From contig OX467089.1 of the NCBI GenBank assembly GCA_950106755.1, forward strand, positions 560,501-624,500: a stretch of DNA of 64,000 bases, written 5' to 3'. The first letter of the stretch is position 1; each line of letters begins with the position of its first letter. This stretch comes from Climacium dendroides. Lineage: Eukaryota; Streptophyta; Bryopsida; Hypnales; Climaciaceae. The position numbers and the translations under genes are program-made. This document shows positions 1-64,000 of the stretch, piece after piece. The notes beneath the pieces are model-generated. The model ran no database searches, was not told the origin of the DNA, and saw nothing but the letters and a program-made list of their open reading frames with translations.

Positions 1-1276
1 TGTCCCGTGGTTCAGGTAAGTTAACCACATTCATTCGAACTTCACCTTCTATTGCCGCAATGTAACGTGTAATACTTTGCAATTGTATTGCCAGAGATAT
101 GGTTTTCAGTTTTTGTTTTTATGGAGCCACGAATTGGTACGAGGTGTCCTGTTGTGCTTCATTTGCATCAGACCCATTTGGAATTCACCCTGCAATCGTC
201 TCTCTCTCTCTTGCACAAATTCGTTTGGCATCTTAGCCGCAACGTCCGATGGGACATACGGGATGCCGCTTCTGTTCTCTTCTTAGTTATTGCAATCATC
301 CGCTCTGTCTTGTACTCATCTGAAAGAGTTTGGTAGTAACACATTGATAGTAACACAGAAAAGCAAAAAAAACAGAGTAGATTCGCCCATGCTCCGCTGT
401 TGTCGCATGTTGAAGCTGCATGCACAAGGAGGTCTCGTCGTGAGTTGCAAAAACATGCCTCTTGACCCTCAATGCCATCCCATGTTCTCTATAATACTTT
501 CGTTCGATAGATAGTACCATTTCAGCATTGATTCCTGAAATAAAAAAGGTACAGCCTTACTTCTGCACCTTATACATGCTAAATTCTAATTGATGGTATT
601 TACTAACATCTCAGGCATGGACTACAATATTGTATGGTTCATGCGCTAGATTTTGGGTGGAGCAGTCGGCTTCTGCTCTGCGTGAAGTTGCGTGCCATCT
701 GTGGTGATTGTGAGATCTCATTTTACTTTCAATCGCAAATTCCAGGGTTCTATTCGAAGGTATGAGGTACTATGTTTAGAATCACACCTCCCAGAGGAAT
801 TGGAGGGTACGAGTGATGCTGGAGCTTCATTGCATGTCATTTGCGGAGAGAGTAATAGGGACTATGTTTTGTGCATGAGGCTCGGGTGCTTTCAGAGGTA
901 CCTCATTAACCTCTTGAGTAACGTCTGATCTTGGTAATCCGTCATTTCTGTGTGTACAGGGGAGGACAACGTTGGCATGAGGTGATTTTCTTGGCTGCAG
1001 TTGCGTTCCACACCTTCATGAGTTGCAGAATTGAGCTTTGTACAGACGTGAGCACAGAAGCATTACGATTTCATAGGTTCGTCTGTCGAACGGCATACTT
1101 TTGAATTTCTTTCGTTTCTTGCCTTCACTTGCAAGTTGTGGTCCTCTCATCTGCAGCTTGTTGCAGGTTGTGCTCGTCTTCGATATTCAATGAATTTTAA
1201 TTCTGCATTGAATTCCCTTTCGTGGCCTCACATTCACTGGATCCTGTTGGATGCAGGTCAGTAGCATTTGGACGAC
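1..1276. other. No supported gene; possible upstream leader exons
   Basis: No reading frame here resembles a known protein. A splice-donor-like CAG|GTAAGT lies at about 14-20, and several T-rich tracts end in AG further on, so the stretch could hold untranslated leader exons and introns of the gene beginning at 1277. That is inference. The short open frames overlap on both strands and have no recognisable composition. Confidence 0.3.
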
Positions 1277-4200
1277 ATGGCTTCTAGTGACTATCAGAAG
1301 ACAGAGATGGAATTGCGTCGAGATGCCAGAATAGCGGAGCTAGCTGCTGCCATACAGCCAATTGAAGAAGCAGCAAAGGAATTGTAAGAGAGTCTCTAGA
1401 AATTGGAACTTCGAGTTCGCTGTTTTCTTCTTGTACTCCTATGAGACTATCCTCTCTGTGGATATTTTGTTGTGAATGAAGTCAAGCAACGCATTCTCAG
1501 AACTCGGTCGTTGTCTGTATTTGAACTAGGAAAAAATGATCGAGCTACACCTTGTCATCCGGCTGCTATGAATGGTCATAATGTCCAGATCCTGATTATT
1601 TTTTGCATTTGTTTGGAAAGGACTAACAGGAATGAAATAATGCTCTGCATTAGTAAGTGGTTAAGTTCTTGAAATTACACAGTACTTGTAGTGTACTTGT
1701 CATGTACTTGCAATGTAGGTCCCAATTCGTAGATGCAAAATAGTTGTAATGAATTTGAAAATTAGTGACAATGCAATTACAAATTACGCCCATTCTAGTT
1801 GCAATGTAATTGTAGTGTTTTTGTAAAGTAGTTGCAACTTAGTGTTCTAGCTGAAGTGTTATTGTAGTATTGGAAATTTCCTGCAGTTTCATTGACAAGT
1901 ATATTTGTGCTTTGCCTTTTTTGCTAATGAAATTGCTAGTTTATTTGTAGTGGAGCTTCTATTTCAAAGCGGAAGCGTACGAAGGACCGTGAAGTTCAAC
2001 TTCAGCCGTTGGCTACTCGTAAGAATACAAGAGTCGACAACAAAGCCACAGAGGCTATCAATGCAGGTGCAAGCCCCGAAGATGACATGTCCACTTCAGA
2101 GGAGACCAACACATCTAACTCTTCCATCAATGAAGATGGTGAGTTTTGATGAATTTTATAGATATGAATTTCCTTTCAAGAAAATACAAGGTTATATGGA
2201 AATTGACTTTGATTTCTATATTTATTCTGAATTCAAACAATACTAATGGTATTATACTCTTGTCTTGCAGGGAACGAAGCCAACGAATACGAAGATGATG
2301 GTAAGGAAGCCTTGAGTAACAGGAAGAAATGTGCAAGACTTGTAAATCCTACGCTTCCTTGTGGTGAGGATACAAGACAACCAGTGCCACAACCGGAGCG
2401 GGCTGTGGTTGAATCCGAACTTGCTAGGGTTCCTTCACAATCAACTGCATGCAAAGGGCAGTCAGATAGTATGGGGCGTTCTACTAGGCGCCAATTGCAG
2501 AAAGAGTATGAGAAGAAATCAAAAGCTAGAAGTGACATTGGGAAGAAACCAAGTGTAGTGCATGTGAATTTGAATGGAGAGATTGATACATCTTCTTCCA
2601 GGAAGAGTGCTTGGGATCAAAGTATGAGGGCCTTTGCCCCTTTGATCCTTGATGTGAGCGTCATTGACTGGAGTGAACACAAGCCCCACACTTTACAGAA
2701 GTTGAGGGAGACCATGGATAATGAGTTCAAATATTTGGGAAATCCCCTTAGCAACATGGGTTTTCGGAACGCAGTGCAAAGGTTTTTGAAGAATGAGAGG
2801 CATAAGTTGAAGAAATTATGTGTTCCAGGAAAAGATGACGATTGTCCAGTGCGTATTCACCCTAGCCAGTGGAAGCAGTTGAAGGAATACTGGAGTGGAG
2901 GTGATCAAGTGAAGAAATCTGAGATGATGACCAATGCCCGGAGGAAAGTGCAGAATGTTTCTAAACGTGGGCGGCGAGGGAAGGCAGGGGAAGAATATGA
3001 TGTGGTCAGCCTTTTTTCATGCAAGTTGTTGACTTTCATAGTGTTTGTGGAATTGAATTTGTTAATGTTTTGTATCATCTTTCCAAATCATTTTAACAAA
3101 ATAAAGAAATGTTGGCCTTCTATCAGACAAAAGGGAGTGAAGGAAGTCCTAGCCTCACTGACATTGCAGAAGGATTGCAAGCTTCAGGGTCATCGGTAAG
3201 TAGGCTTCATCATTTGAGTTCGTTTTTTTTTGTGAGTAGGAATCTCATAGAAGTTGTAGAGTACTCATTAAAATGTTGTTCACAAGTTACAATCTAAAAA
3301 TATGTTATCGTAGTCATGCACAAGTCATAAAAGTTGTAAACAGTAGTAACAATTGCTACTGTAGTACTTGAAGTTCAGTAGCACTTGCATAGAAGTCGCA
3401 TAATAATCTTACCTTATATGAACATGTTAAATTATTCTTTTGTGTTTGTGTGTGAAACATAGGTGGTATCTTCTTCACTCCATGCAAAAGTGATGGCCTT
3501 GGAACAAAGACTTGATGAATTTCAAGACTTTCTGAATTTCAAGACTTTCGAGTTGATGTGTTGGCAAGTACAGATCGAAATACCAAGGCTGTTGAAGGGA
3601 TGCAGTTAGCGTTGTTGAAATTTTTAAAGCAGACAACATCAGATCCTGTTGTCATTTCCAATTCAGTGGATCCTGTTGTAGCTACCAAGCCAGTAGACCC
3701 TATTGTAGCTACTGGAGAGATCAACGTTGTTGACCCATATGACTTTGCTTGTATACAGCCTACTCACCCAACAGGAGAAGAGATCAATGCGAGTACTGAT
3801 CCAGATGAGTTAATAGTGAACTCTACCTTGGAGCCTGCAGAAGTTGAACAGACCACTAAAGAGATTGTTGGAATGGAAGAACACACCACTAAAGAGATTG
3901 TTGGAATGGAAGAACACGATAGTCCACAAGGAAAAGTGAGAGATGTTGAAGGCACCACTAATGCTCAAGTTGACTTAGTGGTACTGAATAGTAATACCGC
4001 CATTAATGAAGTCCCGGAGAATCTTGTCAATGAAGGTTCCATCTCTTCACGGCTAAGAAGAGGGAAGGATCGAGAGGTGAGAGAAAAGCATAAGACAAGT
4101 GATTTGAATTTGAAAAGACTACTATGAATTCTTTTGTACTTGTAATTTTTGTGGATGCACTGACTGTGATTGTGGTATGTAGTTGCAGAAGCCTGCAGCG

Positions 4201-4412
4201 AAGAAGGAAATCTTAAGGGTGAAGATGCAACCTGCACGACGTCGAAATGTGGAATCTCCAAACAAACACAAAGTGAGTAACACATGTATAGAACTTTCAC
4301 AATGTCCTTTTGTAGATGGTTTTTTTGTATCATTAGAAATTTTTTTCTGTACTTTTTCTTAAGAATATTTTTGATTTCTTCTTATGTGGTGCAGTTTGTA
4401 ATAGGACAATGA
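1277..4412 (+). CDS. Ptta/En/Spm-type plant transposase-family gene, multi-exon, probably broken
   Basis: Likely exons are 1277-1383, 1951-2138, 2271 to about 3004, about 3109-3195, 3463-4076, 4189-4272 and a short last exon from 4395 to a TGA at 4410-4412. Most junctions have GT...AG borders and agree in phase; the third intron is uncertain. The central exon encodes a conserved block (RIHPSQWKQLKEYW, then KKSEMMTNARRKVQN) like the Transposase_24/Ptta-En-Spm family of CACTA-type plant elements. A basic KRKRTK stretch at the start of exon 2 could be a nuclear signal. The fifth exon holds an 11-residue tandem repeat (TTKEIVGMEEH twice). A 17-bp tandem duplication (3517-3533 and 3534-3550) throws the frame off, so the gene is probably inactive. 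No terminal repeats of a CACTA element were found, so it may be a domesticated or fragmentary copy. Confidence 0.6.
1676..1862. repeat. Degenerate AGTTGCA-type repeat within an intron
   Basis: The intron between the first two exons of the Ptta-like gene contains spaced variants of TAGTTGCAAT and TGTACTTGCAATG at roughly 10-20 bp intervals. It is the same family as the large field at 4860-6180 but more decayed. Confidence 0.5.
3285..3400. repeat. Degenerate AGTTGTA/AGTTGCA repeat within an intron
   Basis: This short run of AAGTTGTAAAC, AGTACTTGAAG and AAGTCGCAT variants sits in the intron before the exon at 3463. It belongs to the same family as the arrays at 1676-1862 and 4860-6180. Confidence 0.4.
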
Positions 4413-4496
4413 GTCTCACTTCTGAATCCTTCAGCCCCACAACAAATAGTAGCATCAGGAACTATCACGAGTGTAGGTGGTGGTGCAGGCCCTCAA

Positions 4497-4721
4497 ATGT
4501 ACCATGGACAACCTATTCCGGATAGGTGGTATAGGCTTGACGTTGCTCATGCACCAGGTTTTTTTGTTGATCTAATGCATCCTAATCCTAATGGAGATGA
4601 ATATAAATTGAAAGATGTGGTGGGTGCAAATACAATCTGGGAAGAACAGTACATAGCAGTCATTGCTAGTGTTGCTGGTTTAATTCCTTCAGACTGCAAA
4701 GGGAAGGTTGGCGGCAAATAG
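4497..4721 (+). CDS. Small hypothetical ORF, 74 codons, downstream of the Ptta-like gene
   Basis: The frame begins MYHGQPIPDRWYRLDV and ends in a run of glycine and lysine before TAG. It stays open upstream to about 4434, where a TTCAG acceptor-like site lies. It could therefore be an alternative last exon of the Ptta-like gene rather than a separate gene, but the phase from the exon ending at 4272 does not fit simply. I do not recognise the protein. Confidence 0.3.
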   Translation: MYHGQPIPDRWYRLDVAHAPGFFVDLMHPNPNGDEYKLKDVVGANTIWEEQYIAVIASVAGLIPSDCKGKVGGK

Positions 4722-4859
4722 GGATCATGATCAATGATGTATTTGAAAGACATTGAACCATTTACGAATGTTGTTTGCAGCATGTGCACACTGTGTGTGC
4801 CGATGGTTTATAACTATTTCATGTAGTTGTTTTGTTTTGTAAAAAATGGTAGTATTGTA

Positions 4860-6180
4860 AGTGACATTGAATTTTTAGCATTGTTATAGTTAGTTACATG
4901 AGTGTTGCAAGACTTGTAAACAAATTAAAATAAGATGTAGAAGGGTAATACTTGAGTTCTATAGAAGAAGTGTAAGGCTGTGGTGTGCGTTGCAGAGATT
5001 TTGAGAAGACTACCATAGATAGAAGTTGCAAGTTAGTGACAATGTAGTCGCAAGTAATAGTTGCACACAAGTTGCTTTCCAATTGTACGGAAGTTGCATA
5101 GAAGTTGCATTCTAGTTGCACAGAAGTAGCATTATAGTTGCACAAAAGTTGCATTCTCGTTGCACAGAAGTTGCATTCTAGTTGCAGAGAAGTTGCATTC
5201 TAGTTGCACAGAAGTTGCATTCCAGTAGCAAAGAAGTTGCATTTCAGTTGTTCAGAAGTTGCAATGCAGTAGTATACAAGTTGCATTCCAGTTGCATCGA
5301 AGTTGCAATCCAGTAGCGCAGAAGTTGCATTCCAGTTGCAAAAACGTTGCAAATAAGTTGCATTCTAGTTTGATAAGAGTTGCAAATGAGTTGCAAGCAA
5401 GTTCCAATCCAATTCAATAAGAGTTGCAGGGAAGTTGCATTCCAGTGCCATAGAAGTTGGAAATAAGTTGCATTCTAATTGCACAGAAGTTGGAAAGAAG
5501 TTGCATGCAGTTGCATACAAGTTGGAATTCAGTTGCATTCTAGTAAGTTGCATCCTAGTTGCACAAAAGTTGGAAATCAGTTGCATTCAAGTTGTACAGG
5601 AGTTGCATAAAAGTAAGAAAGAAGTTGCATTCTAGTTAGTTGTACAGGAGTTGCAAACAAAGTTGGGAAGAAGTTACATTCTAATCGTACAAGAGTTGCA
5701 ATGAAAGTTGGACATAAGTTGCATTGTAGTTGTACAAGAGTTGTAAATTAGTTGCACTTCAGTTGCACAGAAGCTGGAAAATAAGTCGCATTGAAGTTGA
5801 AAATTAGTTGCCCAAAAGTGGCAAATGAATTCCATTATAGTTGAATAGGAGTTGCAAATGAGTTGCATTTTAGTTGCACTGAAGTTGCATTGTAGTTGAA
5901 CAAGAGTTGCAAATAAGTTGCATTGAAGTTGCATTCTACTTGCACGGGAGTTGTAAAGTAGTTGCATTTTAGTTGCACAAGAGTTGCAAGTGAGTTGCAA
6001 TCCAGTTCTCCGAAAGGTAGGAATAAGTTGCATTGCAGTTGCACAAGAGTTGGAACATAGGAGTGCAAATAATTACATTCTAGTTGTATTCTAGTTGTAT
6101 TCCAGTTGCAAAGAACTTGCATTTCAGTTGCACTAAAGTTTCAAACAAGGTGCAATCTAGTTGCACAGAAGTTGCCTATC
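4860..6180. repeat. Degenerate minisatellite field, AGTTGCA every ~11 or ~22 bp
   Basis: More than a hundred copies or near-copies of AGTTGCA occur over 1.3 kb, often as the ~22-bp unit AGTTGCATTCTAGTTGCACAG. Spacing is mostly 11 or 22 bp with scattered indels. The array is open in several frames on both strands because of its short-period composition; these open frames are not genes. Similar but sparser sequence fills two introns of the gene upstream. Confidence 0.75.
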
Positions 6181-6329
6181 GAATGACAAACATCCTCTCG
6201 ACTGTAGTGCAACTCATGCGACTTGTCCACTGCGACTGCGGACTCCAGAATATCATCAAGTCGCAAACGTCTCATACGACTCCAAATCAGTCGCAAAACG
6301 CAATCGCAAAACGCAGTCACAAAACCCTG

Positions 6330-9300
6330 CTTTTTCTTCTAGTGCTTATTCCGGAAACTTAGTACATTCCGGATTCCGTTCCGGATCCGGACACACCCGG
6401 AACTAAGTTCCGTCTCTCTTCCGTCACTGATTTTTGTTGCCTCTGTTTTACCCTCAAAGGGTCCGCCCTTGATCTAGAAAGGGGTGGGGACTCACCACTT
6501 GTATAATTATCCTCTCTGTACTCTAAATCTACTAAATAATACACCCAAGACAACACAGTTGTAGGAGGAGGGAGGAGTATTCTCTCACAGTTTTCAGATT
6601 GGCCGATCCGGAATCAGGTCACACAGAGCACTTTTCACACCTCTCTTACTACAACGATGGATCAGAACTTATAGACCCAAAAGAATAGAATCTCAAGGAG
6701 AAGACAATTTACCAAGGGGGAGGTTGGCAGACTTTCCGAAGTAGCGAGAGATCCTTTCCTTTGGCGGTTGCTTAAATCCATACAGAACCCTCCTGGTTCC
6801 GGACTCGCACGGACCTCTACCGTCTTATCCGGATTGCCGTTCCGGCAATTTAAAAGCACGTCACACTTACACTCCCTTACTCAGCTTTGCATTCCTTCTC
6901 ACTAGCTCCACCCCCAGCTGATTTGTAGCTCAAAATCCGGATTCCTCCTCTCCCTCCCTTCTCTTTCTCCAATACAAGGATACAAACATACATGCATACA
7001 CTGAGCCAGAGATTCCGTCTAAGCAAAGTGCAGCTAGAAGCACCCTGGCTAACTTAGATTAAGAAAAGAAAATCGTAATACATACGTGAAAGCACTAAGA
7101 TCGAATGGAGTAGGATGGAATGGAATCCCTGACAACTAACTTGCCTGCCCTTAAAATACTAACACAAAAATCCAAAGTCAACTCCTAAAAGCTTGAAAAG
7201 GAAAACCCGGAAATCCAGACCACCAATCCCTGAACCTCCCGAAATATACGGAAAAATTGCTAACAGCCGACCGAGATAACCGGATTTCCTTACTATCCGC
7301 CTAAAATTCCAGAAACCGGGTCCAAGCTCGGAACCCCATTCCGGATCCTATACTTCTTCTCCTACCAATCCTAATGTCTTGGCTTCCGTTCTTTCTTTGA
7401 ATGACTCCCCGCTTGGCTAGTAGGCGTCCCCTTCGTGTTTTTGGCTGGCGTAGTTTTTGCTGTGGCCTGAGTCTGGATATGGCACGTTGCTGGAGACGGA
7501 TCGCTGTCGCCTTTGGTTCCGGAAGTGGAATGGGCACTCTCCTCGTCAGAATCTTCAATAACTTGGACTTCCTTATCCTTCTCTGGTGTTGTATCCTCCA
7601 ATGTCGCGGGTTCGCTTCCTTTCTCCGGCGTGGTCTCTTGCATGTGCACAAATCCTTTCGGATTAGCCCGAGCCGGATTGGTCATCCCACCAATCCGGTT
7701 GATGAGATCTCCCCTAACCTGCTGTCCCGAAACCTTGAATGATCCGGTCATCAAATTTGGCATTATTTGTGCCTTGGGAATTTCCGGAGTTGAGAACTTA
7801 GATGGCACCGGAACCGTTTTTGCGCTAGACTCCAGTTCCGGTTCCAAGGCTGGCCTCAAATTCAATTCCGTCATCCGTATCTTACTGGCGGAAGGCTCGG
7901 CTGGTGTGAGTATCCCCCTCAGGCCCTCCATCCGGATTGCCTGATCCGCCACTGGCTTCCCTGGGGTACCTGCGACAAAAGGAAGTTCCGGAAAGGTGGA
8001 GAAATCCATCGCATGGTTTGGGTCGATGGCCGCCAGCAACTTCTGGATCTCCTTGAAAACTCGCTCTATTCTCACGGTGAAGTCTACGAGGATGGTAACT
8101 ACCTTGGTTCCGGTAATGTGGCCTTCGGATATCATCTTTGAGTCAAACAAGGCAGTTTTCGTGATGATGTCGGCTTTGATGTTGACTGCCCCGGTTAGAT
8201 TCTTGACTAGCGCGAGGGCCTCCTTCTCTTTCTCCTTCGCAGCTACCATTTCTCCTTCCGCCCAATTCACCCGGGTCTGGAATAGATTCCATTCCGCCTC
8301 CAACTCCTGGATCCGCTCATCCCTCTTCTTCAGGTCCTCCGGTTTGGGCAGTCGCTTGACCACTTCCACGATCTGATCCGGATCCACCTTCAATACTTCC
8401 GCGGTATCTATCACCAAATCCGACAATCCATCGTGAAGTACCTTGGCTTCACGTATCCACTTGAGCGTCGCATTGAAAAATGCGGATTCTGTTTCCATCT
8501 TAGGTCCCTTGCTGGACTCCCCCCTCTCCATTGTTGGTGGCTTGATTCTCGACCCCGGATCGGTTGACTTCTTCTTCTTGGTCCTCGGATCGGTCAGACG
8601 TTCCTCGGGAAGTTCCTCCGGTTTAGACTCGACCGGATCTTCCGCTTCCTCTCCGGAAAGTCCGTATGACAGGAGCGTCTTTCCGGTGTCATACTGAATT
8701 ATTTCCGCCGCACTCAAAAGTTCCTATTGATGGTACAGATGAAACAAATACGTGCTAACTGGACTCGCCTTAGCTCGGGTCACGTGATCCGCTAATTTAG
8801 CCACTATTCCGGCTATGACCCTACCCCAGTGCACTATCCGGTTCTCCATAGCCCCAAAGATAGTATTGGCCACCGTAATGGTAACCCGCGTTGGCTTTTC
8901 CGGATATAAGATCGGAATCAGAAACTCTAGGATCCGCCTATGTCTCTCGTCCTTACACTCGCTGATAGCAAATCCGTCCTTAGGTTTGCAGTCCCGGTGA
9001 ACTTCCCGGCTACAAAACGGTCCGTCCTCGATGCTAAACCGTTCCCACTCTTCCGGAACTGATAGATGTGTGTCCAGATGTCCTCGGTCCACGCGACTGG
9101 TCGTCCTCTCAAAGTAAGCTCATACTGATTCGGAACACCGTGAAGTAGTTCTTGGATCATCTCCTCACTCTTGAGATTCCACGGTCGGTGTAGTAAACCG
9201 ACACATCCTAACCTAGTCAGGTCCTCCTCTAACTGTTTGTGTAGTTCCGGGCTATCCGGAATGGCCGGAGAGATAACCTGGGCAGATACCGCTATCTTCC

Positions 9301-9720
9301 GTACTAGTCCGGATGCCATAAGATCTTAAGTGAGAACGAAGGGAAAGTAGTTCTACCTCAGTCGCTAACTCACCACTTTTTCTCTCAACTACTCACACAA
9401 ACAGTCTCGGGTACACAGAACAGAAAAGTGAAGTGGAAACCCTAGGAAGACGGCTTAAGTACTAAACTGTCTCTCTACGGTCTTAAGGACAACGGCTACA
9501 GGTCCGTTGTCTCAACGGTATCCTACTTCCGTAGCTACGGGACCTATACGGTAGGTTCCTGTGTTCCGGATGAGTCCGGATTCCGGATCCGAATAAGTTC
9601 CGGTTACGGGTGGTGCCGGAACGCTTATTTCCTAATTCAAGTTATCTGGTCCAAAAATCACACTCTAACTATAATTTTTATTTATTTTTTTCTATTTTTC
9701 GCACCTATTTCTTGCATTAT
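6330..9720 (-). mobile_element. Diverged third copy of the TCCGGA-rich gag-like element; ends not resolved
   Basis: The stretch shares layout and protein homology with the two near-identical elements at 17922-21343 and 37505-40911: a gag-like frame on the minus strand, followed downstream by conserved blocks (6440-6500 and 6630-6660 match 37848-37890 and the ACTACAACGA region near 38045). It has the same excess of TCCGGA/CCGGAT words. I could not find paired TG...CA ends with a 5-bp target duplication, so the borders are approximate. The left end lies between about 6180 and 6330 and the right end before 9763. Confidence 0.5.
7371..9319 (-). pseudogene. Gag-like / putative plant transposon protein, broken copy
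   Basis: The start codon is at 9319. The N-terminal half aligns with the intact-length proteins at 18525-20195 and 38638-40308 in this window: LLHRPWNLKSEEMIQELL, then the PEKPTRVTIT.ANTIFGA block. This resembles the 'putative plant transposon protein' domain found near gag in plant retroelements. The C-terminal half is a charged coiled coil followed by a Pro/Ser/Thr-rich tail ending HSKKERKPRH. Two lesions are visible. A frameshift lies near 8995-9010, where the frame switches within KFTGTAN / KPKDGFAI. An in-frame TAG at 8724-8726 stands where the other copies read CAG in YQQQELL. There is no enzymatic domain; a structural, nucleic-acid-packaging role is inference from the family. Confidence 0.6.
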
Positions 9721-9762
9721 TGATTCGTTTCCGGATTCCAGATTCCCACACCTTTCGTGAAC

Positions 9763-12017
9763 GCATGTATCGCAACTCCACGTTCAAGCACAGGACCTAC
9801 ATGAAAATGGATGTGCATAGGCAAGTGCATGTTGACGAGCATGGTAGACGAATGGTGTCAATTGATAATACACCGGTATGTATGCGAGCGTGGATGCATA
9901 TAGTTGGGGTCCTTGAGGCCACATTCTATCGCTACCAATCGTACATGAGGCGTGGTCGAGAGGCAAAGGACCATGGTAATAAGGGAACTGTGAAGCCGAG
10001 GAAACACACTCAACAAGCTATAGCAACATTGAAGTGCATTCTAGAGAAAGAAGTAGATCACATGCCTCATCGTACGAAGACCCTGAAGTCAAGAGAGAAA
10101 GTTGTGGCCAAGATCCTACCTTCCACCTTTCAGTGGAAGGGTAAGATGAAAGAACTCAATGATGTCAATGCTGTTTTTGGACTAAGTGAGGTGTCAGCTT
10201 CGAACTTGAATAAGATTAGGTGCTGTAAGTTCCCTGAGTATGAGGTGAAGAAGCCTGGAGACAATTTTGCGCGATGTGGCACGTGTGACAAATTGCAAGA
10301 CCTCAAGAAGGGTGCTATAAGTGGATCTCACAATGAATTGAAGTATTCTCGGAAGTTGGATAGGCACGTTGAGATTGCTCGAGCTCCTTGGGAGTTGTAT
10401 TATACAAACCGTCACCGTTCAGTAGCTTTTCCACACGAATGCCTCACAGTTATGCACGACAAGATGGATCATGCAAAGACTGCTTCTCCAGTCTTTTCCC
10501 ACAGGAGTAAGGAGCTTGATGGCCTTGTGAAATTGCCTGTGTCTGTCACTGGCATGATTGCTCATGGTCATGGAGATGTGCGTTACACACATTATGGGTT
10601 GGATCTCTTTAAACACGATTCAAACTATACAATTGGTTCTATGACAAAGTTGTTGCGGGATCTGGAATTGCCATCGAAGTCTTCTTCTCGGCAATTATTT
10701 TCTGGGTCAGGGTCTTCAAATTTGTTCAAGGCAGTGTTGCAGGATAAAGAAATGTGCGACGCGTCACTGCCACCACCTCCAATGAATGCAGTTCCAGCAG
10801 TGCCTTTGCCTCCTATTTTGAACGTGCAAATGGACAATGCTACCGGCAACAACAAGAACAAATATGTTTTCTGTTTCTAGTCTCTACTTGTTGCTAACAA
10901 GATCTTCAGAGAAGTGTATGTGAACTTCATGATTGTTGGTCACACACACAACGACATTAACGCATTGTTTGGAAGATGGAGCATGCTATTGAAGAAGGAG
11001 AACTTCCCAACAATCCCGGCGCTCATGAAGTCATTCATGGATGTTGAGTCCATTCCTACTATCCCTCACCTCATAGAGGAGGTGCCTGATTTCAAGCGTT
11101 TCATTGCAGGAAAATGGATGGATGGTGATGAAATCCTTGTGGGACACACAAGACCGCAACAAGTGAAGTTCTACCTAGACTCTATTGGATGCCCAGTCAT
11201 GAAGTACAAGTTGAAGTGCACAGATGAAAATTGGTTAGGTAGACAAGGTCAAGCCATTAAGTTGTGGAAAGAAGACGATGAAGGACGGAGTTTGTGGCCA
11301 CGTGGTGTGCCTTTGCCAGTACCACTCAACCCAATGAAAGGTGTCAATGACATTGTCAAAGGTTTATCAGGATTCATAAACTATTGGAACGACTTGTGCA
11401 GAGTAGACATGAATGGAGAATATCGTAGGCGCTATGAGAATGTGGTGCGCTATTGGCGTGGTGTAAAGGCAGCTCTTCAAGAGCCACTTCCTACTTCTAG
11501 TGCTCTAAAAGACGGTTTCTGGCCAACTACTCGTATTCAAGTGACAGAAGCTGATCATTTAGACGAAGATGGTGAAGATCTCGAAGAACATGGAGAGGAT
11601 GAGCCTTATGTTGGGCCCTTGAGGGATCGTCCACAACCATCCTTTAGGGTGGCTCGAGATCTATACGAAGGGTATTTTGTTGCTGTTCGCCTTGCAGACG
11701 ATGACAGCAGACCAGTTTGGATTGCCAGAGCATTGTCTGATCCAAACTCTAACCCCGAGAAACGAAATTGTGTGCACATTCAGTACTTTCGGCCAACATC
11801 ATGCAATCAAGAAGTTCAAGACTTCTATGAAGGATGGGATAGTGATAGAGGTTTGCTTTGGAGGATTGATGAAACCGAAGAACCTGCGTGGGAGACAACA
11901 AACGCTTTAATTACAGCATGGAAGTCTCAAAACAGAAGAGGTACTCGCCAATGCAGAATCAAGATCCCTACAGTTCAAATCGAAATCATCAACTAGAGTT
12001 TGGCTTCATATACATGA
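9763..12017 (+). pseudogene. DUF7869-type transposon-associated protein, two in-frame TAG stops
   Basis: A 752-codon frame from ATG 9763 to TGA 12015-12017 is interrupted by TAG at 10878-10880 (inside NKYVFCF*SLLVA, normally Trp by family memory) and TAG at 11994-11996 (CAA in the second copy at 13136-13996). The protein matches the large eukaryotic family recognised by GDNFARCGTCDKL, MDHAKTASP, VTGMIAHGHGDVRYTHYG and VGHTHNDINALFGRWS, which I associate with DUF7869. These blocks suggest a nuclease-like, metal-binding fold, but the activity is unproven. The gene's 5' end may be missing: homology runs right up to the decayed gag-like element at about 9720-9760. It lies convergent to the truncated copy downstream. 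Confidence 0.6.
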
Positions 12018-13135
12018 TATGGAGAAATCATGTACATACATTGGATGCATTTTAATTATGACATTTATATGGAGGGTATTGTTTTATTTCTACATCTTAT
12101 ATGAAGTTGTTTTTCATTGCATAAGCGTTGGAACCTTAATATTATAATAGATGATAGTTGTTTAAGTTTTTTTTAGAGGATATAGGTTTCCGTTGATTGA
12201 TTTTATTTTAGTGTTTGATACTGCATGATTGTTTTCAAGTGTATGTTTTGTGTTTATAAAACAATGGAATTTAAATATAGTCTTTAATATATATATATTT
12301 TTAATTCTTGAGCTATATTTTCTCTATTTTTTAATTCATTTTCTTATTTGTGCATCACTAAATATATTTTATTTGAAATTACATTGCTATTGGAGAAAAA
12401 AATGTAGTGGATATATCCACTATTTATTTGGTTAACATGTAAAGCACTTGTCACGTTTTGGGTAGGGGGTCGGTTGGTTGTTACAACTTTCCTGCCGGCA
12501 AAGCTCACTTAGTAGCACCAAGTCATGTTTTTTCTCTCATGCGTTCATACAAACCCAATGGGAATCGAACCCGAACCGCTTCAATGAGATGAACAACCCC
12601 TTACAACCAACTGCGGAGCTTATGACTTGGTGTTCAAAAGATGTCATTCTCTTCACTTATATAAATCAAAACATATACCCTAAAGCAAACTTCATGTATT
12701 TCAACAGTTCATCACTGAAAAGACTCTCATTTTAATGGAAATTGTGTATTACAACTAGCAAAGTTAGTGTTTGCCCACCTAAACTAGTTAACATTACAAT
12801 TCACTTTTTAGGGCCTAAATGGAAAATATTATTATGAGAGGCCCTAAACCTCTCAAAATATTGAATATTGTGTTCGAAATTGTGACAAGTGTTTAACACA
12901 TTAACATAATAAAGAGTGGTTATACCCACTATCCTTTTCTTCAATCGTATTACATTTTAAATTGACTTTAGACTGATATTAAGCAAGTAAAATAACATAA
13001 AATATCGACAAAAGAGTACGTGCAAACATGTAATAGTAAGTATATTTACAGAAATTTGAAGATTACAAAATAATCAATGTATATTGTTTGAAGCTAACAT
13101 ACTATATGCTAATTTGAGGATAATATTCCACAAAA
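12018..13135. other. AT-rich spacer between two convergent DUF7869-type copies
   Basis: No coding signal is visible. The only structured item is the tRNA-like SINE head at about 12510-12635. The rest is AT-rich, including an AT dinucleotide run near 12285-12300. Confidence 0.5.
12510..12635 (-). mobile_element. Possible tRNA-derived SINE head
   Basis: On the minus strand a B-box-like GGTTCGATTCC (12561-12571) lies about 40 bases after an A-box-like CGCAGTTGG segment (about 12605-12619), the spacing of an RNA polymerase III promoter in a tRNA. An 11-bp inverted repeat, CACCAAGTCAT / ATGACTTGGTG, brackets the unit (12517-12527 and 12621-12631). I could not fold a complete tRNA with a sound acceptor stem and anticodon arm, so a SINE or tRNA relic is more likely than a tRNA gene. 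Confidence 0.35.
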
Positions 13136-13996
13136 TCAAGTATACGAAGCCAAGCTTTGATTGATGACTTCAATTTGAGCTATAGGAATCTTGATCCTGC
13201 ATTCGCGGGTACCTCTTCTGTTCTCAGACTTCCATGCTGTCATCAAAGCGTTTGTTTTTTCCCATAGCGGTGGTTCGGTTTCATCAACCTTCCAACGTAG
13301 ACTTCTTTCACTGTCCCATCCTGTATAGAAGTCAAGAACATCCTGATTCCTTGATGTTGGACAAAAGTATTGAATGAGTACGCAATTCAGCTTCTCAAGA
13401 TTACAGTTCAGATTAGACAACGCCCTTGCAATCCAAACTGGTCGACTGTCACCATCTGCAGGTCGGATTGCAACAAAATAGCCATCAAAGAGATCCCAAC
13501 CCACCCTAAAGGATGGTTGTGGGCGTCCACGCAAAGGCCCAACATAGGCCTCATCTTCTCCAAACTCTTCACGATCTTCACCATCATCTTGTAACTGATC
13601 CTCTAGAGTTGCTTGAATTCGAGTAGTTGGCCAAAAACCATCCTTTAAATGAGTAGAAGTAGGTAATGGTTCTTGCAACGCCACCTTCACATCACGCCAG
13701 TAGTGTACCAAATGCTCATAGCGTCTTCGATATTCTCCAGTAACGTCTGCATTGCACAACTTCTCCCAGTACTTCACAAAGCCAGATATACCTTTCAAAA
13801 TGTCATCCAGTCCTCTCATTTCCTTCAACAAAATTGGCAACGGCTCTCCACGGGGCCACAAACTATGCCCCTCAGAATCTTCTTTCTACAACTTAATACC
13901 TCTACCATCCTCCCCTAACCAATTCACGTCAGTGCACAACAATTTGTACTTCATGACCGGACATCCCGTTGAATCTAAGTAGAACTTCAGTTGTTA
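13136..13996 (-). pseudogene. Truncated second copy of the DUF7869-type gene (C-terminal third)
   Basis: The fragment is collinear with 11158-12017 on the other strand, from QQLKFYLDSTGCPVM through LWPRGEPLPI, DGFWPTTRIQ and DGYFVAIRPADGDSRPVWIA to SLASYT and a TGA stop at 13136. An in-frame TAG at 13886-13888 replaces the TGG of the + copy (IKLWKED). Homology stops abruptly at about 13996, so the 5' two thirds are missing. It is clearly a relic. It shows that the + copy should also run six codons beyond its own TAG at 11994. Confidence 0.75.
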
Positions 13997-14390
13997 ATAT
14001 CTTATTCATTAAAATGGGAGTTTTCCAGTGAAATGGGAGTTTTAAGAAATACTACAAATCAAAAATGAGCAATGCAATGTCATTTGAAGCATGCATATAT
14101 TAGCAAAATTACCAAATAACATGTATTAATTACATTTTATATATCCATTTATTGAAAGGTGCCAAAGAATGTACATATATGTCATCTATAAATGTACAAT
14201 CAAAATGGAATGCAACTTTGTATAAGTAAATGTACCAATAAGCTGATCCAATTTACGAGTACGCGATAAATTGGCAACCACCATTTTCAGTCTATTGCTA
14301 GTGAAGTAGCAAGCTCAGTGTTTGAACTACAAAATATCTCTATACTGTTATTATTGCTCTACGTAAATCATGTGAATTATATGAAACATA

Positions 14391-15008
14391 TCATGTGTGA
14401 GATTTACTCTTTAGCTTCTCGAGTGCCTTCAAAATCTCTAGTCCTCGACTATATCTGGTTTCCATTTTCTGGTTCTCACGGAAGAATTGTCGCCACTGCA
14501 ATTTTAATGACTTCCGTTCCCATGCATCCCACGTTGGAGTGGAGCAACAACTACGCGAGATTTCGCCATGTGATCGCTTCACTTGAATCCCTTCAGACAA
14601 TGCTTGTTGACGTGGAAGCAGTGGTGCAATAGGAGGGAGTGTTGGGCATGTCCGCTCCGGCAGCTTCAACTTCATTGATGATGGATGGAATGAACATTCG
14701 ACGTCCCCATAAAGCTGCCGTTGAGGTAGTCTATCAGACGGCAACGAAGAAGTAGGATGGCTTGTAGACTTCAATGGAGACGGGGAGGAAGAAAGTGGTG
14801 GACGAGGCTTCCCACTCGGGGGACTGTCCACCACATTATCATCAATGGGCTTAGTTGAAAAGTCCATAGTAGAATTTGCCGTAGTCGTTGAGCAAAGAAA
14901 GTTTCCAGTGCTGAGTATTACGTACTGTCCATAGTCCATAATAGAATCCACAGACGGTGTGCAAGGAAGGCCACCTTCTACAACAAGCGTCGTGGAGGTG
15001 CTCATGAT
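14391..15008 (-). CDS. Probable 3' terminal exon
   Basis: A strong TTTTTCAG acceptor precedes 15008, and the frame is open for 204 codons from ATG 15005 to a stop at 14391. The middle is Ser/Pro/Leu-rich. The end is a basic and aromatic helix-forming stretch (WERKSLKLQWRQFFREN, then SRGLEILKALEKLKSK). It may be the C-terminus of the ParB/methylase-like gene or of a separate minus-strand gene. No family is recognised. Confidence 0.35.
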   Translation of the reverse strand: MMSTSTTLVVEGGLPCTPSVDSIMDYGQYVILSTGNFLCSTTTANSTMDFSTKPIDDNVVDSPPSGKPRPPLSSSPSPLKSTSHPTSSLPSDRLPQRQLYGDVECSFHPSSMKLKLPERTCPTLPPIAPLLPRQQALSEGIQVKRSHGEISRSCCSTPTWDAWERKSLKLQWRQFFRENQKMETRYSRGLEILKALEKLKSKSHT

Positions 15009-15421
15009 CTGAAAAACATCCCATGATTAAATGAAAGGTCATTAAATGCATATATGAAAGAAACACAAGATTCTTGACCAAATTGAATCCAGCAGCACAG
15101 TTGAAGTTGTACAGAGAAAACACAATTTTCATTCATAATCATGTAAATAACGATGTTCATATCAAGTGGTACTAAGCGGAAATGGCAAATCGGTCCCATT
15201 TCAACTGTATACTTCCAAGCTCTAATCTAACTAATACTAGTGGATGCACGAACTGCATCCATGAGTCTGTCATACTTCTTCCGATTCCTTTTGTCGCACA
15301 GCATCCTCTGCCCAATTCTTCCAGGATCATGTTCTCTAAAAGATTTCAACCCTTGGTTGCCAAAAGTGTGTAGACGCTAAAACCAGGGAAGCAATACATC
15401 AAACAAAATTGTACCTTTTGG

Positions 15422-15795
15422 ACCGTTTTCCCTATAACTCTATGACTTTGGAAGTACTACATTATCAGGCTTGTTCATTATGTGATTTACTAGGCTATCG
15501 TCGACTACAACAGAATTGTCAACTACAAAGCTTCCTTTGGAGCCCTTCAACAATGTATCCAGATTCTTAAGAAACAAGTCTTTATCAGACCCCGCCTCCT
15601 TGAAAGTGGTCAACCTTCCTGATTTATGTCTGCGTTTAAGTGTGTCGCATGCATCTTGCCATAGAATGAGAAAGGAATCAACTACGTTTCGAAAAAGATA
15701 CTTGCATATCAATTCAGTAGTGGACTTCTTCATGGAGCTCCAAACTGAGATGACTGCAGTTTTTCCTATCTCCGAAAGCAAAATGGGAGCATCTG
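15422..15795 (-). CDS. Probable exon of unrecognised function
   Basis: The frame after a GACCCAG acceptor-like site reads DAPILLSEIGKTAVISVWSS, then ELICKYLFRNVVDSFLILWQ, to VVLPKS and a TAG at 15440. The same frame is open for some twenty codons beyond. The composition, alternating hydrophobic helices, looks like real coding sequence. No domain is recognised; it is placed in the same gene by strand and order only. Confidence 0.35.
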
Positions 15796-16193
15796 GGTCA
15801 CACCCACACAACCTTGGGTCCCACTAGAGCGGGTTCGATTACAGAGTGCAGTTCCTAGGAGTCCCTGACTTTTCTGTGAGACACCCCCTTCAACTTCCAA
15901 TCATCACAAACACATAGAATGCCATTTAGGTCCAGGATAACATTGACTCACTTGTCTGCGACCCTGGACCTGAATGGCCGATTTACACACTCCGAAGATC
16001 CTTTACGACCAGATGGAGGGCCGCATCCCTGCTATCAAATGGACGAATGCGTAAGCGGTTACAATCGTCTATGGTCTCATTACAGATTCATAACGACATC
16101 ACAGAGAAACAAATGTCCGTAGGAGCTTAGAAGTACAAACTTCAAACCGCACCTACAAAAAGTTGAACAGATGGAATGAGTATGGAACCATAC

Positions 16194-16390
16194 CTGATGC
16201 TGGAAGGATTCACCGGCCGCTAGAGAATTATCATGCGTTGTTGTTGTAAGTCTAGAAACATTGACCACTTTCTCTTCTTTGCGTGAAGTTTTTTCAATGT
16301 TTTGAGGAATATCATGGACAATGATATGAGGAAGGGATGGCGGATGTGAAGGTGAAGTGGGATCGGAAAAATTTATCAAATTCACAAGCC
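16194..16390 (-). CDS. Probable small exon
   Basis: An ATCGCAG acceptor before 16390 and a CAG|GTATGG donor after 16194 bracket an open 197-bp frame starting LVNLINFSDPTSPSHPPS and ending GESFQHQ. It is Ser/Pro/Thr-rich. Position and strand fit a downstream exon of the ParB/methylase-like gene. Confidence 0.35.
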
Positions 16391-16624
16391 CTGCGATTCA
16401 GTAAATATGAAATGATATTATGTGAGATGACAATACATAATTGCCTCAAGAAAATGAGTGTGGCCATACAAAAAAGAGCTTGGTCATACAAAAATGAGTT
16501 TGCAAGCTCAAAACCAAATCGTTCAATGCACTAGAAGTTCATTTGACAACACATGATCCTACTATCTGCACTCTATGTATAAGGAATCAGCTCGAGTCAA
16601 GCTGATACAAATGACATCGAGTGA

Positions 16625-17626
16625 TTACTGGGCACAACCTGCTTGTGGATTGCTGGTGGAAATGCCTTGACTTTCTTGTACTACTTCAATTGTTTCCACC
16701 TCCAGGTTGTGCCCTATGTCAACCACCTTTGCCAACTTTGTTGGTGCCTGCACGTCAGCACCTACAATGTCTTCTACTATGGCGGCCGTATGTTGAGATG
16801 ATGCCTCAGGACTCTCAATAACTTCCTTTGGAGGAGGAGGGTCAAGCATTGGTTCTCCATGAGGAAGAGGTGGCACTACTGCTTCAACACCCTGTGGAAA
16901 GGACATAGCGCCGTCACTTGATACGAAGGGGTGATTCTAGAGAAGGAGTACTTGGGAAGCTGACGCAGGATCCAACGAGGCAATTGGTGTGGCCTGTCTA
17001 CCAGTAATATAACTTTGCCAAATTTCCCTGTTTTGCTTCTGCTCGTCCACAAAACTCCTAGTAAGGCATTCAAACCTCTTGTTTGACTCCTCGTGAAGCC
17101 TCCTATTCTCTGCCCGTTCGTTTGCTTGTTCAAGTCGAATGTTCTCTTGTTGTTGTATTACAAATGCCAAGGTCTGCACAATGGACTCCATTGGGTTCAC
17201 TTTTGCTTTTTTTGCTAGTTGTTTTCGTGATACAGGGGACGGTGATGTTGGAGTTGTTGCAGTTGGTGGAGGCAAATCTAATGAAGTCGATGAGACCGAC
17301 ATGTCTTGCGAGGAACGAGCACCTGGCGTGGGCATTGCTTCGAGTCCGTCATCATCATACTTATCTTCGTCGTCCTCCTCGTCATCTTCATCAACTTCTG
17401 CGCGCCTTTTGCATGCACAGCTAATTGGGGACCCTGACATGGATTTGTTTTTCAATTTCCTTGGCGTTGTGTGCGACCTTGGAACTGTCGGAAATTGTTC
17501 TTCATCAACTTGGTACCCTATCTCTAGAAAATCATCTCTATCCAACTTAATTGCAGTTGTAGCAATGTCACTCCACATAACGGATTCTATGTCCGGAACT
17601 GCAACATACACATTCATACCGCTCAT
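16625..17626 (-). CDS. Downstream exon: second strand of MTase-like fold, acidic linker and coiled coil
   Basis: The exon starts at a CAG|ATGAGC acceptor (17626). It encodes MNVYVAVPDIESVMW, an acidic run (DEDDEEDDEDKYDDD), a basic patch (RKQLAKKAKVN) and a Gln/Glu/Arg-rich coiled coil (IVQTLAFVIQQQENIRLEQ through EQKQNREIWQSYI). An in-frame TAG at 16937-16939 is followed, in the same frame, by a Pro/Val-rich tail to a TAA at 16625. A donor may lie near 16640. The coiled coil is of the type seen in transposon accessory proteins, but no family is certain. Confidence 0.45.
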
Positions 17627-17712
17627 CTGCATGGTTGTGGTATGAAAGAAGCGATTAGAGACCTAGACTTTCAAATACATGTTTTGCATTATTCTAGAAG
17701 TCAATAAAATAG

Positions 17713-17748
17713 CATGCAATTTAGGTTGGTGCAACCTGAAATGTATGA
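17713..17748. repeat. Intronic hairpin repeat (GTGCAATTCAGGT family)
   Basis: ATGCAATTTAGGT, a short loop, then AACCTGAAATGTAT form a near-perfect inverted repeat. It lies in the intron between the exons at 17843 and 17626. A more decayed copy follows at about 17797-17833. Confidence 0.55.
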
Positions 17749-17842
17749 ATGCGGAGGAAATTCAAGAAATGCTAAGGCACAAATGTATGTGAAAGAGTGT
17801 GCAATTCAAGTTGGAGCATCCTAAAATGCGACTGTCACTTAC

Positions 17843-17916
17843 CAAAGCTGCACATGTCAATTTCCCTCCTGCAAAAACCGAAAGTACACTTGACCCGGGA
17901 TGGCAAAACGTCTGCA
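17843..17916 (-). CDS. Continuation of the interrupted exon: methyltransferase motif I-like segment
   Basis: Here the reading frame coming from 21349 continues with VLSVFAGGKLTCAAL and ends at a TTG|GTAAGT donor (17843/17842). F-A-G-G-K in a hydrophobic strand context is similar to motif I (FxGxG) of SAM-dependent DNA methylases, including the preceding HPG/RPG turn. The following exon opens with MNVYVAVPDIESV, a plausible second beta strand ending in an acidic residue, as in Rossmann methyltransferases. Confidence 0.45.
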
Positions 17917-18204
17917 CTACCTGTGACAACTCATATTTTTTTTTTTTTTTTGTTTACCTTCTTGAGCGAACCGGAAATTAGAAAAAGGTATCCGGATTCA
18001 TCTAGAGAGAAAAATAAATCCAAAAATAGTCACAAAAGGACCTTACGGAACTAATCCGGTTTTAGGTCAAAGCGGAACGGATTAGATGTTCAACCGGATA
18101 GTATTTCCAACCGGAATCTTGTTGACCGGATTAGGAAATAATCGGATGTCAAGAACCAGACCGGATATCCAACCGGTCATAAAGACAGTCCAGGGCGTCA
18201 GGAC

Positions 18205-18213
18205 TATATAAAG
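18205..18213 (+). promoter_or_regulatory. TATA box upstream of the gag-like gene
   Basis: TATATAAAG lies about 310 bp upstream of the ATG at 18525, and the same motif is conserved in copy 2 (40620-40628, minus strand). It is a plausible core promoter for the internal gene. Confidence 0.55.
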
Positions 18214-18524
18214 CCTGGCCCTGCCCATTTTTAGGTCTCTGGATTTCCACGTGTTGTTGTGTCTTGATTTAGCGCCTGACGTTTCTATCGTTGACCACGG
18301 CAAGGGAGAGGAAGTACAAGAGGGTACGGAAGTGAGAGAGGGGTGTGAGACGGAGAGATCTCCTCCGGACATGAGTGGGTGAGACCTTGAGTGTGAGCGG
18401 ATACGTGAGAAGCTAAGAGTGTGAGCACGCCGGTAGGGTAGTTTACAGGCGGAGCGGAACATCTGAGTGTCGCGTGCTCCCTTTTTAGGACTATAGAGAG
18501 TGAAAACTGGGTAGAGCTACCCTC

Positions 18525-20195
18525 ATGCCGCAGCTGAACCGGAAGAGAGGTTCTAACACCCCGCCCCCGAGTAAAGTAAAGCTTAGAAAAGTAGTTCCGG
18601 TCATGCCGACCAAGGAACCGGAACAGGGAGAGCTTAGAGAGGATTTGTCGTTGATGGGTTGTCAGGGGTTAGCTTTGAAACCTTGGGGTTTCAAAGATGA
18701 GAGGATGGTTAGAGAAATCCTGAGTGGCATATCGAATCAATTCAATAACACCCTGAGAGGGAATCCAGTCCAATGGACCGAGGCTTTGTGGCGGGACGTA
18801 TACGGATTCCGGCCAGGAGGACTCGGCCTTGCCAACCGGAAGGATGATTTCGTCTAGGGCAACTCCGGAAGCGTAGTAAATCCGAAGGACGGCTACGCGG
18901 TCGAAGACTACCTTGATGACCGAGAGCGACGTCTGCTCCAGTTCCTGGTTCCGGTTTTGCATCCGGAAAAGCCCACCAGGGTGACTATCACCTTGGCTAA
19001 CACGATTTTCGGAGCGCTAAGCAGAACCCGGAAAGTAGACTGGGGCCGGATCTTCTTTGATTTGGTGTCCCAGCTTACTACAAGAGTGGGGAGAAGTAGG
19101 GCTACCCCACTGTGCCCTTATATGTACCACCTCTACCAGCAACAGGAACTGCTGACGGAAGTGGAGCTGAAGGTGTGGAAGGCCCAGGAGCGGACCATGA
19201 AGTACGGCGAATCCGAGTCCGACCAAGAAGTGGATTCCGGAAACGAAACCGAGGAAGAAGAAGAAGAGGAAGAGGAGGAACCGTATGTTCCCAACAAGAG
19301 GCAGAAGACCACTCCGACTCGGAATCGAGGAACGCCCCCGGGACATCCGCATCCGCGCAGAAGTGAGACTCCAACCGGACCGGATGTGGCATCCGGATCC
19401 GGGACCAAAGATCTGTTCGACGAGTTGGTTGGGATCCTCTGCGGAATCCAGGCGGATTGGGAAATTAAGAAGCGGGCGCTCGGGGAGATCGCGAAATTAA
19501 TCGGAGCGGAATCGGACAGTCAATTGCCGTGGAAGGTGGCTGAGAGTGTTATCAATCCGGAAGAGCTCCGGAAGATGAAGGAGGAAAGCAAGCGGCAGCA
19601 CGATGAGGTGGACATCCTCAAGGCCGAACTATTCGCGTTGTTTGAGAACGCCACCGCGACAAAGGAGATGGCGGAGGAAATGAAGAAGTTGGCTGCGGAA
19701 GTGAAGGACGTGCTTGGAGGACCCGGAGCTGCAATCACCAAGGCGCGCCTGTTCGAAGAGGAGGTGCACAAGGACAAGAAGATATCCGGAACCAAGGTGG
19801 TGCACATCTTCACCGATTTTGAGGAGCAGATGGAGAAGCTCCTATCCAAGGCACGGGAGTCAGCGGACCGGATCGTGGAGAGTAGCCAGAAGTTGACAGA
19901 AATTCCGGTCCGGCTCTCAGAAATTTCTCTTCCGGACTTGTTTCTGGAAGACGTAGCTCAGGAGCCGGGAAAGGACAAGACGCCCCAGTCAAGCAGGGCA
20001 AAGAAGGAGACGCCCTCGACCGGACATCAACCGATAGATTTGGACTCCCCGGAAGTTGAGGAAGAACATCCAGTTCTACCTACGGATGGAGAACGAAACC
20101 GGAATCTAAATGAGGTCTTCGAGCAGTTGAAGAGACCTGATGAGAGCCCTACCATTGGATCCCAAGTGTATGAGACGGAACAGGAAGGATTGTAA
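18525..20195 (+). pseudogene. Gag-like / putative plant transposon protein, one TAG stop
   Basis: The frame is 556 codons long, equal in length to copy 2 (38638-40308). It starts MPQLNRKRGSNTPPPSK. A globular N-terminal domain (about residues 45-210) contains LALKPWGFKDERMVREILSG, ALWRDVYGFRPGG, then PEKPTRVTITLANTIFGAL and VDWGRIFFDLV. This resembles the 'putative plant transposon protein' domain found in plant retroelement gag regions. An acidic run of eleven Glu, a basic patch (NKRQKTTPTRNRG) and a long coiled coil (about 285-420) follow. TAG at 18855-18857 replaces CAG in copy 2 (DDFVQGKF); otherwise the frame is intact. No protease, RT or integrase is visible. A nucleic-acid-packaging role is inferred from the family. 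Confidence 0.6.
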
Positions 20196-20311
20196 AAATA
20201 GGACTTATAGATAGGAACCGGAATAGAATCCGGTTAGGATAAGGTAGGACCGGATTGTCAGCGCCTTTAGAGGCGGAAATCATGTATTCACTTTTTGTTT
20301 TTTGCTTTTTG

Positions 20312-20320
20312 TATATAAAA
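20312..20320 (+). promoter_or_regulatory. Second TATA box, about 1 kb from the element's 3' end
   Basis: TATATAAAA, preceded by a T-rich tract and followed by CAGTCTTTGAGC, is conserved in copy 2 (38513-38521, minus strand). Its position relative to the CA end fits a retroelement LTR promoter (U3-R-U5), which would place the gag-like gene inside U3. Confidence 0.45.
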
Positions 20321-20540
20321 CAGTCTTTGAGCTGGAGACGAGGAGAGAGTTCTTTTGGCATTTCCTTGTGTACTTTCCTTTAAACTAACTTTTGTGTATT
20401 TTTCCCGAGTATTGGCAAGAGTGCACGGAGTCAGAAAAGGAAGATGAGTACGGAGGTGTTGGTAGAGTTTCTCCCCTTGATGTATGTTTCCGGTTCTAGG
20501 TACATGTGAGTAGGTTATGAAGAGTTAGGAGTGGATTCCA

Positions 20541-20828
20541 GTGCCTCAGCAGCTACAGAAGTTTAGCATTCCGGGTGAGAGATTCGTTGATCAGGCTAGG
20601 CAGATAGGGAGGGATTCCTTAGCTGCGCTAGACTCCTGGGTGGGAAATCCGGTCGAGTATCCTGACTCCTGTGAGGTCTTGCCACCGTTGTGGATTAACG
20701 GAAGAACTTTCGTGGGTGTTGGAACGGACAGATTCACTTGTAGCCACCGAGCTTCGTGTGAAACAGATCAATGTCAAGGTCGTTGTAGTATGAGAGGATC
20801 GTACGGGGGGTCTTTGTGTGACCTGTGA
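20541..20828 (+). CDS. Small Cys-rich ORF conserved in both 3.4-kb copies
   Basis: Ninety-five codons without an ATG (GTG at the start) end in a Cys-rich tail (CSHRASC, then CQGRCSMRG, then CDL). The frame is kept in copy 2 (38005-38292, minus) with only two amino-acid changes, which reflects recent copying as much as selection. It may be a downstream exon or leader sequence rather than a gene. Confidence 0.25.
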   Translation: MPQQLQKFSIPGERFVDQARQIGRDSLAALDSWVGNPVEYPDSCEVLPPLWINGRTFVGVGTDRFTCSHRASCETDQCQGRCSMRGSYGGSLCDL

Positions 20829-21348
20829 TTCGGGTTGCTATCCGGATTACTGTAAAGGATCAAACCGGATCCGTGTTAGTTAGGGGATCTGTGGATAGGA
20901 AAATGGGTCTTCAGCCACTATAAGTCACGGAAGGAGTGGTGGGCCTACCACTTTCAAAAGCAAGCGGCAAACTCTCTGATGGTAAAACGAAGGTAAAACT
21001 AAACTGGGTACGGAAGGGAGGACCGGATCGGATCCGCCTAGGAGGGTACATAGGACCGGAAGTTGTAGGGGCCAGAATTGAGAAGTGAGTCCAGAAATCG
21101 GGGAACTAGTAAAACCAGAAGTAGGATACAGTCCGGTCGAAGCTTTCCGGTTGGTTTTGGATGTTCCGGTCGTTAGAGGTAGAACCGGAAAAGTAGAATT
21201 AAGGGGTTTAATTGAGTTTATCTCCTTGTTAGAGTTAGCTACTTCACAGGATCTCGTGGGTTCGATCTTTAGGGTCATTTTGTTATGCTCTAGAGTGATT
21301 TTTGTGAGTATAATAGGGAAATTGCTTACTCTGTGCTGCGACACTACC

Positions 21349-22619
21349 CATAGATAGAATTCCATCCTTAGCTCTATGTTATACATGCGAAAGGGGAGTT
21401 CATTATACTTTCTTGCATCTTTGTATACAGATGTATTAGGAGCTACGAATTCTAGTTGTATTTTCTCCTTGATAATGGTATCTGGACTTCGAAGGAATAT
21501 CAAAAGCACTTTCTTCAATGCCTTTGCGCTGTTGGCGGGAAGGTCCATCAACCTTTCATTTTTGGCCGGGTAGTAGTCGGAAAATGTCAAGCTAAAGGTT
21601 TTGAAGACCTCATTTTTCTCCACGTAGGCCAGTACTTGAGTTTGATCTACTTCGTCGGCACAAATGAAGAGCCAGGACTTGATTTCCTCGAGCAGAGGAC
21701 TCTTTTCATTCTGCATGGAGTTGAGGACTCTGTAGAAGAAAGGATTTTCGATGCTCGACTTCTCTTTGTGTAAGACCCCTGGAATACTTCTGAAGTCAAT
21801 CACGCCTAACATTATCTGGTTCCGTGTTTCTGCAGTCCACGACATCTGCGGCTAGTCTGACCACTTGTCAGATTGAATGCTATACGGCCTCATGTATGCG
21901 ATCCTTGTATGCGTACTGAAGTTCTTCCTTTGTAGGAAGACCTTGAAGAACTCTGCCGCTCGTGGTGAAATCTGCTCCATAGACTTGTTTTTGGCCTTCA
22001 ATTGCTTTCCGGTGCCAAAGAATTTTTCCCCGGGCCTCTCTACAAGGAGATTCATTGTCGCCTTTGTAATGCCGTGAGATCGCTTGAATTCCCTCCATTT
22101 TGCGACAATTAGTTCGCCATTTGCGCTAAATAATCTGTAACTAGGGTCAATCTCATGGAGTGCCCTCTTCACAAGCTGCTTTCGTTTGCGCCTTTCGACC
22201 CACTCTTTTGTACTATAGCAACTGTCAAGTACCAAAGTTGTGGTCTTGATAGTCACCTTGGGATATGTGGCTTTGCGCTTGGGGCCAGACTGGTTCAATA
22301 TGTGATTTGCCAACTTCCCAAGATCATTATAGCTGAGATTTCCCAGAGGCTTGAAGTAGTCACAACTGAGAGTGCAACTCTCTTGCTTCCAGTGCTCTCT
22401 TTCGTTGAATTTCATCAATGTATGAGGATCAAAGAGCTCACCATGTGCAGCGTTGGTAATGACTTCGCTCCACAAATTGTACACTTCCTCCGGAGCGGTT
22501 ATAATTTTGAGTTCGTTGACGAGTTTTAGCTTCTCCTCCGCATCCTTTCGTTTAGCGGCCATGTGATTTTTATTAACATCAATCATAACAAAACGTTGAT
22601 GCATTGCTTTCTCAAATGC
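21349..22619 (-). CDS. Middle exon leading into the methyltransferase-like motif
   Basis: The exon follows an acceptor ATGCAG (22622-22620) and starts AFEKAMHQRFVM. It is rich in Lys/Glu helices (MAAKRKDAEEKLKLVNELK) and carries an in-frame TAG at 21852-21854 (WSD*PQMSW). It is cut at 21344-21348 by the insertion of the 3.4-kb element. Removing the element and one 5-bp target copy lets the frame run straight on at 17916 through LWVVQTFCHPGSSVLSVF to a donor at 17843. This exact frame restoration is strong evidence that both sides are one exon. I do not see a classical (D/N)PP(Y/F) catalytic motif, so catalytic activity is doubtful. Confidence 0.55.
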
Positions 22620-22637
22620 CTGCATAGAGTTGACATA

Positions 22638-23927
22638 TGTCACGCCCCTATCTACTTGGGGTGCCCAATGTACCTAAGTGTGTAAGGGGGACCTTGGGAG
22701 TGACTTTCCAAGCCTTGCAATAGACTTGGTAGGGAGAATGAAGAGACTCCCGATCAAACAGGGCGCAATAACGCCCTGGTTTTGAAGTGAACATGAGAGT
22801 GTCACACATGCTTGAAAAGCTCTTGACAATACGCTTCTAATGGCGCAAAGAACGCGCAATTTGGAGTTGTGAGCGAAAACTTATGGCCGCTCAAATTTGA
22901 CTGGGTCCCGGTGGCGCCGGGACACTTGAGGACTAGGTGTGTGGGGTTCTCGATGAATCCCACAACAAAGTATGGCATGTGGCATATCATTGGAAAGCTA
23001 TGAACACAAGGAACCTAGAATGACAAGCATTACGAGGTTCTAAGACATGAGTCAAAAGTTATGGCCAAAAGAAGAGCCGTGGGGAAGGCGTGACGCCTCC
23101 CCCGGTGCATCCGAATCTTTAGAGGGCCATAACTTTGCGAGAACTTGTCCAAATGGGACGAGTGAGCAGTCCATCGGCATCTACTCGTCACGTAGATGTC
23201 TAAAATGGGCTCGCATGTTGGATTTGAAGCTCGGAGCGCAAAGTTACGCCGGTTGGAAGTTCGGGAGTCCAAACGGTGACGTAACTTGGCGATTTGGGTT
23301 GGAAGTGGGTGGTCTTCCACAACACAAGGTTATCCAAGGACTTCCTTCGACCTAGGACGGGGGGGTCTGCCGAATACCACAGAGAGTACTATAGGAGGCG
23401 TTGGTCTCCCTCCTCACTCCCTCTTGAAGCCTTGGTGAGTCCCGGTGACTCATGGTTGGTGGTGGTGACTTCACCACCACCTCAAGGCACCATGGGACAC
23501 TTGTGTGTGTCCCGTGGCATCGGTTGGGTGGAGTCCCGCTCCTTGCTAGGCCTCCTTGGATGTGTCCCGAGTTGTGAGTGCCGGTTACTTTAGTGGATGA
23601 GTAGCAAATGCAAAAAGGGCTAGCATGGAGTGGGGTGATACTCAAGGGCGGTTAGGACCATGGTGAGTAGTGCCACCATGGGTTCTTGCACATTAAGGTG
23701 GAAGTTCCGCCCCATGTTACTAAGTGACATGCCCGGTGTCACGATGGGAGTGTGTGCTAGTAGTCCCGGTGACTAGGACTTGGCAAATGAGTTGGAAATG
23801 GGGACTAACACTGTGGGTGCTTGGCATGTGCAGTGTTAGGCAGTTGGTAACCAAGTGACGCTGTAAGTAGATTGGGGTGAACCTAGTGAGCTGCTGGAAA
23901 CTGGTAGGTGTCATTTGGGTTGCGACA
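22638..23927. mobile_element. Solo LTR, 1290 bp, TGTCACGCCCC...TTGCGACA
   Basis: The ends are TGTCACGCCCC and GGTTGCGACA, and the flanks carry a perfect 5-bp duplication ACATA (22633-22637 and 23928-23932). There is no coding capacity. TGTCACG starts are common in plant Ty3-type LTRs, so a Ty3/Gypsy origin is likely but not proven. It landed 14 bases upstream of a splice acceptor in an intron of the ParB/methylase-like gene. Confidence 0.8.
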
Positions 23928-24019
23928 ACATAGGAGAATTAATCATCAAGATTCATTCACGTCCAAAGTTGAAAAAGTTTGTATGTAAATCTATGCAAGT
24001 CAATCTGAATTATAGTATA

Positions 24020-24176
24020 AGTGTGCAATTCAGCTCTAGTGGACCTGATTTGTGCACCCAATTGCAGAACTGAATGCAAGTGTGAAATTTAGCTCGGGGT
24101 GACCTGATTTACACATCCTAATCCATAGTACAAATGAACTGTAGAATTTAGGTGGGGGGGACCTGATTCACTCACC
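24020..24176. repeat. Three tandem intronic hairpin repeats next to a splice donor
   Basis: Three diverged copies of the GTGCAATTCAG...CTGATTTGCAC hairpin follow each other (about 24022-24057, 24080-24116, 24138-24176). The last abuts the AAG|GTGAGT donor of the ParB-like exon. All lie in the intron between 24176 and 22619. Confidence 0.5.
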
Positions 24177-25618
24177 TTGAAATTTTGTTGTCTCCCACAT
24201 TGTCTCTCTAGTCCTTTTTGCAATTTGCACAGTCCCCACAGGAGTTGCCTCTTTTGGGTTCTTTGGACTCCCCATTGTCACCCACACCGTCCGGGCTCCT
24301 AGAATGTTGGTTGCCCAAGATGGTTGAATTGCTTGGAAGTGGTTAACTCGGTTATAGTAAGCGGATATTGATCGTAGTTGCTCAGCATCGTTAGACCAAA
24401 CTATGAAGCAATCCCACTTCTGAAATTGAGCGCTGGTGTCTGTATCGACACCGCTTCCTTCCTCCAACATCATCCTACTCGCGACAACGCTATGCTGTCC
24501 ATTGATGATGTAAACAGACCGTCTTCAATGTCTTCCCACCTCTCAGGCTTCGTCTTCTGATTGACGGGCATGACGCAAAGGGTTTGCTTAGTACTCTTAT
24601 CAGGCATGTTGACAAGCCAATTCATCATGCTTCTCGCGATTCTGTCTTCTAGTACCCAGATGTTATAATCTGCTGGTGCTTGAATTAGTTGTTTTATTGG
24701 AAGTTCTTTCTTCACGTCTGCAGGCACGACGTACGCGCTTGAGCAAGTCTCCCAGTACTTTCGGTACACCGCACTGACAAGCTTGTAGTCGGGTGCGGGG
24801 TCGGTATTTGATGCCTCTAGTACATTCAGCATCATGTCAGCGTAACTCAACTCTCCTTGTCCAGACTGATCAGATGTCCTATCGACATGCTTTTTGGTCG
24901 ACGTTGATGCTAGGGGACTTCCTCGTGCTCCATGTGGTGACGTTAGGGGAGGCTTCTTGTTCCTTGTACCTCGACCTGGTGATCCAGTGCCTTGGTTCCC
25001 CATGGAGAGTTGACTTCCTACTTGGCTTGTTGTTTCTACTGAGACTGTGCGCAAAGACAAGAAGGACTTCTGCATAACAAGCTTTTCCTTCAGGACCTCG
25101 AAGGAGTTGAACAATAGTCGTAATTTTTCACACAATCTCTTCCCGGTCAGTGGTGATCCATCCTGATTGCAATAATGCCCTTCATCCACTTTCTTCTCCA
25201 ACTGTCTAATTTCATTGCTGTATGGTGTGGGCTCTAGACTCCTGAGGAGGGGCATCATGTTGAAGGTAATCTTGTCGGAGTGTACAAGAATTGAGAAATG
25301 ATACTGCTCATTACTCGGCAACCCCGTCTTTGTGGTAATACATCGTATAAGAATAAGAGGATATATATCATATATGACATCCTTCACTCTCTCCTCGAAT
25401 GAGATTGGAATATACATTTGGGCCTTACTGTACTTCATAGTGAAGTGGAAGTTGTTAGTGTGGGGAAACATTGCCAGACCCCAGGATTCCACTTGCTTAG
25501 GGTCCTTGAACTCCTAGTAATCTCCGTCGTTCATCATCTCATCTTCATTGTCAACTTCTGGAGTCTTTGTAGTGTTTCTTTTGAAGTACGTGTTTAGATT
25601 TTCGATCTGGTCCTCCAT
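24176..25618 (-). CDS. 5' exon: N-terminal region and ParB-like domain
   Basis: ATG at 25618-25616 follows an acceptor-like TTTTGTAG, so an upstream leader exon is likely. The exon starts MEDQIENLNTYFKRN and meets an in-frame TAG at 25514-25516, after which the frame is open to about 24505. Its last third resembles the ParB/sulfiredoxin fold: VLEDRIARSMMNWL, a hydrophobic strand (LCVMPV), an acidic EDG, then the hallmark INGQHSV in which the His normally binds nucleotide or contacts the active site. The frame changes by one base between EDGLF and IINGQH; a single missing T in a T run (near 24505-24510) explains it. The exon ends at an AAG|GTGAGT donor at 24176. The middle is Ser/Gly/Thr-rich linker. 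Confidence 0.5.
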
Positions 25619-25751
25619 GCTACAAAATAATATAAATTAGAGATTGTTTGTCTAACTATCTTTGAACATGCTTTTGTTTTGATACATGTATTGAGCTTCG
25701 TTGATAAGAACTTTGTATTACAACCTATTTATTTTTAGAGGATATTCACGT

Positions 25752-25784
25752 GTGCAATTTAGGTGGGTGCAACCTGAATTGCAC
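25752..25784. repeat. Intronic hairpin repeat, best-preserved copy
   Basis: GTGCAATTTAGGT (25752-25764) and ACCTGAATTGCAC (25772-25784) form a 13-bp stem with one G-U type mismatch and a 7-base loop. It lies upstream of the ParB-like exon, in its presumed leader intron. Confidence 0.6.
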
Positions 25785-25865
25785 ACTAACTCTATGACCC
25801 TTACTTTGTTTTTCTTTGCTATGCCTATGTTTTTTGTTTTTTGGCAATTGCTATGTCTTTAAAAT

Positions 25866-26490
25866 TATTAAGGTATGTTTGTAATAGCGATCTACTATGC
25901 TTGTGCAATTCAGGTTGATGCCACCTGAATTACACAAGGCTGGAAATCTTTCAATTGTGCTACTTATTTATCCACTTTTTTTCATTAGTAAAAATGCTAT
26001 AATATTGCTTGTGCATGCACTACTAGAAATTTCAGCAATTTCAATCGATTCAGTCACGTTGATTTGGCCATTTTTTGACAAAAATTTGCTGAAATCAACA
26101 GAAATCTGTTGATTTCAGCAAATTTCTGTCAAAACATGGCCAAATCAACGCAACCGAATCGACTGAAATTGCTGAAATTTCTAGTAGTGATGTCAGGTCT
26201 AACCCACTTGAATCGCACGAGAAAGCAACGCATTCTTGCTCAATTCTAATGCTATGTGCTTAGAATTCTTAAGGTATGTTTGTAATAGCAATCTACTGTG
26301 CTTGTGCAATTCAGGTTGATGCCACCTGAATTACACAAGGCTGGAAATCTTTCAATTGTGCTGCTTATTTATCTACTTTATTTCATTATTAAAAATTTAG
26401 ATTATAGCTTGTGCATTTCAGGTCTTCCCCACCTGAATCGCATGAGAAAGCAACGCATTCGTACTCAATTCTAAGGTTCCACTTCAAGAT
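25866..26490. repeat. ~225-bp tandem duplication, two copies, first one split by a MITE
   Basis: TTAAGGTATGTTTGTAATAG occurs at about 25868 and again at about 26268. The following sequence is collinear, including TTGTGCAATTCAGGTTGATG hairpins at 25901-25938 and 26301-26339, GGCTGGAAATCTTTCAATTG, and GAAAGCAACGCATTC. The first copy is longer only because it contains the 172-bp MITE plus a 3-bp target copy. The second copy therefore shows the site without the insertion. Confidence 0.75.
26018..26189. mobile_element. CACTA-type MITE with long terminal inverted repeats, TSD ATG
   Basis: CACTACTAGAAATTTCAGC at the left is mirrored by GCTGAAATTTCTAGTAGTG at the right. The two arms pair over nearly the whole 172 bp with few mismatches. 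A 3-bp duplication ATG flanks it (26015-26017, 26190-26192). CACTA ends and a 3-bp duplication indicate mobilisation by a CACTA (En/Spm-like) transposase. Confidence 0.8.
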
Positions 26491-29177
26491 GGACACCTAC
26501 ATCCTAGAATACTGCTACATAGTGTTACCCTATTGCAATTGCTATTATTGAAACTATACATGGAATGAACAAGTTATATGCTAACCTTCTATGTGGACAC
26601 GGCAGAGAACCTTCAATTTTGTCCCCTAAAAAATCTTCAGAAAATGAGCACCTTGCAAGATGGTCAACAACATGAATTTAGATTCCATACATAAGTAAGT
26701 TTTAAAGCATTAACTGCAACATGTTGAATTGCGTTCTGTCAATTTCTTAGATCGATCCTCATGCTCACATTCAAAGGAATTACAATGTGACTGCTGTACG
26801 TACTATTCATCAATTAATTGCAAGACAGCTTGAGACAGCTTGTGTGATTAAATTTTCTTTCTCCGAGGATTTGTACCTTCAAGGAGCGCTTTTGAAAGTA
26901 GTAAGCACTTATCACATTGTCTCAAAGTAATTGACTCCCAAAATATCTTACTTCAATGTTCATCTGCTCCAGACAAATGAGATCTCTTCACCCACTCGAC
27001 AATTGTAGAGTCTGTCTCCGTTACGCCAATTAGTAATTCCTACAAGTCTCCTAGTGGTAGAAAGGCTATGAAATAGTACTCGTGATAAAATCATACAAGG
27101 AATTCAGCGACTGTGCAACTTTGGATTGCCAAGAGAAACTACATTTGTAAAACTTGCGTCTAATAGAAAATGGACAATTCATCAACAATACCCTGATAAC
27201 CTATTAATGATGCAGGGACGGAGAACAAGAAGGGATGGAGAGGGACGTAGAACAAGCACTGCGTGTTCAAAATCACGTCATTCACAATCTTGTAATTCAA
27301 AAGAATGCACTTGCCAAACCATGGAGTTCAATGCTTGCAAGACCGAGCAGAAGACTCAAAATTCAACTTACGACTTCAGCTTTCAACTCCAACTTTCGAC
27401 TCCAACTCCGAATTCAGACTCCCACTTCAGCTTCCCACTCACAATTCCGACTCCGACTTCACCTTCTGACTCACAATTCAGAATTCAGATTCAGCTTTAG
27501 ATTCACAATTCAAGATTCAGAAGTCTCGGTATTCAAGCTTCACAAGTCTCCAAATTCATGTCTCCGAATTCAAGCTTCAGAAGTCTCACAATTAAACCAC
27601 GATAGCATTGACAACGTGAACATTGCAAGACGTAAACACTGTCAGATAAGAAGGATTAGGTGTAGACAGCAAAACTGAAGCAGCTACATTGGCTGGACTT
27701 CGAGCTGCTGGAGCAACACAGGAAATAATAACACTACAAACATCCTGAAAACCATGTTCCAAACCCCCAAAATCGTAACAAGTGCATAGTACTCTAAAAA
27801 GTAGGACACCTGCTGTGAACCTAAGGATGCTTCCAACTTCGTTTAGTTCTTTTTGGACCTCAATTCTCAGGGACTCTAACTCTCACAAGAGACGGAGAAA
27901 GGTGACGTGTAGGGTTCGGGACACAACTCGCAAAAGATGGACAAGGGAAACCATGAATAAACTAAACCCGAGCACAACAAAAACCAAATCTGTACCCTAA
28001 ACCCTAGCGTCGCTTAACAAAAGAACAACAGACACCAACTTTGAAAGGCACACCACAGGCGACAAACTTATACACAAGCAACACCGTCACCACCACAGAA
28101 GTCCCTACAGTCGCTTAGGAAATAAAAAAAACAAAACCTCAAGCACATCGGAAGCTTCAAGAAAACTGAATTGACGACGAACCACAAACACATAACATTT
28201 CTCAAAGATTTGCTCGGGACGTACCTTTGAACTTGCAGACTTCGCACCTCCGCGACCTCACTTCGCAGCTCCGTGCCCCCTCTTCGCACCTCCACAACCC
28301 TCACTTCCAAGGAATCCAAGCAAAAAAGAATCCAAACTCTAAAAGCCCCCACCACTACAATATTTGTGCTCCTCCTTTTCGTCGTCGACGAGAAGCGTAG
28401 AAGGCTTCGCTCCAACTCCCCGTGCAACAAACTCGCTGAAGGAGTCAATGTGATTACGGACACGAGTTTCTGGAGCGCCAAACCAAACAGAGAAGCTCAG
28501 ATGCGGACTGTGGACTGCGGATGCACCTCCAAAATAGCTGAGGTTGGTGTCACAAAGTAAAAAACAAGGAATTTGCAATTGCCTGTTCTCATTACGGAAC
28601 TTACTGGATACATGTGACAGTTCCCACAATTCCTATACAACATTATTCACCAGAGCTAGGGGTACCCTTTTGCTTCGCTCGATATCGGGAGCCACCAGCC
28701 CTGGAACTTTAAAAAAAACCAAGTCACAGTAAAAAATGACCTGTAAACACGAGATCTGCACCCGCTCCGTGGACTTCGGCGCCCATGCTAGAAAAAGAAC
28801 GGCTGTCACCCAAAAACTGAAACCTAGTACAGTAGTTCTTGACTTTTTAATACCTGGCACTGGGCCAACATCATGGGTCAGATCATGGACCCGTCCAGAG
28901 GCTGTCTAACTCACATACCTCTTCCACAGCAAATGGATAACCTTGACTTTAATTTAAGACCCTCCCACGCATCCCGGAGGGTATTATCCCTCTCTGACAG
29001 GGGAACTCCACAACCCAATTAGTAATGTTATGTACTATTTCCATCTACAAAACCGGTAAATTATCTAGCTGCACGTGGAGAAAAGTAAAATCTTAGTGGA
29101 ATTATCTGTATATTATAAGTGCTAAACCTTTACTACAATGTAATAAATTTCTATTCAAACCATATTCCAAAAATAGA
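26491..29177. other. No supported gene
   Basis: Open frames are short and overlap on both strands. At about 27350-27600 there is a low-complexity stretch of AATTCAGA / ACTCCAACT words, which explains the frame open from 27126 to 27678. The Thr/Arg-rich frames at 28068-28560 face each other on opposite strands and have no recognisable homology. Untranslated exons of the ParB/methylase-like gene could lie near the left edge. Confidence 0.4.
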
Positions 29178-29351
29178 CACTAGTAGAAAAAGGGGCTATA
29201 AATTACTTGTCTTTTATGACTACACCAACAACAATGACTACAAAATAGTCATTTTGAAGTTATTTGAAGTCATTTTGAAGTGACTGTGCAGTCATTGTTG
29301 TTGATGTAGTCATAAAAGACAAGTAATTTATAGCCCCTTTTTCTACTAGTG
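29178..29351. mobile_element. Second CACTA-type MITE, TSD AGA
   Basis: CACTAGTAGAAAAAGGGGC at the left and GCCCCTTTTTCTACTAGTG at the right are the ends of a 174-bp near-palindrome (arms about 65 bp, including TTACTTGTCTTTTATGACTA). A 3-bp duplication AGA flanks it (29175-29177, 29352-29354). It shares the CACTA.TAGAAA end with the MITE at 26018 but has a different interior. Confidence 0.8.
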
Positions 29352-29354
29352 AGA

Positions 29355-30381
29355 AGATGATTAATAATTCCATTTCTTCAAGGTCCTTCCAACTAGTTTG
29401 GTAGTACACTCTAAATGCATCCATCTTCTTCAAATGGACCCTAGTATTAGTTGAAGAATAGAGAATGAGTAATTCTTAAACAAAGCACTATAGCAAATGA
29501 ATAAATCAAGGAAAAATTATTTTTCTATTGAAAGAACCTATCATTGTCTTTGATTTCCACACATCTCTTTATAAGTTGCAACTGGATGGATTTTGGGAGG
29601 TCACAAATAGGAGCCTATGCCCCAAATCTTTGAAAAATTTATAAGTAATTCTAAGATGCTTTGATAAATACATATGCACTTGTGTTAGGTTCTACATCTA
29701 CTTTCTTTTCTTTTGAAAATGATTGAAAAACATTTCTATACATGGTAACCTATTAAAAAGATGGACCAGCCCTTACATGGTTGCTTTTAGAGCATAATAC
29801 CTTAATCAAAGCCCTATAGTAATCGATAATTACCTTTGTTGAAGGCAATTGTTTTATGTTGTTATATACATTAATGTGTTTCATTTAACTTTAATTACTA
29901 AAATGAAACAATAATGACCATCAACTGTTTTTTTTTAATGCATTTCATAGGTTATATTTTCTATGGTGCTTTCAATTCAATTTAAAGACTTACATCTAAA
30001 AGTAAAAGCAACGTTTTACATTGTAATTCTTTTATGTTTTTGAAAAGGAAAAGAGAAATTCATTATAGTTTTTCTATGTTCTTCAAAAGTGAAAGAAAAC
30101 TTTAATCCACTTTTTTTAATTTTATGAGAAGTAAAATGAACCTTTACTAGAAATCTTTCACTTTATTAAAGTTCTAGATAGATTTACTTAAATCCAATTC
30201 CAACTAAAATATTGATAATACAAAACTAATTCAATCACGTGGAAAACAATCCTAACATAAAATTTATAAAAGCTTATTTCATAAGATTGCTTCCAAAACA
30301 TATAGCTTTCTATTTTCTCAAGAATTACCTAGAACACCAACACCAATCCTCTTACACTATGTAGAAAAACAAAACATTACA
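29355..30381. other. AT-rich spacer, no gene seen
   Basis: No frame of coding character and no terminal repeats were found between the second MITE and the hAT element. Confidence 0.5.
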
Positions 30382-30389
30382 ATCTTCAA
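30382..30389. repeat. Left target-site duplication ATCTTCAA of the hAT element
   Basis: This 8-bp direct repeat is identical to 51200-51207 and directly abuts the CAGGG end at 30390. Confidence 0.8.
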
Positions 30390-30404
30390 CAGGGTTGTCG
30401 TGGA

Positions 30405-30640
30405 CGTGTGTCCGCGGCGAAATTGCGTCCAAAATCGGACGTCCGCACGTCCGGACCCTGCGGACGCAGACGGACGGTCCTCGGTCGCCGTCCTGCGGGC
30501 GGACGGATTGGCGGACGGGCCAGTCAGACGAGCGAACGGGCGGGCGGACGGACGGCCGTTTTTCTTGGCAGACGGGCGGACGGGCGAGCGGACGGAGTGG
30601 CGGACGGGCGGATGCGCGAACGGTTCAAGGGCCAAGGGGT
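30405..30640. repeat. CGGACGG island 1, left subterminal region of the hAT element
   Basis: This is a GC-rich block in AT-rich surroundings with many GGCGGACGGGCGG words on the + strand. It is open in several frames through composition only. Arrays of short motifs next to the ends are the usual transposase-binding subterminal repeats of hAT elements. Confidence 0.65.
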
Positions 30641-31019
30641 TTAGGGAGTCTGGGAGTGACCGACTGAGAGAGTGAGGGTTTGTAACTTTGCATTTTGCAA
30701 TTTTGCATGATTTTCAGTTTGTTTTAGGGTTTTTCTTACATATTTGTGAGTTTTGGCGCTTCAGAAATTTTTACGTGCTACACACTTGAAATTGAGAACA
30801 AAAAATAACACAATGAAGATTTCTTCAATATCACTTGGGACAAAATCCCCCCAAAATGATAGTTTCATTAATTTTTTCAAGATAATTTGTCAACCTTGTA
30901 CTACTATGAAATGCTCCGAGAACTAATAAATCTTAGCTATTCATCTCTCTAAATCGTAAGCATTTGAGCACCAAGTTCTGTAAATGTTCTTCATTCAAAT
31001 CCTTTCTAAATTTGAATGC

Positions 31020-31907
31020 CTAGGGGTGGTAATCACTATCTCCTTTCACCTCTGCCCCGCTACTGTACTCTCTTGATTGGAATCCATCATCTTCATCACT
31101 CATGGTATTCTCTTCATCGTCTGATGAAAGTATTTGAGTTTCCCCTCTTTTCTCTTGTACTGTTGAAGATACACGAGCTTTCTTAGGCTTGCCCATCATT
31201 TGCTCATTCTTTGCTTTCATCAAGGTTTTCCCTACACGTTCACGGAGGCGATCAACCGCTTTTCCTTTTCTCAACGGAAGTTCTGGAATAGACAAACGCT
31301 TATCAAGGGGGGGTTTTCCTGCATTCACTTTCTTCGTTGGAGAGATAGCAAACGGCTCCATTACTCGTTTGTTCTTTGCTTTAGAGGGTTCTTCCATCAT
31401 CATTGTCATCCCTGCCTTTCTCCCTTCTTCAGTGAATGCCTCTATAGCATTTGAAGATTCCAGTGTCGGATCCGCTAGCCTTGTTGAAGATGCTGGTAGG
31501 CGGTTTCCTTGCTTCTTTAACATTAAGGCCAACGTCTCATCTTCCTCGTCATCGGTGAATGAAGAAATCTGCAATCTTCGATTTTCGGTATGTTCTATTT
31601 CTTTCGAAATGATGGAAGCTCGTGTCGGACGTTGAGAACTTCCTGAACCCACCAAAGTAGTGCTTACACTATTAAATAGTGAGCGTGCACCTATTGGAGG
31701 AATGCTACGCGGTGGACGTACAAAACTTGTCATGTTTTCCTTTGTGCCTTGGCCACTGTGAAGCAAGTTCGGACTTCCACATTCTATCAAACGCGAACAT
31801 ACATTGTCTTGTGTCCCACTCGCTTCATGGTTTAGGCTACTTGGTTCCCCGTTGCTTTTGCTTGCCAATCCTCCTAGAGACTCCACGCTTATCTTGTCCA
31901 CATTCAT
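31020..31907 (-). CDS. C-terminal disordered extension of the hAT transposase reading frame
   Basis: This 295-codon frame overlaps the stop of the preceding frame by four bases (ATGA at 31907-31904). It is Ser/Glu/Lys-rich with nuclear-signal-like patches (KAKNKRVMEP, MGKPKKARVS) and an acidic end (SSDDEENTMSDEDDG). It may be a shifted continuation of the transposase, as the overlap and shared composition suggest, or a separate accessory gene. No known domain is visible. Confidence 0.45.
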   Translation of the reverse strand: MNVDKISVESLGGLASKSNGEPSSLNHEASGTQDNVCSRLIECGSPNLLHSGQGTKENMTSFVRPPRSIPPIGARSLFNSVSTTLVGSGSSQRPTRASIISKEIEHTENRRLQISSFTDDEEDETLALMLKKQGNRLPASSTRLADPTLESSNAIEAFTEEGRKAGMTMMMEEPSKAKNKRVMEPFAISPTKKVNAGKPPLDKRLSIPELPLRKGKAVDRLRERVGKTLMKAKNEQMMGKPKKARVSSTVQEKRGETQILSSDDEENTMSDEDDGFQSREYSSGAEVKGDSDYHP

Positions 31908-34391
31908 TTGCTCGCGGTCTCAACGTTGTCATTCTTTTCTAGTTGGGCCACCACTATGGATGGAGACCTACCGCTTCCAATCACTTCATCTATTTCGGAA
32001 GTTCTAGCATTGGATGCTATGGTTCCATTAGAAGTCAGGACTTGGACATTTGCGTCCTCTTCGTTTAGATTGAGGACCTTGTCACTACTTAGAAATCGAT
32101 TTCCATCTACAAACCTTGCTATGGAAGGTACGCCTTCATCGTTTCCACAATCATTATCGTCCATTGGAAAGTCAAACTCGTCTCGGTCATTGTTGCCCAT
32201 GTCATCATCATCCATATTTACTCTTCCAAACGGTTCACTTCCAAAATTGTATGTGTTGCCATCCAAATCTTCTTCTTCATTGAATATTGGGTCGTCCCAA
32301 TTTGCTTCTTGTCCATGTGCTTCATTCCCGTCCACACAAACACCTTCTTCTTCATCTTCGCTACTCTTGTCATCTTCGTTTGGTCCCTCCGATTCTTCTG
32401 AATCTACATTTTCAAGGTACCACTTCTTCTCATCCCTCTCCTTGGATGCGGCCAACACTCTTGAATTAGTGTACACATACACCAAATCCGCAGCTCTCTT
32501 TGTTCTCAACTTATTCTGAGATTTGTTGTGAACAAAAGAATAGCTACTCCAATTCCGTTCACATGAAGATGAAGATACCGGTTGGCCCAATATTCTCCTT
32601 GCAATTGGAGCAATGAGCTTCCCACATGCGCCTTCAAAATCCCACCAAGCGTGTGCCGATAATTTTTGTTCACTTGGATCCAATATGTTGTGAAAGGGAG
32701 GCTCCCTATGTCGAAACGCCATGAATTCCTTGACGACGTCCGCGTAGTCCGTAGGTTTACATATTCGCATGAGAACACGCTTGCATGCCTCGGTGGCCTC
32801 TGAATCGTCGGCTAGTTCTTTATCATGCAAAAGATAGGGATTCAAAAGAGCTCCTACATATTGGAGATCGGTCTCTACCATTTCCCATCTAGCGTTGAAT
32901 GCCTCCTTCAATGGTTTGGCAAATTCGGGGCTCAATAGAAAAGGCGGATTTTCTAACCCCCCCACATGCGACCGTATCTTCCTCATAATATGCAAAACTT
33001 TCCCTGAACATGGCGTCTTTGCATCTAAATCACGAAGGCCATACACAACAACGCCCATCAATTGTGCAACGCCTCCAGAAATGCTCATTGTTTATTATCT
33101 TCTTTGTACACCGAGACTTTGTACGGTTCTTCTTTTTCTTGTCATCCAATGTCCTCACATATTGTTCCCAACGCGGATCTGTCACACTCTGTTGAAGTGC
33201 TCCCTTCACTTTCAACAAGCGTTCAAGCGCAATGAAATTTGAAGCAAATCTTGTTTCGCTTGGCATCAATAAGCTGTACTCTTTTTCGTATGAATGAAAT
33301 ATTGCAAGCGGCATGTGCCGCTTTCTAAAAAACGTAAGAACCATACGAGCTTTGGCCACGACATCCGCCACCCATGCTTCCTTCCCCCAATCTTTTAGCA
33401 ACAAATTCAAGGCGTGCACCACACAACCTTGAAAAGAAATGTGAGGATATTTGTCTTTTATGATTCTACATGCTCGAGGGTTTACAGGAGCATTGTCCGT
33501 TGTTATTTGCACCACATTATGCGGACCCACCTCCTGTATGAATTTGTCCAAAATAGAGGCCAAGTACTCTGCGTTTTTTACGAACCCACTTGTGTCCACC
33601 GATCCCAAAAATTGCTCCCCTGCAAAAGATACAAGCATACAATTCACCAATGGCCGATTTGTAACCGAACTCCATCCATCAATAGACAAGGTTGCTCCAA
33701 ACTTTCTAATACTATCCTCGGTCCTCTTCTGCAACTTTAGCTTGACATCTTCTTTCGCTTCTTCTAGTAATTTGGTTCGTAGAGCGTCGTACGATGGTGG
33801 GCTGTATAGCTTACCAAACTCAGCTGTTTTCTTCACTGCTTCTTTGAAGGCCTCACTTCGAGCTAACGCAAATGGTATGTTGGCTGAATAGAAGAAATTG
33901 GCCCACAACGCATTCAAATTGCGTCTATCAGCTTGTTCAAACCCATCTACTAGCCGACTTTGTCTTCGTGACCGATTGATGGAAGAGGGTGGAGTTGGAC
34001 ATTGTTCACTTGATGTTTCCACACTTTGATGTACCCTTGAAGACGCACGATGAATTTCAGACGGCGCTGCACACGAGTCCTCTTGTGTTGAACGTGAAAA
34101 ATCCCTTCCATTTGAGGCATTGCTTGCAACCCTCCCTATGTTTTCACCATCTACATTGTCAAGGGCCGATCTTCGTGGAAATAACCCATTACAACCGGCA
34201 AAAAGAGTTCGAATTGACAAAGTCAATTTTGGACATATGCTTACCCCCCTGTCGCGAACACCGTCTTTGCCTTCATATCCAAGGTGGCTCAACATGCGAC
34301 ACTTCCGATTTGCAAACACCAAGTCACATGCCTTGCACTGCACTTTACCGCTTGATGGAACAACATACCAACCGGAAAAATCCTTACTCAT
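31020..34391 (-). pseudogene. hAT transposase (BED finger, DUF659, hAT C-terminal dimerisation), frameshifted
   Basis: The start is ATG 34391. The N-terminal frame (to 33030) has a BED-type zinc finger (VQCKACDLVFANRKCRMLSH) and then DUF659: SIDGWSSVTNRPLVNCM with the first catalytic Asp, VVQITTDNAPVN with the second, and FQGCVVHALNLLLKDWG. Near 33075-33090 the frame shifts by one base after NNEHFW. The second frame (33088-31904) continues the transposase core and reaches the hAT dimerisation domain (SAHAWWDFEGACGKLIAPIA, then SSSSCERNWS and TKRAADLVYVYTNSR), where the catalytic Glu is expected. A very acidic tail follows. The frame shifts again at 31904-31907 into a charged C-terminal tail ending at 31020. 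Together this is about 1.1 thousand residues, longer than typical hAT transposases because of the tail. Island 2 lies 0.3 kb upstream. Confidence 0.8.
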
Positions 34392-34704
34392 TGTGGAAAG
34401 CTCCGTTCAAGTTCAAGTCTAAGTTCAAGTTCCAATCTTGTCTTCAGTTCCAAATGTTTAGGTTCAAATCACCATGTTACATGTATCAAATATAGTCTGT
34501 AAGCAAAGCCTTGGAAACCAAAGCCCCCCTGTCCACTGAACTATGCATTACCAAGCAAGGGACACAAAGATTGCAGCTCCTAGCCCATGGAAATCTTAGC
34601 GTTCGGTTTCTCAGAAGTGCTTGTAAATGCCTTCTTCCTTGTTCTTATACTCCTAATTCGTTGAATGTTGTATGCCTTAGAAGTAACCGTTGCCAACGGT
34701 CAAA

Positions 34705-34875
34705 AAACCCGGCGGACGGGGTGGGCGGACAGGGCGGACGGATGGTCGGTCGGGTCGATCAAGGCGGCCGGCCGGTAGGACGGGGGGGGCGGGCGGGCGG
34801 GCGGACGGGTCGGACGGGGCTGACGGGCGGGCGGGCGGGCGGACAGGTCAGACGAGCGGTCGTGCGGACAGGGCA
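34705..34875. repeat. CGGACGG island 2, upstream of the transposase gene
   Basis: GGCGGACGG, GGCGGGCGG and GGGCGGACAGG words are repeated over about 170 bp. The island begins about 310 bp upstream of the transposase ATG at 34391 (minus strand). Confidence 0.65.
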
Positions 34876-34879
34876 GTTT

Positions 34880-35335
34880 TAGCCTTTTAGGGTGGTCAAT
34901 TTTACTTAGTTACTTCTTTACTTTGAACTTTTGGGCTCTTGGTTCAGTTGGTTGCATTCCATCCTAGGGATAACTAGATTACGAAAGTAGTAGAAAACAA
35001 GTGTTAAGTACTACAACAAAATTCTCAATCAACGACACAATTCACTAAAAATTGGGCATAACATGCACATTTCAAATTTTCAATAAAACTTAGTCCAAGA
35101 AAATGAATTTTATGATAAAAACATTATATATATATATATATATATTCAAATAAATAAATAATTACTTGCAACATGTTTTTCTTCACTACATGTATATGCA
35201 ATACAAAAAAGTCATGATGGACATGGTGGGCCACGTACAATACTACTAGTCATAAAAAAAATGAAGCCCATACTACATAATTATATCCTGAGTGCCATTA
35301 AAATACGACTACATAGGAAATTAAACATTTCACAA
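34880..35335. other. Short AT-rich spacer with (TA)n
   Basis: No gene is visible. A (TA) dinucleotide run lies at about 35127-35147. The region separates the transposase promoter side from the 3' end of the RING gene. Confidence 0.4.
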
Positions 35336-38004
35336 TTACCTCAACACACTATTATCTTCTTCGACATCATGAGATGTCCCCTCCTTCGCCATGAGTCTTC
35401 TACTTGTTCGACGAGGCACCGGTTGCGGACTATTTCCATGGCTGCTCCCTCTACGGTTAGCTTGTACCTGCATGTCAACCCTCTCAAATTGTCGTTTGGT
35501 TTCCGGAGAGTGGTCATCCTCTTCTTCAATCTTCCGTTTATTCTTCTTCTTCGGAGATAGCTCCACTTCGTGGGCCCTCAAAGCCCTCACAGCACAATCT
35601 ATGTCATCCATCAGTTGTTTTATCATTTCATCCTCGCTTTTCATCATCCAAGTTTGTTCGCCTCCCTCTCTTAGATACTTCCTCCACTTGGTTATAATGT
35701 CCTTCATGTTCATGTCAAATGCCCTTGCAACATCTTCCATCTTATGCTCTATAGATGATTTACCGTTTAGGTCCACCACAGAACGAACTCTTGCTACTTC
35801 TTCCAACTTCGACAAAATGAGGGCCTGCCCTATCAAATCCGTATTGTAGCCCGCAAATTGCTTTATGACTTTTGGATCACGCTCAACCTCCACCAAGAGG
35901 TCATTTGAACCCTCTCTCTTCCATTCCTTCTCGAGAATTCGAAAGAACTTTTGGTGCTGTGTGCTTCAATGTCCGCCCATGCTGCGACAGAACAACTCTC
36001 GAGCCTCGCTGTTCTTAATCTCGAAGGCACGCAACTCAACCTCCACGTCAGACGTCATCCAAAAGAATTTATCTTTGGTGGGAAATGGGCCATCGCATAG
36101 CTCATATATTTGTGATCGAGCATCCCACTTCATTGGTTTCCCCCAATGCAAATAGTTTTGAAATTTGTACGGCTCTTGGTCAAGTGGAAGGTTCCATCGA
36201 TTGTATTCGTGCCCCGTAGGCATACGGTACAAAATCCCTAGCATTTCATACAGCCTTGGACTCAGAGGAATACGGCATTCGGGACAGTGGCGTTGAAATT
36301 CCGCCAATCTTTGAATGCAAAACACATGGAATGTATGGCGACACTGTCCCAATGCTATAGCTCCTTCGGGCCCAAAACAACCTTGGCAAAGAGAACAATG
36401 ACCCTCCAAGATGGGAGTATTTGGAAAACTTCCTGGCACAAGTTCCTTCTCATGTTGCTGGAAGTGAGCTGACAACGTGCCATAAGGGACCCATCCTTCC
36501 TCCGCTTCCAAAGTCCAATCAATGTTCTCTGTATCATAGGTCTTTCTGTGGTTTAGCCGCTCATACATCCTATCCATGTTCCCCCAAACCGTAAGTTTTA
36601 AATTAGGGTCCTTTCTTTCCTCCTCCAACTTCTCCACAAAACGCTCATAAGAACTCTTGACATTCTCGTATGCTGTGTCTGATTGCAATGCATACCTCAA
36701 GAGCCCGTTCATGAGTCCGGATGATACTGAGGAATGATCTTGTAGTTGTCGCGTCCACATCATCCACCGTAAATCCGCATTTTCCTTTGGAAGGATTTCA
36801 CTTAGTACCCCTACTTCCATCATTCGTTTCATTGTTGATTCAGCCTCATTCTTTCCTCGAACTGCCAAGTCCAATTGATGCCTTAACTCTTCAACTTCCG
36901 AATTTTGTGATTGCATGGAAGCATCTTCAAATGAGGGGAGAACTATGGATTTTGGACTCGGAATGCGCTGTCGGAGTTCTACGGTCCCATCCTCAGCTTT
37001 GCCCTCGTCAAGAGGAAGAGATAGTTGATCGCTCTCTTGTATTGGTTCACTTGCCTCTAATAGCCCTATTCCGCCAGGCGATTGTTGACCTGCCTTCTCG
37101 TTCTGTAATGTCCACAATGTTTTGCGATGCTCTTCTAACATCTCTTTGCATGTCTTCAACTCCAACACCAACTTCTCATTCATAGCCTTGAGATTCTCAT
37201 TCATGGCCTTCAAATTGTCATTCGTTCGCTTCAAAGTCTTGTTATTTTTCTTGACACTCTCATAGGCATTACCCAAGAGCTTCAAGTTTGGGGTCGGCCT
37301 TCAATACAACGTGTTGTATTTGCTCTCCAATATCTCATACTTTGTCTTGAGGTCATCATGATCTTCTTTGGAGTAACGCACCTCCTTCAACTCCAAATTC
37401 TGCTGTTCCAAAAAAATTTTATGCTTAAGGTCTTCCAACTTCTCGTCTTGTAGTTTGTCCGCAAACTCGACAAACTTTCTAAAAGCCAAAGCACCATGAA
37501 GAACTGTCGCAGCACAGAGTAAGCAATTTCCCTATTATACTCACAAAAATCACTCTAGAGCATAACAAAATGACCCTAAAGATCGAACCCACGAGATCCT
37601 GTGAAGTAGCTAACTCTAACAAGGAGATAAACTCAATTAAACCCCTTAATTCTACTTTTCCGGTTCTACCTCTAATGAACGGAACATCCAAAACCAACCG
37701 GAAAGCTTCGACCGGACTGTATCCTACTTCCGGTTTTACTAGTTCCCCGATTTCTGGACTGACTTCTCAATTCTGGACCCTATGTACCCTCCTGAGCGGA
37801 TTCGATCCGGTCCTCCCTTCCATACCCGGTTTAGTTTTACCTCTGTTTTACCATCAGAGGGTTCGCCGCTTGCTTTTGAAAGTGGTAGGCCCACCACTCC
37901 TTCCGTGACTTATAGTGGCTGAAGACCCACTTTCCTATCCACAGATCCCCTAACTAACACGGATCCGGTTTGATCCTTCACAATAATCCGGATAGCAACC
38001 CGAA

Positions 38005-38292
38005 TCACAGGTCACACAAAGACCCCCCGTACGATCCTCTCATACTACAACGACCTTGACATTGATCTGTTCCGCACGAAGCTCGATGGCTACAAGTGAA
38101 TCTGTCCGTTCCAACACCCACGAAAGTTCTTCTGTTAATCCACAATGGTGGCAAGACCTCACAGGAATCAGGATACTCGACCGGATTTCCCACCCAGGAG
38201 TCTAGCGCAGCTAAGGAATCCCTCCCTATCTGCCTAGCCTGATCAACGAATCTCTCACCCGGAATGCTAAACTTCTGTAGCTGCTGAGGCAC
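38005..38292 (-). CDS. Small Cys-rich ORF, copy 2
   Basis: This is the counterpart of 20541-20828, 95 codons, with the same Cys-rich tail and two changed residues. It shares the same uncertainty: non-ATG start and conservation probably due to recent copying. Confidence 0.25.
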   Translation of the reverse strand: MPQQLQKFSIPGERFVDQARQIGRDSLAALDSWVGNPVEYPDSCEVLPPLWINRRTFVGVGTDRFTCSHRASCGTDQCQGRCSMRGSYGGSLCDL

Positions 38293-38512
38293 TGGAATCC
38301 ACTCCTAACTCTTCATAACCTACTCACATGTACCTAGAACCGGAAACATACATCAAGGGGAGAAACTCTACCAACACCTCCGTACTCACCTTCCTATTCT
38401 GACTCCGTGCACTCTTGCCAATACTCGGGAAAAATACACAAAAGTTAGTTTAAAGGAAAGTACACAAGGAAATGCCAAAAGAACTCTCTCCTCGTCTCCA
38501 GCTCAAAGACTG

Positions 38513-38521
38513 TTTTATATA
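38513..38521 (-). promoter_or_regulatory. Second TATA box of copy 2
   Basis: TATATAAAA on the minus strand, about 1 kb from the element's CA end, is the counterpart of 20312-20320. Confidence 0.4.
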
Positions 38522-38637
38522 CAAAAAGCAAAAAACAAAAAGTGAATACATGATTTCCGCCTCTAAAGGCGCTGACAATCCGGTCCTACCTTATCCTAAC
38601 CGGATTCTATTCCGGTTCCTATCTATAAGTCCTATTT

Positions 38638-40308
38638 TTACAATCCTTCCTGTTCCGTCTCATACACTCGGGATCCAATGGTAGGGCTCTCATCAGGTCT
38701 CTTCAACTGCTCGAAGACCTCATTTAGATTCCGGTTTCGTTCTCCATCCGTAGGTAGAACCGGATGTTCTTCCTCAGCTTCCGGGGAGTCCAAATCTATC
38801 GGTTGATGTCCGGTCGAGGGCGTCTCCTTCTTTGCCCTGCTTGACTGGGGCGTCTTGTCCTTTCCCGGCTCCTGAGCTACGTCTTCCAGAAACAAGTCCG
38901 GAAGAGAAATTTCTGAGAGCCGGACCGGAATTTCTGTCAACTTCTGGCTACTCTCCACGATCCGGTCCGCTGACTCCCGTGCCTTGGATAGGAGCTTCTC
39001 CATCTGCTCCTCAAAATCGGTGAAGATGTGCACCACCTTGGTTCCGGATATCTTCTTGTCCTTGTGCACCTCCTCTTCGAACAGGCGCGCCTTGGTGATT
39101 GCAGCTCCGGGTCCTCCAAGCACGTCCTTCACTTCCGCAGCCAACTTCTTCATTTCCTCCGCCATCTCCTTTGTCGCGGTGGCGTTCTCAAACAACGCGA
39201 ATAGTTCGGCCTTGAGGGTGTCCACCTCATCGTGCTGCCGCTTGCTTTCCTCCTTCATCTTCCGGAGCTCTTCCGGATTGATAACACTCTCAGCCACCTT
39301 CTGCGGCAATTGACTGTCCGGTTCCGCTCCAATTAATTCCGCGATCTCCCCGAGCGCCCGCTTCTTAATTTCCCAATCCGCCCGGATTTCGCAGAGGATC
39401 CTAACCAACTCGTCGAACGGATCTTTGGTCCCGGATCCGGATGCCACATCCGGTCCAGTTGGAGTCTCACTTCTGCGCGGACGCGGATGTCCCGGGGGCG
39501 TTCCTCGATTCCGAGTCGGAGTGGTCTTCTGCCTCTTGTTGGGAACATACGGTTCCTCCTCTTCCTCTTCTTCTTCTTCCTCGGTTTCGTTTCCGGAATC
39601 CACTTCTTGGTTGGACTCGGATTCGCCGTACTTCATGGTCCGCTCCTGGGCCTTCCACACCTTCAGCTCCACTTCCGTCAGCAGTTCCTGTTGCTGGTAG
39701 AGGTGGTACACATAAGGGCACAGTGGGGTAGCCCTACTTCTCCCCACTCTTGTAGTAAGCTGGAACACCAGATCAAAGAAGATTCGGCCCCAGTCTACTT
39801 TCCGGGTTCCGCTCAGCGCTCCAAAAATCGTATTAGCCAAGGTGATAGTCACCCTGGTGGGCTTTTCCGGATGCAAAACCAGAACCAGGAACTGGAGCAG
39901 ACGTCGCTCCCGGTCATCAAGGCAGTCTTCGACCGCGTAGCCGTCCTTCGGATTTACTACGCTTCCGAACTTGCCCTGGACGAAATCATCCTTCCGGTTG
40001 GCAAGGCCGAGTCCTCCTGGCCGGAATCCGTATACGTCCCGCCACAAAGCCTCGGTCCATTGGACCGGATTCCCTCTCAAGGTGTTATCGAATTGATTCG
40101 ATATGCCACTCAGGATTTCTCTAACCATCCTCTCATCTTTGAAACCCCAAGGTTTCAAAGCTAACCCCTGACAACCCATCAACGACAAATCCTCTCTAAG
40201 CTCTCCCTATTCCGGTTCCTTGGTCGGCATGACCGGAACTACTTTTCTAAGCTTTACTTTACTCGGGGGCGGGGTGTTAGAACCTCTCTTCCGGTTCAGC
40301 CGCGGCAT
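38638..40308 (-). pseudogene. Gag-like / putative plant transposon protein, copy 2, one TAG stop
   Basis: The frame is 556 codons, starts MPRLNRKRGSNTPPP and is equal in length to copy 1. It carries TAG at 40207-40209, where copy 1 has CAG (KEPEQGELRE). At the site of copy 1's stop it reads CAG (FVQGKF). Each copy is thus broken once at a different codon. The longest unbroken part begins MSLMGCQGLALKPW at 40188 and could still give a nearly complete product if translation began there. Domains are as in copy 1. Confidence 0.6.
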
Positions 40309-40619
40309 GAGGGTAGTTCTACCCGGTTTTCACTCTCTACAGTCCTAAAAAGGGAGCATGCGACACTCAGATGTTCCGCTCCGCCTGTAAACTACCCTAC
40401 CGGCGTGCTCACACTCTTAGCTTCTCACATATCCGCTCGCACTCAAGGTCTCACCTACTCATGTTCAGAGGAGATCTCTCCGTCTCACACCCCTCTCTCA
40501 CTTCCGTACCCTCTTGTACTTCCTCTCCCTTGCCGTGGTCAACGATAGAAACGTCAAGCGCTAAATCAGGACACAACAATACGTGGAAATCCAAAGACCT
40601 AAAAATGGGCAAGGCCAGG

Positions 40620-40628
40620 CTTTATATA
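40620..40628 (-). promoter_or_regulatory. First TATA box of copy 2
   Basis: TATATAAAG on the minus strand lies about 310 bp upstream of the ATG at 40308 and is conserved with copy 1. Confidence 0.5.
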
Positions 40629-41221
40629 GTCCTGACGCCCTGGACTGTCTTTATGACCGGTCGGATATCTGGTCTGGTTCTTGACATCCGGTTATTTCCT
40701 AATCCGGTCAACAAGATTCCGGTTGGAAATACTATCCGGTTGAACATCTAATCCGTTCCGCTTTGACCTAAAACCGGATTAGTTCCGTAAGGTCCTTTTG
40801 TGACTATTTTTGGATTTATTTTTCTCTCTAGATGAATCCGGATACCTTTTTCTAATTTCCGGTTTGCTCAAAAAGGTAAATAAATAAAAATAAAAAATAT
40901 GAGTTGTCACAAGAACGGATGGTGTCATTTTCGTAAATGTATCAGTTATTTGCGCAAGAGCAGGCGTCAATACAGCCACAACTCTAGCTGTACATGATAG
41001 AGAATACGCCGTTCTAAATATCTCGCCAAATCCTGCTGTTGAATTGCCTGAAGTGGAGCTGCGTCCTTCATTTGTAGTGCCACCTTCATTAGGATTTCCT
41101 CCTACATGCTCAGGGCCACCTTTGTTTATAGTGCTCCCTTCATTTCCGCCATTTGTTGCTTCTCTCTGAATTTCAAATTGATTCCATCAGAGGGAACACT
41201 GCAACAAGTTTTCCATCTCTT

Positions 41222-42364
41222 CTAGTGGAGGCATCTTTTGAGATCCTCTGGGCCCAACAAAGCTAGCAGCGGATGATCTTGGATAATCGGGGTCTCTTTG
41301 TCGTTGTTTACAGCAGCCTCGTCTTGAGAGTCCATCCTTACATCTGTCGGTTGAGTTGGATGCTCTTCATTTTGGTTTGGTGAAGTCCGAATTGCATTTT
41401 CAGGTCTGGACAGTAGGCTTGGTTTTTTCCTTGATTTAGGAGACGGAGGGACATAAAACATGATGTCTTGTGCTGTGTCTGCTAAAAACCAGTCAATACA
41501 AGCGTGAGCCTCCTTCACGTCTTGAATGTCTTCTCTATCTTCAATGTCTTTTATAGGATCCTCTTCTTAGTGCTTCTGTGACATCGATGTAGATCCATGT
41601 TCTGTTGGCCGAGGGAGCTTCATTGCAACGTTGCTTTCTGGCACCCCTTCTACCACGTTTTGTGTAGGGTTCAAATCCGTCGGTGGAGTCAAAAACACCT
41701 CTCCCTCCACATCGTCCACAAGACAAGTGCTTCCTTTTGTGGGGTCCCCCATACAAACCGGTTCTACCGCCATTTTCTTTCCATTCAGTACTTCCGTACG
41801 ACGCACTTGGATTTCAAGAGGGATCTGAATTGATTCTACAGCATCCTCTAATGCTTTCTTTTTTTCACTTGCTTCAGGAAGTTGCGCCTTCGGAAGAAAC
41901 ATATCAGGGATATGTTTCTGACGTCTGCCAATCGCAAGTAGCAATGTCGCTATCGTAGGATACGTACTCCAATCCACTTGACGGCCCAGTATGAGTTCAG
42001 CGTAAACCATGCCTGCCAAGCTATAGTTAATTTTGCCCTTGTTCATAGCCTTCTCCGGAAATAAGGCCTTCCACACCTCCATCGAACGGTGCACAAAATG
42101 ATCATTGAGGCAATTCAATGGTTTAAAACAATATTCACGGGTGTGAAGAGGGTGACACTCTCGAGGCCACAACTTCCCAATGTGATACATTTTCACGTAT
42201 TTGCAGCACAATTTAGAGGTCCAATACTCCACATCCTCTTTTTCCCAACCCGTCTCAGCCTTGATGCTGACGTCATCCAAAATGTCAAACCGTAGCTCAT
42301 GACCAACGCCCTTCGGCTTTGACTTCTTCTTGCCTTCAGTTGCAGCACTACTTGCCCCCGCCAT
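41222..42364 (-). pseudogene. hAT cargo gene of unknown function (paralogue of 45528-46634)
   Basis: ATG at 42364 starts MAGASSAATEGKKKSKPK. The first 265 codons are open to a TAA at 41567-41569, after which the same frame continues (EEDPIKDIEDREDIQD, then ACIDWFLADTAQDIMFYVPP) to a TAG at 41222. A conserved core is shared with the gene at 45528: GWEKEDVEYWTSKLCCKYVK, then YHIGKLWP, and later AGMVYAELILGRQVDWSTYP. The Cys and His residues in SKLCCKYVKMYHI could bind zinc, but no known finger fits. Island 3 lies 260 bp upstream. The frame of the RING gene follows closely on the same strand with an offset, so both could be parts of one larger gene. Function unknown. Confidence 0.5.
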
Positions 42365-42627
42365 GACTGCTTGATTGTCGAGTACTCACTTGCAATTTTA
42401 GAATGGAAATTTCCAATATATAATCCCCGTTCTCTCAAAATATATAATGTGCTTCACTGTCTCCAAACGTATGTAAGTAACCAAGGACCAAAATCCAATG
42501 TAGTATGATCAAAATATGACCCCCACTCTTCACCACATAGGAGCAACTAACGCGTGAAGCAATAGTAGCACATCCGACATGGCAGTGATTCCCAAATGGA
42601 AGAGTGAAAGTGAGGAAATGTGTGTTG

Positions 42628-42870
42628 GCCGTCCGCCAATATACCCGTCCGCTCCCAGAGCTAAAAGAGGCCCGGGACCGGACCTATTCCGGACCACGCG
42701 GACGTGGCCCGAGCCGGCGGACAGGCGGACGGAGCTGCCCCGTCCGCCGACCAAGCGGCCGGCGTCTAGGTCCGCCCGGCGGACGAGTGGACAAAGCTAC
42801 CCCGTCCGCTGACCAAGCGGACGACCCGACTGCGTCCGACCGCCCCGTCCGCCCCATCCGCCTAGCCCGT
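42628..42870. repeat. CGGACGG island 3, upstream of the gene at 42364
   Basis: CCGTCCGCC and GGCGGACGG words in both orientations fill about 240 bp, starting 264 bp upstream of the ATG at 42364. Two related subunits can be seen (CCCCGTCCGCCGACCAAGCGG and CCCCGTCCGCTGACCAAGCGG differ by one base; shown in part). Confidence 0.65.
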
Positions 42871-43654
42871 CGCCTATTATTTTGAGGCGTCCAAATTTTT
42901 GACAATTTGGCATGAAGCCTAGGATTCTTCTCGTCTGCCTTTACTTACTGTCATTTTTTGGGGGTCAATTAAAGTTTCAGCATCCTATGCTTTTCTCATT
43001 AACCCAGAAAATAAGAAATAGACAAGTTATAATCAGATTTTAAATAATCATTTAGAGTTCTTTGAAGTTTACAATGAGACCCTAAATCCTAGAACCCTAA
43101 AACCCTCAACTCTTAGTCTCCTACATTTCAGATTACGCCATTGTTTTGAGCAAATTGTAAATTTGTAATATTCATTTGAAATTGTATGCATACAAATTTT
43201 AACTAGATATAAAGGATATTATTTTTCTATTTATTTTTTCATCATGTAGGATATTTCGAAGGGAAAGAAAAAAACAAAAACATGATCAATATTAGTGATG
43301 AAGTGAAACGTTATAATTCCCAATTGACCAAATTGAGATGGTGCTACAATCACAACAATTACTTCAAGGGGTTTGGTTTTGGTTCTAGTTTTGAACGTCA
43401 TGGACAATTTCCATTGACTTCAAGGTGTTTTGTACATATGGACTTATAGAGAAGCCAAAAATGTATATAACTTATGCATGTTACACATTGCAACGCCATG
43501 TTTGTACTGTATTTTGTAATGCCCTTTTTTGATTAGGATTGTTTTAAAAGTAAGGATATACAAAGAGTGTAAGACTTCACAACATTTCTAAAATTAGTAG
43601 AACTGTAAAATCCTTACTCATTGTGAAAAGCATTATAATCTTCTAATCCATAAA

Positions 43655-43730
43655 AGATATGTTTTTGTTTTTGTTTTTGTTTTTGTTTTGTTATATATAT
43701 ATATATATATATATTTATTTATTTATTTAT
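43655..43730. repeat. Compound microsatellite (TTTTTG)n-(AT)n-(TTTA)n
   Basis: Three simple repeats are directly joined: TTTTTG units, then about eleven AT units, then TTTA units. Confidence 0.8.
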
Positions 43731-44703
43731 TCTTGGAAAATTTGAAACGTGAAGCAATAAAAAAAATTTAGTTTCTATTTGTATAATGTATAAGTTCTTC
43801 TTTTATCTAAGCCTGGGTTTATACTGTGCCTAAGGCTGGATGAAAGTCCGGCCGGATTTGCCTTCGATCCATTCTTCAATCCAGCCCCAATTTTTTCCAT
43901 CCGGCCCTACTTAATCTAAAGTCTAAACCCCTTGGGCCGGATTTTCAATTCATGTGCTCTTCAATTTTATCAAGGCTCAATTAAAAAACGTCAATAAAAA
44001 TATGCATGTTTATCTTTTATTTCTTTTTTAATTAAAAACAAAGATTTTTTTCTTTTGTTTCATTTTTCTTTTTGTTTCTATACATTTTATTTCTAAAATA
44101 CAAAAAGAAGTTTATTTATTGATTACTTAAAAATAAAATAAAAATTTAATATTTTGGTTTTCCTCTTATATAGAATATGCATTTGTAATCAACATGTTTA
44201 ATGCTAAAACATAGGTACTTTATTGTAGTCACTTAGATGATTTTCCTTTAAAATTAAATTAAGTAAATCCATAAGGGAGTTGCTCTAAGAACACCCGTGC
44301 TCTAAGAGTGATCATGACGGAGAGGTACATTTTGCTTTAGTGAATGTACTAGCACATTTTAGGACATGGTCACTTTTAATGACCGTTGCCTTTCAACTTA
44401 TTCGCCCTCCATAACTAATTACAAAATGATTTAAAAAATATGAAGGAAATCAAGTCACCAAAAAAATATGAGGATGAAGGGCCTAACGTGCATTTCAAAA
44501 TCTACTCTACAATTTTTTAAATGAATCTTTAATGTGGTTTTTTCTCCAAGAGTTAGTGTATTTGAGGCTCATTTCCAAAAGCCCTCAACACTATGAAAGT
44601 CAAGTTTGTGATGGAAACTCTTGTACAAAATCTTGAATAAGAAAATCATAATCAATCATTTTGAAAATTGGATTTTTGATGCTAAAGTTAGATTTAAAAT
44701 AAA

Positions 44704-44705
<2 letters not shown>

Positions 44706-44740
<35 letters not shown>
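44706..44740. repeat. (AT)n microsatellite
   Basis: About sixteen AT dinucleotides occur without interruption. Confidence 0.85.
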
Positions 44741-44742
<2 letters not shown>

Positions 44743-45017
44743 TACTAAGAATAGCAACTTGGTTAAGTATTATTAGACTTAGAATCTCTATTCTCATAGA
44801 TAATTTTCTTTCTTATTTAGTATTTAGGACGCTTTAATTCATTTAATTAAGATTTGTTATGAGATTTCAATTTGTTTTCATCAATTTTTTTTGAGATTTC
44901 AACTTATGTCTTGTTATATATTCTGAAAATTTCACTACATGCCATATTTATTTTATTTTTTAATTAATTTTTAACAAATCTGACTCGAGCATGATGAACT
45001 TCAATGTGTATAAGAAC

Positions 45018-45335
45018 GGCCCGTTCGTCGTCCGCTCGTCCGTCGTCCACCTATCCGCCTGTCCGCCGTCCACCTGTCCGCCCGTCCGCCGTCCGCTGTC
45101 CGTCCGCTATCCGTCCGACAGTCCGCCGCCCGCTGTCCGTCCGCCACGCGGTCAGAGCGTCCGTCCGCGGGCTCCATCCGATGCAGTCGTCCGCAGTCCG
45201 TCGAGGCCGTGCGATTGGACGCACCGGGGCATATTGCCCGTCCGATCTGGCGGTCCGCCCGTCCGCCCGTCAGATTTGGGCAGTGATGTCAACATCGGCG
45301 GACGGTATAAAGAGGGGCGCGGACGGCCCATTCCG
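45018..45335. repeat. CGGACGG island 4, upstream of the gene at 45528
   Basis: CCGTCCGCC / CTGTCCGTCCGC words are dense on the + strand, ending about 200 bp before the ATG at 45528. Relative to its gene the motif has the same orientation as island 2 relative to the transposase gene. Confidence 0.65.
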
Positions 45336-45527
45336 CGCAGTTGTTTCCCTTGCGGAGTGGGCAGATCCAGCGCCAATTGGTATCTGTGAGCCCCTTCCGA
45401 CTTGGAGCGTGAACAACTGTGAATGAATTAACTTAATTTTTTGTAATCTCTTCATCACCTTCTCAATTATAGAAATTATAAACTTCTCACTCAAACATTG
45501 CATTCGGTGCGGAAAAGAAGGATTACC

Positions 45528-46634
45528 ATGGCTCCAAAAGGATTTCCCAATCCGCTGAAGAAGAGTACAAAGGGAAAATCACAAGACATGGATTGGGATG
45601 CCTACTTCAACCACTTTTGTGTGGCTGAAGAGGGATGGCAATACGAGCCCAAAGCAATATGGATTTGCACAACATGCCGAGAGTATGTGAAAATGTCACA
45701 CATTGCGAAACTCTAGCCAGTAGATAACACGGTTGTATTAGAGAGACAAGTAAGACGGTGGGAAGGTCCCATGAACACTTGCAAGAGTGAACATTTCAAG
45801 CAGAGATACGAGGAGATTTGGGCATCTTGTGGTCTAGGTGCTTCCAAACCAAATATCATGAACTATTCCACCATGGCAATGATTTGGGCGGAGATTGTAC
45901 TCCAGAAAGATGTGGATTGGCGTACGGTGCCTGCAAAGGACAAGAAGACCAAATTGAGCTGTGACAAAGCGGTGATAGACACCAATTGGGTTGGCCCAAG
46001 CGATTGCATGCCGGAGTGGTCTAATCGGGGTCAATTTGGATTTCCTCCGGAACCATTGCCAGATGCAGAGGACAATGATGATGATGACGAAGAAGACTTA
46101 CCACCTCCACCTCCACTTCCACAAAGGCATGTACGTCGAGAAGAGCGCGAAGACTTGGACTTCCAAAATCAATTGTGAGAGGCAACAAGAAATAGTATTT
46201 TGGATCAAGGTCGCCCGCGTCAACAACGGTCACCACCTCGTCATGATCATGATGTGCGTTGCCCGCAATATGGAGGAGGAAGTTTGCATTTTAGCCCTGG
46301 CCCCCACGATGACTTCCAAAACATACGAGGAAGCCATGAAAGCACAAGGTTCACGGACTACGGTGGATCTCAATATGGTGGGTCGCAATTCTATCCGGGG
46401 ACGGGAGGGCCGGACTCATATGGGCCTCGTGGAAGCTCATACTACACCGGCTCAAGCGAACGAGGGACAAGAGGGGCCAAGGCAAATGCATCACCTCCTC
46501 CACCTCCACCATTTGGGGGTCCATACTTCTCCGATTACGGACAAGGAGGAGGGTCTGGCGGATATGGGCGATGTGGTGGCTTCGGTCCCACACCCGAAGG
46601 TCGAAATGACAATAGTAGTTCGGATTCAGAATAG
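45528..46634 (+). pseudogene. hAT cargo gene of unknown function (paralogue of 41222-42364), two in-frame stops
   Basis: ATG 45528 starts MAPKGFPNPLKKSTKGKSQD. The 368-codon frame ends at TAG 46632-46634, with an in-frame TAG at 45714-45716 and TGA at 46176-46178. At the TAG, CREYVKMSHIAKL*P aligns with CKYVKMYHIGKLWP of the paralogue, so Trp was lost. The second conserved block is MIWAEIVLQKDVDWRTVP. An Asp/Glu run and a Pro run (DNDDDDEEDLPPPPPLPQ) lead to a low-complexity Gly/Ser/Tyr-rich C-terminus (DYGGSQYGGSQF) of the kind found in phase-separating or RNA-binding proteins. Function unknown. Confidence 0.5.
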
Positions 46635-46639
46635 AGTAT

Positions 46640-47460
46640 AATGTAGTTTAACTATTTAAGGGTAGAGTAGAAGATATCTTTTGACTTATTCGGAGGTTAT
46701 GGATTTACTATTATTGTTTAAATGTATTTTGGTGACCACTTTTGTGACCATTAGTGGTCAATGATGTCACTATTTAAAACTTTGAACATGCACATCTATT
46801 GAACATGTTTAGTTGTAGTATCAAAAATCTCTTCTTGGAAATGCTTGACAGTGTTTTTTCTTTTTTAGATTTAGTGCAAGGGTACCGAATGCAATGTTGA
46901 CTTTCTGTATTCTTTACCTAAGTTGGAAATGAGATTGAAATGCAATTAGTTCTGGAAAATAAATTAGAATCCAAATTCATTTGGAAGAATTGTATAATAG
47001 TATTGTGGATTTTGATTAGCCCTAATGTAATTGAGCTTATACACATTAAGCCTTCCAATTTTTTGTGTCACGAAGTTCAATGGTTTGACTTGCAAGAAAT
47101 ATTTGAACTCTTTTTTGCAATTTGAACACCCTCATAGGTAAACATTATAATTTTTAACTCCATAAGGGATATTGTTGTGCTTTCTTTTTTTCCATAATGT
47201 CTAGCATGTCTAATTTGAATTTGTACGATTAAAAACTCGAAATTCCAAGAAAATAATAAATGTAATGAAAATATTGACATTTCTTTAGAAGTAAAAATTT
47301 CAAGAAATTGAAGAAAGTTGAGAAGAAGCCTTGGGTCTATTTTTTTAATTATTAGGCATTGAAATGCCCAAATGCCCAATTCCTCCCAAACAAGAAGACC
47401 TACATGAAGCTTATTGAATGAAAAGGGGGAAAAATCACCCTAAAAATGAGAAGGTAGAAA
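46640..47460. other. AT-rich spacer, no gene seen
   Basis: Only short frames occur, without coding character. A similar text, TTGAATTTGTA(C/T)GATTA with a nearby TATTGTTGTGCTTTCTTTT, recurs in the spacer at about 50410-50470. This suggests that the two spacers descend from a duplicated gene 3' region. Confidence 0.45.
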
Positions 47461-47463
47461 TGA

Positions 47464-47800
47464 AGCGGACGATCTAAAAATCGCCCCCTCTGGACCGTCC
47501 GATCACGCAGACTGTCCGTCCGCCTGATCGGATGAGCTAGAGGGGGCGCACGGCCACCCTGTCCGCCCGATCGGACGGGCCAGAGGGGGCAGACGGCCAC
47601 CCCATCCGCCCGATCGGACGGGCCAGAGGGGGCGGACGGCCACCCCGTCCGCCCGATCGGACGGCCTCTGTTCGACCGTGCGGACCGGACGAGGCGGCCG
47701 CCAACCTTAGACCGTCCGCCCGATCGGACGGCCTCTGTCCGCTGTAGGACTGGAATGAGGCCGTCCGCCTCATATAAGACAAACGGACGGACCGTCCGCT
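47464..47800. repeat. CGGACGG island 5 with a 43-bp tandem repeat, upstream of the kinase-like gene
   Basis: GATCGGACGGGCCAGAGGGG units recur with a period of 43 bp (starts near 47526, 47569, 47612, 47655). Each unit carries the palindrome CCGATCGG and CCGTCCGCC/GGCGGACGG words. The island ends about 60 bp before the ATG at 47862. Confidence 0.7.
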
Positions 47801-47861
47801 CTCACTTTTGCCTTCCCCCTTGCATGCAAGAGAGAGCGGAGAGCTAGTGGTTTGACCTCCA

Positions 47862-49387
47862 ATGGCTCCTTTCTTTGGGTGGGTAAGAGTCTAAAATTTT
47901 GGGGTAACTCTTGCCAAATTTTTTATAAAACTTTGATGTTCATCATTCTACCGAGTTATCAACATACCGAGGGCGAAGAAGGCTTCCAAGGAGCCGAAGG
48001 GAAAAGAAGAAGCCCCCTCTATTCAGTGGACAAGGGAGAATCCCTCGGAGAGTTGCAAAGCATTCTTAATCGAATTGATTGTGAAGTTTTATGAGACAGA
48101 GACTACAGTGTCTCTTGACACTAAATATGTGCGATATGAAGAGGACTGCATCGAGAAATTCTTCGTGGATATGAGGCAGAGGATGTTGAACGCCTTGCAC
48201 GTATCGCAGTGGATTGATGAAACGGAGAAGAGGAATTTCTCCAAATTTCTTGACAGCAAGGTGCATGATGCATTATGGAATGCTTCGATCATTTTGGATA
48301 AATATTGGAGGAAGAAACGCGAAAATGATGAAGCCTTCGAGCATGTCATTATGAAAGCGGATTTATTCACCAAAAGGTGCCAACCATTTAAGAGGAGGCA
48401 GAATAGAGCAGGGTCAATTGGTTGGTGGACGAGCAAGCTTGGAATGGACCAAGCACAAAATACACGTCGCCTTCTAATAGCCCTTCCGGAAACGGCCACG
48501 GTGATTCCCGTAAATAACAAAATCATGCGGGGTGGCTATGCTACAATTCGGAGAGTGCGAATAGAAGGATGTGGGGAGATTCATCCATCATGGGAGTTTG
48601 CAGCAAAGATGTCTCTCCAAGAAGGTGAACGACCTGCTTTTGCAAAGATGGAACACAATACTGAGACTATGGCAGTAAGGATTCCACATGCTGGAGTGAT
48701 ACGTTTTTTTGCAGTGCATTCCAAAAAGAATGAAGGATACTCATTCTGGTGGAACGGCGGTACATTACGTGAAATGATGCGTCGGGATGACGACTATCCA
48801 GACAATATAGCCCTTCGAGTGTTGTATGAGCCGCGTATAACAGAAGAAGAAATCATTGCTACTAAAAATCTGAAGCGATTTAGAGCCAAACGCGTGGAGC
48901 TTGCATGGGCATTACTGCACATCATGAATGCGGTGCACATCGCTGAACATCTCCACAATGACATTTCTCCGGACAACATCATGTTTCATTTTCCTGAAGA
49001 TGAGTCCCGGGTTTACATTGGAGTTTGTGATTGGGGGATGACTACAGTGTTGAGCGAGCCTATGAAGTCGTTGTATACATTCACATCAACAGCTGAAAAG
49101 GACGAAGCTATAAAGAGGAGGTGGTGGGTGGATCCCAGTATTACTTATGTACACGGAAGAGATGCGGATGTGCAAAACATCCCTTCTCTTTCCATGCTAT
49201 CCGAGCAATATGCTGTTGCTAAATTAGCTCACATGTCAAGTACCTCCATCCACAATTTGCACAGGTGTTTGATACTTACTTGAAGCGCGTTCAGAACAAA
49301 GAGAGTACTTTGGCACAAGTCATCTTCCGTTTTAGTACTTCATTCAACTGGCCTGTTCCAGATGAACACTTCCGTAGTTCATATTGA
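47862..49387 (+). CDS. Protein-kinase-like gene carried by the hAT element
   Basis: A short first exon MAPFFGW (47862-47882) ends at a GTAAGA donor. The frame is then open from about 47937 (RAKKASKEPKGKEEAPS) to 49283. Kinase landmarks in order: a glycine-loop-like IMRGGYATIRRV, FAAKMS with a candidate ATP-binding Lys, the catalytic loop HNDISPDNIMF (H-x-D-x4-N kept, with Asn for Arg of HRD), and CDWGMTTV (DWG in place of DFG). APE and the C-lobe are short or diverged. A one-base frameshift near 49225-49250 changes SSTSIHNL into the frame HPQFAQVFDTYLKRVQ, which ends at TGA 49385-49387. The key Lys, Asp, Asn and Asp residues appear to be kept, so it could be active. It is the least damaged cargo frame. 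Role unknown; it could modify the transposase or a host factor. Confidence 0.6.
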
Positions 49388-50820
49388 AGTTCAAGAATAG
49401 TTCATATAAGTATGTAGGCTGGTAGTATGCATAGATGCCAAGTAGTAATGTAGTATGTATGCGAATTACATAGTTGCATAGCATATGTGCACCATTTTGA
49501 TTTTTTAAGACCAATGAATGCCAATGTAGTTGGACTTTTATGTGCCTTTGTAATTGATGAGGATATTTTAATTGATAATGATTTTTAAAGTGTGTGAATT
49601 GTCCCTATCTTTTGTCATTGTTGGTTTGCAATTTTGCATAGAAAAGTCTAAAACCCTACAATTACGGAAATTGTGATTTTTTAAGTTGGTATTTGCAAGA
49701 TTGGGAAGTTTTTGTTTTAAATTGTATGGTCTTCCAATTGTTTAATTTGCCATGTATGGTTGAAGATATTCAATTGGACAATGTATTATGTATAATTGTA
49801 AATTGTCTTCTAGATTCTAGAAGCATGGTTTTTTGTTTGGTATCAATGGTGTGTTGTTAATTTTTTGCATGCAACGAGTTTGTCGGCTTCATTAAGATGT
49901 TAAAAAAAAATAGTAATTACCCCCTAAATGCTTGAGGACCCAAAATATTAAATATGGTGTTTGCAAAACTTAGAAGTTCAGTAAAACCTAACTATTTTTC
50001 ATCATTTTAGTGAGGTAATAATTTTGGGAAATTCTTTTTGAAGTCTACTTTTGGCTCCAGAAGTCCGATCTTGCAATTAAAGGACAATGATTTTTCTGAA
50101 AGAGATATTATGCAAGGGTACCTTGTGCAATCTTGACTTTTCTTTTGTGTTAAGAGCTTTTGGAAATGAGCCTCAAATACAGTAGGTCTTGGAGGAAAAT
50201 TCATATTGGAAATTCATATTAAAAAATTATAGAGTAAATTTTGCAAAGTTGTAAATTGATTGGGGTAGTGCAAGTTTGGCCCATTAACCTCATATTCTTT
50301 GGGTCCCCAACATTTTAGATTTGCCTTGCCAAAAAGGCTTCAACTTTTTTTTGTGATTTTAACAACATCATTGTCAAATGTTATAATCTTTCACTGTACA
50401 AGTGATATTGTTGTGCTTTCTTTTCCTATGCAATCTCTAACAAGTCTAGTTTGAATTTGTATGATTACAATTCCAAAAAAATTGATACATCTTACCAAAA
50501 TGTGGGCTCTTTGTTCAATTTAGAGCAAATTAAAGGAAGTTTAAATTTGAAAATAAGGCTTCGGCAGGTAGGGGTTACAACATCCTATGGTTATTTGGAT
50601 GATTGAATTTGTTTGAACCATCAACCATTGTTTTCTTGGGCCAATTGAAGGCCCAAATGCCTAAAAAAAAATGGACTGCACCAAATCTATAGGTTAAATT
50701 TGAAGAAAAATTGGATGATAATGCCAAATTGCTCAAATTTGAAAGAAAAAAAATTGGATGAAATTGCGCACATCAAATGTAACTCATCTAAACCTACACC
50801 GAAGTTTACCCCATTTTCCG
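49388..50820. other. AT-rich 3' spacer between the kinase-like gene and the right end
   Basis: No gene is seen. The stretch is AT-rich and carries fragments similar to 46900-47400, for example TATTGTTGTGCTTTCTTTT and GTTTGAATTTGTA. Confidence 0.45.
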
Positions 50821-50824
50821 CCAG

Positions 50825-51190
50825 ATGCCCCGATCGGACGACCCGTCTGCCCCGTCCGCCTTCCCGTCCGCCTCCCCGTCCGCCCTCCCGTGCGCCTCTC
50901 GTCCGCCTCCCTGTCCGCCCTCCCCGTCCGCCCTCCCGTGCGCCTCTCGTCCGCCTCCCTGTCCGCCCTCCCCGTCCGCCCTCCCCGTCCGCCCTGCCGT
51001 CCAGCTCCCCGTCTGCCCTCCCCGTCCGCCCTGCCGTCCGGCTCCCCGTTCGCCCTCCCCATTCGCCGTCCTGTCCGCCTCCCGTCCGCCCCGTCCGCCT
51101 CCCCGTCCGCTGGATGGTCAGAACGTCCTATGTTGGCGGACGTTCGGGAACCGGCGGACGTAGACGCTGGACGTCCGTCCGGACGTCCAT
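50825..51190. repeat. CCGTCCG island 6, right subterminal region of the hAT element
   Basis: Dense CCGTCCGCC / CCCTCCCCGTCCGCC words, partly in a ~50-bp tandem arrangement (50885-50975), lead to the CAGGG-type right end. The motif orientation is opposite to island 1, as expected for inverted subterminal repeats. All frames are open here because of composition only. Confidence 0.7.
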
Positions 51191-51199
51191 GTAACCCTG

Positions 51200-51207
51200 A
51201 TCTTCAA
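51200..51207. repeat. Right target-site duplication ATCTTCAA of the hAT element
   Basis: This direct repeat is identical to 30382-30389 and directly follows the ...AACCCTG end at 51199. Confidence 0.8.
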
Positions 51208-51690
51208 TTTGTCAAATGGTATGCATTTAAAAAAAATAAAATAGCCTTATTTCAATAGAGGTGTTAAAAAATAAATTATAGTCTTACATCTACATAAAAC
51301 TATATAAATTACGTTCTATGTTTTCTCTTCTACATTGTATTTAAATATTATTTTTCTATATATAATTATATATACATATAAATATATAAAATAAGATACA
51401 CACTAGTGTATATATATTTATTCTTATTAACTTATTTACTGCAACTATCTCTCAGTATTTCTCTGATCATTTAAAAATATTCATTTAATTGTTGGTATAT
51501 TTGATTCTAGGTATTTTGGTTAGTGGTTTTCTCCATCCTTTTGGAAATATAAGGGGTGCATTTTGAAGAGTTGCATCCAAAGCGTCCCTTTTCAATCCAA
51601 GGTCTGTAATTAGAGAGAATCATGACTCATTTTTTTTTGTTTCTATATATGTACATATGTAGGAAATGGAATTCAATGGTTTATATCATT
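51208..51690. other. AT-rich junction between the hAT element and the satellite
   Basis: No gene is visible. The stretch is AT-rich with TATATA words. The first recognisable satellite text (TACAACATTAAAGTATAGGG) appears near 51700. Confidence 0.5.
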
Positions 51691-54600
51691 CACATGTCTT
51701 CTACAACATTAAAGTATAGGGCTAGGTTCATACCCCAATTTTTACTTTCACGTACAAGGTCATTCAAAGTGACCACCAATTCCAGTTTTTTGAATTCGTG
51801 ACTTTACGAATAATTGCAACTTACAAAACATGTTTCCCATTTTTTTTTACGTGAATTTCATGAGGTTACATTTTGTTGGACACTAAAGTACAAGGCTAGG
51901 TTCATGCACCAATTTTTACTTTCACGTACGAGGTCATTCAAAGTGACCACCAATTGCATTTTTTTTGTGAATTCGTGACTTTATGAATAATTGTAACTTG
52001 CACAACATGTTTCCCATTTTTATTTACGTGAAATTCATGAGGTTACATTTTGTTGGACACTAAAGTAGAGGGCAAGGTTCATGCTCCAATTTTTACTTTC
52101 ACGTATGAGGTCATTCAAAGTGACCACCAATTGCATTGTTTTCGAATTCCTGACTTTATGGATAATTGTAACTTGCACAACATGTTTCCCATTTTTTTTC
52201 TACGGGACTTTCATGAGGATACATTTTGTTCGACACTAAAGTAGAGGGCTAGTTCATGCTCCAATTTTGACTTTCACGTACGAGGTCATTCAAAGTGACC
52301 ACCAATTGCATTTTTTTTGAATTCGTGACTCTATGAATAATTGCAACTTGCACAACATGTTTCCCATTTTTTTTTAAGTGAATTTCATGAGGTTACATTT
52401 TGTTGGCCACTAAAGTCCAAGACTAGATTCATGCTCCAATTTTTACTTTCACGTACGAGGTCATTCAAAGTGACCACCAATTGCATTTTTTTTGAATTCG
52501 TGACTTTATGAATAATTGTAAATTGCACAACATGATTCCCATTTCTTTTTCGTGAATTTCATGAGGTTACATTTTGTTGGACACTAAAGTAGAGGGCTAG
52601 GTTCATGCTCCTATTTTTACTTTCACTTACGAGGTCATTCAAAGTGACCACCAATTGCATTTTTTTTTAATTCGTGACTTTATGAATAATTGCAACGTGC
52701 ACAACATGTTTCCCATTTTTCTTTAAGTGAATTTCATGAGGTTACATTTTGTTGGACACTAAAGTACAAGGCTAGATTCATGCTCCAATTTTTACTTTCA
52801 CGTACGAGGTCATTCAAAGTGACCACCAATTGCATTTTTTTTTTGAATACGTGACTTTATGAATAATTGTAACTTGCACAACATGTTTCCCATTTTTATT
52901 TACGTGAATTTCATGAGGTTACATTTCGTTGGACACTAAAGTACAGGGCTAGGTTCATGCTCCAATTTTTACTTTCACGTATGAGGTCATTCAAAGTGAC
53001 CACCAATTGCATTGTATTTGAATTCGTGACTTTAGGAATAATTGCAACTTGTACAACATGTTTCCATTTTTTTTTTAAGGGAATTTCCTGAGGTTACATT
53101 TTGTTGGACACTAAAGTAGAGGGCTAGGTTCATACCCCAATTTTTACTTTCACGTACGAGGTTATTCAAAGTGACCACCAATTGCAAGTTTTTTTTTCAG
53201 TTCGTGACTTTATGAATAATTGGAACTTGCACAACATGTTTCCCAATTTTTTTTACGTGAATTTCATGAGGTTACATTTTGTTGGACACTAAAGTAGAGG
53301 GCAAGGTTCATGCTCCAATTTTTACTTTCACGTACGAGGTCATTCAAAGTGACCACCAATTGCATTGTTTTCGAATTCCTGACTTTATGGATAATTGTAA
53401 CTTGCACAACATGTTTCCTATTTTTTTTTTACGGGAATTTCATGAGGATACATTTTGTTCGACACTAAAGTAGAGGGCTAGTTCATGCTCCAATTTTTAC
53501 TTTCACGTCCGAGGTCATTCAAAGTGACCACCAATTGCATTTTTTTTGAATTCGTGACTTTATGAATAATTGCAACTTGCACAACATGTTTCCCATTTTT
53601 ATTTACGTGAATTTCATGAGGTTACATTTTGTTGGACACTAAAGTAGAGGGCTAGTTCATGCTCCAATTTTTACTTTCACGTACGAGGTCATTCAAAGTG
53701 ACAACAAATTGCATTTGTTTTTGAATTCGTGACTTTATGAATAATTGTCACTTGCACAACATGTTTCCCATTTTTATTTACGTGAATTTCATGAGGTTAC
53801 ATTTTGTTGGACACTAAAGTAGAGGGCTAGTTCATGCTCCAATTTTTACTTTCACGTACGAGGTCATTCAAAGTGACAACCAATTGCATTAGTTTTTGAA
53901 TTCATGACTTTATGAATAATTGCAACTTGCACAACATGATTCCCATTTCTTTTTCGTGAATTTCATGAGGTTACATTTTGTTGGACACTAAAGTAGAGGG
54001 CTAGGTTCATGCTCCAATTTTAACTTTCACTTACGAGGTCATTCAAAGTGACCACCAATTGCATTTTTTTTGAATTCGTGACTTTATGAATAATTGCAAC
54101 TTGCACAACATGTTTCCCATTTTTATTTACGTGAATTTCATGAGGTTACATTTTGTTGGACACTAAAGTACAAGGCTAGATTCATGCTCCAATTTTTACT
54201 TTCACGTACGAGGTCATTCAAAGTGACCACCAATTGCATTTTTTTTTTGAATTCGTGACTTTATGAATAATTGTAACTTGCACAACATGTTTCCCATTTT
54301 TATTTACGTGAATTTCATGAGGTTACATTTTGTTGGACACTAAAGTAGAGGGCTAGGTTCATGCTCCAATTTTTACTTTCACGTATGAGGTCATTCACAG
54401 TGACCACCAATTGCATTGTTTTTGAATTCGTGACTTTAGGAATAATTGCAACCTGTACAACATGTTTCCATTTTTTTTTTAAGTGAATTTCCTGAAGTTA
54501 CATTTTGTTGGAAACTAAAGTAGAGGGCTAGGTTCATACCCGAATTTTTACTTTCACGTACGAGGTCATTCAAAGTGACAACCAATAGCATTTGTTTTTG

Positions 54601-57600
54601 AATTCATGACTTTATGGATAATTGCAACTTGTACAACATGTTTCCCATTTTTATTTACGTGAATTTCATGAGTTTACATTTTGTTAGACACTAAAGTACA
54701 AGGCTAGATTCATGCCCCAACTTTTACTTTCACGTACAAGGTCATTCAAAGTGACCACCAATTGCATTTTTTTTTTGGAATTCGTGACTTTATGAATAAT
54801 TGTCACTTGCACAACATGTTTCCTACTTTTATTTACGTGAATTTCATGAGGTTACATTTTGTTGGACACTAAAGTAGAGGGCTAGTTCATGCTCCAATTT
54901 TTACTTTCACTTACGAGGTCATTCAAAGTGACCACCAATTGCATTTTTTTTGAATTTGTGACTTTATGAATAATTGCAACGTGCACAACATGTTTCCCAT
55001 TTTCTTTAAGTGAATTTCATGAGGTTACATTTTGTTGGACACTAAAGTAGAGGGCTAGATTCATGCTCCAATTTTTACTTTCACGTATGAGGTCATTCAA
55101 AGTGACCACCAATTGCATTGTTTTTGAATTCATGACTTTAGGAATAATTGCAACTTGTACAACATGTTTCCATTATTTTTTTAAGGGAATTTCCTGAGGT
55201 TACATTTTGTTGGACACTAAAGTAGAGGGCTAGGTTCATACCCCAATTTTTACTTTCACGTACGAGGTTATTCAAAGTGACCACCAATTGCAAGTTTTTT
55301 TTTCAGTTCGTGACTTTATGAATAATTGGAACTTGCACAACATGTTTCCCAATTTTTTTTACGTGAATTTCATGAGGTTCCATTTTGTTGGACACTAAAG
55401 TAGAGGGCAAGGTTCATGCTCCAATTTTTACTTTCACGTATGAGGTCATTCAAAGTGACCACCAATTGCATTGTTTTTGAATTTGTGACTTTATGGATAA
55501 TTGCAACTTGTACAGCATGTTTCCCATTTTTATTTACGTGAATTTCATGAGTTTACATTTTGTTAGACACTAAAGTACAAGGCTAGATTCATGCCCCACC
55601 TTTTACTTTCACGTACAAGGTCATTCAAAGTGACCACCAATTGCATTTTTTTTTTGAATTCGTGACTTTATGAATAATTGTCACTTGCACAACATGTTTC
55701 CCATTTTTATTTACGTGAATTTCATGAGGTTACATTTTGTTGGACACTAAAGTAGAGGGCTAGTTCATGCTCCAATTTTTACTTTCACGTATGAGGTCAT
55801 TCAAAGTGACCACCAATTGCATTGTTTTTGAATTCGTGACTTTATGGATAATTGCATCTTGTACAACATGTTTCCCATTTTTATTTACGTGAATTTCATG
55901 AGTTTACATTTTGTTAGACACTAAAGTACAAGGCTAGATTCATGCCCCAACTTTTACTTTCACGTACAAGGTCATTCAAAGTGACCACCAATTGCATTTT
56001 TTTTTTGAATTCGTGACTTTATGAATAATTGTCACTTGCACAACATGTTTCCCATTTTTATTTACGTGAATTTCATGAGGTTACATTTTGTTGGACACTA
56101 AAGTAGAGGGCTAGGTTCATGCTCCAATTTTTACTTTCACGTATGAGGTCATTCAAAGTAACCACCAATTGCATTGTTTTTAAATTTGTGAATTTATGAA
56201 TAATTGCAACGTGCACAACATGTTTCCCAATTTTTTTTACGTGAATTTCATGAGGTTACATTTTGTTGGACACTAAAGTAGAGGGCTAGGTTCATGCTCC
56301 AATTTTTACTTTCACGTCCGAGGTCATTCAAAGTGACCACCAATTGCATTGTTTTTGAATTCGTGACTTTATGGATAATTGCATCTTGTACAACATGTTT
56401 CCCATTTTTATTTACGTGAATTTCATGAGTTTACATTTTGTTAGACACTAAAGTACAAGGCTAGATTCATGCCCCAACTTTTACTTTCACGTACGAGGTC
56501 AATCAAAGTGACCACCAATTGCATTTTTTTTTTGAATTCGTGACTTTATGAATAATTGTCACTTGCACAACATGTTTCCCATTTTTATTTACGTGAATTT
56601 CATGAGGTTACATTTTGTTGGACACTAAAGTAGAGGGCTAGGTTCATGCTCCAATTTTTACTTTCACGTACGAGGTCATTCAAAGTGACCACCAATTGCA
56701 TTGTTTTTGAATTCATGACTTTAGGAATAATTGCAACTTGTACAACATGTTTCCCATTTTCTTTAAGTGAATTTCATGAGGTTACATTTTGTTGGACACT
56801 AAAGTAGAGGGCTAGGTTCATGCTCCAATTTTTACTTTCACGTAGGAGGTCATTCAAAGTAACCACCAATTGCATTGTTTTTAAATTTGTGAATTTATGA
56901 ATAATTAGAACTTGCACAACATGTTTCCCAATTTTTTTTACGTGAATTTCATGAGGTTACATTTTGTTGGACACTAAAGTAGAGGGCTAGGTTCATGCTC
57001 CAATTTTTACTTTCACGTACGAGGTCATTCAAAGTGACCACCAATTGCATTGTTTTTGAATTCATGACTTTAGGAATAATTGCAACTTGTACAACATGTT
57101 TCCCATTTTCTTTAAGTGAATTTCATGAGGTTACATTTTGTTGGACACTAAAGTAGAGGGCTAGGTTCATGCTCCAATTTTTACTTTCACGTATGAGGTC
57201 ATTCAAAGTAACCACCAATTGCATTGTTTTTGAATTCATGACTTTATGAATAATTGCAACGTGCACAACATGTTTCCCAATTTTTTTTACGTGAATTTCA
57301 TGAGGTTACATTTTGTTGGACACTAAAGTAGAGGGCTAGGTTCATGCTCCAATTTTTACTTTCACGTACGAGGTCATTCAAAGTGACCACCAATTGCATT
57401 TGTTTTTTGAATTCATGACTTTAGGAATAATTGCAACTTGTACAACATGTTTCCATTTTTTCTTTAAGGGAATTTCCTGAGGTTACATTTTGTTGGACAC
57501 TAAAGTAGAGGGCTAGGTTCATGCTCCAATTTTTACTTTCACGTATGAGGTCATTCAAAGTGACCACCAATTGCATTGTTTTTGAATTTGTGACTTTATG

Positions 57601-60600
57601 GATAATTGCAATTTGTACAACATGTTTCCCATTTTTATTTACGTGAATTTCATGAGTTTACATTTTGTTAGACACTAAAGTACAAGGCTAGATTAATGCC
57701 CCAACTTTTACTTTCACGTACAAGGTCATTCAAAGTGACCACCAATTGCATTGTTTTTGAATTTGTGACTTTATGGATAATTGCAACTTGTACAACATGT
57801 TTCCCATTTTTATTTACCTGAATTTCATGAGGTTACATTTTGTTAGACACTAAAGTACAAGGCTAGATTCATGCCCCAACTTTTACTTTCACGTAGGTGG
57901 TCATTCAAAGTGACCACCAATTGCATTGTTTTTGAATTCGTGACTTTATGAATAATTGCATTGTGCACAACATGTTTCCCATTTTTTTTTACAAGAATTC
58001 CGTGAGGTTACATATTGTTGGACACTAAAGTAGATTGCTAGGTTCATGCTCCAATTTCTACTTTCACGTATGAGGTCATTCAAAGTCACCACTAATTGCA
58101 TTGTTTTTGAATTTGTGACTTTATGAATAACTGCAACTTGCACAACATGTTTCCCATTTCTCTTAAGTGAACTTCATGAGGTTACATATTGTTGGATACT
58201 AAAGTAGAGGGCTAGGTTTATGTTCCAATTTTTACTTTCACGTACGAGGTCATTCAAAGCAACCACCAATTGCATTTGTTTTTGAATTCGTGACTTTATG
58301 AATAATTGCAACTTGCACAACATGTTTCCCATTTCTTTTAAGAAAACTTCATGAGGTTACATATTGTTGGACACTAAAGTAGAGGGCTAGGTTCATGTTC
58401 CAATTTTTACTTTCACGTACGAGGTCATTCAAAGTGACCATCAATTGCATTTGTTTTTGAATTCATGACTTTATGAATAATTGCAACTTGCACAACATGT
58501 TTCCCATTTTTTTGTAAGTGAATTTCATGAGGTTACATATTGTTGGACACTAAAGTACAAGGCTAGATTCATGCTCCAATTTTTACTTTCACGTACGAGG
58601 TCATTCAAAGTGACCACCAATTGCATTTTTTTTTGGAATTCGTGACTTTATGAATAATTGCAACTTGCACAACATGTTTCCCATTTTTTTTTACGTGAAT
58701 ATCATGAGGTTACATTTTGTTGGACACTAAAGTAGAGGGCTAGTTCATGCTCCAATTTTTACTTTCACGTACGAGGACATTCAAAGTGACCGCCAATTGC
58801 ATTTGTTTTTAAATTCATGACTTTATGAATAATTGCAACTGCACAACATGTTTCCCATTTCTCTTAAATGAACTTCATGAGGTTACATTTTGTTGGACAC
58901 TAAAGTAGAGGGCTAGTTCATGCTCCAATTTTTACTTTCACGTACGAGGTCATTCAAAGTGACCACCAATTGCATTTTTTTTTGGAATTCGTGACTTTAT
59001 GAATAATTGCACCGTGCACAACATGTTTCCCATTTTTTTTTACGTGAATATCATGAGGTTACATTTTGTTGGACACTAAAGTAGAGGGCTAGTTCATGCT
59101 CCAATTTTTACTTTCACGTACGAGGTCATTCAAAGTGACCATCAATTGCATTTGTTTTTGAATTCATGACTTTATGAATAATTGCAACTTGCACAACATG
59201 TTTCCCATTTCTTTGTAAGTGAATTTCATGAGGTTACATATTGTTGGACACTAAAGTGCAAGGCTAGATTCATGCTCCAATTTTTACTTTCACGTACGAG
59301 GTCATTCAAAGTGACCACCAATTGCATTTTTTTTTGGAATTCGTGACTTTATGAATAATTGCACCGTGCACAACATGTTTCCCATTTTTTTTTACGTGAA
59401 TATCATGAGGTTACATTTTGTTGGACACTAAAGTAGAGGGCTAGTTCATGCTCCAATTTTTACTTTCACGTACGAGGTCATTCAAAGTGACCATCAATTG
59501 CATTGTTTTCCTGAATTCGTGACTTTATGAATAATTGCACCGTGCACAACATGTTTCCCATTTTTTTTTACATGAATATCATGAGGTTACATTTTGTTGG
59601 ACACTAAAGTAGAGGGCTAGTTCATGCTCCAATTTTTACTTTCACGTACGAGGTCATTCAAAGTGAACGCCAATTGCATTTGTTTTTAAATTCATGACTT
59701 TATGAATAATTGCAACTTGCACAACATGTTTCCCATTTCTCTTAAGTGAACTTCATGAGGTTACATATTGTTGGACACTAAAGTAGAGGGCTAGGTTCAT
59801 GTTCCAATTTTTACTTTCACGTACGAGGTCATTCAAAGCAACCACCAATTGCATTTGTTTTTGAATTCATGACTTTATGAATAATTGCAACTTGCACAAC
59901 ATGTTTCCCATTTTTTTGTAAGTGAACTTCGTGAGGTTACATATCGTTGGACACTAAAGTAGAGAGCTAGGTTCATGCTCCAATTTTTACTTTCACGTAC
60001 GAGGTCATTCAAAGTGACCATCAATTGCATTTGTTTTTGAATTCATGACTTTATGAATAATTGCAACTTGCACAACATGTTTCCCATTTTTTTGTAAGTG
60101 AATTTCATGAGGTTACATATTGTTGGACACTAAAGTAGAGGGCTAGGTTCATGTTCCAATTTTTACTTTCACGTACGAGGTCATTCAAAGCAACCACCAA
60201 TTGCATTTGTTTTTGAATTCATGACTTTATGAATAATTGCAACTTGCACAACATGTTTCCCATTTTTTTGTAAGTGAACTTCATGAGGTTACATATCGTT
60301 GGACACTAAAGTAGAGGGCTAGTTCATGCTCCAATTTTTACTTTCACGTACGAGGTCATTCAAAGTGACCGCCAATTGCATTTGTTTTTAAATTCATGAC
60401 TTTATGAATAATTGCAACTTGCACAACATGTTTCCCATTTCTCTTAAGTGAACTTCATGAGGTTACATATTGTTGGACACTAAAGTAGAGGGCTAGGTTC
60501 ATGTTCCAATTTTTACTTTCACGTACGAGGTCATTCAAAGCAACCACCAATTGCATTTGTTTTTGAATTCATGACTTTATGAATAATTGCAACTTGCACA

Positions 60601-63600
60601 ACATGTTTCCCATTTTTTTGTAAGTGAACTTCATGAGGTTACATATCGTTGGACACTAAAGTAGAGAGCTAGGTTCATGCTCCAATTTTTACTTTCACGT
60701 ACGAGGTCATTCAAAGTGACCATCAATTGCATTTGTTTTTGAATTCATGACTTTATGAATAATTGCAACTTGCACAACATGTTTCCCATTTTTTTGTAAG
60801 TGAATTTCATGAGGTTACATATTGTTGGACACTAAAGTAGAGGGCTAGGTTCATGTTCCAATTTTTACTTTCACGTACGAGGTCATTCAAAGCAACCACC
60901 AATTGCATTTGTTTTTGAATTCATGACTTTATGAATAATTGCAACTTGCACAACATGTTTCCCATTTTTTTGTAAGTGAACTTCATGAGGTTACATATCG
61001 TTGGACACTAAAGTAGAGGGCTAGTTCATGCTCCAATTTTTACTTTCACGTACGAGGTCATTCAAAGTTACCGCCAATTGCATTTGTTTTTAAATTCATG
61101 ACTTTATGAATAATTGCAACTTGCACAACATGTTTCCCATTTCTCTTAAGTGAACTTCATGAGGTTACATATTGTTGGACACTAAAGTAGAGGGCTAGGT
61201 TCATGTTCCAATTTTTACTTTCACGTACGAGGTCATTCAAAGCAACCACCAATTGCATTTGTTTTTGAATTCGTGACTGTATGAATAATTGCAACTTGCA
61301 CAACATGTTTCCCATTTCTTTTAAGTGAACTTCATGAGGTTACATATTGTTGGACACTAAAGTAGAGGGCTAGGTTCATGTTCCAATTTTTACTTTCACG
61401 TACGAGGTCATTCAAAGTGACCATCAATTGCATTTGTTTTTGAATTCATGACTTTATGAATAATTGCAACTTGCACAACATGTTTCCCATTTTTTTGTAA
61501 GTGAATTTCATGAGGTTACATATTGTTGGACACTAAAGTACAAGCCTAGATTCATGCTCCAATTTTTACTTTCACGTACGAGGTCATTCAAAGTGACCAC
61601 CAATTGCATTTTTTTTTGGAATTCGTGACTTTATGAATAATTGCACCGTGCACAACATGTTTCCCATTTTTTTTTACGTGAATATCATGAGGTTACATTT
61701 TGTTGGACACTAAAGTAGAGGGCTAGTTCATGCTCCAATTTTTACTTTCACGTACGAGGACATTCAAAGTGACCGCCAATTGCATTTGTTTTTAAATTCA
61801 TGACTTTATGAATAATTGCAACTGCACAACATGTTTCCCATTTCTCTTAAATGAACTTCATGAGGTTACATTTTGTTGGACACTAAAGTAGAGGGCTAGT
61901 TCATGCTCCAATTTTTACTTTCACGTACGAGGTCATTCAAAGTGACCACCAATTGCATTTTTTTTTGGAATTCGTGACTTTATGAATAATTGCACCGTGC
62001 ACAACATGTTTCCCATTTTTTTTCACGTGAATATCATGAGGTTACATTTTGTTGGACACTAAAGTAGAGGGCTAGTTCATGCTCCAATTTTTACTTTCAC
62101 GTACGAGGTCATTCAAAGCAACCACCAATTGCATTTGTTTTTGAATTCATGACTTTATGAATAATTGCAACTTACACAACATGTTTCCCATTTTTTTGTA
62201 AGTGAACTTCATGAGGTTACGTATCGTTGGACACTAAAGTAGAGGGCTAGGTTCATGTTCCAATTTTTACTTTCACGTACGAGGTCATTCAAAGTGACCA
62301 TCACTTGCATTGTTTTCCTGAATTCGTGACTTTATGAATAATTGCACCGTGCACAACATGTTTCCCATTTTTTTTTACATGAATATCATGAGGTTACATT
62401 TTGTTGGACACTAAAGTAGAGGGCTAGTTCATGCTCCAATTTTTACTTTCACGTACGAGGTCATTCAAAGTGACCGCCAATTGCATTTGTTTTTAAATTC
62501 ATGACTTTATGAATAATTGCAACTTGCACAACATGTTTCCCATTTCTCTTAAGTGAACTTCATGAGGTTACATATTGTTGGACACTAAAGTAGAGGGCTA
62601 GGTTCATGTTCCAATTTTTACTTTCACGTACGAGGTCATTCAAAGCAACCACCAATTGCATTTGTTTTTGAATTCATGACTTTATGAATAATTGCAACTT
62701 GCACAACATGTTTCCCATTTTTTTGTAAGTGAACTTCATGAGGTTACATATCGTTGGACACTAAAGTAGAGGGCTAGGTTCATGTTCCAATTTTTACTTT
62801 CACGTACGAGGTCATTCAAAGCAACCACCAATTGCATTTGTTTTTGAATTCATGACTTTATGAATAATTGCAACTTGCACAACATGTTTCCCATTTTTTT
62901 GTAAGTGAACTTCATGAGGTTACATATCGTTGGACACTAAAGTAGAGGGCTAGTTCATGCTCCAATTTTTACTTTCACGTACGAGGTCATTCAAAGTGAC
63001 AGCCAATTGCATTTGTTTTTAAATTCATGACTTTATGAATAATTGCAACTTGCACAACATGTTTCCCATTTCTCTTAAGTGAACTTCATGAGGTTACATA
63101 TTGTTGGACACTAAAGTAGAGGGCTAGGTTCATGTTCCAATTTTTACTTTCACGTACGAGGTCATTCAAAGCAACCACCAATTGCATTTGTTTTTGAATT
63201 CGTGACTGTATGAATAATTGCAACTTGCACAACATGTTTCCCATGTCTTTTAAGTGAACTTCATGAGGTTACATATTGTTGGACACTAAAGTAGAGGGCT
63301 AGGTTCATGTTCCAATTTTTACTTTCACGTACGAGGTCATTCAAAGTGACCATCAATTGCATTTGTTTTTGAATTCATGACTTTATGAATAATTGCAACT
63401 TGCACAACATGTTTCCCATTTTTTTGTAAGTGAATTTCATGAGGTTACATATTGTTGGACACTAAAGTACAAGGCTAGATTCATGCTCCAATTTTTACTT
63501 TCACGTACGAGGTCATTCAAAGTGACCACCAATTGCATTTTTTTTTGGAATTCGTGACTTTATGAATAATTGCACCGTGCACAACATGTTTCCCATTTTT

Positions 63601-64000
63601 TTTCACGTGAATTTCATGAGGTTACATATTGTTGGACACTAAAGTACAAGGCTAGATTCATGCTCCAATTTTTACTTTCACGTACGAGGTCATTCAAAGT
63701 GACCACCAATTGCATTTTTTTTTGGAATTCGTGACTTTATGAATAATTGCAACTTGCACAACATGTTTCCCATTTTTTTTTACGTGAATATCATGAGGTT
63801 ACATTTTGTTGGACACTAAAGTAGAGGGCTAGTTCATGCTCCAATTTTTACTTTCACGTACGAGGACATTCAAAGTGACCGCCAATTGCATTTGTTTTTA
63901 AATTCATGACTTTATGAATAATTGCAACTGCACAACATGTTTCCCATTTCTCTTAAATGAACTTCATGAGGTTACATTTTGTTGGACACTAAAGTAGAGG
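51690..64000. repeat. ~176-bp satellite array, about 70 monomers, running off the window edge
   Basis: Each monomer contains GGACACTAAAGTAGAGGGCT, TTTTTACTTTCACGTACGAG, GTCATTCAAAGTGACCACCA, ATTGCAT, a T run, GACTTTATGAATAATTGCAA, and GCACAACATGTTTCCCAT. Successive GACACTAAAG starts lie 174-177 bp apart (for example 51881, 52058, 52234, 52408, 52582). Left-edge monomers are diverged. From about 58 kb on, variants such as AAGCAACCACC, GTGACCGCC and ATTGCACCGTGC recur in fixed order, giving higher-order repeats. Monomer length and homogenisation resemble centromeric or knob satellites of plants. There is no gene; the 64-65 aa frames in it are repeat artefacts. Confidence 0.9.

Follow-up and report, generated by a model that had tools for sequence, protein, structure and literature searches.

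A high-copy, four-gene hAT transposon of about 17 kb in the moss Climacium dendroides

Members of the hAT superfamily are textbook one-gene transposons, typically with a single transposase gene in a few kilobases of DNA. At the locus described here a hAT transposase shares one pair of ends with three additional genes, and the question is whether these genes belong to the element or are passengers that serve no purpose in it. The locus lies in a window of 64,000 nucleotides (the whole stretch of DNA that was analysed, positions 560501-624500 of Climacium dendroides contig C38), and coordinates below refer to this window unless a contig is named. The genome that we searched, G000, comprises 412.6 Mb in 123 contigs; the genome note, in its excerpted text, gives 413.1 Mb and 130 scaffolds (PMC11503002).

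The element occupies positions 30390-51199, in total 20,810 bp, and its CAGGGTT ends stand in inverted orientation. Its boundaries, and the one large interruption between them, are as follows.

30382-30389, no strand: left copy of the 8-bp target-site duplication, ATCTTCAA, the same as 51200-51207
30390-30414, plus strand: left terminal inverted repeat, CAGGGTTGTCGTGGACGT..., beginning at 30390
37505-40910, no strand: later 3,406-bp insertion within gene B, foreign to the element, with AAGAAC on either side
51175-51199, minus strand: right terminal inverted repeat, CAGGGTTACATGGACGTCC... in the minus-strand reading, ending at 51199
51200-51207, no strand: right copy of the target-site duplication, ATCTTCAA, a perfect match to the left copy

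A first-pass annotation of this DNA had described inverted CAGGGTT ends and a perfect 8-bp duplication around a DUF659 transposase; all of these were found in place, and Pfam agrees on the transposase. It had further held that this was a giant hAT of about 17.4 kb before a later insertion. Removal of the insertion, which has a 97% relative at 17923-21343 of the window, leaves 20,810 - 3,406 = 17,404 bp, and an uninterrupted copy elsewhere in the genome has almost that length (17,353 bp). The terminal inverted repeats are short: in the consensus a perfect CAGGGTT is followed by a few differing bases and then by TGGACGT at both ends.

Four genes lie between the ends.

31020-34406, minus strand: gene A, hAT transposase (DUF659 and Dimer_Tnp_hAT), from Pfam and reading frames
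35336-42385, minus strand: gene B, RING-H2/coiled-coil protein, from reading frames, Pfam and other copies
45528-46634, plus strand: gene C, paralogous to the B N-terminal part, about 395 aa in copies with an open frame, with two stop codons here
47937-49387, plus strand: gene D, protein kinase, a 504-aa frame in some other copies

Gene A is broken into three frames in the window (458, 395 and 299 aa) and is a single frame of 1132 aa in some other copies. The window frames (34406-31904, minus strand) match DUF659 with an E-value of 1.4e-38 and Dimer_Tnp_hAT with 5.1e-08; for the 1132-aa protein the values are 4e-37 and 3.2e-07, with both matches exceeding the curated cut-offs. At the N-terminus there is a CxxC...H pattern, BED-like by eye. 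When the protein of copy 2 (see below) was aligned with 11 of the 17 database matches, residues D243, D304, C328, H331 and E620 were invariant in all 12 proteins. D243, D304 and E620 are candidates for the acidic catalytic triad, and C328 and H331 for the CxxH motif. Together with the short terminal inverted repeats and the 8-bp duplication, which is perfect in the window and in two full copies, the transposase domains place the element in the hAT superfamily.

The first of these full copies, copy 1 (C41 22,669,913-22,686,297; 16,385 bp), is colinear with the window and has ATTCAAAT on both flanks; one base of its left-end CAGGGTT is changed and part of gene B is missing. Copy 2 (C39 21,729,979-21,747,331; 17,353 bp; flanks ATTTGAGC) is uninterrupted; its A (1132 aa) and B (1215 aa) frames are open, and its D frame is broken. 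Where the sequences can be aligned, the window is 97.5% identical to copy 1 and 94.7% identical to copy 2.

Protein searches extend this to the whole genome. The best scored places number 92 of 721 first-look candidates for A, 95 of 683 for B, 150 of 684 for C and 94 of 910 for D, a two-piece match to kinase D being counted as one place. Among the places listed, the genes follow each other in window order within 30 kb in 73 of 92 cases for A-B, 82 of 95 for B-C and 85 of 150 for C-D, and reversed-order pairs number 0 for all six gene pairs, with a chance expectation below 1 for each. At least 47 separate complete A-B-C-D sets, the window's included, are distributed over 14 contigs, and no gene is common to two sets. 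One complete set is on contig C4, which fits the short chromosome 4, likely U or V, of the excerpted genome note (PMC11503002). With a 60-kb limit there are at least 57 A-D pairs, at a median distance of 10.3 kb, and 4 pairs are on the same strand or otherwise ordered.

Thirty-four of the 47 sets are compact (span below 13.2 kb). Copy 1 is among them, and the predicted ends of the other 33, here called the further copies, were examined in stretches of 701 and 801 bp. A left end was detected in 27 of the 33 (consensus CAGGGTTGTCGTGGACGTGCGTCCG), a right end in 30 (consensus CAGGGTTACATGGACGTCCGGACG) and both ends in 26. Matching 8-bp flanks surround 23 of these 26 two-ended copies (8/8 in 18, 7/8 in 5), and 3 are without them. 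The 23 duplications are all different in sequence, and in a control that combined left and right flanks from different copies 1 of 650 combinations reached 7/8 or better. These flanks indicate that the whole unit has transposed repeatedly. Looking through the genome for copies that share both ends and the gene order and carry 8-bp duplications had been the check proposed by the first-pass annotation, and its claim came through it; neither of the outcomes named there as contrary, ends and cargo never shared by another copy or ends paired with different partners, occurred.

The sequence around the kinase gives the same picture from another starting point. At 29 other kinase loci, window sequence is kept upstream into gene C in 27 and downstream to about 50675 in 28; the exceptions are L016 and L030, cut upstream by other repeats, and L003, in which the match stops at 49552 on the downstream side.

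We found no point in favour of the idea that the locus is an assembly artefact or a chance pairing of unrelated ends. The many separate copies have different flanks, and the assembly is PacBio-based with a QV of 67.4 according to the excerpted genome note (PMC11503002). This reading was rejected on the duplication counts, and the chance that it is correct is negligible.

It could also be imagined that one end pair frames two or more neighbouring or nested hATs, and that each gene module was once an element of its own. Each gene has a GC-rich repeat block that resembles the end blocks, the sequence that follows C is related to that following D, and C is paralogous to part of B, so an ancient fusion of modules is possible. 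However, the 23 pairs of matching flanks among 26 show that the element moved as one unit, and in copy 2 neither CA[AG]GGTT nor its complement occurs within 600 bp of the four internal blocks. The duplication counts disfavour a composite as the present state, and we consider the explanation as a whole improbable.

Some A places stand apart from the complete sets. Among the places listed, B is missing within 30 kb at 19 of the 92 A places, and at 6 of those neither C nor D lies within 60 kb. For three of these six, 10 kb each was examined: one runs on into gene B, and the other two are truncated, with no right end within 10 kb. Among the copies listed, none has all four genes full-length and stop-free, none combines a whole A frame with a whole D frame, and none of the 7 places with a full stop-free A has full stop-free B and D partners among the places listed. 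Empty sites, which had also been suggested as a check, did not turn up among 19 joined flank pairs in the sequences compared. The only matches across a flank join (L058/L059) are the own flanks of that copy, 77% alike.

In general, the structure of the copies supports well the view that the element is a high-copy cut-and-paste hAT, where the movement itself is something that we infer from the genomic sequence. Two further suggestions of the first-pass annotation did not hold. It had called the element gene-collecting, but no varying cargo was seen in the copies examined, each of which has this four-gene set or a damaged version of it, and the description is unsupported. It had also proposed a complex life cycle beyond cut-and-paste, for which we see no support because the 8-bp duplications, short terminal repeats and hAT transposase all fit the ordinary mode.

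What, then, are the three accessory genes? In the window gene B is split by the 3.4-kb insertion and by further frame breaks, while some copies have a single frame of 1215 aa. In the uninterrupted copies the reading frame at 41567-42385 and the RING frame are one and the same 1215-aa frame; a count of five genes was rejected for this reason, and four remain. Thus, of the cargo originally listed, the RING-H2 protein and the kinase stand, but of the two supposed paralogues one is gene C and the other is the first part of B and not a gene of its own.

A RING match at E <= 0.01 is present in 8 of 8 B proteins. The moss's own RING and kinase matches are significant yet under the Pfam curated cut-offs (24.8 vs 31 bits for RING and 22.6 vs 31.7 for the kinase). 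B is a likely RING E3 ligase. Its relatives are 31-49% identical in the alignment, and the N- and C-terminal parts are strongly conserved. Gene C resembles the B N-terminus with 40% identity over 103 columns (E 2e-16). The predicted structure of the domain shared by B and C is poor (pLDDT 60.8), and no PDB match to the domain model was obtained at E <= 0.001.

Gene D of the window is without about 64 bp at 49222-49229, so that its first frame ends at 49283; this deletion is seen in 0 of 29 other loci examined. The predicted structure of the D protein has a pLDDT of 85.7, and the PDB entries that it matches best are protein kinases (E about 1e-7). Residues K224, E243, D342, N347 and D365 are invariant in an alignment of the window protein with 34 of the 78 database matches. 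D is likely an active kinase. A profile comparison of D with B detected no relation between the two.

A further feature is common to the ends and the genes. The window element contains 76 instances of the motif CGTCCG/CGGACG, against 5.4 expected under a Markov model; the remaining 43 kb of the window contain 4. Six clusters, identified by motif count, hold 73 of the 76 motifs: each end has one, and every gene has one on its upstream side.

30436-30606, no strand: left subterminal CGTCCG/CGGACG array, 12 motifs
34713-34816, no strand: CGGACG array upstream of gene A, 4 motifs
42630-42851, no strand: CGTCCG/CGGACG array upstream of gene B, 10 motifs
45029-45325, no strand: CGTCCG/CGGACG array upstream of gene C, 14 motifs
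47466-47798, no strand: CGTCCG/CGGACG array upstream of gene D, 14 motifs
50835-51185, no strand: right subterminal CGTCCG/CGGACG array, 19 motifs

In copy 1 and in copy 2 there are likewise six clusters, at corresponding places. The CGTCCG-type motif may be a site at which the transposase or a chromatin factor binds, and it may have a dual role in transposition and in promoter control.

Next, we consider relatives in other sources. Database relatives number 17 for A, 7 for B and 78 for D, and two of the D relatives are named as Ceratodon purpureus, also a moss (48% and 43% identity). The longest contig given is 17,649 for one A match and also for one B match (source ena), and 8,444 for both members of a second such pair (source jgi). 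Given these identical values, A and B are probably adjacent in two other organisms, a statement that builds on equal longest-contig values rather than on sequence read. No kinase D match shares a longest-contig value with an A match, and linkage of C and D to A is seen only in Climacium.

Within the genome the signal is different in kind. Over 30 copies of D the ratio of nonsynonymous to synonymous changes relative to expectation is 1.16 for singletons and 0.87 for shared changes, which is near neutral; G>A or C>T accounts for 236 of the 282 changes, an excess that would fit the decay of methylated cytosines. For A and B, pairs among three copies give ratios mildly under the neutral expectation, and one B pair is close to neutral. 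Most copies thus seem to be degenerating descendants of a small number of source elements, and the argument that the genes are functional depends on their conservation between species.

It should be asked whether passive capture could explain all this: an ordinary hAT would have captured three host genes once and amplified passively, the genes being useless to the element as in the fungal histone-H3 hATs. That hATs with one captured host gene can exist in hundreds of copies is documented in the excerpted text of PMC6710886. The near-neutral evolution of the kinase D copies in the genome and the broken frames in most of the copies listed also agree with such an origin. On the other hand, the relatives of B are conserved at 31-49% identity with the RING match in 8 of 8, the aligned kinase relatives have kept their catalytic residues, A and B are seemingly linked in two other sources, and a common motif array stands upstream of all four genes. 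Further, full-length stop-free frames persist, at 7 of 92 places listed for A, 6 of 95 for B and 14 of 94 for D. A limited search turned up no host parent genes. We find passive capture unlikely, though it is the most probable of the rival accounts. What makes us rate core helpers above it is that the genes are conserved between sources, that A and B seem to be linked and that the motif is shared.

Our main reading, to which we assign a probability of roughly 0.7, is that the locus is a damaged copy of a high-copy, four-gene moss hAT of about 17.35 kb, in which the accessory genes are core helpers kept by selection. Transposase A would bind the CGTCCG-type arrays near both ends, excise the element and paste it elsewhere, and the arrays upstream of all four genes would place these under common transposase- or chromatin-dependent control. 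B (a likely RING E3 ligase), C (a truncated partner of the B N-terminal domain) and D (a likely active kinase) would be core helpers and not random cargo, and they may modify the transposase, host silencing, or host repair and the cell cycle. Selection would keep the accessory genes in the source copies, while most daughter copies decay.

A bolder version is that the element represents a distinct and old moss lineage of giant multi-gene hATs, in which the transposase, the RING ligase, the B-domain partner and the kinase are all core transposition genes, one motif serves both ends and four promoters, and high copy number is reached through the ubiquitin and phosphorylation systems of the host. 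This we hold tentatively, at somewhat less than even odds.

How does the element compare with known systems? Teratorn is a transposon combined with a herpesvirus, and the large size and several genes of the moss element could suggest a virus-like or hybrid element of that type. However, the ten reading frames contain no viral structural or polymerase family at the Pfam cut-off, and the sole virus-named match is non-significant (E 0.25) and falls in the later insertion. Alignment scans with A and B gave no relatives in 2.9 million viral contigs, and scans with B gave none in phage records or genome_contigs. We judge a viral or hybrid nature very improbable.

With well-known hATs such as Ac/Ds, Tol2 and Hermes the element shares DUF659, the hAT dimerisation domain, short terminal repeats, 8-bp duplications and subterminal repeated motifs; it differs in its size of about 17.35 kb and its four recurring genes. 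MuDR and En/Spm are autonomous plant transposons that encode a second protein and have transposase sites near their ends and promoters; they belong to other superfamilies and have two products, neither of which is known to be a RING protein or a kinase.

The excerpted text on the H3-like hATs of Pseudocercospora fijiensis describes, like here, DUF659 hATs with 8-bp duplications. They measure about 9.5 kb, and hundreds of copies carry extra sequence, a single captured H3-like sequence degraded by repeat-induced mutation; the dimerisation domain was not found (PMC6710886). By comparison, the moss element has three accessory genes that are still full-length in some copies and that have conserved relatives. 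ToxhAT/ToxTA of wheat-pathogenic fungi, as presented in the excerpted source, is a 14-kb DNA transposon with cargo that was once called a hAT; it has 2-bp TA duplications and 74-bp repeats, is single copy, and is reclassified by the authors as likely Tc1/Mariner (PMC12506042). In contrast, the duplications of the moss element are 8 bp long and varied, not 2-bp TA, in keeping with its hAT features. Starships are also giant and have many genes, and they carry a DUF3435 tyrosine recombinase at one edge according to the same excerpts (PMC12506042). This recombinase, which would mark a Starship, is absent from the ten reading frames scanned.

Neither a giant moss hAT nor a hAT with a RING protein and a kinase was found among the open-access papers that our literature searches listed, and in the text available from a review of giant transposons the whole word hAT is absent (PMC6431247). 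For a hAT of about 17 kb with this four-gene set, no described counterpart was found in the open-access literature searched.

A high-copy 17-kb hAT in which four genes recur together means that cut-and-paste elements of this superfamily can be large and can carry proteins that are likely regulatory. Should host silencing or the transposase prove to be what the accessory genes act on, the element would provide a natural system for studying the contest between a transposon and the control exerted by a plant, and a possible source of hAT vectors for large cargo. With three extra genes beside the transposase, hAT jumping genes may be more elaborate than has been thought.

At one locus (L072/L073, on contig C33) the element carries its complete gene set between flanks that do not match, and the right flank is gene B (RING-H2/coiled-coil) sequence of another copy. 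The locus is a nested or recombined copy. At C40:27043575-27058547 there are two transposase matches with equal score and frame length, located about 14 kb apart in opposite orientation, which suggests an inverted duplication.

Gene B of the window copy is itself split by a later insertion, which has a relative in the window:

37505-40910: 3.4-kb insertion, with AAGAAC flanking both sides
17923-21343: relative of this insertion, in opposite orientation to it, 97% identical

Self-comparison of the insertion found no long terminal repeats, and for its 522-aa frame Pfam gave nothing above the cut-off. Sequence akin to the insertion also adjoins two other element copies, L030 and L040.

Another locus in the window is probably another transposable element:

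9675-11996: two neighbouring frames jointly spanning most of the DUF7869 domain (E 1.5e-14 and 7e-18)

On the opposite strand, a frame at 13136-13885 resembles these by eye.

A close relative of the gene D kinase (P0006, 63%) is filed in a public record under a Bacilli MAG; this bin looks contaminated by moss sequence.

Finally, the stretches 3' of genes C and D (window 47058-47234 and 50294-50470) are related to each other (73%), and a third related stretch is found in inverse orientation between genes B and C (44490-44699), hinting that the gene modules of the element were born by duplication.
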